DNA of 34,065 nt from Bacteroidia bacterium (lineage in GTDB: Bacteria > Bacteroidota > Bacteroidia > Flavobacteriales_D > Crocinitomicaceae). Within the stretch, counting starts at the first letter, position 1, and each line of letters starts with the position of its first letter. The stretch lies in contig JAUHXX010000005.1 in assembly GCA_030426825.1 (NCBI GenBank), positions 1 to 34,065 on the forward strand, given 5' to 3'. The notes beneath the pieces are model-generated. The model had not been told where the DNA came from. It worked only from the letters and a program-made list of their open reading frames with translations, and searched no databases. The position numbers were made by a program, and so were the translations under genes. Positions 1 through 34,065 of the stretch are shown piece after piece.

Positions 1-748
1 AAGCACTGGCCATTTCAGTTGATGCGTAAGTTGAGTAGCAATCAATTCCCCAGAGATCTTTAATTTTTTGACCGATCACATTCAAGCTCAAGTCCTCATT
101 TCTTAGGGGTTGACCAATGGCAATGACCTTTTTTAAGGATGAGTTTTTATAATCGATATTATTGGCCTTTGCATAATCAATCAAGCTTAAAATGAAAGTT
201 GGGATGGCGATAATGACGGTAGGTTTAAAACGGATTATAGAATCCCAATGCAAAGCTGGTGAGCTTGCCCCTACTCGAACTAAACCTGCCCCTAACTTTC
301 TGACTCCTTCGGCATAAGCCAGACCTGCCATAAAGCGTTTGTCCATGGTGACTGCCAGCTGAAAAATGTCATCAGCTGTACAGCCGGCCTTTGCCAATGA
401 AGAAGCCTCATTATGTGCAAGACGTTGTATATCATTTGCCGTTAAACAGACTTGAACGGGGTTTCCAATTGTACCTGATGTCGTAGTAAATTCGGCAATA
501 TGCGAAGTAGGTACGGCTAAAAATTCTTGAGGATGTTCTGCCAATTGCTTTTTGATAGTAGTTGGAATGTTTTTCAAATCCTCCAAACTATCAATACCCG
601 TAATTCCGTGCTGAGTAAAAAGAGATTGATAATATTTTGAGTGCTCATTCAAATAGGCAAACAAACGTTGCAATTGATCGAGTTGATACGATTCACGAAT
701 CGACTTATCAGCATAGTCTAAACTAGAATTTTCAGTGCTCACACTCAT
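1..748 (-). CDS. PaaK-like AMP-forming acyl ligase (3' end beyond window)
   Basis: Partial gene. The ATG at 748 opens a frame of about 249 residues that runs off the left edge without a stop. It resembles the phenylacetate-CoA ligase branch of ANL adenylating enzymes. The nucleotide-binding loop is visible as TTTSGTIGNP at residues 88-97, and a Tyr-rich segment ending in STEMA, like the family's Y-x-x-TE motif, lies near the edge. The family activates a carboxylic acid with ATP and transfers it to CoA or a carrier protein. In this locus it is the obvious candidate to activate p-coumarate or another acyl unit for the ACPs; that substrate is inferred. The start overlaps the end of the upstream acyltransferase gene by 17 bases, so the two are probably co-transcribed and translationally coupled. 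The C-terminal lid domain is not in the window. Confidence 0.8.
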   Translation of the reverse strand, partial: MSVSTENSSLDYADKSIRESYQLDQLQRLFAYLNEHSKYYQSLFTQHGITGIDSLEDLKNIPTTIKKQLAEHPQEFLAVPTSHIAEFTTTSGTIGNPVQVCLTANDIQRLAHNEASSLAKAGCTADDIFQLAVTMDKRFMAGLAYAEGVRKLGAGLVRVGASSPALHWDSIIRFKPTVIIAIPTFILSLIDYAKANNIDYKNSSLKKVIAIGQPLRNEDLSLNVIGQKIKDLWGIDCYSTYASTEMASA

Positions 749-2426
749 TTAATAAACCTTTAATTTTATTCTCTTCTTCTATTGAAGCTAATTCTTTAGT
801 TAAAGCAATTTCAAAATACTTTTTAGCCAAATCCAATTTATCCAAATCTAAATAATACTGACCTAAGGTCATATAGGTTATATAACTTTCAGGATTTGAA
901 GTAATGAATTTTTCTTCGTCAGTTGATGACAAATCGTAATGAATTCCAATCATGAAACTATCAAATAGTTGTTTCTTAATTTCTTTATAAAACTCAAAAT
1001 CCGCATAATCTTTTGTGCTTAAAAAAGGATCCGCGCCAATCGTTAATGAATCAATATATAATTTCTTATTGAGATCTCGTTTTCCAGCTAAAGCAAATAC
1101 CTCATCTAAATCATAACAAATAAAATTCCCCAATTGATAAGGGTTTGTAGAAATCCACATCTTTTTTTCTTGTGGTTTAAACACCACACTGTGATGAGCA
1201 ATTAATTGGTTAATCGCTTTCGGATTCCCCATACCCAATTCAGTGCCATCTATGCCTTTTTGATCTCTCAAAATCTCTACAGTTTCATTTAAATCTAGCG
1301 GTTGTTTAGAGCTTACTAATTGATCTAAACGGTCAAAACGGTATTGCGAATCAGAATTAGAAATGTTGTCTTTATTGATTTTTTGATCTTTAAACGTAGC
1401 ACTTTGATAGTGATTCGTACAATAGATTTTTCCTTGATTTGATTCGTACACATCTATTGATTCTGGACTTTTTTCAATTAAAACCGTTTTATTATCAATG
1501 GCAGATGTTACCATAATTGTCTCTGATACAAACACTTCTCTTTTTCTAGCAATCACTATTGCTTCTTCAATCGTTGTTGCATATTGCAATATTTCACGCG
1601 TAAGAATTGAGATTGGTGTCTTCGTTTTTGAGGGCAATTCTGATTTTGAAGCATTGATGGTAACACTCAACCCCGACTCGTTCATACCTGAAACAACGCC
1701 CATTAATCCTGCCCATGAATACATGGCAAATTGATTGCCTTCATCAGGTTTGATAAAGGTCAATACTTTTTCTTGAGAGAACTCGTCTCCAACATAAAAG
1801 TCAAAATTTCTACCTACCAATAAAGATGAATCCGCCGAAAATTCGTCATTAACAGAAAACGAGGTGCAGCCCACCATGTTATAATCTTTTAAAGCATGGC
1901 CGATATCATGGGCCGCATGATAGTTTAAGATGCGATAATACTTAGGGCCAACACTTGTATCATATTCATCAGCAAAAGCATGCGATACGCCATAAATTTC
2001 TAATAAATATTCTTCAGGAATGTACTCTGTCATATCTCGATTGAAGAAGCCGATCATGACTCTAAGACAAAATCTCCAAAACGAATTGGGTACAATCTTC
2101 TCAATTTGATCAACAAAAAACACTTCTTGTTGTTGAACAGGTTCTTCTAATAATTTACCGTAAATGACCCCGCGCTCGAAGGCATCCCCCTCAACATAAA
2201 CTTCCCAAAGCCCGTAATCATTTTTGACAGCCCAATTATTTCCAATCTTGTATTGATCTTCACCGATTTGCTCTCTTTCTAATTGAAGGCTGCTTAAATC
2301 TGATGGTTCGGGATAAGGAATAGGAATCACCCAACCCAAATACATCACCAATACAACGAGCATGAGAACCATGAACTCGAAGAAAAGATAACACCCTCTC
2401 CAAATAAAACGCAACACCTTTAACAT
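732..2426 (-). CDS. C45/AAT-like Ntn acyltransferase or hydrolase with membrane anchor and TPR-like tail
   Basis: About 564 residues. I use the ATG at 2426; a TTG at 2450 would add eight residues but lies inside a likely -7 promoter box. One N-terminal membrane helix (about residues 12-36 from the ATG) anchors the protein. The core carries GCTSF (nucleophile Cys at about 187) and GRNFDF shortly after, the pattern of acyl-CoA:6-aminopenicillanate acyltransferase and choloylglycine-hydrolase type Ntn enzymes, which expose Cys as the N-terminal nucleophile by self-cleavage. The last 50 residues (YMTLGQYYLDLDK and on) look like a TPR-type helix pair. The family makes or breaks amide and ester bonds, so a role in joining or trimming the pigment is possible but inferred. 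It lies just upstream of the acyl ligase and overlaps it by 17 bases. Confidence 0.72.
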   Translation of the reverse strand: MLKVLRFIWRGCYLFFEFMVLMLVVLVMYLGWVIPIPYPEPSDLSSLQLEREQIGEDQYKIGNNWAVKNDYGLWEVYVEGDAFERGVIYGKLLEEPVQQQEVFFVDQIEKIVPNSFWRFCLRVMIGFFNRDMTEYIPEEYLLEIYGVSHAFADEYDTSVGPKYYRILNYHAAHDIGHALKDYNMVGCTSFSVNDEFSADSSLLVGRNFDFYVGDEFSQEKVLTFIKPDEGNQFAMYSWAGLMGVVSGMNESGLSVTINASKSELPSKTKTPISILTREILQYATTIEEAIVIARKREVFVSETIMVTSAIDNKTVLIEKSPESIDVYESNQGKIYCTNHYQSATFKDQKINKDNISNSDSQYRFDRLDQLVSSKQPLDLNETVEILRDQKGIDGTELGMGNPKAINQLIAHHSVVFKPQEKKMWISTNPYQLGNFICYDLDEVFALAGKRDLNKKLYIDSLTIGADPFLSTKDYADFEFYKEIKKQLFDSFMIGIHYDLSSTDEEKFITSNPESYITYMTLGQYYLDLDKLDLAKKYFEIALTKELASIEEENKIKGLLNECEH

Positions 2427-2447
2427 TCGAGCTGAATTGATTGAAGC

Positions 2448-2455
2448 CAAAAATA
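2448..2455 (-). promoter_or_regulatory. Putative Bacteroidota -7 box for the acyltransferase-ligase pair
   Basis: On the minus strand the bases read TATTTTTG, matching the TAnnTTTG -7 consensus of Bacteroidota. Transcription would start about 6 bases downstream, leaving a leader of roughly 15 bases before the ATG at 2426. This is why I prefer that start to the TTG at 2450, which overlaps the box. A TTG -33 element is about 27 bases upstream, longer than usual, so the call is tentative. Confidence 0.35.
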
Positions 2456-2505
2456 GTAAGAATTACTTATTATCTTACCTATCAAATATTGATAAATAAA
2501 ATCAA

Positions 2506-2513
2506 TACCTTTG
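2506..2513 (+). promoter_or_regulatory. Putative -7 box TACCTTTG for the 273-residue secreted protein
   Basis: TACCTTTG matches TAnnTTTG exactly and lies about 68 bases before the ATG at 2582. The nearest upstream TTG (2489-2491) is only 14 bases away, shorter than the usual spacing, so the -33 element is unclear. Confidence 0.4.
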
Positions 2514-2581
2514 ACTTAGACTGAACAGGAATTGACTTGGCACCAATCTTGTATTTAATTCAAAAAAATTAAAAATTAGTT

Positions 2582-3403
2582 ATGAAATCAATTTTACTTA
2601 TTGCTATTTCGATTTTAGCGAGCACAGCTATTGTCGCCCAAAAAAAATTAAAGAAAACTGTTTATTTTATCAATCCAAGTCCTATTGAAAATGACGTTTA
2701 CAACTGTAATTTTTCAGATGGTGTGTCGGATAAAGATGTGTGTAAATTCGGTGTAAAGATTGAAAATAAAACCAATGATTATCTGTTGTTTGAAATGAAT
2801 GAATCAACATTCAAAATCAATGATGAGACTTTCAAAAATCGAGAAAAAAGTTATACGATAGAACCCTTTGAATCGAAAAGGGTGACGTTTAATGCTGAAC
2901 CTAATGGTGACCCTAAAAAATTGCATGCCCGTAAAATGGATTTTGAGTTTAAAGGGATTAGACGAATTCCGGCGAATGGAAAGATTCATAAAGCAGAAGA
3001 TTTCAAATTGCCTGTTGCTAAAAATGAAATTGAATTTGAAGATTTCACACTTTCATTAAAAGGCTCTTCACAAGAAACGAAATTAACTTCCTTGTCCTTT
3101 GAGTTGATTTATACGGGTAACGATTATGCAGTAGTTCGACCGAATAAAATAACTGGTTCTATCCCAGCGGTTGGGACTGATCAATTTGCTAACGTGCTTA
3201 AAAAAGGAGATAAATTATTGGGCAAAGGAGATAAAATGACCGTTAGAGTTGGTTTTAAAATTCCTGCTACTTATGCAGACATGCAATTTGCAACGATAAT
3301 GGTGCATTTTAATGATGCATTTCAAACTTCAGTTCCTGAAGATGTTCAGGGAGGCAATGTGAGCTTCGAATTAGATCCTGAAAGAACAAAAGGAAAACAC
3401 TAA
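2582..3403 (+). CDS. Secreted protein of unknown function
   Basis: 273 residues, family not recognised. A clear signal peptide (hydrophobic residues 4-19, likely cut after the Ala-Gln near residue 20) is followed by a Lys-rich mature start. The rest is beta-strand-rich, charged and repeat-free, with phrases such as FGVKIENKTNDYLLFEM and FKIPATYADMQFATIMVHF that suggest Ig-like or jelly-roll domains; this fold guess is weak. There is no lipobox and no obvious T9SS sorting tail. The gene faces the opposite way from the flanking pigment genes and has its own putative promoter. Its stop shares bases with the stop of the convergent oxidoreductase gene (overlap 3400-3403). It may be part of the pigment locus or an unrelated insertion. 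Confidence 0.85.
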   Translation: MKSILLIAISILASTAIVAQKKLKKTVYFINPSPIENDVYNCNFSDGVSDKDVCKFGVKIENKTNDYLLFEMNESTFKINDETFKNREKSYTIEPFESKRVTFNAEPNGDPKKLHARKMDFEFKGIRRIPANGKIHKAEDFKLPVAKNEIEFEDFTLSLKGSSQETKLTSLSFELIYTGNDYAVVRPNKITGSIPAVGTDQFANVLKKGDKLLGKGDKMTVRVGFKIPATYADMQFATIMVHFNDAFQTSVPEDVQGGNVSFELDPERTKGKH

Positions 3404-4938
3404 GATTCTTCTAAAACAGATTCGTTTACTGCCTTTAATAACGCTGCTCTGTCAACAAATTCAAAACAGGTTACCAAGGCGCTTATACTTACCCCAAGGA
3501 TACCGTGCAAATTAATGTTAGCTCCCGTTAGATAAACATTTGGAATTCGTGTTTTTGGGTTAATAAAAGTTTTTAGGCCGTCTGAAGAATCTTTTTCAAT
3601 ACCGTAAAGATTACCATCATCATTACCAATATAATCTCTAAATGTAAGTGGTGTCGAACAATGGTAAGAGACAATTTTATCACGGATACCTGGGAATTTT
3701 TCTTCAACTAAGTCTAAAATTTTCTCTGCACATTCTTTTTTATACTCTTCATATCCGACAGGTCGTTCGTTTTTATGAACAATCGTATTGAATGAATCTT
3801 TCCAAGGCTCAAATTCTTCTGGCTTCATATAGCACATTATCGAAGCTCCATCTGCGTATTCTGGATCTTTCGAGCTAGCAGGTGTGCTCATCATATAACC
3901 TTCTGGCCAATCTTTTTTATCGTAATCTGTGAGTGTCCAAATTGATTTACCGTAGAAATGATAAATGTTATAATTCATGTATTTAAAGGCCTTCTTCTTG
4001 AACACCAAATGCAAAGTAAATGACGAAGTGGTATTTTTTAAGCCTGTAATTCTGTTAACATAGGCTTTTCTAAACTTCTCTTTACCAAATAAGTGGATCG
4101 TTTGTTTCGGATGCAAATTCGAGATAAACTTTTTTCCTTTCACTACTCTACCATCTGATAGGTTAACAGAATCTATGTGTTTACCATCTGCACTATTTGC
4201 AGACACCACCTCAGCTCTTTTCCAAACTTCTCCACCCAATTCACGAATTCTTTTCTGCATTAAAATCGCGATTTGTGAACCACCATCTATACATCTATAT
4301 GAAGATTCGATATAAGAATTCACCACCAAGGCATGAACGTAAAACGGTGTTTTTTCGTCTCCGGCATAAAGGGCATTTGTGGCCCCAAAAACTTCTCTTA
4401 ATCTTAAATCATCTGTTAGATTTTCAATTGTTTTTTTGGCGTTTACATTCAGCACGTCATTCTCTCGGTACTCAACATCTTTATTCTCTAGCTGATACAT
4501 GGGAAATTTGGTGCAAAACTCCTGAATCAGACGAACATACTCTCTGATAGCCTTTTCTTCTTTAGGAAAGTCTGCAATTAAATTTGCCGTAAACCTATCG
4601 TAACCCATTCCGTACATGTAGGTTTTATCTTCATCAAAAAATCGAATTCGATCAAAACCTTCTTCATCCATTTTGATCAGCTTCAATTTATCCATTATTC
4701 CAAAATATCGAAATAACTTATTCAAATTTTGTCCTTCATCCAAGCCACCAATGTAGTGGACTCCTGTATCAAAAACGGCCTTATCTCTACTAAATACTTG
4801 GAGGTTTCCGCCAATCTGATGGTTTTTCTCCAGAACTACCACTTTTTTTCCGGCTTGACCCAAAATATTAGCACATGCTAAACCACCTAAACCAGATCCT
4901 ACGATAACAACGTCATACTCTTCAACCGATTCTTTCAA
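3400..4938 (-). CDS. FAD-dependent oxidoreductase, phytoene desaturase/retinol saturase-like
   Basis: 512 residues. The N-terminus carries a classic dinucleotide-binding motif, VVIVGSGLGGLACA (residues 10-23), followed by the acidic strand end VVVLEKN and a GGN turn, typical of the CrtI/phytoene-desaturase and all-trans-retinol 13,14-reductase group. A second conserved patch near the C-terminus (VYLTGANINLHGILGVS) is the FAD-contacting region. Enzymes of this group oxidise, reduce or isomerise conjugated polyenes, which suits an aryl polyene substrate; the actual reaction is inferred. The start is a TTG: the Rossmann fold begins at residue 8, no ATG or GTG is available, and the preceding in-frame codons are GTC and the TAA stop of the upstream transporter-fusion gene. 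Translation therefore probably depends on coupling to that gene. Confidence 0.85.
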   Translation of the reverse strand: MKESVEEYDVVIVGSGLGGLACANILGQAGKKVVVLEKNHQIGGNLQVFSRDKAVFDTGVHYIGGLDEGQNLNKLFRYFGIMDKLKLIKMDEEGFDRIRFFDEDKTYMYGMGYDRFTANLIADFPKEEKAIREYVRLIQEFCTKFPMYQLENKDVEYRENDVLNVNAKKTIENLTDDLRLREVFGATNALYAGDEKTPFYVHALVVNSYIESSYRCIDGGSQIAILMQKRIRELGGEVWKRAEVVSANSADGKHIDSVNLSDGRVVKGKKFISNLHPKQTIHLFGKEKFRKAYVNRITGLKNTTSSFTLHLVFKKKAFKYMNYNIYHFYGKSIWTLTDYDKKDWPEGYMMSTPASSKDPEYADGASIMCYMKPEEFEPWKDSFNTIVHKNERPVGYEEYKKECAEKILDLVEEKFPGIRDKIVSYHCSTPLTFRDYIGNDDGNLYGIEKDSSDGLKTFINPKTRIPNVYLTGANINLHGILGVSISALVTCFEFVDRAALLKAVNESVLEES

Positions 4939-4941
4939 GAC

Positions 4942-7900
4942 TTACTTTTTTATAATAAATAATATGTTGGATGTTTTACTTGATTGTTCTTTAATCTCAC
5001 AAGTAAGTCCATTTTTCCGTGCAAATTTCTCAATAAATTCTTTAGAAAAAAAGCAGAGCCCATTAGATACTTTATTGAACCCAATAATTTGGGTTGAATA
5101 TTTCTCTGTCAGTTCTGTTTTTTTATGGCGATCTCCTAAATCTGTAACCCCATCTCTAACAATTAAAACCCCGCCATCTTCTATTCCGTCTAAACATTTT
5201 TGAAGCAAGGGCTCGTGGTCCTCTGCAGGTAAATAATGTACCACGTCATTTAAAAACACAGCAGCTGCATTCGAAATCTCTAACTTCCTAATATCCTTTG
5301 CAACAAAATTGATCCGATCATTTTTAGAATAACAATTATTGGCTATTTCAATCTTATCCTCATCATAATCTACTCCTAAAATCTCTCTGTCATTTGCACG
5401 ATTTTGAAGATAATAAGAAAGATAACCGTATCCACATCCTAAATCCAAAACTTTTCCACTTACAGGAATAATTGAATGATAATAATCAAAATTCTTTCTT
5501 TCAAACATCCACTTCACCTTCACATACCATTCTGTAAAAGGTGATTTGTAAATGTAATTACTGATGATTTTCGGTTGCAAATATTTACTATCAGAATGTT
5601 CAAGATCGAACTTTTTAAATTCAGCTTTAAAATAAGTTGATATCCCTTTACACCTTTCTTTATAGCTTTCTCCATAAGTCAAATCATCTTTTGAAATTCT
5701 TGGAAGTACAGCAGTGTTCAACGTACCGTTGAGCAAAACAAAATCATTTTTTCGCATGGTATCATTATAACCATGAAGAATAATTGGAGTTATATCAAGA
5801 TTGAATTCCTTTGCCAAAAAGAAAGCCCCTTTATGGAATCTGCCTATTTTCTTATCTCTTGATCGAGTACCTTCAGGAAAAACAACTATCGAATAGCCCT
5901 CTTCAACCCAAGGTTTTAGTTTTTCTAAATTACTTTCAACGCCTTGCGAACCGGGCAAGAATCCAAGGTACCTAATTTGCGCCCCAAAAAATGGCGAATT
6001 ATAGACCCAATCGTTGGTTAAAATCAAAACTTTAGGATGCAAACTCATCATCACAATCACATCTATAAACGATTGATGATTAGCAATAATTACGCTTGGT
6101 TCATCAAAGTTCAAATGCTCTTTTCCAATGAATTTTTTTCGCACATTAACCATTGAATGAACCAATAACCAAGCAAAAATTCGAATCATGTGATGATAAA
6201 TCAACTTCAGTTTCTTTTGACCGAAAGGTATCAATCTAAAAACTATTTGAATAGGATAAAGTGCCAAACATCCACCCACAAAAAAGCCGAATGAAAATAG
6301 TGAGGATAAAAAATTCACCATTGAAACTGGTGGCAAGCCTTTTTCTTTGCGCTCAGTTAATCCTTTCCTTAACAAATAAGGCTGCACGGTAAATGAAATA
6401 AATAAAATGGCCAACATACCTATCACTGCAATTAAAGCAATAGAGTTTATTGCAGGGTGTTTTGCAAATATCAATACTCCGGTACCAATAATTGTTGTGG
6501 TTGCTGACAATAATATTCCCCTACGATATGGCTTTATGACGTCTTTGTTCCGAGCAAATTTACTGACATACCCGTCTGTGATGAAAATTGCAAAATCATC
6601 TCCTAAACCAAAAATAAATGTTGAAATAATAATGTTCACAAAATTGAATTTTATACCAAGTAAGGCGGCTAAGCCCAAAATCCAAATCCAACTTAAAATC
6701 ATTGGCAGAAAAGTAATCAACGCTAACTCAATTCTTCCGTAAACAATTAGCAAACATCCAAAAACCAATAAAGATGAAGTGATCAATATATAATTGAAGT
6801 CATCTTGTACGGTTTTAATAAGAGAACCCGCAATTTCTCCACGATCGACTATATAGCTCCCTAAATCATTCGACTCCAATTCTTCAATGACCTCACTTTT
6901 TAAATCGGTGCTCACCGTTAAATAAGAGATGTATTTCCATGTCCCATTTGAAGAATCAATCAACTTTTCAAGATCAGCCGATCCAACTGGAAAAGACTTT
7001 GAATCTTGATCAATTAGATAATTCCCATTAATCTTAGACTTAAAAACATCAAATGTATTTTCATAATAACCCAATACTTCTTCTAAAGAATCTAATTGAT
7101 TTGAAAGTGAAATAGATTTTGGTTCCCAGAATGCGTTCCATTTTTGCAATTTTTGTTCTTGTTCAACTTCCGGCACCTCAAATATTCCCGTATTCAAAAA
7201 TCCAGAGATTTTATTCCTGTCTTGAAGACTTCGTAAATTTGAGTAAACCTTATAATTGAGTTCGGCAGCCTTATCCTTAGATTCTGCCTCAGAAATAATA
7301 AATACCCTTTTCTCATTATTTGGATCAATGTTATTGAACTTTTTCTCAGATTCTTTTAGGTTCTCTGGGTAATAATTTAAGTTCATTAAATCATCATCAA
7401 ACTGAATATCCTTTGCATAAATTAAAGCGATAACAGTAAACCCAAGAATAAAAACACCGAGTGCTACCTTTACGGATTGAGGAATTTTAAAGCTAAACTT
7501 TCGCTCTGGATGTTCTTTCCATTTTTGTTCTAGTTTCTTTGGTAATACAACTGGCAATACGAACAACACAGCGAGGGCAGCACCAATTAAACTGAAGGAA
7601 GAAAATAGGCCGAAATCTTGAAGCACCGGAGAATTCGTGAAAATTAAGGCAAGAAACGCAAGAACAGTGGTTAGACATCCTGTTAATAGTGGAGCAGTAA
7701 CATCTTTAATGGTTTCATGAATAGAGTTGCTATGCTTTAAATGGGTGAAAAAATGGAATGAATAATCCATGATGATTCCCAAAACAATTGCTCCTGCTCC
7801 TATTGAAATGGCAGATATTTCACCTTTGAACACAGCAATCATGGCGATCGCAAAAAGTAATCCTAAAACCGCAGGAACTACGAAAAACAAAGGCAAGACT

Positions 7901-8757
7901 ACACTTCTGTAATACAGAACCAATAAGGTGATAATTGCACAAAGAGAAACCCAGAGGGTCAGCTGCGTATCCTTTTTAACTTGTTTGGAATTCTCATTTG
8001 CAACTAAAAAACTCGAAAAATATTCTACTGTATAACTACTACTCCATTTCGATTTTATTTCTTCAAAAATTTCAGCTAATTGTTCTTTAGACTTTGCATC
8101 AGAAACTTGATCAGTCAATTCTGCAGATATGAACAAACTCTTTTTATCTGGCATTAAGAAAACACCATCCTCAACAACAAAACTGTTATCCCCCTGAGCC
8201 TTCTCAAATCCTTTGAGGCCTCTAGCGGTAATACTCAAAGGGTCGGCCATTAAAAAGCGTTTTAGAAAAAAGCCTTCCGGTGTGAATAATCTTTGATGAT
8301 TCGCAATAATTTGAGCATTGATGCTGTCATAGTGCAGTCTTTCAGCATATGAAGCGTAATCGGCTTCAGATAAATAGTATGGAATTCGTTCATCTACAAA
8401 GTCGTAAATAGTCAATTCATCTGATTCAAGTTGGAACTTGATATTTTTCAATTGCGCCGAGCACAATTCACTTAAGTCCTCTGTAAAATCTTCCCCCAAA
8501 GAAATTAGTTCTTCTGTCGATAAAGCTTCAGGAGGTTCAATTGAAAAATAAACAGCACTGTTAATCCCTTTGTGCTTAAAAATATCAGCTAACTTTTGAA
8601 AGCCTTCAGATTCGGGAAGAGTTTTAGATATATCTTCATATACAACTAAATTCTTCGTGCTAAATACTAAGCCAGATACAACAACAGCCAAAAGGGCTAA
8701 AAACAATAGTTTTTTAGCTTTCCAAAATTTAAACCAGGCAGAAGTTATTTTATTCAT
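4942..8757 (-). CDS. Trifunctional fusion: MMPL transporter, PlsC acyltransferase and SAM methyltransferase
   Basis: 1271 residues in three parts. Residues 1-800 form an RND/MMPL-type exporter: a first membrane helix (17-33), a periplasmic domain, a helix bundle at 265-405 containing GIIMDYSFHF, a second periplasmic domain, and a second bundle at 655-795 containing FIFGLGDDFAIF. Residues about 855-1050 are a lysophospholipid-type acyltransferase with NHQSFID (893-899, the HX4D motif) and FPEGTRS (960-966). Residues about 1075-1271 are a class I methyltransferase with the SAM motif DLGCGYGYL (1105-1113) and acidic GVDYD (1128-1132). This combination is known from flexirubin loci. The transporter probably moves pigment or precursor from the inner membrane; the two enzymes presumably acylate and methylate the pigment or its lipid carrier. 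Divergent from the ammonia lyase gene; the oxidoreductase follows after three bases. Confidence 0.9.
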   Translation of the reverse strand: MNKITSAWFKFWKAKKLLFLALLAVVVSGLVFSTKNLVVYEDISKTLPESEGFQKLADIFKHKGINSAVYFSIEPPEALSTEELISLGEDFTEDLSELCSAQLKNIKFQLESDELTIYDFVDERIPYYLSEADYASYAERLHYDSINAQIIANHQRLFTPEGFFLKRFLMADPLSITARGLKGFEKAQGDNSFVVEDGVFLMPDKKSLFISAELTDQVSDAKSKEQLAEIFEEIKSKWSSSYTVEYFSSFLVANENSKQVKKDTQLTLWVSLCAIITLLVLYYRSVVLPLFFVVPAVLGLLFAIAMIAVFKGEISAISIGAGAIVLGIIMDYSFHFFTHLKHSNSIHETIKDVTAPLLTGCLTTVLAFLALIFTNSPVLQDFGLFSSFSLIGAALAVLFVLPVVLPKKLEQKWKEHPERKFSFKIPQSVKVALGVFILGFTVIALIYAKDIQFDDDLMNLNYYPENLKESEKKFNNIDPNNEKRVFIISEAESKDKAAELNYKVYSNLRSLQDRNKISGFLNTGIFEVPEVEQEQKLQKWNAFWEPKSISLSNQLDSLEEVLGYYENTFDVFKSKINGNYLIDQDSKSFPVGSADLEKLIDSSNGTWKYISYLTVSTDLKSEVIEELESNDLGSYIVDRGEIAGSLIKTVQDDFNYILITSSLLVFGCLLIVYGRIELALITFLPMILSWIWILGLAALLGIKFNFVNIIISTFIFGLGDDFAIFITDGYVSKFARNKDVIKPYRRGILLSATTTIIGTGVLIFAKHPAINSIALIAVIGMLAILFISFTVQPYLLRKGLTERKEKGLPPVSMVNFLSSLFSFGFFVGGCLALYPIQIVFRLIPFGQKKLKLIYHHMIRIFAWLLVHSMVNVRKKFIGKEHLNFDEPSVIIANHQSFIDVIVMMSLHPKVLILTNDWVYNSPFFGAQIRYLGFLPGSQGVESNLEKLKPWVEEGYSIVVFPEGTRSRDKKIGRFHKGAFFLAKEFNLDITPIILHGYNDTMRKNDFVLLNGTLNTAVLPRISKDDLTYGESYKERCKGISTYFKAEFKKFDLEHSDSKYLQPKIISNYIYKSPFTEWYVKVKWMFERKNFDYYHSIIPVSGKVLDLGCGYGYLSYYLQNRANDREILGVDYDEDKIEIANNCYSKNDRINFVAKDIRKLEISNAAAVFLNDVVHYLPAEDHEPLLQKCLDGIEDGGVLIVRDGVTDLGDRHKKTELTEKYSTQIIGFNKVSNGLCFFSKEFIEKFARKNGLTCEIKEQSSKTSNILFIIKK

Positions 8758-8794
8758 TGATCAGTCAAATCCAAGTGCTATTGGATAATTTGAA

Positions 8795-8802
8795 CAAATA
8801 TA
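8795..8802 (-). promoter_or_regulatory. Putative -7 box TATATTTG for the left arm
   Basis: The minus strand reads TATATTTG, an exact TAnnTTTG match, placed about 38 bases before the ATG at 8757, a normal leader length. No well-spaced TTG -33 element is apparent. It would drive the transporter-fusion and oxidoreductase genes. Confidence 0.5.
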
Positions 8803-8921
8803 ATTTATTCTCAATTACTGAGCCTGATTAGAAATATGTCTAGTTGCGAATCAGGACCAAAGCCTCTGCATTGCTAAGTCGATTAAAGTCATATGGATGG
8901 CAGCTTTAAGGGCCACTCAAA

Positions 8922-8955
8922 TTTGACCAATCGCTAATAAATTTTACTATCTTTG
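8922..8955 (+). promoter_or_regulatory. Putative promoter of the right-arm biosynthetic operon
   Basis: TTTG at 8922-8925 (-33 element) and TATCTTTG at 8948-8955 (-7 element) are 22 bases apart, close to the usual Bacteroidota spacing. The start codon at 8991 follows 35 bases later. This is the best-formed promoter in the window and probably drives the tightly packed genes that follow. Confidence 0.65.
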
Positions 8956-8990
8956 CCAATTGTATTTTTTTACCCTAGTCACCAGATAAC

Positions 8991-10514
8991 ATGACAAAAA
9001 ATTTTGACCAATTAATCACAGCAATTCTAAAACAAAGCGATTTTACAGTTTCTGCGGATCAAAAGAAAAAAATAGAAGAGACTTTTAATTTTCTTTTATC
9101 ATTTTCTGACGATAAGGTGATTTATGGAATTAATACTGGCTTTGGGCCAATGGCGCAATATAAAATTGCATCTTCAGATTTAAAAAACCTTCAGTACAAT
9201 TTGGTAAGAAGTCACTCAAGTGGAATGGGTGAGCCACTATCAGAAGTACAAACAAGGGCCCTAATGATATGCCGATTAAATTCGCTTTCGTTAGCTAAAT
9301 CTGGTGTGAGCATTGGCGTGATTAACACCCTAGAAACTTATATTAATAATGACATCTATCCTGAAGTATTTCAACACGGTGGTGTTGGTGCAAGTGGTGA
9401 CCTCGTTCAATTAGCTCATCTCGCTTTAGGTTTAATTGGTGAAGGATATTCTTATCATAATGGAGAAAGAGTTAAGACTGCCGAAATCATTAAACAAAAA
9501 GGAATCACACCACTTGACTTAAAGTTAAGAGATGGATTAGCCCTTATTAATGGTACATCATGTATGTCAGGAATAGCCTTATTGAATATCTATAAATCAA
9601 AGGCTCTAGTTAACTGGTCGATCAAATTGTCTGCCATGATTAATGAACTTATTTCATCTTATGACGATTCGTTCTCGGCAGAATTAAATTCGGTAAAAAA
9701 ACATAAAGGACAGCAAAATGTAGCCAGCGCTATGCGCTCGTTTTTAACAGATAGTAAACTGATTAAAAAGAGAGAAGATCACTTATTTGGTGGAGAAGGT
9801 ATTGCGGCTGAAAAATTTGAAGAAAAAGTACAAGAGTACTATAGCATAAGATGCGTTCCTCAAATTATTGGACCTATCATGGATACCATTGATTATGCAC
9901 AGGAAATCGTTGTGGATGAAGTCAATTCAGCCAATGATAATCCAATAACAGATATGGAAACGAGCAATGTCTATCATGGAGGTAACTTCCACGGAGATTA
10001 CGTTTCTTTTGAGATGGATAAATTAAAAATTGCGGTCACTAAATTGACTATGTTAATGGAACGTCAGCTGAATTATTTATTGAATGCCCGGTTGAACGAA
10101 AAATTTCCGCCCTTTTTAAATAAAGGTACATTGGGATTAAATTTTGGTTTGCAAGGAATGCAATTTGCTGCAACTTCCACCACAGCTGAAAATCAAAGTT
10201 TATCCTTCCCGAATTACGTGCATTCAATTTCATGCAACAACGATAATCAAGATATCGTGAGCATGGGAACAAACTCTGCTCTCATGGCTGACAAAGTGAT
10301 AGAAAACGCTTTTCAAGTACTGTCAATCGAATTGATTTCAATCGTACAAGCCATTGACATTATGAATTGCCAAGATAAAATCGGTTCTGAGTCATTAAGA
10401 ATATTTAACGACATCAGTAAACTGGCTAAAGGAATTGATGCAGACGAACCTGGATTTGAAAAAATTATCCGGGTGAATGATTATTTAATGAACAACCTAA
10501 CCCAATATAATTAA
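8991..10514 (+). CDS. Aromatic amino acid ammonia lyase (probable tyrosine ammonia-lyase)
   Basis: 507 residues, the normal length of bacterial HAL/TAL enzymes. The ASG triad that cyclises into the MIO prosthetic group is at residues 134-136 within GGVGASGDL, and the catalytic Tyr of VIYGINTGFG is Tyr45. The substrate-selecting pair in LVRSHSSG is Ser74-His75, formally like histidine ammonia-lyase. However, as I recall it, the characterised tyrosine-specific enzyme of F. johnsoniae has the same pair, and long stretches here resemble it (for example KREDHL, RCVPQI, SANDNPI, FHGDY). Expected reaction: L-tyrosine to p-coumarate plus ammonia, giving the aryl starter unit. It is the first gene of the right arm, and the ketoreductase follows after one base. 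No histidine-utilisation genes are nearby, which argues against a HutH role. Confidence 0.9.
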   Translation: MTKNFDQLITAILKQSDFTVSADQKKKIEETFNFLLSFSDDKVIYGINTGFGPMAQYKIASSDLKNLQYNLVRSHSSGMGEPLSEVQTRALMICRLNSLSLAKSGVSIGVINTLETYINNDIYPEVFQHGGVGASGDLVQLAHLALGLIGEGYSYHNGERVKTAEIIKQKGITPLDLKLRDGLALINGTSCMSGIALLNIYKSKALVNWSIKLSAMINELISSYDDSFSAELNSVKKHKGQQNVASAMRSFLTDSKLIKKREDHLFGGEGIAAEKFEEKVQEYYSIRCVPQIIGPIMDTIDYAQEIVVDEVNSANDNPITDMETSNVYHGGNFHGDYVSFEMDKLKIAVTKLTMLMERQLNYLLNARLNEKFPPFLNKGTLGLNFGLQGMQFAATSTTAENQSLSFPNYVHSISCNNDNQDIVSMGTNSALMADKVIENAFQVLSIELISIVQAIDIMNCQDKIGSESLRIFNDISKLAKGIDADEPGFEKIIRVNDYLMNNLTQYN

Positions 10515-10515
10515 A

Positions 10516-11247
10516 ATGAAATACGCTTTAGTAACTGGAGGATCAAGAGGAATTGGAAGAGAAATTGCCAAAACAATTGCCAAAGATCATGGCTATCATG
10601 TTTTAGTAAATTACGCTCGTAATGCTGCAGCTGCAGATGAAACAGTAGCTATGATTGAAGCTGAAGGCGGATCTGCCGAAGCACTCCAATTCAATGTTGA
10701 AATAAAAACAGAAGTTGAAAAAGTATTGGGTGATTGGCAAGAAAGAAATCCTGATAAAGTGATTGAAATCATTGTGAATAATGCCGGAATTACAAAAGAT
10801 GGCTTATTCGCTCTTATGGAAGAAGAGGCTTGGGATAGCGTTGTGGACATTAGCTTGAAAGGATTCTACAATGTAACGCATCATTTAATTCATAAATTAC
10901 AAAGAAACCGTTGGGGAAGAATTGTGAATGTTGTTTCATTATCGGGGACAAAAGGTAATGCAGGGCAAGTAAATTATTCAGCTGCAAAAGGTGGCATGAT
11001 TGCTGCTACAAAAGCGCTTGGACAAGAGGTTGCAAAAAGAAAAATTACTGTAAACGCTGTGGCACCTGGATTTATCAATACGGACATGACCAAAGATTTA
11101 CCTGCCGATCAGTTGGTGAAATTTGTGCCGGCAAATAGATTTGGTGAACCGCAAGAAGTGGCAGACTTAGTGAGCTTTTTAGTGTCCGAAAAGGCCGGCT
11201 ATATCACTGGAGAAATAATTAATATTAACGGAGGATTATATTCTTAG
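10516..11247 (+). CDS. 3-oxoacyl-ACP reductase, FabG/ApeQ type
   Basis: 243 residues, a classical short-chain dehydrogenase. TGGSRGIG (7-14) binds the NADPH cofactor, NNAG is at 88-91, and the catalytic Ser141, Tyr154 and Lys158 (Y-SAA-K) are all present; the C-terminal GGLYS is typical of FabG. It reduces the beta-keto group after each condensation in type II fatty acid or polyketide synthesis. It lies between the ammonia lyase and a ketosynthase, so it most likely serves the aryl polyene chain rather than housekeeping fatty acid synthesis. Spacing is one base upstream and four bases downstream. The start is the only sensible ATG, immediately before the Rossmann motif. Confidence 0.92.
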   Translation: MKYALVTGGSRGIGREIAKTIAKDHGYHVLVNYARNAAAADETVAMIEAEGGSAEALQFNVEIKTEVEKVLGDWQERNPDKVIEIIVNNAGITKDGLFALMEEEAWDSVVDISLKGFYNVTHHLIHKLQRNRWGRIVNVVSLSGTKGNAGQVNYSAAKGGMIAATKALGQEVAKRKITVNAVAPGFINTDMTKDLPADQLVKFVPANRFGEPQEVADLVSFLVSEKAGYITGEIININGGLYS

Positions 11248-11251
11248 TAAT

Positions 11252-12478
11252 ATGAAAAGAGTTGTAATAACCGGAATGGGAATCTATTCCTGTATAGGTA
11301 AAAATCTTGAAGAAGTAAAACAATCTTTACAAGAAGGAAAAAGCGGAATTGTGCTTGACCAGAAAAGAAAAGAATTTGGATATAGATCTGGATTAACTGG
11401 TTTAATTGAAGAGCCAGATTTAAAAAAAGAGTTGCCCAGAAGAGAGCGTATTCAACTTTCTGAACAAGCTAAATATGCTTACGTTGCAACCAAAGAAGCT
11501 TTAGAAAATGCAGGCCTAACTGTTGATGATCTTGTAAAAGCTGAAGCAGGAATTTTGTACGGGAACGATTCATCAGCAAGAGCGGTAACCGAAGCTGTTG
11601 ATAAAATCAAAGAAAAAGGCGATACCACATTATTAGGTTCGGGTTCGATTTTTCAATCAATGAACTGTACGGTTACCATGAACCTTTCAACCATATTTAA
11701 ATTGAAAGGAATCAATTTTACGGTTAGTGCTGCGTGCGCATCAGGTTCTCACTCAATAGGAATTGGCTATTTGTTAATCAAAATGGGACTTCAAGACATG
11801 ATTATTTGTGGAGGCGCACAAGAGGTGAACGAATATGTTTTTGGAAGTTTTGATGGTTTAAGCGCTTTTTCTGTAAGAGAAGATGAGCCAACAAAAGCAG
11901 CACGACCTTTTGATAAAGACCGTGACGGTTTGGTGCCTAGCGGCGGTGGAGCAACAGTGATTATAGAATCTTACGAATCTGCAATCGCGCGTGGAGCGAC
12001 AATTTTGGCAGAAATCAAAGGCTACGGATTTTCGTCAAATGGCGATCATATTTCCAGCCCAAATAAAGAAGGGCAGTTGAAATCACTAAAAATGGCTTTG
12101 GATCAAGCTGAAATTGACCCGGGACAAATCGACTATATTAATGCGCATGCCACATCAACTCCGGTTGGGGATTCATTTGAGGCAAGAGCACTTTCAGAAG
12201 TCTTTGGTGAGCACAAAGTTCCAGTGAGCTCAACCAAGTCAATGACCGGTCATGAATGCTGGATGGCAGGGGCTTCCGAGATTGTTTATTCATTGATTAT
12301 GATGCAAAATAATTTCATTGCTCCCAACATTAACTTTGAAAATCCGGACGAAGATTCAAAGAATCTTAATATTATTGCAACTACTACGGAGAAAGAACTT
12401 AATTTTGTACTGTCCAACTCTTTTGGATTTGGTGGAACAAATTCGACCCTTATATTAGAAAAACTGAAAAATGAGTAA
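11252..12478 (+). CDS. Beta-ketoacyl-ACP synthase (KAS I/II type), first of three
   Basis: 408 residues with the full Cys-His-His triad: Cys162 in SAACASGS, His299 in NAHATSTP and His334 in MTGHECWMAG. The fold is complete, including the GFGGTNSTL C-terminal loop. It catalyses decarboxylative condensation of an acyl chain with malonyl-ACP. It is followed by an ACP gene that overlaps it by 8 bases. By position next to FabG and ACP it could be the counterpart of ApeR of proteobacterial aryl polyene clusters, but exact orthology needs a tree. The unusual ECWMAG after the second active-site His (housekeeping FabF has GAAG-like sequence there) suggests a pathway-specific enzyme. Confidence 0.88.
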   Translation: MKRVVITGMGIYSCIGKNLEEVKQSLQEGKSGIVLDQKRKEFGYRSGLTGLIEEPDLKKELPRRERIQLSEQAKYAYVATKEALENAGLTVDDLVKAEAGILYGNDSSARAVTEAVDKIKEKGDTTLLGSGSIFQSMNCTVTMNLSTIFKLKGINFTVSAACASGSHSIGIGYLLIKMGLQDMIICGGAQEVNEYVFGSFDGLSAFSVREDEPTKAARPFDKDRDGLVPSGGGATVIIESYESAIARGATILAEIKGYGFSSNGDHISSPNKEGQLKSLKMALDQAEIDPGQIDYINAHATSTPVGDSFEARALSEVFGEHKVPVSSTKSMTGHECWMAGASEIVYSLIMMQNNFIAPNINFENPDEDSKNLNIIATTTEKELNFVLSNSFGFGGTNSTLILEKLKNE

Positions 12479-12743
12479 AGAAGAGATCATAGAAAAAATC
12501 AACGAATTTTTAGTTGATGAGTTCGAAGTAGATGGAGACCTAATCAAGCCCGAAGCGAACCTTAGAGAGACTTTAGATTTAGATAGTCTTGATTATGTTG
12601 ATTTAGTTGTTGTTGTTGAAAGCAACTTTGGATTCAAGGTTGTCGCAGAAGATTTTATGGATATTCACACTTTTGAAGATTTCTATAATTACACTTTTAA
12701 CGCGGTTCAAAACAAAGACAAAGCTCCTACTGAAGAAGCTTAG
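12471..12743 (+). CDS. Acyl carrier protein, first of two
   Basis: 90 residues, acidic, with the phosphopantetheine attachment motif LDLDSLDYVDL; the modified Ser is residue 39. It carries growing chains on a pantetheine arm. It overlaps the ketosynthase upstream by 8 bases and lies 17 bases before the LpxL-like gene. The C-terminal tail after the four-helix core (NKDKAPTEEA) is probably disordered. Aryl polyene systems use two pathway-specific ACPs, and a second one is encoded at 16178. Confidence 0.92.
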   Translation: MSKEEIIEKINEFLVDEFEVDGDLIKPEANLRETLDLDSLDYVDLVVVVESNFGFKVVAEDFMDIHTFEDFYNYTFNAVQNKDKAPTEEA

Positions 12744-12760
12744 TTTATTCAATCGCCTCT

Positions 12761-13633
12761 ATGTCAAGCTGGAAAGGCAAAAGTAAAGGCACCCCTTTAG
12801 GATATAAAATTTTTATTCGCCTGATTCAAATTTTTGGAGTCAGAACGGCGTATTTTTTTCTACGTTTTCCCACCACGTATTATTACCTATTTGCTAAAGA
12901 AACGAAGCACCATTTGCGCACATTTTACGAGAAAGTTCCGACACTTGAAAAATCAGAAATCAATCGTACCATTCGAAGAAACTTCACCTATATCGGTGAG
13001 GCTATCGTTGATAAATTTGCCTTTTTAATCGGTAAACAAAATAAAATCACTTACACGAATGAAGGTGAAGAGCGTCTCAAAGCTTTTGCCGAAAAAGGCC
13101 AAGCGCTTATTCTCATTTCGGCTCATTTAGGGAATTGGGAAATTGCAGGAAATTTTCTCAAAAAAGTTGATGCGGAAGTTAATGTTGTTATGTTTGATGG
13201 TGAACGTGAAAAAATTAAAAAACTCATTCAAGATGAAGTAGGGAAAGTCCATTTCAACATCATTCCCATCAAAGAAGATTTATCGCATATCTTTAAAATA
13301 AATGCTGCAGTAAAAAGAGGTGAAATTATCTGCATTCACGGAGATCGCTTTTTAGAAGGAGCAAAAACCATTGAAGCGAAGCTATTTGGAAGAACCGTTG
13401 AACTTCCTTATGGTCCATTTCAAATTGCCTCAAAGTTAAAAGCACATTATAGTTTTATTTTTACGATAAAAAACGCTAAGTTCAACTATCATTTTACATC
13501 TACAGTGCCGGTCGTAAATCCATCTGCTGATGAAATCGCACAAGAATATGTAGATCAACTTGAGAAAAAAGTTACCGAAAACCCTGAACAGTGGTTTAAT
13601 TACCACCCATTTTTTAAAGAAGATGCTAATTGA
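12761..13633 (+). CDS. LpxL/HtrB-like lipid acyltransferase
   Basis: 290 residues of the lipid A late-acyltransferase superfamily. The catalytic HX4E motif is His122 to Glu127 in SAHLGNWEIAG, and a second family signature, HGDR, ends at residue 196. The N-terminus (residues about 14-45) is hydrophobic and amphipathic, consistent with peripheral inner-membrane attachment. Family members move an acyl chain from ACP to a membrane lipid. With the ACP immediately upstream, it probably transfers the finished or partial aryl polyene chain, or a fatty acyl chain, to a membrane-bound acceptor; this is inferred. The reading frame overlaps the next gene by 11 bases. Confidence 0.88.
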   Translation: MSSWKGKSKGTPLGYKIFIRLIQIFGVRTAYFFLRFPTTYYYLFAKETKHHLRTFYEKVPTLEKSEINRTIRRNFTYIGEAIVDKFAFLIGKQNKITYTNEGEERLKAFAEKGQALILISAHLGNWEIAGNFLKKVDAEVNVVMFDGEREKIKKLIQDEVGKVHFNIIPIKEDLSHIFKINAAVKRGEIICIHGDRFLEGAKTIEAKLFGRTVELPYGPFQIASKLKAHYSFIFTIKNAKFNYHFTSTVPVVNPSADEIAQEYVDQLEKKVTENPEQWFNYHPFFKEDAN

Positions 13634-14054
13634 AAAAAAAGACATTGAATCTCTAGTTCCTCAAAGAAGTCCAATTCTAATGATTGACGAACTTATTGAA
13701 CAAGACGAGCATAAAACCGTTACTCATTTCAAAGTACTTGAAAACAATTTATTCATAAGAAATGACGAAATGGAAGAAGCAGGAATTATAGAAAACATAG
13801 CACAATCAGCGGCAGCGAGAGCGGGATACTATTACCAACAGCAAAACGCGACTCCTCCTTTAGGGTTTATAGGAGCGGTTTCAAAAGTAAAAATTGCTAG
13901 ATATCCCAAGGTTGGTGAGCAACTGAGAACTTTAATTGAAATGAAAAGTGAAGTTTTCAATATCACCTTAATTAAAGGAAGTTCTTTCGTTGGAGACGAG
14001 CAAATTGCCGAATGTGAAATGAAAATTGTGATTGATGATCAAGCACAAGCCTAG
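13623..14054 (+). CDS. Hotdog dehydratase subunit, ApeP-like (has catalytic Glu, lacks catalytic His)
   Basis: 143 residues from the ATG at 13623; an upstream in-frame ATG at 13560 would add 21 residues lying entirely within the previous gene and is not needed by the fold. The start region VPQRSPILMIDELIEQ mirrors FabZ (PHRxPFLLxD). The GIIENIAQ segment aligns with the FabZ catalytic helix, so Glu57 matches the catalytic acid. The His normally 14 residues earlier in GHFP is absent (Leu43). Its likely partner is the ApeI-like protein at 25374, which has the His but not the Glu. Together they would dehydrate 3-hydroxyacyl-ACP intermediates to build the polyene. Overlaps its neighbours by 11 and 20 bases. 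Confidence 0.8.
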   Translation: MLIEKKDIESLVPQRSPILMIDELIEQDEHKTVTHFKVLENNLFIRNDEMEEAGIIENIAQSAAARAGYYYQQQNATPPLGFIGAVSKVKIARYPKVGEQLRTLIEMKSEVFNITLIKGSSFVGDEQIAECEMKIVIDDQAQA

Positions 14055-14478
14055 GTTCATACAAAACGAAATCGTTATTAATATTCGCTTCAGCGAAGTT
14101 GATGCAATGCGTATTGTATGGCATGGTAATTACTTGAAATTTTTTGAAGACGGAAGAGAGTCATTGGGTAATGAATATAACCTGGACTATCTAAAAATAG
14201 CGAATAATGGAATTCTTGTTCCGATAGTTAAATCTGAAATTGAACATTTAGGCATGGTTGAGTATGGCCACAAAGTGAAAGTTATCACCCGTCTTGTAGA
14301 TTCGCCTGCTGCAAAAATAATTCATGAATACGAAGTGGTAAACTTGAACACGGGCCAAGTTGCTGCACGAGGTAAAACCATTCAAGCCTTCATCACTCTA
14401 GATAGAAATTTGTTAATCACCATTCCAGAATTCTATGCCAAATGGAAAACTGAAACCAATTGGATAGAAATGGAATAA
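14035..14478 (+). CDS. Hotdog acyl thioesterase (YbgC/4-hydroxybenzoyl-CoA type)
   Basis: 147 residues from the ATG at 14035; a TTG one codon earlier is a less likely start. The N-terminal motif RFSEVDAMRIVWHGNYL, with Asp23 as the probable catalytic residue, followed by FFEDGRE, is diagnostic of the YbgC/4-HBT thioesterase clade. It would hydrolyse acyl-ACP or acyl-CoA thioesters. In the studied proteobacterial aryl polyene system, a thioesterase (ApeK) binds the pathway ACPs, and this gene is the natural counterpart, perhaps releasing or proofreading chains. It overlaps the upstream dehydratase gene by 20 bases and the next gene by one base (TAATG), so all three are coupled. Confidence 0.87.
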   Translation: MIKHKPRFIQNEIVINIRFSEVDAMRIVWHGNYLKFFEDGRESLGNEYNLDYLKIANNGILVPIVKSEIEHLGMVEYGHKVKVITRLVDSPAAKIIHEYEVVNLNTGQVAARGKTIQAFITLDRNLLITIPEFYAKWKTETNWIEME

Positions 14479-15569
14479 TGGTATATATCGGTGCCGAAAA
14501 TATTATTTCACCTTTAGGAGATTCTGCGGAGGCAAATTTCGAAGCTTTAGCCCAGTATAAAACTGGATTGAAATTAGTAGAGAATGCAGGCAATCGGAAT
14601 GAAGCCCTGTATATCTCTATCATGAATGATTTAGAAGGATTCGGGATTGTTAAACAAACAGTTAACAGCATTAAGGCAAGCCTACAATCAATTGAATTTG
14701 ATCAATTGAAATCTGAACGTACAATACTTATTTTAAGTACCACTAAAGGTGAAATCGAACTCTTACGCAACGAAGAAAGTGAAGCTGCAGCTTTGGGAAA
14801 ATTCAAGGATCAAATCGTCCAACATTTCCCTTGGATTTCGGAAACTCTTTTAATTTCGAACGCTTGCATTTCAGGAGTACTTGCCATAGCTACAGCTCAT
14901 GACTTAATTCATTCAGGTCAAGCCGATCACGTTATTGTTGCGGGAGCGGATATGCTTTCAGAGTTTACCCTTGCAGGATTTCAATCATTTTTTGCCATCA
15001 GTGATGAACCCTGTAAACCCTTTGATAAAAATCGTAAAGGAATTAATCTTGGTGAAGGAGCTGCAAGTCTTATTTTAAGTCGTTCAAAAAGTATTTTCAA
15101 ATCGCAATGTTTCAAATCTTTGGGTGGCTCATCAGCCAATGATGCCAACCACATTTCTGGACCTTCAAGAACTGGTGAAGGACTTTATCGAACCATAAAA
15201 AAAACATTGCTGCGTGCTAATATTAAACCTGAGGAAATTGATTTTCTCTCAGCTCATGGTACAGGTACTGCCTACAATGACGAGATGGAATCAATTGCAT
15301 TTGATAGAATTGGTTTAGTCAGCACACCTCTACACAGTTTAAAAGGCAGTTTGGGGCATACTTTTGGCGCAGCAGGCGTAATTGAAGCCGCCATTTGTCT
15401 GCAATCAATGCGTAACAATACCATGATTGCCTCGGCAGGATTTGAGAAGCAAGGAACCTCCAGAAGTATCAACGTACTGCAAAAAACGGAACAAAAAGAA
15501 CTCAACACCATTTTAAAAACAGCATCCGGATTTGGAGGCTGCAATGCATCCATTATCTTTCAAAAATGA
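14478..15569 (+). CDS. Beta-ketoacyl-ACP synthase, second of three
   Basis: 363 residues from the ATG at 14478, which overlaps the preceding stop as TAATG; a TTG at 14460 lies inside the thioesterase gene and is rejected. The triad is intact: Cys130 in SNACISG, His260 in SAHGTGT and His294 in GSLGHTFG. PFDKNRKGINLGEGA is the usual KAS segment. The protein is somewhat short for the family because the N-terminal half has shortened loops. It ends in an ATGA overlap with a truncated, Cys-less ketosynthase-like gene, the same arrangement as the third ketosynthase and its chain-length factor. A heterodimer with that neighbour is a reasonable inference. Confidence 0.86.
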   Translation: MVYIGAENIISPLGDSAEANFEALAQYKTGLKLVENAGNRNEALYISIMNDLEGFGIVKQTVNSIKASLQSIEFDQLKSERTILILSTTKGEIELLRNEESEAAALGKFKDQIVQHFPWISETLLISNACISGVLAIATAHDLIHSGQADHVIVAGADMLSEFTLAGFQSFFAISDEPCKPFDKNRKGINLGEGAASLILSRSKSIFKSQCFKSLGGSSANDANHISGPSRTGEGLYRTIKKTLLRANIKPEEIDFLSAHGTGTAYNDEMESIAFDRIGLVSTPLHSLKGSLGHTFGAAGVIEAAICLQSMRNNTMIASAGFEKQGTSRSINVLQKTEQKELNTILKTASGFGGCNASIIFQK

Positions 15570-16174
15570 ACCTGAAGATTCGGACATATTGCAACATTGA
15601 AAATGGAGTTGTTACTTTAAACGGTGAAAATTTAGATGGATTTGAATCGAATCAAAACGATCTATTAAAAGACTTATATGTTCATTTAAAAGTTGATTAT
15701 CCTAAATTTTATAAAATGGATAATCTATCTAAACTTGGCCTTCTAGGGGTTGAACTATTAAAAAGTGTAAGCACGTCCCTGGCTCAAATGGGAGAAGATG
15801 ATTTAGGGATCGTTCTGCAAACTAAATACGGATGTTTAGAAACTGACATCAATCATCAAGCACGAGTAGATGAAAAGTCACCAAGTCCTGCTATATTTGT
15901 TTATACCTTATCAAATATTGTGATTGGTGAAATATCAATTAAAAATAAATGGTTTGGTGAAAGCATATTATTCATTGAAGAACCGCGTAAATTGGATAAC
16001 TTAATTCGACATGCAACGGGACTTATTCTAAATAATAAAGCTAAAACCTGTTTAATTGGCTGTTTAGATTCTTACCAGAATCAACATAGTCTTAAAATGG
16101 CAATAATTGAAACCGGAAATGATGGACCAGCATTTAGTTTGGAAAATCTCGCCGATATTTTTGATAAAAAATAA
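15566..16174 (+). CDS. Truncated ketosynthase-like protein lacking the catalytic Cys
   Basis: 202 residues. Not a standard named family to my eye, but the order of motifs follows the N-terminal half of a ketosynthase. KMDNLSKLGLLGVELL resembles the helix R-R-M-x-x-x-x-R-L-A. GIVLQTKYGCLETD (81-94) resembles the G-[VI]-V-x-G-T-x-x-G strand. SPAIFVYTLSNIVIGEI (107-123) resembles the S-P-x-x-F-x-x-T-x-x-N-x-x-x-G segment before the active site. Where the nucleophile should follow, it reads ESILFIEEP with no Cys, and the C-terminal half with both active-site His residues is missing. It is therefore presumably non-catalytic and may pair with the ketosynthase encoded just upstream, as chain-length factors do. 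The ATG overlaps that gene by four bases; the second ACP gene follows after three. Confidence 0.7.
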   Translation: MNLKIRTYCNIENGVVTLNGENLDGFESNQNDLLKDLYVHLKVDYPKFYKMDNLSKLGLLGVELLKSVSTSLAQMGEDDLGIVLQTKYGCLETDINHQARVDEKSPSPAIFVYTLSNIVIGEISIKNKWFGESILFIEEPRKLDNLIRHATGLILNNKAKTCLIGCLDSYQNQHSLKMAIIETGNDGPAFSLENLADIFDKK

Positions 16175-16177
16175 GAA

Positions 16178-16432
16178 ATGGAAGAATTAGTAAGCAATTT
16201 AAAATCTCAAATTATTGAGTGTTTAAATCTTGAAGATGTAAAACCTGAAGATATCGGTACTAGCGATCCACTTTTCGGAGATGGATTAGGGCTTGATTCT
16301 ATTGACGCCTTAGAATTAATTGTATTGCTTGATCAAGAATATGGCATTGCAGTTGCTGATCCTGAAAAAGGTAAAGAAATTTTCGAGTCAGTTGAATCAT
16401 TAGCGAATTACATTACTGCTAACCGCGCATAA
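16178..16432 (+). CDS. Acyl carrier protein, second of two
   Basis: 84 residues, acidic. The attachment motif reads GLGLDSIDALELIVLL with the phosphopantetheinylated Ser at residue 41. Compared with the first ACP it has a longer loop before the Ser (PLFGDGLGL) and a shorter C-terminal tail. That fits the APE-type pattern of two ACPs with distinct duties, such as priming versus elongation, though which does what is unknown. It sits three bases after the truncated ketosynthase-like gene and three bases before the third ketosynthase gene. Confidence 0.92.
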   Translation: MEELVSNLKSQIIECLNLEDVKPEDIGTSDPLFGDGLGLDSIDALELIVLLDQEYGIAVADPEKGKEIFESVESLANYITANRA

Positions 16433-16435
16433 CCA

Positions 16436-17620
16436 ATGGGAATAGCAATCACTGGAATTGGTGTTATTTCATCCATTGGAAATTCGGTGGAAGAAAATTT
16501 GGCTTCATTGAAGTCAGCCAAAACAGGTATTGCTAAAATCCAACACTTCAAACATCTCAGAAAACCTTATTTAGGTGGACAGGTTTCGTTATCTGATCAA
16601 GAATTAAAGTCTGAACTCAATATTTCTTCGGACAGAATTGTCCCAAGGTCAACCCTTCTGTCTATGGTTGCTGCCAAAGAGGCCTGGGCCAACAACTCAG
16701 AACATAACCAACTACGAACTGGAATAATATCCGCTACATCAATTGGTGGGATGGAGCTTTCAGAACAATTTTATTTTGATCTAAAAGATGAAAATAACTG
16801 GAGTAAACTAGCACATTTAGCTGTTCATGACAACGGAGCAGGAACTGATATTCTTGCCGAATATTTAGGCATCAGCACCTATAAATTCACCATTTCTACG
16901 GCCTGTTCTTCGGGAGCGAATGCCGTGTTATTAGGAGCAAGATTAATTGAAGCAGATATATTGGATCGTGTTTTAGTTGGTGGTGGTGACGCGATTAGCA
17001 ATTTTACCCTTAATGGGTTTGATTCGCTTGGCATTTATGATACTGAATGGTGCAAGCCCTTTGACAACAATCGCAAAGGATTAAATTTAGGAGAAGGAGC
17101 CGGATTTGTTTTGTTAGAAAGCGAAAAGTCTTTAGCCATTTCAAATAACAAAGTATTAGCGAATGTCACTGGATGGGCCAATGCAAATGACTCTTACCAC
17201 CAAACAGCATCATCACCTGAAGGCACCGGTGCAACTTTAGCAGTAAGTCAAGCACTTAAAAAAGCGCAACTTTCGCCTGAACAAATAGATTATGTGAATG
17301 CGCATGGCACGGCAACGCCAAACAATGATTTATCAGAATCTACTGCTTTAACAAACGTATTTGGCGATAACATTCCACCTTTCAGTTCAACGAAAGCTTA
17401 TACAGGCCACACCCTGGCCGCATCAGGCGGAATAGAAGCCGTTTTTTCTGTATTAGCCATCCAAGAAAATATTTTATTGCCCAATCTGAATCATGCCGAA
17501 CCCATGAATGAAACAGGATATTTTCCTGTTACCGAAATACAATCAAAACCTATTTCGCATGTGCTATCAAATTCATTTGGATTTGGGGGCAACAGCACAT
17601 CTTTGGTATTTTCAAAATGA
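16436..17620 (+). CDS. Beta-ketoacyl-ACP synthase, third of three (ApeO-like candidate)
   Basis: 394 residues with a complete triad: Cys157 in STACSSGA, His290 in NAHGTATP and His325 in YTGHTLAASGG. The C-terminus has the usual SNSFGFGGNS loop. The gene ends in an ATGA-type overlap (17617-17620) with a protein carrying a degenerate, Cys-less KS domain. A KS gene fused in translation to its chain-length factor is the signature of type II polyketide systems, and in the APE pathway ApeO:ApeC form such a heterodimer. It is therefore the best candidate for the iterative polyene-extending ketosynthase. The start ATG lies right before the family's usual ITGIG strand. Confidence 0.9.
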   Translation: MGIAITGIGVISSIGNSVEENLASLKSAKTGIAKIQHFKHLRKPYLGGQVSLSDQELKSELNISSDRIVPRSTLLSMVAAKEAWANNSEHNQLRTGIISATSIGGMELSEQFYFDLKDENNWSKLAHLAVHDNGAGTDILAEYLGISTYKFTISTACSSGANAVLLGARLIEADILDRVLVGGGDAISNFTLNGFDSLGIYDTEWCKPFDNNRKGLNLGEGAGFVLLESEKSLAISNNKVLANVTGWANANDSYHQTASSPEGTGATLAVSQALKKAQLSPEQIDYVNAHGTATPNNDLSESTALTNVFGDNIPPFSSTKAYTGHTLAASGGIEAVFSVLAIQENILLPNLNHAEPMNETGYFPVTEIQSKPISHVLSNSFGFGGNSTSLVFSK

Positions 17621-18528
17621 AAGCATACATTCACTCATATCGCACCATTTCACGCTTAGATTCATTTGAAAATGGGATTTTGAATTCGGTTAATGATGTC
17701 TCTGAATCCACTATTCATCCAGATTATAAGCAAATCATTTCAGCTGGATTAATCAGAAGAATGAATCCTTTAATAAGAATGGGAGTTGGTGCAGCCATCA
17801 AAGTAAAAGGTGAGCTTCCGATTGAGGGCATAATTGTTGGAACCGGTTTAGGATTATTAGAAAACACTGAAAAGTTCCTTTCACAATTCATTCAAAACAA
17901 AGAAGGAATGCTCTCACCTACTTCATTTATTCAATCTACGCATAACACCATTGCGGGTCAAATTGGTTTGATTTTGAAGGATAACTGTTACAACAGTACC
18001 TATACACAAAGAGGGCAATCTTTTGAAAATGCTTTGATTGATGCCGTTGTGCTTTGTGCAGAAACAACAGGAAATATATTGGTTGGAGGATTAGATGAGA
18101 AAATCCCGTTATTAACTGAATTGGCGGCAAAAACAGGAATTGAGGCATCAAATTTATCTGAAGGCGCTAGTTTCTTTATTGTGAATCAAGACCAATCAAA
18201 TGCTAAGGCTGAGATTAAAGCGTGTAAAACCTTACGATCTGAAAATTTAGAAGAAGAAATCAAGAACTTTTTATCCCAAGAACAACTGAACCGACCTGAA
18301 CTTATTTTAACAGGTAACTCTTTTCTAGGCGAGTCTCCATTGAATCTTAATATTGAGGGCATTGATTACCAAAGTTATTCAGACTTATCAGGAGCCTATA
18401 TGACCAATTCAGCTTTTGGGCTGCAGATGGCAACGGAGCTCATTGAGAGCAACAAGGCTCAATCTGTTTTGATTGTCAATAATTTCATGAATAAAGATTT
18501 TGGATTGACCTACATTCAACAGGTATGA
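17617..18528 (+). CDS. Chain-length-factor-like degenerate ketosynthase (ApeC-like)
   Basis: 303 residues. The segment LIRRMNPLIRMGVGAA (45-60) and the PIEGIIVGTGLGLLENTE strand match the N-terminal ketosynthase-like domain used in chain-length factors (Ketoacyl-synt_2 type). Where active enzymes have a Cys, the aligned stretch is TQRGQSFENAL: the nucleophile is lost, with Gln134 at or next to that position. Replacement by Gln is a known feature of KS-beta subunits of aromatic polyketide synthases. The active-site His motifs are also absent. Its gene overlaps both neighbours by four bases. It probably forms a heterodimer with the ketosynthase upstream and limits chain length. Confidence 0.82.
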   Translation: MKAYIHSYRTISRLDSFENGILNSVNDVSESTIHPDYKQIISAGLIRRMNPLIRMGVGAAIKVKGELPIEGIIVGTGLGLLENTEKFLSQFIQNKEGMLSPTSFIQSTHNTIAGQIGLILKDNCYNSTYTQRGQSFENALIDAVVLCAETTGNILVGGLDEKIPLLTELAAKTGIEASNLSEGASFFIVNQDQSNAKAEIKACKTLRSENLEEEIKNFLSQEQLNRPELILTGNSFLGESPLNLNIEGIDYQSYSDLSGAYMTNSAFGLQMATELIESNKAQSVLIVNNFMNKDFGLTYIQQV

Positions 18529-19277
18529 AACACAAAATTGCCATCTTCGTTTTGCTAAGTGGCATAGTTTCAACGCTATTTCTCATTGAGGAACTTGCGC
18601 TTTCAATTACCATAATTACAATTCTTACAATCCTCTTTTTAGCTGTTCTGGCCATTGGAGTAACCACCATTAAATGGAATTATTTTATCAAATCAGTCAA
18701 TCGGGTAAAGCCTGGTAAAATCTGTTTCACATTTGATGATGGCCCATCAGAAAACACATTGAAAATTTTAGACATTTTAGACAAACATCAAGTGAAAGCC
18801 ACATTTTTCGTAATCGGAGAAAAATGCATAAAACACCCCGAAATCATCCAAAAAATGATGAAATCAGGTCATTTTATCGGAAATCATTCATTTTCTCACC
18901 AAAATAACATTGGTTGGTCTTCTACAAAATCAGTCATTCAAGAAATTGAAAAATGTAATTTAGCGATTGAAAATACGGCAGGATACAAAACCAATTTATA
19001 CCGTCCTCCCTTTGGTGTAACTAACCCGAATATTGCTCGTGCCATTTTAAGTACTAACATGCTCAGTGTTGGCTGGACCATTCGAACATTTGACACGCAA
19101 ATTGCAGATCCTCAAAAATTGATATCCAAAGTAAAACCACGTCTTAATAATAAAGGACATATTGTTTTGATGCACGATACTTGCGAGCAAAGTGTGTTAG
19201 CTCTTGATGCATTTATTCAGCATTGCAAAGAGACTGGCCTGGAAATTGTAAACTTAAATCCGGCAGAAATACCATAA
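18525..19277 (+). CDS. Membrane-anchored polysaccharide deacetylase (NodB domain)
   Basis: 250 residues. Two N-terminal hydrophobic segments (about 5-22 and 26-48) anchor a NodB-type catalytic domain. Its motifs are FDDGP (70-74, catalytic base and metal Asp), HSFSH (121-125, metal His pair), RPPFG (160-164) and LMHDT (215-219, catalytic His217). The family removes acetyl groups from carbohydrates or related N-acyl substrates in a metal-dependent way, usually outside the cytoplasm. Its substrate in a pigment locus is unknown; glycolipid-linked intermediates made with the GT2 protein at 25705 are one possibility. It starts within the ATGA overlap with the chain-length-factor gene, so it belongs to the operon. 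Confidence 0.88.
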   Translation: MKHKIAIFVLLSGIVSTLFLIEELALSITIITILTILFLAVLAIGVTTIKWNYFIKSVNRVKPGKICFTFDDGPSENTLKILDILDKHQVKATFFVIGEKCIKHPEIIQKMMKSGHFIGNHSFSHQNNIGWSSTKSVIQEIEKCNLAIENTAGYKTNLYRPPFGVTNPNIARAILSTNMLSVGWTIRTFDTQIADPQKLISKVKPRLNNKGHIVLMHDTCEQSVLALDAFIQHCKETGLEIVNLNPAEIP

Positions 19278-19288
19278 TTGATTATTAA

Positions 19289-19900
19289 ATGAAAAGTCTA
19301 TTGTTTATCAGCTTATTACTCATGGGAGTCCAATCTGAAACACCCATGAAAGACGAGGCCGCATTCATAAAGAAATTTGAAGAAATTTCAGAAGCAACTA
19401 CCAGCATCCAATGTGATTTTGAGCAAAAAAAGCATTTATCATTCTCTAAAGAACCTTTAATCACCAAGGGGTCTATGCTTTACGAAAAAGGAAACATGCG
19501 TTGGGAACAAGTTTCGCCTAAACCCTATTTAATGATCATTACTGATGATGTTTTAAAAATAAAGGAGAACGGAGAAATCACCGAACACGGTTTAGAAGAG
19601 AATAAATACATGAAGGGTTTGAAAGAAATAATGGTGGGCTCAATGACAGGAACACTCCTAAATTCAGATCATTTTAACACGAGCTTTTTTGAGAATCCTG
19701 CATTGTGGATCGTCAAATTAACACCAAAAAAAGCCCGTTTAAGAAAAATGTTTTCTGAAGTGATCATGAATTTTAATAAAGAAACATACCGGATGGACAA
19801 TGTCGTTTTGCGAGAAGAAAATGGTGATTACACGGTGATCAACTTTATTAATCCGGTGTTCAATGAAACCATTTCTGCTGCTAAGTTTGAGATGAAGTAA
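19289..19900 (+). CDS. LolA-like periplasmic lipoprotein carrier
   Basis: 203 residues with a short signal peptide (about residues 1-16). The body follows the LolA fold order: an N-terminal helix, then FEQKKHLSF, a strand pair with KGSMLYEKGNMRWEQVSPKPYLMI (the R-W strand typical of LolA), and a C-terminal sheet. LolA shuttles lipid-modified cargo across the periplasm. APE/flexirubin loci usually encode a dedicated LolA-like protein, thought to carry the pigment or its lipid conjugate to the outer membrane. It is the last gene of the compact block, 11 bases after the deacetylase gene. The next gene has its own promoter-like box. Confidence 0.85.
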   Translation: MKSLLFISLLLMGVQSETPMKDEAAFIKKFEEISEATTSIQCDFEQKKHLSFSKEPLITKGSMLYEKGNMRWEQVSPKPYLMIITDDVLKIKENGEITEHGLEENKYMKGLKEIMVGSMTGTLLNSDHFNTSFFENPALWIVKLTPKKARLRKMFSEVIMNFNKETYRMDNVVLREENGDYTVINFINPVFNETISAAKFEMK

Positions 19901-19908
19901 TATCTTTG
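19901..19908 (+). promoter_or_regulatory. Putative -7 box TATCTTTG before the first paralogue
   Basis: TATCTTTG begins at the base after the LolA-like stop codon and is an exact TAnnTTTG match, 21 bases before the ATG at 19930. No -33 element at normal spacing is obvious. It would separate expression of the paralogue from the biosynthetic operon. Confidence 0.45.
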
Positions 19909-19929
19909 CTCCTAATTTAAACCCAAATT

Positions 19930-21483
19930 ATGAAATTGTTACTTTGTCTCATAACATCCTTCTTTTTTACAATAACCCATTCCCAAGAACCCTATCCAAA
20001 TAAAACCTATACCATTAAATACACAGATATAAATGAATTAAATAAAACTGAAATCCTTCAGTGTTTTAAAGTAGAGTCGCATTATATCTTAATTACAAAA
20101 CGTGCTATTGTAGGACCAGGAGGATGGTTTTATTCTGTCGAAAAGTACGACCGAGCTTTTAATCCAATTTATAGATATAACATATCCGATTTCGCAAACA
20201 AAAAGTCCCTAGCAATAGATAATCATGTCATTTTAGGAAAAAAAATGATGTTGGTTTTTGCACAATTAATAGGAGAAGAAAAAGATGAACAATTAGTTTA
20301 TACTTTTTTTGACTTTCAAACGGGCGAAATGAGTCAAACTTTTCCTTTTAAAGATAGTTTTAAACCCTCAAATTATCTCCTAAAAAAATCACCAGACGAG
20401 AATATTCTGATGATTGTTCATTGGGAATTGTTAAAAGAAGAAAACAAAATAAATGCTAACTTTTTAATTGTTGATCAAAATTTTGAAGAGATTATACAAT
20501 ACCCAAACTATAAACTTGAGCTAGACGGTGAATTAGATAGGATTAGTAATTTTGAAATTGATAATGAAGCAAGAATTTATTGGTTAAAAATTGCTTGTTC
20601 AGCAAAAAATTTCCAAGAGTATCTCACAGAATACCCTAAAGAAATTAAACAAACTGTAGAAATAAATCAACTCGAATACAGCATCTTAACCACCAAGAAC
20701 ATTGACATTACTGATAAGCAAATAACAAACATTGGGTTAAAAATCAAAGATAATAATGAGGTTTATGCGGCAGGATATTACAGTGATTCAGAGTTAGATA
20801 CTATTAATGGTGTATTCGTCTATTCTGGGCTATTCGTTGAAAATGCCAAACCCAAATTAAATATTAATTCTTTTGATCAAAATTTAGTGTTGCCCCCTAA
20901 TCGAGAATTAACTAGTCAAGAAAACAGGAAATATAAGAACTTGAGCATAAACGATTTAAGTTTGGTTGATGTAATTCCATTCCAAAATGGTGATGTTACC
21001 TTGATTGGTGAGATGGAGAAGGTTGTACTCAACGCTGGAGGTTCAGTTTACTCATCATACTTCGGCGATTATATTATTTCAAATTTTCTTTCGAACGGAA
21101 GCATAACGCATACCAAATATTACAACTATCAAAGTATGTCTCCATCTTCAGCCTATTGCTTCCACTTTAATTTAAAGGATAAATTAACTTTTATTAAGGA
21201 CAAAAGCGCGCTAGATTTAATAGTTCCTGGGCAAAAAGAACTCTCTAAAAAAGACATGAAGGAACTTAAAAAAAGACATTCAATTTATCTCACCCAAATG
21301 AATAAAGATGGTTCCTTCATTGAATATAAACTTATAGATTACAACGACACAGACTTCTATAATGTCAAGAGAGAGTCCTGGTTAACAAAAACTTCTTTTT
21401 TCCTAGAGGAACAGCAAGAATTAATTCTATTCTTTGAATTCAAAGACAAACGACATGGCCTGGTATCAATAAGATTCAAATAA
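19930..21483 (+). CDS. Secreted protein of unknown function, paralogue 1 of 3
   Basis: 517 residues, family not recognised. Signal peptide about residues 1-18 (ending THSQ). A motif near the N-terminus, RAIVGPGGWFYSVEKYD (residues 58-74), recurs in the two following paralogues as G-x-G-x-W after a hydrophobic strand. Later landmarks are AAGYYSDSE, VTLIGEMEKV and YFGDYIISNFLSNG, the last two clearly shared with paralogue 3. Alternating short beta strands with Gly-Tyr and Asn-Gly turns suggest a beta-propeller-like extracellular domain, which is an inference. No lipobox, membrane segment or T9SS sorting tail is seen. It sits between the LolA-like gene and a convergent cupin gene, interrupting the pigment operon. 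Confidence 0.85.
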   Translation: MKLLLCLITSFFFTITHSQEPYPNKTYTIKYTDINELNKTEILQCFKVESHYILITKRAIVGPGGWFYSVEKYDRAFNPIYRYNISDFANKKSLAIDNHVILGKKMMLVFAQLIGEEKDEQLVYTFFDFQTGEMSQTFPFKDSFKPSNYLLKKSPDENILMIVHWELLKEENKINANFLIVDQNFEEIIQYPNYKLELDGELDRISNFEIDNEARIYWLKIACSAKNFQEYLTEYPKEIKQTVEINQLEYSILTTKNIDITDKQITNIGLKIKDNNEVYAAGYYSDSELDTINGVFVYSGLFVENAKPKLNINSFDQNLVLPPNRELTSQENRKYKNLSINDLSLVDVIPFQNGDVTLIGEMEKVVLNAGGSVYSSYFGDYIISNFLSNGSITHTKYYNYQSMSPSSAYCFHFNLKDKLTFIKDKSALDLIVPGQKELSKKDMKELKKRHSIYLTQMNKDGSFIEYKLIDYNDTDFYNVKRESWLTKTSFFLEEQQELILFFEFKDKRHGLVSIRFK

Positions 21484-21502
21484 TTTTCAGAGAAATTAAT
21501 TT

Positions 21503-21976
21503 TTACGTTTTGGTTAATCTAACAATTTCGTTTCTAAACTCTGGGTATTGCCGCAACAATTCTTCTCTTTCACACAAGTGAAAAGAATTGAAATCAAATC
21601 CCGGCGCTACGGCACAGCCAAACAAGCAATAATTCACCTTTTCAGATGCAATGGCTCCGAAAATAGTTCCTGTTGGAATGGCAATTTGTAATTGTTCCCC
21701 AGCTTCAATGTTCTTTCCAAATTTTATTTCTTCTAATCTTCCGTCAAGGTGAATCAAAAAAACATCAATGGCGTCACCGTTATGAAAATACCATATTTCA
21801 TCTCCCTCCAAATAATGGAATAGATTCTTTGTACCACCCTTCATTAAAATCGTAACACTGGTTAATAATGACCGATTCTCTATCTTTTCAGATGAACGAT
21901 AATTCTCTTTAAAATAGGTTCCTTCAGGATGAGGCTCCATGCCTAACTGTTCAATCCAATAGTTCACGTCTTTCAT
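21503..21976 (-). CDS. Cupin superfamily protein, DUF985/Cupin_5 family
   Basis: 157 residues. The start WIEQLGMEPHPEGTYF, the centre FHYLEGDEIWYFHNGDAI, and the end GCAVAPGFDFNSFHL with LLRQYPE are the three signature blocks of the DUF985 cupins. The fold is a single beta barrel that probably binds a metal or a small sugar-like ligand; the biochemical role of the family is not settled. It is the only minus-strand gene in the right arm, convergent with paralogue 1 and divergent from paralogue 2. It shares no feature with the pigment genes and may be an unrelated passenger in the island. No clear promoter box is visible in the 82 bases upstream. Confidence 0.85.
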   Translation of the reverse strand: MKDVNYWIEQLGMEPHPEGTYFKENYRSSEKIENRSLLTSVTILMKGGTKNLFHYLEGDEIWYFHNGDAIDVFLIHLDGRLEEIKFGKNIEAGEQLQIAIPTGTIFGAIASEKVNYCLFGCAVAPGFDFNSFHLCEREELLRQYPEFRNEIVRLTKT

Positions 21977-22058
21977 AAATTATGATTTAATCCATGAGGT
22001 CATTATTAATCCCTGTTAATGTATATTGTATCTTTAACCCTCAAGAATCCATAAACTT

Positions 22059-23633
22059 ATGAAAAATCTATTTTTCCTTTTCTTACCTTTTTATTTGACT
22101 TCGGCCTTTGCTCAAAACGGGGAAGCTAAACTTTCAAATCAAAATTTTGAAAATGCCTCAAGTACGGCAATCAACGAAATCATTAAATTAAATGATAACT
22201 ATTACGTTTTCAGTAAGAGTCCAATCAAAGGGCCAGGAGGTTGGAATTACTTCTTAGATGTATTGGATGCCGACCTCAAATTACTTAATCGACAAGATTT
22301 TAGTAATGAATTAAAAGGAACTGGAGGATATAAGCAAACAAGTGAATGCATTAAGGTAGGAGAAAATCTTGCTTTATTTAATTCTAAAAAACCTTCTGAC
22401 GAAAATCCGAATCATAGCCTAATAATGCATAAAATTGATCCTAGTAACGGATCTATAAAAGAAAAGATCGAATTAATTTCCTATAGCGGAAAACTTGAAT
22501 TAAACTTCTCATTTGACGTTTCAAATAACGGCGAATACCTTCTTATTACAACACAATATTTATCAAATGTAAAAGCTGACCCTGCAAGAGGTGTTAGCGC
22601 ATCTAAACGGATTGACAAAATAGATTATACCGTTCTAAATAAAGATTTTGAAGAAACCTGGTCTGAAGAAAACTTTATCATTGACAGTGATGATAAACCT
22701 TATGCTTATAAGGCAACTCGTTTAGGCAACAATGGTAAAATTTACGTTTATGGTATCGTCCAAACTGAACGCTCGCAATATGAAATTCGAAATAAAATTC
22801 CGCCTAACCCAGAGAATGGTGTTTGGCAAAGTCATATATCGGTAATAGGAAAAGACGAATCTCATTACCAAATTATTCCGGTACTTGAAAATAATATGAC
22901 AAAGTTTGAAGAGCAATTAATTATAACTGAAAACGGAGATCTTTTACTGGCTGGATATTCAAGAGATGATGACGGTGAAACCTATTACTATACTGCAACT
23001 TATTTTGTAAAATTAAACGCTCAAAATGGTGCATTTGAAGAAGAAATTTCGAAAAGATTTGATGCTGACTTTTTAAATCTCGGATGGACTGAAACGCCAA
23101 AAGAAAAAAAGAAGAGAGAAAAAAAACCTAAAACTGATTTGGGCGACATAACTTTTATTAAATCTTGTGCACTTAAAAACAATTCAGTTTCACTTGTTAG
23201 TGTGAGAAAAGATTACAATCAAGCGAAAGGGAACTACTATAGAGACTATATCATTTGCACCTTGTCATCTTCTGGTGAGATCGAGTTTTCGAAAATAAAA
23301 AAGGAAGTAAATAAGTTTGATATGGTGATTGCCAATATTGATAAAATTACATTGTTTACATCATCAACTAGATCGGAAATAGCTGAAATCGAAGATCCAA
23401 GCAAAAACAATAAAAATACGGTAATCGCGCAATACTACACAAATAAACCTCCTATTGAAATCTTAGATCTAAACAATTCCTTTGAAGGAAAAACATCTCC
23501 TGAAAGCTCAATTAAAATAGGGGTAAAAAGGTACTTTCAAAAATTTTATATTGAAGAAAATGATGCGACCGAGGTCTTCATGAAAATTTTAGTTCCTGGT
23601 AACAAATATGAACTGCTTAGAATTAGCTTGTAA
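22059..23633 (+). CDS. Secreted protein of unknown function, paralogue 2 of 3
   Basis: 524 residues, family not recognised but homologous in layout to its neighbours. Signal peptide about residues 1-19 (ending AFAQ). The shared N-terminal motif reads SPIKGPGGWNYFLDVLD (54-70). Other shared landmarks are GEYLLITTQY, GDLLLAGYSRDD (compare AAGYYSDSE in paralogue 1) and the terminal LLRISL (compare VSIRFK and LRIKM). A Lys-rich linker, PKEKKKREKKPK, near residue 350 is unique to this copy. It is the most divergent of the three and lacks the FGDYIISNF-type sequence, having YRDYIICTL instead. The protein should be periplasmic or outside the cell. A near-consensus -7 box, TATCTTTA, lies at 22029-22036. 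Confidence 0.84.
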   Translation: MKNLFFLFLPFYLTSAFAQNGEAKLSNQNFENASSTAINEIIKLNDNYYVFSKSPIKGPGGWNYFLDVLDADLKLLNRQDFSNELKGTGGYKQTSECIKVGENLALFNSKKPSDENPNHSLIMHKIDPSNGSIKEKIELISYSGKLELNFSFDVSNNGEYLLITTQYLSNVKADPARGVSASKRIDKIDYTVLNKDFEETWSEENFIIDSDDKPYAYKATRLGNNGKIYVYGIVQTERSQYEIRNKIPPNPENGVWQSHISVIGKDESHYQIIPVLENNMTKFEEQLIITENGDLLLAGYSRDDDGETYYYTATYFVKLNAQNGAFEEEISKRFDADFLNLGWTETPKEKKKREKKPKTDLGDITFIKSCALKNNSVSLVSVRKDYNQAKGNYYRDYIICTLSSSGEIEFSKIKKEVNKFDMVIANIDKITLFTSSTRSEIAEIEDPSKNNKNTVIAQYYTNKPPIEILDLNNSFEGKTSPESSIKIGVKRYFQKFYIEENDATEVFMKILVPGNKYELLRISL

Positions 23634-23648
23634 GAACTCTGCTTGAAA

Positions 23649-23681
23649 TCAATAATCATTAGCTTTGCTCAAGCTCAAATT
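23649..23681 (+). repeat. 33-bp promoter-containing direct repeat, copy 1
   Basis: This 33-bp stretch matches 25335-25367 at 31 of 33 positions (differences G/A and C/T). It contains the exact -7 box TAGCTTTG (23660-23667). The next ATG is about 95 bases away at 23763, much farther than in copy 2, so the leader is long or this copy is a relic. The two copies bracket paralogue 3, 1686 bp apart. Confidence 0.75.
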
Positions 23682-23762
23682 AAGACTATAAGTAATAATT
23701 TACATTGTAAATTTCTGCATCATAGAAAATTGGCTATTGATCCGTTTAATAATCTCTCATGA

Positions 23763-25319
23763 ATGAAATTTAAGTTCAGTTTCTCTATATTATTGCTTCT
23801 TATCAATCTAAATAGTATTGGTCAAACCTATTTGGATAATGCTAAGATTGATACTAAAATCTCCGAACATTCAGAGCTAAAAAATTCCCTTCTCATTGGT
23901 GCTTTTTTAGAAAATGACCAATACATTGTATTCAGAAAAGCACCCATCAGAGGAAAGGGTAGATGGCGCTACTACTTAGAAACAATAGATAACAATTTAA
24001 ATACGACCAAATTGTTATATCTATCAGGTTTAACTGAAATTATTGAAACCGAAAAGTTCGAATTTGAAGCTACAAGACTTATAGAAGATCACATTATTTC
24101 ATTCGTTAGCAAAAAAAATAAAAAGACGAAAAAAATTGAAACGCACTATATAATCTTGAACACGTTTTCTGGAAAAATTGAAAAAAGAAGTTTACTTCAT
24201 GAGTCAAAATCTAAAAAAGCCAAAGAAGGCTTCAACTATTGGTGTATTGATTCACCTGACCATTCGAAAATTCTTGTAGTTATTGAAGAAAAATTCAAAA
24301 ATGACAGCTCTGTTGCCAGTTTTAAAGTACATGATAAAGACATGCAACCACTTTCGGAATTTAATGAGATTGGATTTAAGTTAAACGAATTGGAATTAAT
24401 TGACTTTGATGTAAGAAACAATGGTGAAATCCTCTATCTACAGAATAGAATTCAAGATACAGTGCAGTCTTTAGAATTGGTGAGATTATTAAAAAATGAA
24501 AACAAATTGAACGAAATTAAACTTGATAATCACAATTTGATGGTAGCTAGGATAGTTCAGCATGAGAACAGAACTGTAGTGACTGGTCTATACTACAGAT
24601 CTAAAAGCAATGTTTTTGAAGGAACCTATCTGATTGACATTAGCAACCCAGATCTTGAAAAACCAGAAATAAAAACGCATATTTTCAATGGCATTTTTCT
24701 TCAACACGCCTTATATAATAGAAAGAAGTTTTTTCTAGAAGTACGGCAGCCAATTGAAGAACGAACAAAATCAGCTTTCCTAGTACTAGATCGAATTTTA
24801 AAGCATCAAGACGGATCTATCTCCGTGGTTGGAGAAATGCAGTGGTACAACTCTACTTATGGTTCTCGTGTCGGTATGACACCGGGATATTCGCATACAA
24901 TCCTTCATTATGGTGATTATTTAATTTCTCGTTTTTATCCTGACGGACGCGTGGTTGATTCGCACTATCCAAAAGATCTCATGTATAGCTACTCTTCAGC
25001 AATTTATAGCCATAACAATGATGTAATAATTTTTCATGAATCTAAAGTAAAGGTTCAAAATCCAGAACGGGTCACAAACCCTCAAGTTGATGTAAAAGAT
25101 AGCGTCACACAAAAAATTATTCAGGTTGCCAAAATTAGGGAAGACGGAAATGTCCATTCGGAAACCCTTCTTAACTATGATTCCGAACAATTTGAAAATA
25201 TCAAACCAAACAGAAAGCTTGGTTATCGGATCATTAAACCAAGAAATGAAACTGGTGTATTCTTAATGCCAATTGAGTATTACTCTGGAACTTCAGGAAT
25301 TTTGAGAATAAAAATGTAA
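23763..25319 (+). CDS. Secreted protein of unknown function, paralogue 3 of 3
   Basis: 518 residues, family not recognised. Signal peptide about residues 1-20 (ending SIGQ). The N-terminal motif is APIRGKGRWRYYLETID (60-76), so the first Gly and the Trp are kept while the middle differs. ISVVGEMQWY, HYGDYLISRFYPDG and the ending ILRIKM align with paralogue 1 (VTLIGEMEKV, YFGDYIISNFLSNG, VSIRFK), so these two are closer to each other than to paralogue 2. An insertion before the GDYLISRF segment (STYGSRVGMTPGYSHT) sets it apart. No lipobox or sorting tail is visible. An ATG at 23759 is out of frame and opens only a four-codon frame. The gene is flanked by the 33-bp direct repeats. Confidence 0.85.
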   Translation: MKFKFSFSILLLLINLNSIGQTYLDNAKIDTKISEHSELKNSLLIGAFLENDQYIVFRKAPIRGKGRWRYYLETIDNNLNTTKLLYLSGLTEIIETEKFEFEATRLIEDHIISFVSKKNKKTKKIETHYIILNTFSGKIEKRSLLHESKSKKAKEGFNYWCIDSPDHSKILVVIEEKFKNDSSVASFKVHDKDMQPLSEFNEIGFKLNELELIDFDVRNNGEILYLQNRIQDTVQSLELVRLLKNENKLNEIKLDNHNLMVARIVQHENRTVVTGLYYRSKSNVFEGTYLIDISNPDLEKPEIKTHIFNGIFLQHALYNRKKFFLEVRQPIEERTKSAFLVLDRILKHQDGSISVVGEMQWYNSTYGSRVGMTPGYSHTILHYGDYLISRFYPDGRVVDSHYPKDLMYSYSSAIYSHNNDVIIFHESKVKVQNPERVTNPQVDVKDSVTQKIIQVAKIREDGNVHSETLLNYDSEQFENIKPNRKLGYRIIKPRNETGVFLMPIEYYSGTSGILRIKM

Positions 25320-25334
25320 ATGTTATCTACACTT

Positions 25335-25367
25335 TCAATAATCATTAACTTTGCTTAAGCTCAAATT
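25335..25367 (+). repeat. 33-bp promoter-containing direct repeat, copy 2
   Basis: Second copy of the repeat at 23649-23681, 31 of 33 bases identical. Here the -7 box is TAACTTTG (25346-25353), 20 bases before the ATG of the ApeI-like gene at 25374, a normal leader. This copy is probably the working promoter of the ApeI-like and GT2 genes. Confidence 0.75.
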
Positions 25368-25373
25368 TATACA

Positions 25374-25724
25374 ATGGACGCATTTTACACGATTAACTCT
25401 AAGGATGTTTCAACTGAAACATGGCAATTCAATGTTTCACTCAACGAGAATCACCCAGTTTATAAAGGCCATTTCCCTCAAAAAGCAGTGGCTCCAGGAG
25501 TGATGCTTACACAGATGATAAAAAATTTAGTTGAAGGCGAAATGGGCCGTGAATTAAAGATGAGCTCAGCACGCAACATCAAATTTTTGAACATGATGTT
25601 GCCAGATTCTGCTTCAAATGTAGACATAGAAATCACTGTGAAAGAAGAAGACGAATTGGCGGTTAACGCTCAGGCCAAAATTCAAGAAGAGGTCTATTTT
25701 AAAATTGCCGCTCGCTTTGTCTAA
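25374..25724 (+). CDS. Hotdog dehydratase subunit, ApeI-like (has catalytic His, lacks catalytic Glu)
   Basis: 116 residues, short for FabZ but normal for the ApeI group. The signature HPVYKGHFPQKAVAPGVML (27-45) matches the FabA/FabZ GHFPxxPxxPGV motif, with His33 as the catalytic His. Fourteen residues on, where FabZ has Glu (FabA Asp), there is Gln47. The ApeP-like protein at 13623 shows the opposite pattern. In FabZ dimers the active site takes His from one chain and the acid from the other, so a heterodimer with one complete site is predicted; an ApeI:ApeP heterodimer has been described for the aryl polyene pathway. The gene has its own promoter repeat and overlaps the GT2 gene by up to 20 bases. 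Confidence 0.85.
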   Translation: MDAFYTINSKDVSTETWQFNVSLNENHPVYKGHFPQKAVAPGVMLTQMIKNLVEGEMGRELKMSSARNIKFLNMMLPDSASNVDIEITVKEEDELAVNAQAKIQEEVYFKIAARFV

Positions 25725-26895
25725 AGACTTAAAAACCCGATTTAAGGCGCACAAATGCTGCGTCATGATTCCGACTTACAACAACGAGAAAACCTTGGCT
25801 CGTGTTATTGAAGGGGTACTAAATTACTGTGACGATATCATAGTAATTAATGATGGCGCCACCGATAGCACACCTAAAATAATTGCTCAATATCGTGAGC
25901 AAGTGCATGTGTTTAATCATCAGGAGAATAAAGGTAAAGGAATGGCACTCCGCAACGGCTTTAAAACTGCCATTGATTTGGGTTTTGATTATGCCATAAC
26001 CATTGACTCAGACGGTCAACATTTTCCTGAAAACTTAGAAGATTTTTTAACGGAGAGCGAAAAACATCCAGAGGCTTTAATTTTAGGGGCAAGAAACATG
26101 GATCAAGAAGGCGTTCCGGGTAAAAGTTCATTTGGAAATAAGTTCTCCAATTTTTGGTTTTATGTTGAAACGGGTTTAAAAATGCCTGATACGCAAACGG
26201 GCTATCGCTTGTATCCACTAAAATCGATTAAACAAAAAAAATACTTCACTTCTAAGTTTGAATTTGAAATTGAAGTGATTGTGAAAATGGCATGGAAATT
26301 TGTGCCCATTCACTCCATTCCAATCAAAGTGTTATATGACCCTGATGAACGTGTTTCGCACTTCAGACCATTCAGAGACTTTACGAGAATTAGCATCTTA
26401 AACACTTATTTGGTAACGTTAACATTGATATGGTATTTGCATGTTCGGCTCATCAGAAAGGTCATTAAAAAAGGCTTATGGGCCAGTTTTAAAGAAGAGT
26501 TGAATAACAAAAATGAATCGAATATCAGAAAAGCCTCTGCGGTTGGTTTTGGCATTTTTATGGGGATCATCCCCATTTGGGGATTCCAAATGCTGGTGGC
26601 AGCGGCAATTGCAAAACTGCTACGCCTCAACACCATCATTACTTTGGTTTCATCAAATATCAGTATCCCACCAATGATCCCAATTCTCCTCTTTGCTAGT
26701 TACTGGACGGGATCCATCTTTATCAATGACAGCATTGCACTCAACTGGCATGCTGAATTCACCTTAAACGACATGTATTTGAACTTGAAACAATACCTGG
26801 TTGGCAGCTTCATTTTTGCAGCAATTGCAGGGTTCGTGATGTTCTTGGTGGCTTTTTTGATTTTAAAGGTCTTAAGAAAAGAACCAAAAGTCTAG
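25705..26895 (+). CDS. GT2 glycosyltransferase fused to a DUF2062 membrane domain
   Basis: 396 residues. Residues about 17-225 are a GT-A fold family 2 glycosyltransferase: VMIPTYNNEKT, VINDGATDST, then TIDSDGQHFPE with the metal/nucleotide DxD at 101-103, and DTQTGYRLYP. Residues about 255-390 are a DUF2062 domain with several membrane helices (FGIFMGIIPIWGFQM and a C-terminal helix near 365-388). This suggests a dolichyl-phosphate-type sugar transferase or a glycosyltransferase acting at the inner membrane on the pigment or its lipid acceptor; the acceptor is inferred. No ATG precedes the first strand: an ATG start at 25765 would remove part of it, so a TTG (25705, or 25717 eight bases before the upstream stop) is used. 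A terminator follows. Confidence 0.85.
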   Translation: MPLALSKDLKTRFKAHKCCVMIPTYNNEKTLARVIEGVLNYCDDIIVINDGATDSTPKIIAQYREQVHVFNHQENKGKGMALRNGFKTAIDLGFDYAITIDSDGQHFPENLEDFLTESEKHPEALILGARNMDQEGVPGKSSFGNKFSNFWFYVETGLKMPDTQTGYRLYPLKSIKQKKYFTSKFEFEIEVIVKMAWKFVPIHSIPIKVLYDPDERVSHFRPFRDFTRISILNTYLVTLTLIWYLHVRLIRKVIKKGLWASFKEELNNKNESNIRKASAVGFGIFMGIIPIWGFQMLVAAAIAKLLRLNTIITLVSSNISIPPMIPILLFASYWTGSIFINDSIALNWHAEFTLNDMYLNLKQYLVGSFIFAAIAGFVMFLVAFLILKVLRKEPKV

Positions 26896-26903
26896 AAAAA
26901 ACA

Positions 26904-26945
26904 AAGCCCCTCCACTTTCGGTAGCATGGGAGAGGCTTCTGTTTT
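26904..26945 (+). terminator. Rho-independent terminator at the end of the right arm
   Basis: AAGCCCCTCC (26904-26913) pairs with GGAGAGGCTT (26929-26938) at nine of ten positions, with a 15-base loop, followed by a T-rich run (26942-26946). It lies between convergent genes, 9 bases after the GT2 stop. The A-rich stretch on the left side could let it act for the opposite strand as well. Confidence 0.75.
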
Positions 26946-26964
26946 TGGTTTGTTGTTGTACTCT

Positions 26965-27927
26965 TTAACTTCCTGAAATCAACTCAAATAATTGACTCAA
27001 ATCAGGTGCTATAATAATTTCAATTCTTCTATTTTTTGCTTTGTCGTTCTCATCTACTGGATGATACTCTGATCTCCCCGCAGCGGTAACATTTAAAGGA
27101 TCCATGTTGCTGTTATCTAACATGATTTTCACAACTGAAGTTGCTCTCAAAACACTCAATTCCCAATTGTCTTTGGGATGAGCAGATGAATTCATGGCAT
27201 CTGAATCCGTATGACCTTCAACTACAATATCAATGTCTGTTTGTGTTTCTAGTACTTTAGCCAAATCAATTAAGGCTCCTTTACCTTCAGGATTAACAGC
27301 TGTTTTACCTGAGGCAAATAATAATTTGGCTTCCATAGAAACGTAAATCTTTCCGTCTCTTTCTTCAACCGATATCCCTTTATCTTTAAAACCTAACAAG
27401 GCCTCGGCAATTTTTTCTCGCAAGCGTTCAACTGCTAATTCTTGTTCTTTTATGATGTGTTCTAATTCATTAATTCTAGCTTCTTTTTCTACCAATATTT
27501 TTTCTCTAGCGTTCAGCTCTTTTTCTAACTGATTCAATCGATCTTCTTTTTTCTGAAGCTCTACTCTCGTTTTTTCTAAATCGTTGATCAATTTTGCGGT
27601 TTCTACTGATCCTGAAGACAATAACTTCGTGTACTTCTGCTCCAAAACTTCGTTTGATTCAGAAACCCGATCGTATTCAACCTGCATCATGCGGAATTTA
27701 TTCCCCATGTCTGTAGTATCGTCTTTTATTTTTTTGATTTCACTTTGAAGCACATCATGCTCTACCTGCAATTCTGCCACCTTGTTCTCATTGTCTAAGG
27801 CACGCGTTTTGAAATCTGCCTGCTCCTCTTGCGATTTTTTATAATTTGCTTCAAGGTCTTGATATTTCTTGATGGGTACACAAGAACTCAATACGATTAT
27901 TGCTGCTATGTAAAAAATTGACTTCAT
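26965..27927 (-). CDS. OmpA-family lipoprotein with long coiled coil
   Basis: 320 residues. The signal peptide ends in the lipobox LSSC, so Cys16 is probably lipidated. Residues about 20-180 are a long heptad-rich, highly charged coiled coil (many Glu, Lys and Leu). Residues about 190-310 form an OmpA-like peptidoglycan-binding domain: VEGHTDSD (236-243), LRATSVV (260-266) and NRRIEI (299-304) are all present. Such proteins tie the outer membrane to the cell wall, and in this phylum coiled-coil versions are often associated with gliding or cell-envelope structure, but no specific role can be read here. It is convergent to the GT2 gene across the terminator and appears to be a single-gene unit. 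Confidence 0.9.
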   Translation of the reverse strand: MKSIFYIAAIIVLSSCVPIKKYQDLEANYKKSQEEQADFKTRALDNENKVAELQVEHDVLQSEIKKIKDDTTDMGNKFRMMQVEYDRVSESNEVLEQKYTKLLSSGSVETAKLINDLEKTRVELQKKEDRLNQLEKELNAREKILVEKEARINELEHIIKEQELAVERLREKIAEALLGFKDKGISVEERDGKIYVSMEAKLLFASGKTAVNPEGKGALIDLAKVLETQTDIDIVVEGHTDSDAMNSSAHPKDNWELSVLRATSVVKIMLDNSNMDPLNVTAAGRSEYHPVDENDKAKNRRIEIIIAPDLSQLFELISGS

Positions 27928-28025
27928 CTCTGTAACTGACTTACAAAGTTGACGAGAAAATCGACTGTTTATGCTAAGAGATGGCTAGAGTTATGAACAG
28001 CTCATTTTTAATCGAAGAGATGGCC

Positions 28026-29366
28026 TTAATTCGCCTTGACGAACTTCCCCGATTCTAGTAATTCTTTATCTGAATCGTAAACAGCATAGGCATATGTTCC
28101 TGGAGCTAGTCCAAGAGGGATATTTATCCAATTAATCAAATTTTCTTGCTGGAAAACCTGTTGGCCATTGGCAGCGAAAATTGAAAATGACAAACCTTCT
28201 TCGCTGAAATATTCACGTGGGATGATGCGACTGTTTTCATCTATAAATGGGGTGTTGGTAACTATCAAGTCACTAGTAGATTCTTCTAAAACATCCATAG
28301 GAAATGAAAACAAGAAGATTCCGTTTTGCCGATCACAGATTAGAATTTGATTGTTCTTTTCTAAAATAGATACCCCCCATGCTCCATTCAATTTGTACTT
28401 GGTATCTTCTAAAAAAGTATCATAAAAGGCGACCTCCTTTATGGGTTTCTTAGTCAAATCAAATATCCTTAAACCCAAATTGTAATGGGCAACAAAGGCC
28501 AAATTCTCTAATAAAACTATATTATGCGGTACATAATCTAAGTATTCTTGTGGTGCGAATTGCTCATCAATTTGAATTGAGGCCAAGTCATTGAGATAAC
28601 ATAACTTGATTTTGGTGCCTTCAGTTTCGTCAATGAAGGCATATTGTTTTCCTGATGGAGATACCCACCCTGAATGATTGTATCCCTGGTCGGCATAAAA
28701 ATCAATCACACCTAACTGAACAGGCACTGAGCCAGCAAAACTATAGACGTGCAAGCCATCAAATCCACAATTTAAATAAGCAGTATCGTTTCTAACAAAA
28801 CAATCATGTACATAACTAACATTCGTAAAATAAGTGTCTAAACTTGGATTTTCAGGATCATCCAAACTCAACACCTTCATGCCAGTATTATTTGGGCCGC
28901 ATGCGTACAATTTTGCATTCAAGGTATCGATAAAAATATTGTGACAAATGGTCATATGAAGGTTAGAATCATACACTTTGTGTAATGAATCTGGCAAGTA
29001 TGATAAATCAAAGATTTGTAGACTTGAGGTTCCTTCATCACAAACGGCATACAAATAATTTTGATAGGTTTTGAAATCTCTATGGACAACAGTATATCCT
29101 TGAAAAGCTCCAGCTTCATAAGCTACATGCACTAAACTGTTATTCTCAATACGCAATATTTCAGTTCCTCTTGATGATCCAACAGCAACGTAATCCATTC
29201 CGCTCTGCTCAAAAGCCCACAAATCTGAATATCGGGCTTCTTCTACTGCAATTGGAATATCCACAGTATCTGTCCAATGGTCGAGCAACACAACATTGGA
29301 ACTTTGCTGTGCAATTAAATCACTCGAGAACGCGAATAAAAATATGACAAGTAGCAATTTTCTCAT
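28026..29366 (-). CDS. Secreted beta-propeller protein (choice-of-anchor B type) with probable T9SS tail
   Basis: 446 residues. A signal peptide (about 1-20, ending LIAQ) precedes about five LVIVD-like repeats of the pattern hydrophobic strand, Gly-Leu, FDL/FSF: SSLQIFDLS, TGMKVLSLDD, DGLHVYSFAG, LGLRIFDLTK and GIFLFSFPM. This arrangement is typical of choice-of-anchor B proteins, which form a beta-propeller. The last roughly 75 residues (FSIFAANGQQVFQQ, LAPGTYAYAVYD, LESGKFVKAN) match a type IX secretion C-terminal sorting domain, so it is probably exported to the cell surface. Function unknown. No promoter box is evident in the 141-base gap to the divergent DPM-like gene. Confidence 0.82.
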   Translation of the reverse strand: MRKLLLVIFLFAFSSDLIAQQSSNVVLLDHWTDTVDIPIAVEEARYSDLWAFEQSGMDYVAVGSSRGTEILRIENNSLVHVAYEAGAFQGYTVVHRDFKTYQNYLYAVCDEGTSSLQIFDLSYLPDSLHKVYDSNLHMTICHNIFIDTLNAKLYACGPNNTGMKVLSLDDPENPSLDTYFTNVSYVHDCFVRNDTAYLNCGFDGLHVYSFAGSVPVQLGVIDFYADQGYNHSGWVSPSGKQYAFIDETEGTKIKLCYLNDLASIQIDEQFAPQEYLDYVPHNIVLLENLAFVAHYNLGLRIFDLTKKPIKEVAFYDTFLEDTKYKLNGAWGVSILEKNNQILICDRQNGIFLFSFPMDVLEESTSDLIVTNTPFIDENSRIIPREYFSEEGLSFSIFAANGQQVFQQENLINWINIPLGLAPGTYAYAVYDSDKELLESGKFVKAN

Positions 29367-29507
29367 TATTCATTGAGCCTCAAAAAGCTCTTCTGTTACA
29401 AACTTCGGGAATTTTATCACTTAAATTACGTTAAATGTGCATTCATTGACTAATATGTCTAAACGGTTTAGGTAAAAAAATTTATCTTAGCAAATCTGAA
29501 TAAATAG

Positions 29508-30215
29508 ATGAAGAACTTAGTAATCATACCAACCTACAACGAAATTGAGAATGTTGAGAAGATGGTGCGTAAAGTGATGTCACTTGACGGTAATTATGAT
29601 TTACTAATCGTTGAAGACAATTCACCAGATGGCACTGCCGATAACGTCAAAGAATTGCAACCAGAATTTGAGGGCCGATTGCACATTGAAGAGCGCCAAG
29701 GCAAGCTCGGATTGGGCACTGCATATTTACATGGCTTTAACTGGGGACTTGAAAGAGGTTATGAATATTTATTTGAGATGGATTGTGATTTTTCGCATAA
29801 TCCTGATGATTTAAGCCGATTATTAGAAGCCTGTAAAAATGGAGCTCAATTGGCTGTTGGATCGCGATATGTTAAAGGAGGTAAAGTGTCAAACTGGCCT
29901 TGGTCTCGTTTAATGCTTTCTTACTTTGCTTCGTGGTATGTGCGCATGATTTTATGGATTGGGATTAGAGATACTACCGCCGGGTTTAAATGTTATCACA
30001 GAACGGTTCTAGAAAAAATCAATTTTGACGCGGTGACCTTCAAAGGTTATGCTTTTCAAATTTGCATGAAATACGCTGCCATTAAACACGGTTTCAAGGT
30101 GGTGGAAGTGCCCATTACATTTATAGATCGCGAATTTGGTACATCAAAGATGAGCACCGGCATTTTCAAAGAAGCCATTTTCGGTGTTTGGAAAATGAGA
30201 CGTTTAAAATTATAA
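29508..30215 (+). CDS. Polyprenol-phosphate mannosyltransferase (Dpm1-like)
   Basis: 235 residues, a single-domain GT2 enzyme without membrane helices. VIIPTYNEIENV, the acidic VEDNSPDGTAD (35-45), the DxD MDCDFSH (91-97), and RDTTAGFKCYHR with the late DREFGTSKMS are the fixed points of dolichol/polyprenol monophosphomannose synthases. It makes polyprenyl-phosphomannose (or a related hexose) from GDP- or UDP-sugar for later use in glycosylation on the outer side of the membrane. Its stop lies directly against the stop of the convergent lipoprotein gene with no gap. A -7 box with one mismatch (TATCTTAG, 29483-29490) lies 18 bases before the start. Confidence 0.9.
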   Translation: MKNLVIIPTYNEIENVEKMVRKVMSLDGNYDLLIVEDNSPDGTADNVKELQPEFEGRLHIEERQGKLGLGTAYLHGFNWGLERGYEYLFEMDCDFSHNPDDLSRLLEACKNGAQLAVGSRYVKGGKVSNWPWSRLMLSYFASWYVRMILWIGIRDTTAGFKCYHRTVLEKINFDAVTFKGYAFQICMKYAAIKHGFKVVEVPITFIDREFGTSKMSTGIFKEAIFGVWKMRRLKL

Positions 30216-30974
30216 TTACTCAATTACCATCACCGATACGTCATCCACGTACATTGTCAAATCACTATCTTTTGTATTTGCCGTGATTCCAAATTCAATT
30301 TGGCTATAACCTCTTCTTGACCCCTGGTTTGCATACAATATATCTTTAGGCAAAGTCTTCCATTTGTCTTGATCGATAATTAGTACCCCGTCTTGCCACA
30401 CTTTAACGTATCCTTTTTTCTTTGTTGAAAGTAGTGCTTCAAAAGTAATATTCACCCATTGATCTCTAGGAAACTTTACCGCCGTTTCTTCGGCTTGATG
30501 AATATTAGGGTTAGGGTATTTATGCTCAACAGTAAGTTTCTCATCTACTAAAGCAAGCCTTATACCAGCACCAGCTCCGATTGGGGTTTTTTCTTCTAAA
30601 TCAAACAGAAACATCCATTCTGCAGATTCGTTACCTTCTAAAAATACCCAGAAATCAACGTTGACAACTTCACCTTCCCAAAAGGCCATGAATTGTTTAT
30701 TGATACTTGCCTTAGAAGCATCTCCTTCAGGAGCCGCAGTTGCAAATGATTTAACAGAAGTATTGCCTGAGTGACCAAATGTTGTGTCAATGCTTATCTC
30801 ATTCCCTGTTTGAGTATTTTGAAAAAAAGACCATTTCTGATTATCTCCATCAATGATACTATCAATGATAGCATAAGATTCAAAATCGTCTTGATAATTA
30901 TCTGGCCCATCAAATTTTTCTTTCTTGTTACAAGAAAAAAGCACAATAAATCCGACTACATAAACTCTTCTCAT
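30216..30974 (-). CDS. Predicted lipoprotein with concanavalin-like domain
   Basis: 252 residues. The signal peptide ends in the lipobox VLFSC (Cys15), so it should be lipidated. The rest resembles the jelly-roll fold of polysaccharide lyases and lectin-like glucanases: WSFFQNTQTGNEI, VNVDFWVFLEG, INITF-like WVNITFEALL, YVKVWQDGVLI and a final strand LTMYVDDVSVMVI. That pattern (strand, K-V-W-x-D-G-V, then D-D-V) is common in these folds, but catalytic residues cannot be assigned. The start overlaps the end of the upstream barrel gene by four bases, suggesting that the two work together at the outer membrane. Function unknown. Confidence 0.78.
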   Translation of the reverse strand: MRRVYVVGFIVLFSCNKKEKFDGPDNYQDDFESYAIIDSIIDGDNQKWSFFQNTQTGNEISIDTTFGHSGNTSVKSFATAAPEGDASKASINKQFMAFWEGEVVNVDFWVFLEGNESAEWMFLFDLEEKTPIGAGAGIRLALVDEKLTVEHKYPNPNIHQAEETAVKFPRDQWVNITFEALLSTKKKGYVKVWQDGVLIIDQDKWKTLPKDILYANQGSRRGYSQIEFGITANTKDSDLTMYVDDVSVMVIE

Positions 30975-31435
30975 TTCGTTAGTTTATATCCGAAAGTTAA
31001 ACCTCCCCAGTTCTCCCATTGAAAATTATAGATATAAGAAATAATGGGAGTATAAGAAACTCTAAAATAGTAACGTTTCTCATCTGGCTCAATTCGGTAA
31101 CCTACTGAAAAAGGCATTCTAAGAAATAAGCTACCTCTTGTTGTTACACTTAGCGATTGTCCTATGCCAACATCTAATTTATGCTTTTTCTCGCCAAATA
31201 TGCCATGAATCATTAAAGGAAAAACGATTGCGGTACCGTTATTTTTATCTATCGGAAAAAAACTCAATCCCGACCTGAAATGCACATCAGTAAAATTTCC
31301 TTCGAAAAGCTGATGCTCAAAATTCAACGAGCCAAATCCTCCACTACCCAATGCCTCAAAAGACAAATAGTTCCTTTTCTGTGATAAACAAAGAAAAGAA
31401 GAACAAACGAGTAAAAAGACCAAGACTTTCTTCAT
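30971..31435 (-). CDS. Small secreted beta-barrel-like protein
   Basis: 154 residues, family not recognised. Signal peptide about residues 1-18 (ending LCLSQ). The mature part is a run of amphipathic strands (FGSLNFEHQL, DVHFRSGLSFF, FLRMPFSVGYRI, YYFRVSYTPIISYIYNF, GLTFGYKL) with a C-terminal aromatic/hydrophobic strand, the usual look of small Bacteroidota outer-membrane barrels. It is the first gene of a two-gene unit with the lipoprotein that overlaps it by four bases. An inner- or outer-membrane role is inferred from composition only. Confidence 0.75.
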   Translation of the reverse strand: MKKVLVFLLVCSSFLCLSQKRNYLSFEALGSGGFGSLNFEHQLFEGNFTDVHFRSGLSFFPIDKNNGTAIVFPLMIHGIFGEKKHKLDVGIGQSLSVTTRGSLFLRMPFSVGYRIEPDEKRYYFRVSYTPIISYIYNFQWENWGGLTFGYKLTK

Positions 31436-31536
31436 TAATGTAAAATAGAAATTCTTGAATGAATAAAAAACAAAAAGGTAAAAAATTATGGGAATATAAA
31501 TTCTCGGCTAGAAATCTTTAATCGGGGATTTCCAAT

Positions 31537-31544
31537 TATCTTTG
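31537..31544 (+). promoter_or_regulatory. Putative -7 box TATCTTTG before pyrC
   Basis: TATCTTTG is an exact TAnnTTTG match, 13 bases before the pyrC ATG at 31558, implying a very short leader. No clear TTG lies at the usual -33 distance. Confidence 0.5.
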
Positions 31545-31557
31545 AAAAAAATCTCAA

Positions 31558-32898
31558 ATGGCAAGTACTTTACTCAAAAATGCAACTATAATTAACGAAG
31601 GCAAGAAGTTCGAATCCGATTTATTAATCAAAGATGATCGCATTGTAAAAATAGCTGCCTCGATTTCTGACGATCAAGCCACTGTAATTGACCTACAAGG
31701 CAAATGGCTAATTCCAGGAATGATTGATGATCAAGTACACTTTAGAGAGCCAGGTTTAACGCACAAAGCCAATATTGCAACAGAATCTAGAGCAGCAGTT
31801 GCTGGAGGTATTACCTCATTTATGGAAATGCCGAATACAAAACCCAATGCCTTAACACAAGAATTGTTGCAAGACAAATATGATATTGCCAGTAAGTCTG
31901 CCATAGCCAATTATTCGTTTTTCATGGGTGCTTCTAACGATAACATTGAAGAAGTGCTTAAAACAGATCGTAAAGCCGTATGTGGAGTCAAAATATTTAT
32001 GGGCTCATCTACAGGAAATATGTTGGTGGATAATGAGCAAACACTGACCGGCATTTTTTCAAAATGCGATATGCTAATTGCCACACATTGTGAAGATGAG
32101 GCCACTGTTCGTGCTAATATGGAGAAATTCAGACAAGAATACGGCGAAAACGTTCCTATAAAATATCATCCGATCATTAGAAGTGAGGAGGCCTGCTACC
32201 TTTCATCTTCAATGGCGGTTGAATTGGCTAAAAAATTCGATACAAGATTACATATCCTACATATCTCTACAGCAAAAGAATTAAACCTTTTTAGAAATGA
32301 CATTCCATTAGCTGAAAAGAAAATCACTGCAGAGGCCTGTGTGCATCACTTATGGTTTTCTGATGAAAATTATGATGAAAAAGGCACTTATATTAAATGG
32401 AATCCAGCAGTAAAAACTGCAGCAGATAGAGAAGCAATTTGGCAAGCCGTTAATGACAATCGCATTGATGTGTTAGCAACCGATCACGCTCCTCATACCA
32501 TAGAAGAAAAAGAGAACAGCTATTTTAATGCCCCTTCAGGTGGACCTTTAGTTCAGCACGCCGTTTTGGCCATTCTTGAAAAAGTAAAAGAGGGTAAAAT
32601 CTCAATTGAACGTGCCGTTGAAAAAATGTCACACGCCGTTGCAGATTGCTTCCACATTGACAATAGAGGTTACATCCGCGAAGGATACTATGCAGATTTA
32701 GTAATTGTTGACCCAAACAAAAGCTACGAAGTCAATAAATCAAACATCCTGTATAAATGCGGTTGGTCTCCATTTGAGGGAACAATGTTCAGTCATGCAA
32801 TTGACACTACTTTCGTAAACGGAAACATAGTTTACAGAGACGGAAAAGTACAAGAAGGCAATACAGGAATGAGAATGACGTTTCACGAACAAAACTAA
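31558..32898 (+). CDS. pyrC: Dihydroorotase
   Basis: 446 residues, standard class I length. It converts carbamoyl-aspartate to dihydroorotate in pyrimidine synthesis. Visible metal and catalytic motifs: DDQVHFREPG (57-66) with His61, the carbamylated-Lys candidate Lys145 in GVKIFMG, His177 in ATHCED, His235 in LHILHIST, and Asp309-His310 in ATDHAPH. The first His of the usual HxH motif is Gln59 here. As far as I recall this is seen in other Bacteroidota dihydroorotases, but that was not checked. A DUF4296 lipoprotein gene follows three to four bases after the stop, an arrangement I believe is common in this phylum. The start ATG immediately precedes the usual leading strand. Confidence 0.92.
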   Translation: MASTLLKNATIINEGKKFESDLLIKDDRIVKIAASISDDQATVIDLQGKWLIPGMIDDQVHFREPGLTHKANIATESRAAVAGGITSFMEMPNTKPNALTQELLQDKYDIASKSAIANYSFFMGASNDNIEEVLKTDRKAVCGVKIFMGSSTGNMLVDNEQTLTGIFSKCDMLIATHCEDEATVRANMEKFRQEYGENVPIKYHPIIRSEEACYLSSSMAVELAKKFDTRLHILHISTAKELNLFRNDIPLAEKKITAEACVHHLWFSDENYDEKGTYIKWNPAVKTAADREAIWQAVNDNRIDVLATDHAPHTIEEKENSYFNAPSGGPLVQHAVLAILEKVKEGKISIERAVEKMSHAVADCFHIDNRGYIREGYYADLVIVDPNKSYEVNKSNILYKCGWSPFEGTMFSHAIDTTFVNGNIVYRDGKVQEGNTGMRMTFHEQN

Positions 32899-32901
32899 GT
32901 C

Positions 32902-33267
32902 ATTAATAAGTACATCTTCATATTGAGTTTAAGCTTGTTTTCTTGTAGTCAAGAAGTGAAAGACAATGGCCCAGAAAAGCCAAAAAACCTCATCTCTCAA
33001 GAAGCTATCATTCCTATCATCATTGATTTACAATTGCTAGAGTCACATTATCATAGAACCTATTCTAGACCTGATGTATATCACGGTGCGCTAGATTCGG
33101 CCTCAGCCATTGTATTTACAGATCATGGCGTTGACAAGGCACAATTTGAGGAAAGCTACGCTTATTATGCCTTTGATATAGAAAATATGTATCTGATTTA
33201 CGAAGCCACTTTAGATAGCATCAATGCTCAGATATCAGAAGCTGGGCAAATTCAACAAATAGATTAA
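32902..33267 (+). CDS. DUF4296-type lipoprotein, apparent ATT start
   Basis: About 122 residues if started at the ATT at 32902. The phrase LISQEAIIPIIIDLQLLESHYH followed by KAQFEESYAYYAFDIENM is characteristic of DUF4296, a Bacteroidota family of unknown function. Starting at the TTG at 32923 would leave only M-S-L-S-L-F-S-C, a signal peptide too short and without a basic residue. Starting at ATT gives a normal lipoprotein signal, (M)NKYIFILSLSLFSC with Cys15 as the lipidation site. There is no ATG or GTG between the pyrC stop and that Cys. ATT is a rare but known start codon, and the gene is probably translated by coupling with pyrC. Confidence 0.75.
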   Translation: MNKYIFILSLSLFSCSQEVKDNGPEKPKNLISQEAIIPIIIDLQLLESHYHRTYSRPDVYHGALDSASAIVFTDHGVDKAQFEESYAYYAFDIENMYLIYEATLDSINAQISEAGQIQQID

Positions 33268-33270
33268 AAA

Positions 33271-33303
33271 AAATCCTGCCCTGGCAAAGCCAAAGCAGGA
33301 TTT
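33271..33303. terminator. Bidirectional hairpin terminator
   Basis: AAATCCTGC (33271-33279) and GCAGGATTT (33295-33303) form a perfect nine-base stem around a 15-base loop that holds a further GGC/GCC pair. It lies between convergent genes, with an A-run on the left and T-rich sequence on the right, so it can serve both strands. Confidence 0.85.
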
Positions 33304-33325
33304 CAAATAGAAGTTTATCTTCTTA

Positions 33326-34065
33326 TTATTTCTTTACAAATTTCTTTACTTGTTTAGAATCAGCGTTAACCATTTCAACAAAGTAAACTCCTGTAGAAAG
33401 ATCTTCTAAAGAAACTGAGAAGTTTTTCTCTCCTGTGAACGTTCCTAAGTTCATTGTAGTAATTACTTTTCCAGTAATATCAACAACGTTAACTACAGTA
33501 TTTTCAGAATTTGTTAAAGCAATTGAAATGTTAATTGCTTCGTTAGCAGGATTCGGATAAATTACGAATTTATCTTCAGCAGCTACGTCTTCAATTCCAA
33601 CCTCAGCAGGATTTACTCTAGCTCTAACTAAAGGAGCTTTTCTATCAAAGAACCCTCTGTTATCACCATTTTCATCTCTACCTTGAATAAAAGATCCAGC
33701 GATTTCACCTTGTCTTTCGAACATTGGTTGAGATGGAGTAGCGTATTGACCTACCATTACCAAGTATAAATCGTTGTTATTAACGATTACTCCGCTACCA
33801 CCTTGTGTAACTGGAATAGAAACCCAATTACCAATGTCACCAGCTGTTACAGTATAAGGAGTAGATAATCCCCAAGCCTCTAACCATTGAGTACCGTCAT
33901 TATAATAGATTGAAGCAAGAATTTCTTCTCCAACGTTTACCGTATTAGAAGTTAATTTGAAATCAATTCCTGAAATTTCATCAGCAGCTTGGAAATCAAA
34001 TAAAGATCCGAAATAAGACTCACCAGTTAATAATGGCCAGTTATCGATTGGCTCAACAGAACCTT
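33326..34065 (-). CDS. Secreted protein with T9SS type A sorting domain (5' end beyond window)
   Basis: Partial gene: the frame stays open from the stop at 33326 to the right edge, about 245 residues, so no start is assigned; a TTG at 33763 that could be taken as the start is internal. The C-terminal about 80 residues are a textbook type A sorting domain: FVIYPNPANEAINI, VVNVVDITGKVI, LEDLSTGVYFVEM and VKKFVKK. Upstream is a beta-rich region (GSLFDFQAADEI, GEEILASIYYNDGTQWL, NNNDLYLVMVGQY) resembling an adhesin or carbohydrate-binding domain. The cargo is predicted to reach the cell surface by the type IX system. The domain function is unknown. Confidence 0.88.
   Translation of the reverse strand, partial: GSVEPIDNWPLLTGESYFGSLFDFQAADEISGIDFKLTSNTVNVGEEILASIYYNDGTQWLEAWGLSTPYTVTAGDIGNWVSIPVTQGGSGVIVNNNDLYLVMVGQYATPSQPMFERQGEIAGSFIQGRDENGDNRGFFDRKAPLVRARVNPAEVGIEDVAAEDKFVIYPNPANEAINISIALTNSENTVVNVVDITGKVITTMNLGTFTGEKNFSVSLEDLSTGVYFVEMVNADSKQVKKFVKK

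Follow-up and report, generated by a model that had tools for sequence, protein, structure and literature searches.

A branch of predicted secreted beta-propellers apparently co-inherited with flexirubin biosynthesis, and its possible role in pigment placement

Gene organization of the locus

The 34,065-nucleotide stretch of Crocinitomicaceae DNA that we analyzed (hereafter the window; Table 1) contains a flexirubin cluster hosting an island of three secreted-protein genes between the genes for LolA2 and an ApeI-like dehydratase. The cluster core lies 5' of the island, and its FlxA (791 bits) and FlxB (379 bits) both score above the NCBIfam cut-offs. The polysaccharide-deacetylase gene keeps its position 5' of LolA2 in most relatives. 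DarB is encoded on a separate contig of the same genome (G000:C101:26554-27687), and a search of this genome with NF053540 found no LolB2.

Table 1. Features of the window discussed in the text
Feature	Position	Strand	Remarks
Flexirubin cluster core: FlxA tyrosine ammonia-lyase, FlxB reductase, ketosynthases, dehydratases, LpxL-like acyltransferase, ACP	8991..18528	+	5' of the island
Dehydratase-like gene of the core	13560-14054		
Polysaccharide-deacetylase-family protein of the cluster	18525..19277	+	Pfam PF01522, 6.6e-34
LolA2, flexirubin-specific LolA	19289..19900	+	NCBIfam NF053544 (LolA2_flexi), 167.7 bits, cut-off 125
TATCTTTG, Bacteroidota-type -7 box	19901..19908	+	Directly behind the LolA2 stop, 21 bp 5' of gene 1
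Island gene 1, predicted secreted beta-propeller paralog, 517 aa	19930..21483	+	GPGGW at residues 62-66; clade A in trees
DUF985 cupin, between paralogs 1 and 2	21503..21976	-	Antisense; Pfam PF06172, 2e-38
Island gene 2, paralog, 524 aa	22059..23633	+	GPGGW at residues 58-62; clade A
41-bp direct repeat, copy 1	23649..23689	+	16 bp past the gene 2 stop; contains TAGCTTTG
Island gene 3, paralog, 518 aa	23763..25319	+	GKGRW at residues 64-68; clade A
41-bp direct repeat, copy 2	25335..25375	+	16 bp past the gene 3 stop, up to the ApeI start; contains TAACTTTG
ApeI/FabA-like dehydratase	25374..25724	+	Pfam FabA, 5.5e-5; adjoins LolA2 in relatives
GT2-DUF2062 glycosyltransferase of the cluster	25705..26895	+	Pfam, 2.5e-25 and 7.2e-18
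Choice-of-anchor B family protein (TIGR04312)	28026-29366		NCBIfam

An initial annotation, made from the sequence alone, had noted that the island separates a LolA-like gene from ApeI-like and GT2 genes that might be expected to be adjacent. This expectation was borne out: the site occupied in the window is empty in the two nearest relatives, where LolA2 and ApeI are separated by only 32 bp (G010) and 21 bp (G047). Because the LolA2-ApeI-GT2 order is uninterrupted in both of these genomes, with G047 also having the same genes beyond, the simplest reading is that the island was inserted in the lineage of the window; separate losses appear less likely. Its GC content is 30-34%, against 35-38% in the surroundings. 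An antisense DUF985 cupin gene, with a homolog present in G003 and absent from G010 and G047, intervenes between the first two paralogs, so that only genes 2 and 3 are truly in tandem; we accordingly rejected a simple tandem arrangement of the three paralogs. Together with the promoter-like boxes described below, the cupin gene indicates that the island is not one simple tandem operon.

Ten sites matching the pattern TAnCTTTG occur in the window, six of them in intergenic DNA, which makes up 6.6% of the sequence (P=1.4e-5, an after-looking figure as the pattern was picked post hoc). The plain TAnnTTTG pattern shows no enrichment (44 sites in the window versus 46.6 expected); only TAnCTTTG is concentrated in intergenic DNA. 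These boxes are found upstream of FlxA (by 35 bp), gene 1 (21 bp), gene 3 (95 bp) and ApeI (20 bp). As promoter-like boxes thus precede genes 1, 3 and ApeI, the placement of the island inside the pigment operon, as originally described, is true of its position and probably not of its transcription. A TAnCTTTG box is contained in a 41-bp direct repeat that follows genes 2 and 3, the two copies of which are 88% identical (E=2.7e-6) and constitute the sole such pair found in the genome. The repeat is compatible with duplication of a gene plus its downstream spacer, but the genes have themselves diverged far more than the repeat copies.

An undescribed family of secreted proteins

The three island proteins are about 20% identical over their full length, and BLASTP places their homology far beyond chance (proteins 1 and 3, E=1e-13 over 476 aa; 2 and 3, 5e-8; 1 and 2, 0.002), which upholds their earlier recognition as paralogs. 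The particulars given at that time also hold: the lengths are exact, the GxGxW motifs lie at the residues listed in Table 1, the proteins end in SIRFK, LRISL and LRIKM, and GEM and GDYxIS segments are common to paralogs 1 and 3. A signal peptide had been proposed for each, and by eye all three N-termini are indeed signal-peptide-like; the signal sequences end before a Gln, and no lipobox cysteine was seen in any of the three proteins. A Gln near the mature N-terminus is the sole invariant column among 16 relatives, the best conserved columns otherwise being mainly Gly and aromatic residues, and no pigment-binding feature was identified.

Searches of Pfam and NCBIfam up to E=1 recovered no match for the three proteins, whether to NF053540 (LolB2_flexi), to a T9SS C-terminal sorting domain or to any other model, and Pfam yielded no convincing model for any of 24 relatives. 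A PDB sequence search likewise recovered no relative. PHROGs and PADLOC gave no match up to E=0.01 and a single scan of viral contigs turned up no relative, for which reason we rejected a phage or defence passenger. Members of the wider family are present in 189 of 240 genomes of the taxonomic family (E<=1e-12), at unrelated loci and irrespective of the presence of flexirubin, and are common in Flavobacteriales without linkage to pigment. Judged by these sequence comparisons, the island genes are fast-evolving and belong to an undescribed secreted-protein family, within which GPGGW marks one clade rather than the family as a whole; the search of the window's genome found just these three copies.

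A predicted beta-propeller fold

The structure prediction called for by the initial annotation succeeded in part. Modeled by itself, the gene 1 protein reached a pLDDT of 34, too low to be usable. A relative, the clade-A member of L159, 22-27% identical to the window genes and modeled from a 12-row alignment, was predicted with a pLDDT of 83.7 and a pTM of 0.80 to contain 32 strands, which fits eight four-stranded blades. In this model GPGGW falls in the turn between two early strands, and the C-terminal segment is itself a propeller strand and not a T9SS sorting domain. Foldseek and VIA-align searches with the L159 model retrieved mostly beta-propellers. The best Z values were 13-15, to many propellers including BamB, and are informative on fold class rather than function. 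Foldseek also listed propeller lyases, peptidases and a carotenoid oxygenase; with TM-scores of at most 0.35 of the query and identities of 7-12%, these matches indicate fold class only, and we rejected the lyase, peptidase and NinaB matches as guides to function. The island proteins are thus most likely single eight-bladed beta-propellers, going by the model of their relative.

Phyletic distribution and linkage to flexirubin loci

Nearly all of the highest-scoring relatives of the window genes come from genomes with the flexirubin-type LolA2. In a first tree, 19 of 20 rows in clade A and all five in clade B belonged to LolA2-positive genomes, the exception being a long, weakly placed clade-A branch from a negative genome that is 87% complete (G291). 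The clade limits were drawn after this pattern had been seen; the subsequent profile search, for which clade B was defined on five proteins and the profile run over 240 genomes, was a fresh test. It gave best matches of E<=1e-115 in 26 genomes, every one of them positive, and then dropped to 8e-63 in the following genome, which is negative; all 21 of the genomes newly added in this way were positive. Clade A was found in 13 genomes of the taxonomic family, again all positive. Taken together, clades A and B were found within this taxonomic family in 33 of 46 NF053544-positive genomes, whereas the 194 negative genomes yielded no member, presence being scored by profile matches in a set that includes some incomplete genomes. 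Stratification by genus (236 genomes, a few assigned to genera by handle order) gives P ~1e-18 for the association with LolA2_flexi. Since genomes within a genus are not independent, the safer figure is the count of genera in which positive and negative genomes both occur and an A/B member is present, all eight of which are concordant (sign test, 0.004). G319, which belongs to a different family of the order, carries a clade-A member and is LolA2-positive as well.

In a second tree with more clade-B rows, built by a quick method and with some rows including G291 left out, clades A and B were separated from the other 31 rows with an SH-aLRT of 98, and the three window genes all fell in clade A with an SH-aLRT of 100; long branches leave the order inside clade A unsure. 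DarB scores above its cut-off in 43 of the 46 positive genomes, including the window's, so that by gene content these possess the full flexirubin pathway. The type strain Crocinitomix catalasitica ATCC 23190, which is in culture, carries both clades. These gene distributions indicate that the branch to which the window genes belong is inherited together with flexirubin biosynthesis.

Physical linkage is seen in two separate lineages. Apart from the window (clade A), a clade-B gene lies inside the flexirubin cluster beside FlxJ and FlxA in G160 and G166. Elsewhere A/B members mostly lie far from the cluster, and their tie to flexirubin is therefore mainly one of co-inheritance; location within the cluster is weak support in itself and adds to the co-distribution. 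The search near flexirubin clusters that had been suggested at the outset thus found G160 and G166, while the first 12 flexirubin loci checked held no member, and we rejected the notion that the family is a component of flexirubin clusters everywhere. A link to pigment loci accordingly fails for the wider family and holds for the A/B branch. As between the two options originally entertained, a pigment-related protein or an unrelated passenger, the former gains from the co-inheritance of the branch and its in-cluster members in two other genomes and loses from the fact that most members are not adjacent.

Functional implications

Flexirubin-type loci encode LolA2 and LolB2, for which a function in flexirubin transport has been proposed (PMC11885536), and flexirubin has been reported in the outer membrane, its export mechanism being described as unknown (PMC3992019). 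Among the papers covered by our literature search, none dealt with a flexirubin-linked beta-propeller. Since the A/B branch was found almost only in flexirubin-capable bacteria, its members are candidates for pigment placement in the envelope. Based on their export signals, predicted fold and co-inheritance, we tentatively suggest, at somewhat less than even confidence, that these paralogous secreted propellers place or organize the pigment after LolA2. They would act after export from the cytoplasm, either in the periplasm or at the outer membrane, once the pigment or a precursor has passed to LolA2. Their task at the outer membrane would be to dock, hold or organize the pigment itself or a protein that handles it; in the window's genome three copies would have come to lie between LolA2 and the ApeI-like gene, in a cluster that is conserved in other respects. 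Given that clades A and B are absent from 13 of the 46 positive genomes, flexirubin synthesis does not require these proteins.

A lifestyle favoring both the A/B branch and flexirubin could yield the same distribution. The main rival, which we consider unlikely though to be taken seriously, is accordingly that the branch has a function unrelated to pigment, such as surface adhesion, is retained by a flexirubin-favoring lifestyle and came to lie in the cluster by chance. The unrelated loci of most members, the independence of the wider family from pigment, and the lower GC, promoter-like boxes and unrelated antisense cupin of the island would all suit such a passenger; its absence from all 194 negative genomes, even within genera holding both kinds, and the recurrence of in-cluster members in separate lineages argue against it. 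A second rival is that the island proteins stand in for LolB2 and accept LolA2 cargo at the outer membrane. The window's genome lacks LolB2_flexi, as do 40 of the 46 positive genomes, and clade B occurs only where it is missing (26/40 versus 0/6, Fisher P=0.004). However, the LolB2-positive genomes are few and related, clades A and B jointly show no association with LolB2 absence (P=0.33), the predicted fold differs from that of LolB, and the proteins show no sign of a lipid anchor. Clade A moreover coexists with LolB2 in G028, G043 and G023, on which ground plain replacement was rejected for this clade, and replacement in general seems very unlikely.

We accord the lowest probability, equally, to two further proposals. 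If the island proteins were envelope enzymes acting on the pigment or a surface glycan, as several propeller folds are enzymes, the lyase, peptidase and carotenoid oxygenase matches would be accounted for; these matches, however, extend to fold class only, and no conserved catalytic set is apparent among the top conserved columns, which are mostly Gly and aromatic. Alternatively, they might be signaling or stress-sensing propellers monitoring the outer membrane of pigment-bearing cells, for which it counts that BamB is the best bacterial structural match and that periplasmic propellers are often binding platforms; yet the neighbors scanned, most of them unannotated, included no identified sensor kinase or sigma factor.

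Returning to pigment placement, a more elaborate form of it, distinctly unlikely as a whole though less so than LolB2 replacement, would have the exported propellers take flexirubin from LolA2 and pack or place it in the outer membrane, thereby doing the job proposed for LolB2 in Flavobacterium, with propeller divergence and duplication tracking the pigment structures of the species. A branch found in about 70% of the positive genomes sampled in the taxonomic family, and in no negative one, provides a short candidate list for pigment placement, and the presence of both clades in ATCC 23190 makes this idea testable by deletion. More generally, a cluster-linked component may lie mostly outside the cluster, beyond the reach of cluster-mining tools.

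Comparison with known systems

Like the island proteins, LolA2 and LolB2 (NF053544 and NF053540; Fjoh_1085 and Fjoh_1084) are exported accessory proteins of flexirubin producers, and the island lies directly 3' of LolA2; they are, however, small LolA/LolB half-barrels of about 200 aa, whereas the island family comprises predicted beta-propellers of about 520 aa that are mostly encoded outside the cluster. BamB, an outer-membrane lipoprotein of the BAM complex with PQQ-like repeats that binds BamA, resembles the predicted fold in forming a single propeller and is likewise exported to the periplasm (VIA Z ~14 over ~310 residues), but the identity is only 9-12%, and the island proteins have neither a lipobox nor a Pfam match up to E=1. 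The Choice-of-anchor B protein (TIGR04312) beside the cluster is also secreted and of the same size class, yet it belongs to another, named family, and its position is conserved in Crocinitomix. A further comparison is the wider unnamed Bacteroidota family of ~530-aa secreted proteins of the YYxDI...GxIxWxxKxxKxQ type, which shares length, Gly pattern and full-length homology with the island proteins; these relatives do not have GPGGW and occur with or without flexirubin, whereas the window's branch is found only with flexirubin.

Tandem arrays and the intergenic repeat

A 41-bp direct repeat accompanies the second and third paralogues of the window, its two copies starting exactly 16 bp past the respective stop codons and being far more conserved than the genes themselves. 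Crocinitomix catalasitica (L035, also L162) carries another run of three tandem genes from the clade of the window's paralogues, located away from that genome's flexirubin cluster; the intergenic regions of this array look similar to one another as well. Tandem duplicates of this flexirubin-associated branch also occur in two further genomes.

Features of the window and tandem arrays elsewhere
Feature	Location	Position	Strand	Remark
DUF985 cupin gene	window	21503-21976	-	antisense; separates paralogues 1 and 2
41-bp repeat, copy 1	window	23649-23689		with promoter-like box (TAnCTTTG)
41-bp repeat, copy 2	window	25335-25375		with promoter-like box
Choice-of-anchor B family protein	window	28026-29366	-	adjoins flexirubin cluster
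Three-gene array	L035	8114-13099		C. catalasitica
Tandem duplicates	L197	8680-12064		genome G012
Tandem duplicates	L116	8321-11551		genome G160

Genomic context

The cupin gene has a homologue in one congener (G003, 46% identity), and none was found in the nearest relatives, G010 and G047. A DUF985-type cupin also adjoins a wider-family member at locus L039.

G010 (L077; 98% complete) carries a flexirubin cluster and clades A and B of the branch; it showed no match to DarB, and its product may be aryl polyene only. LolB2_flexi was detected in only 6 of the 46 LolA2_flexi-positive genomes of the window's taxonomic family; thus, most flexirubin clusters in it are without LolA2's proposed partner. 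The choice-of-anchor B family gene occupies the same position in Crocinitomix (L124).
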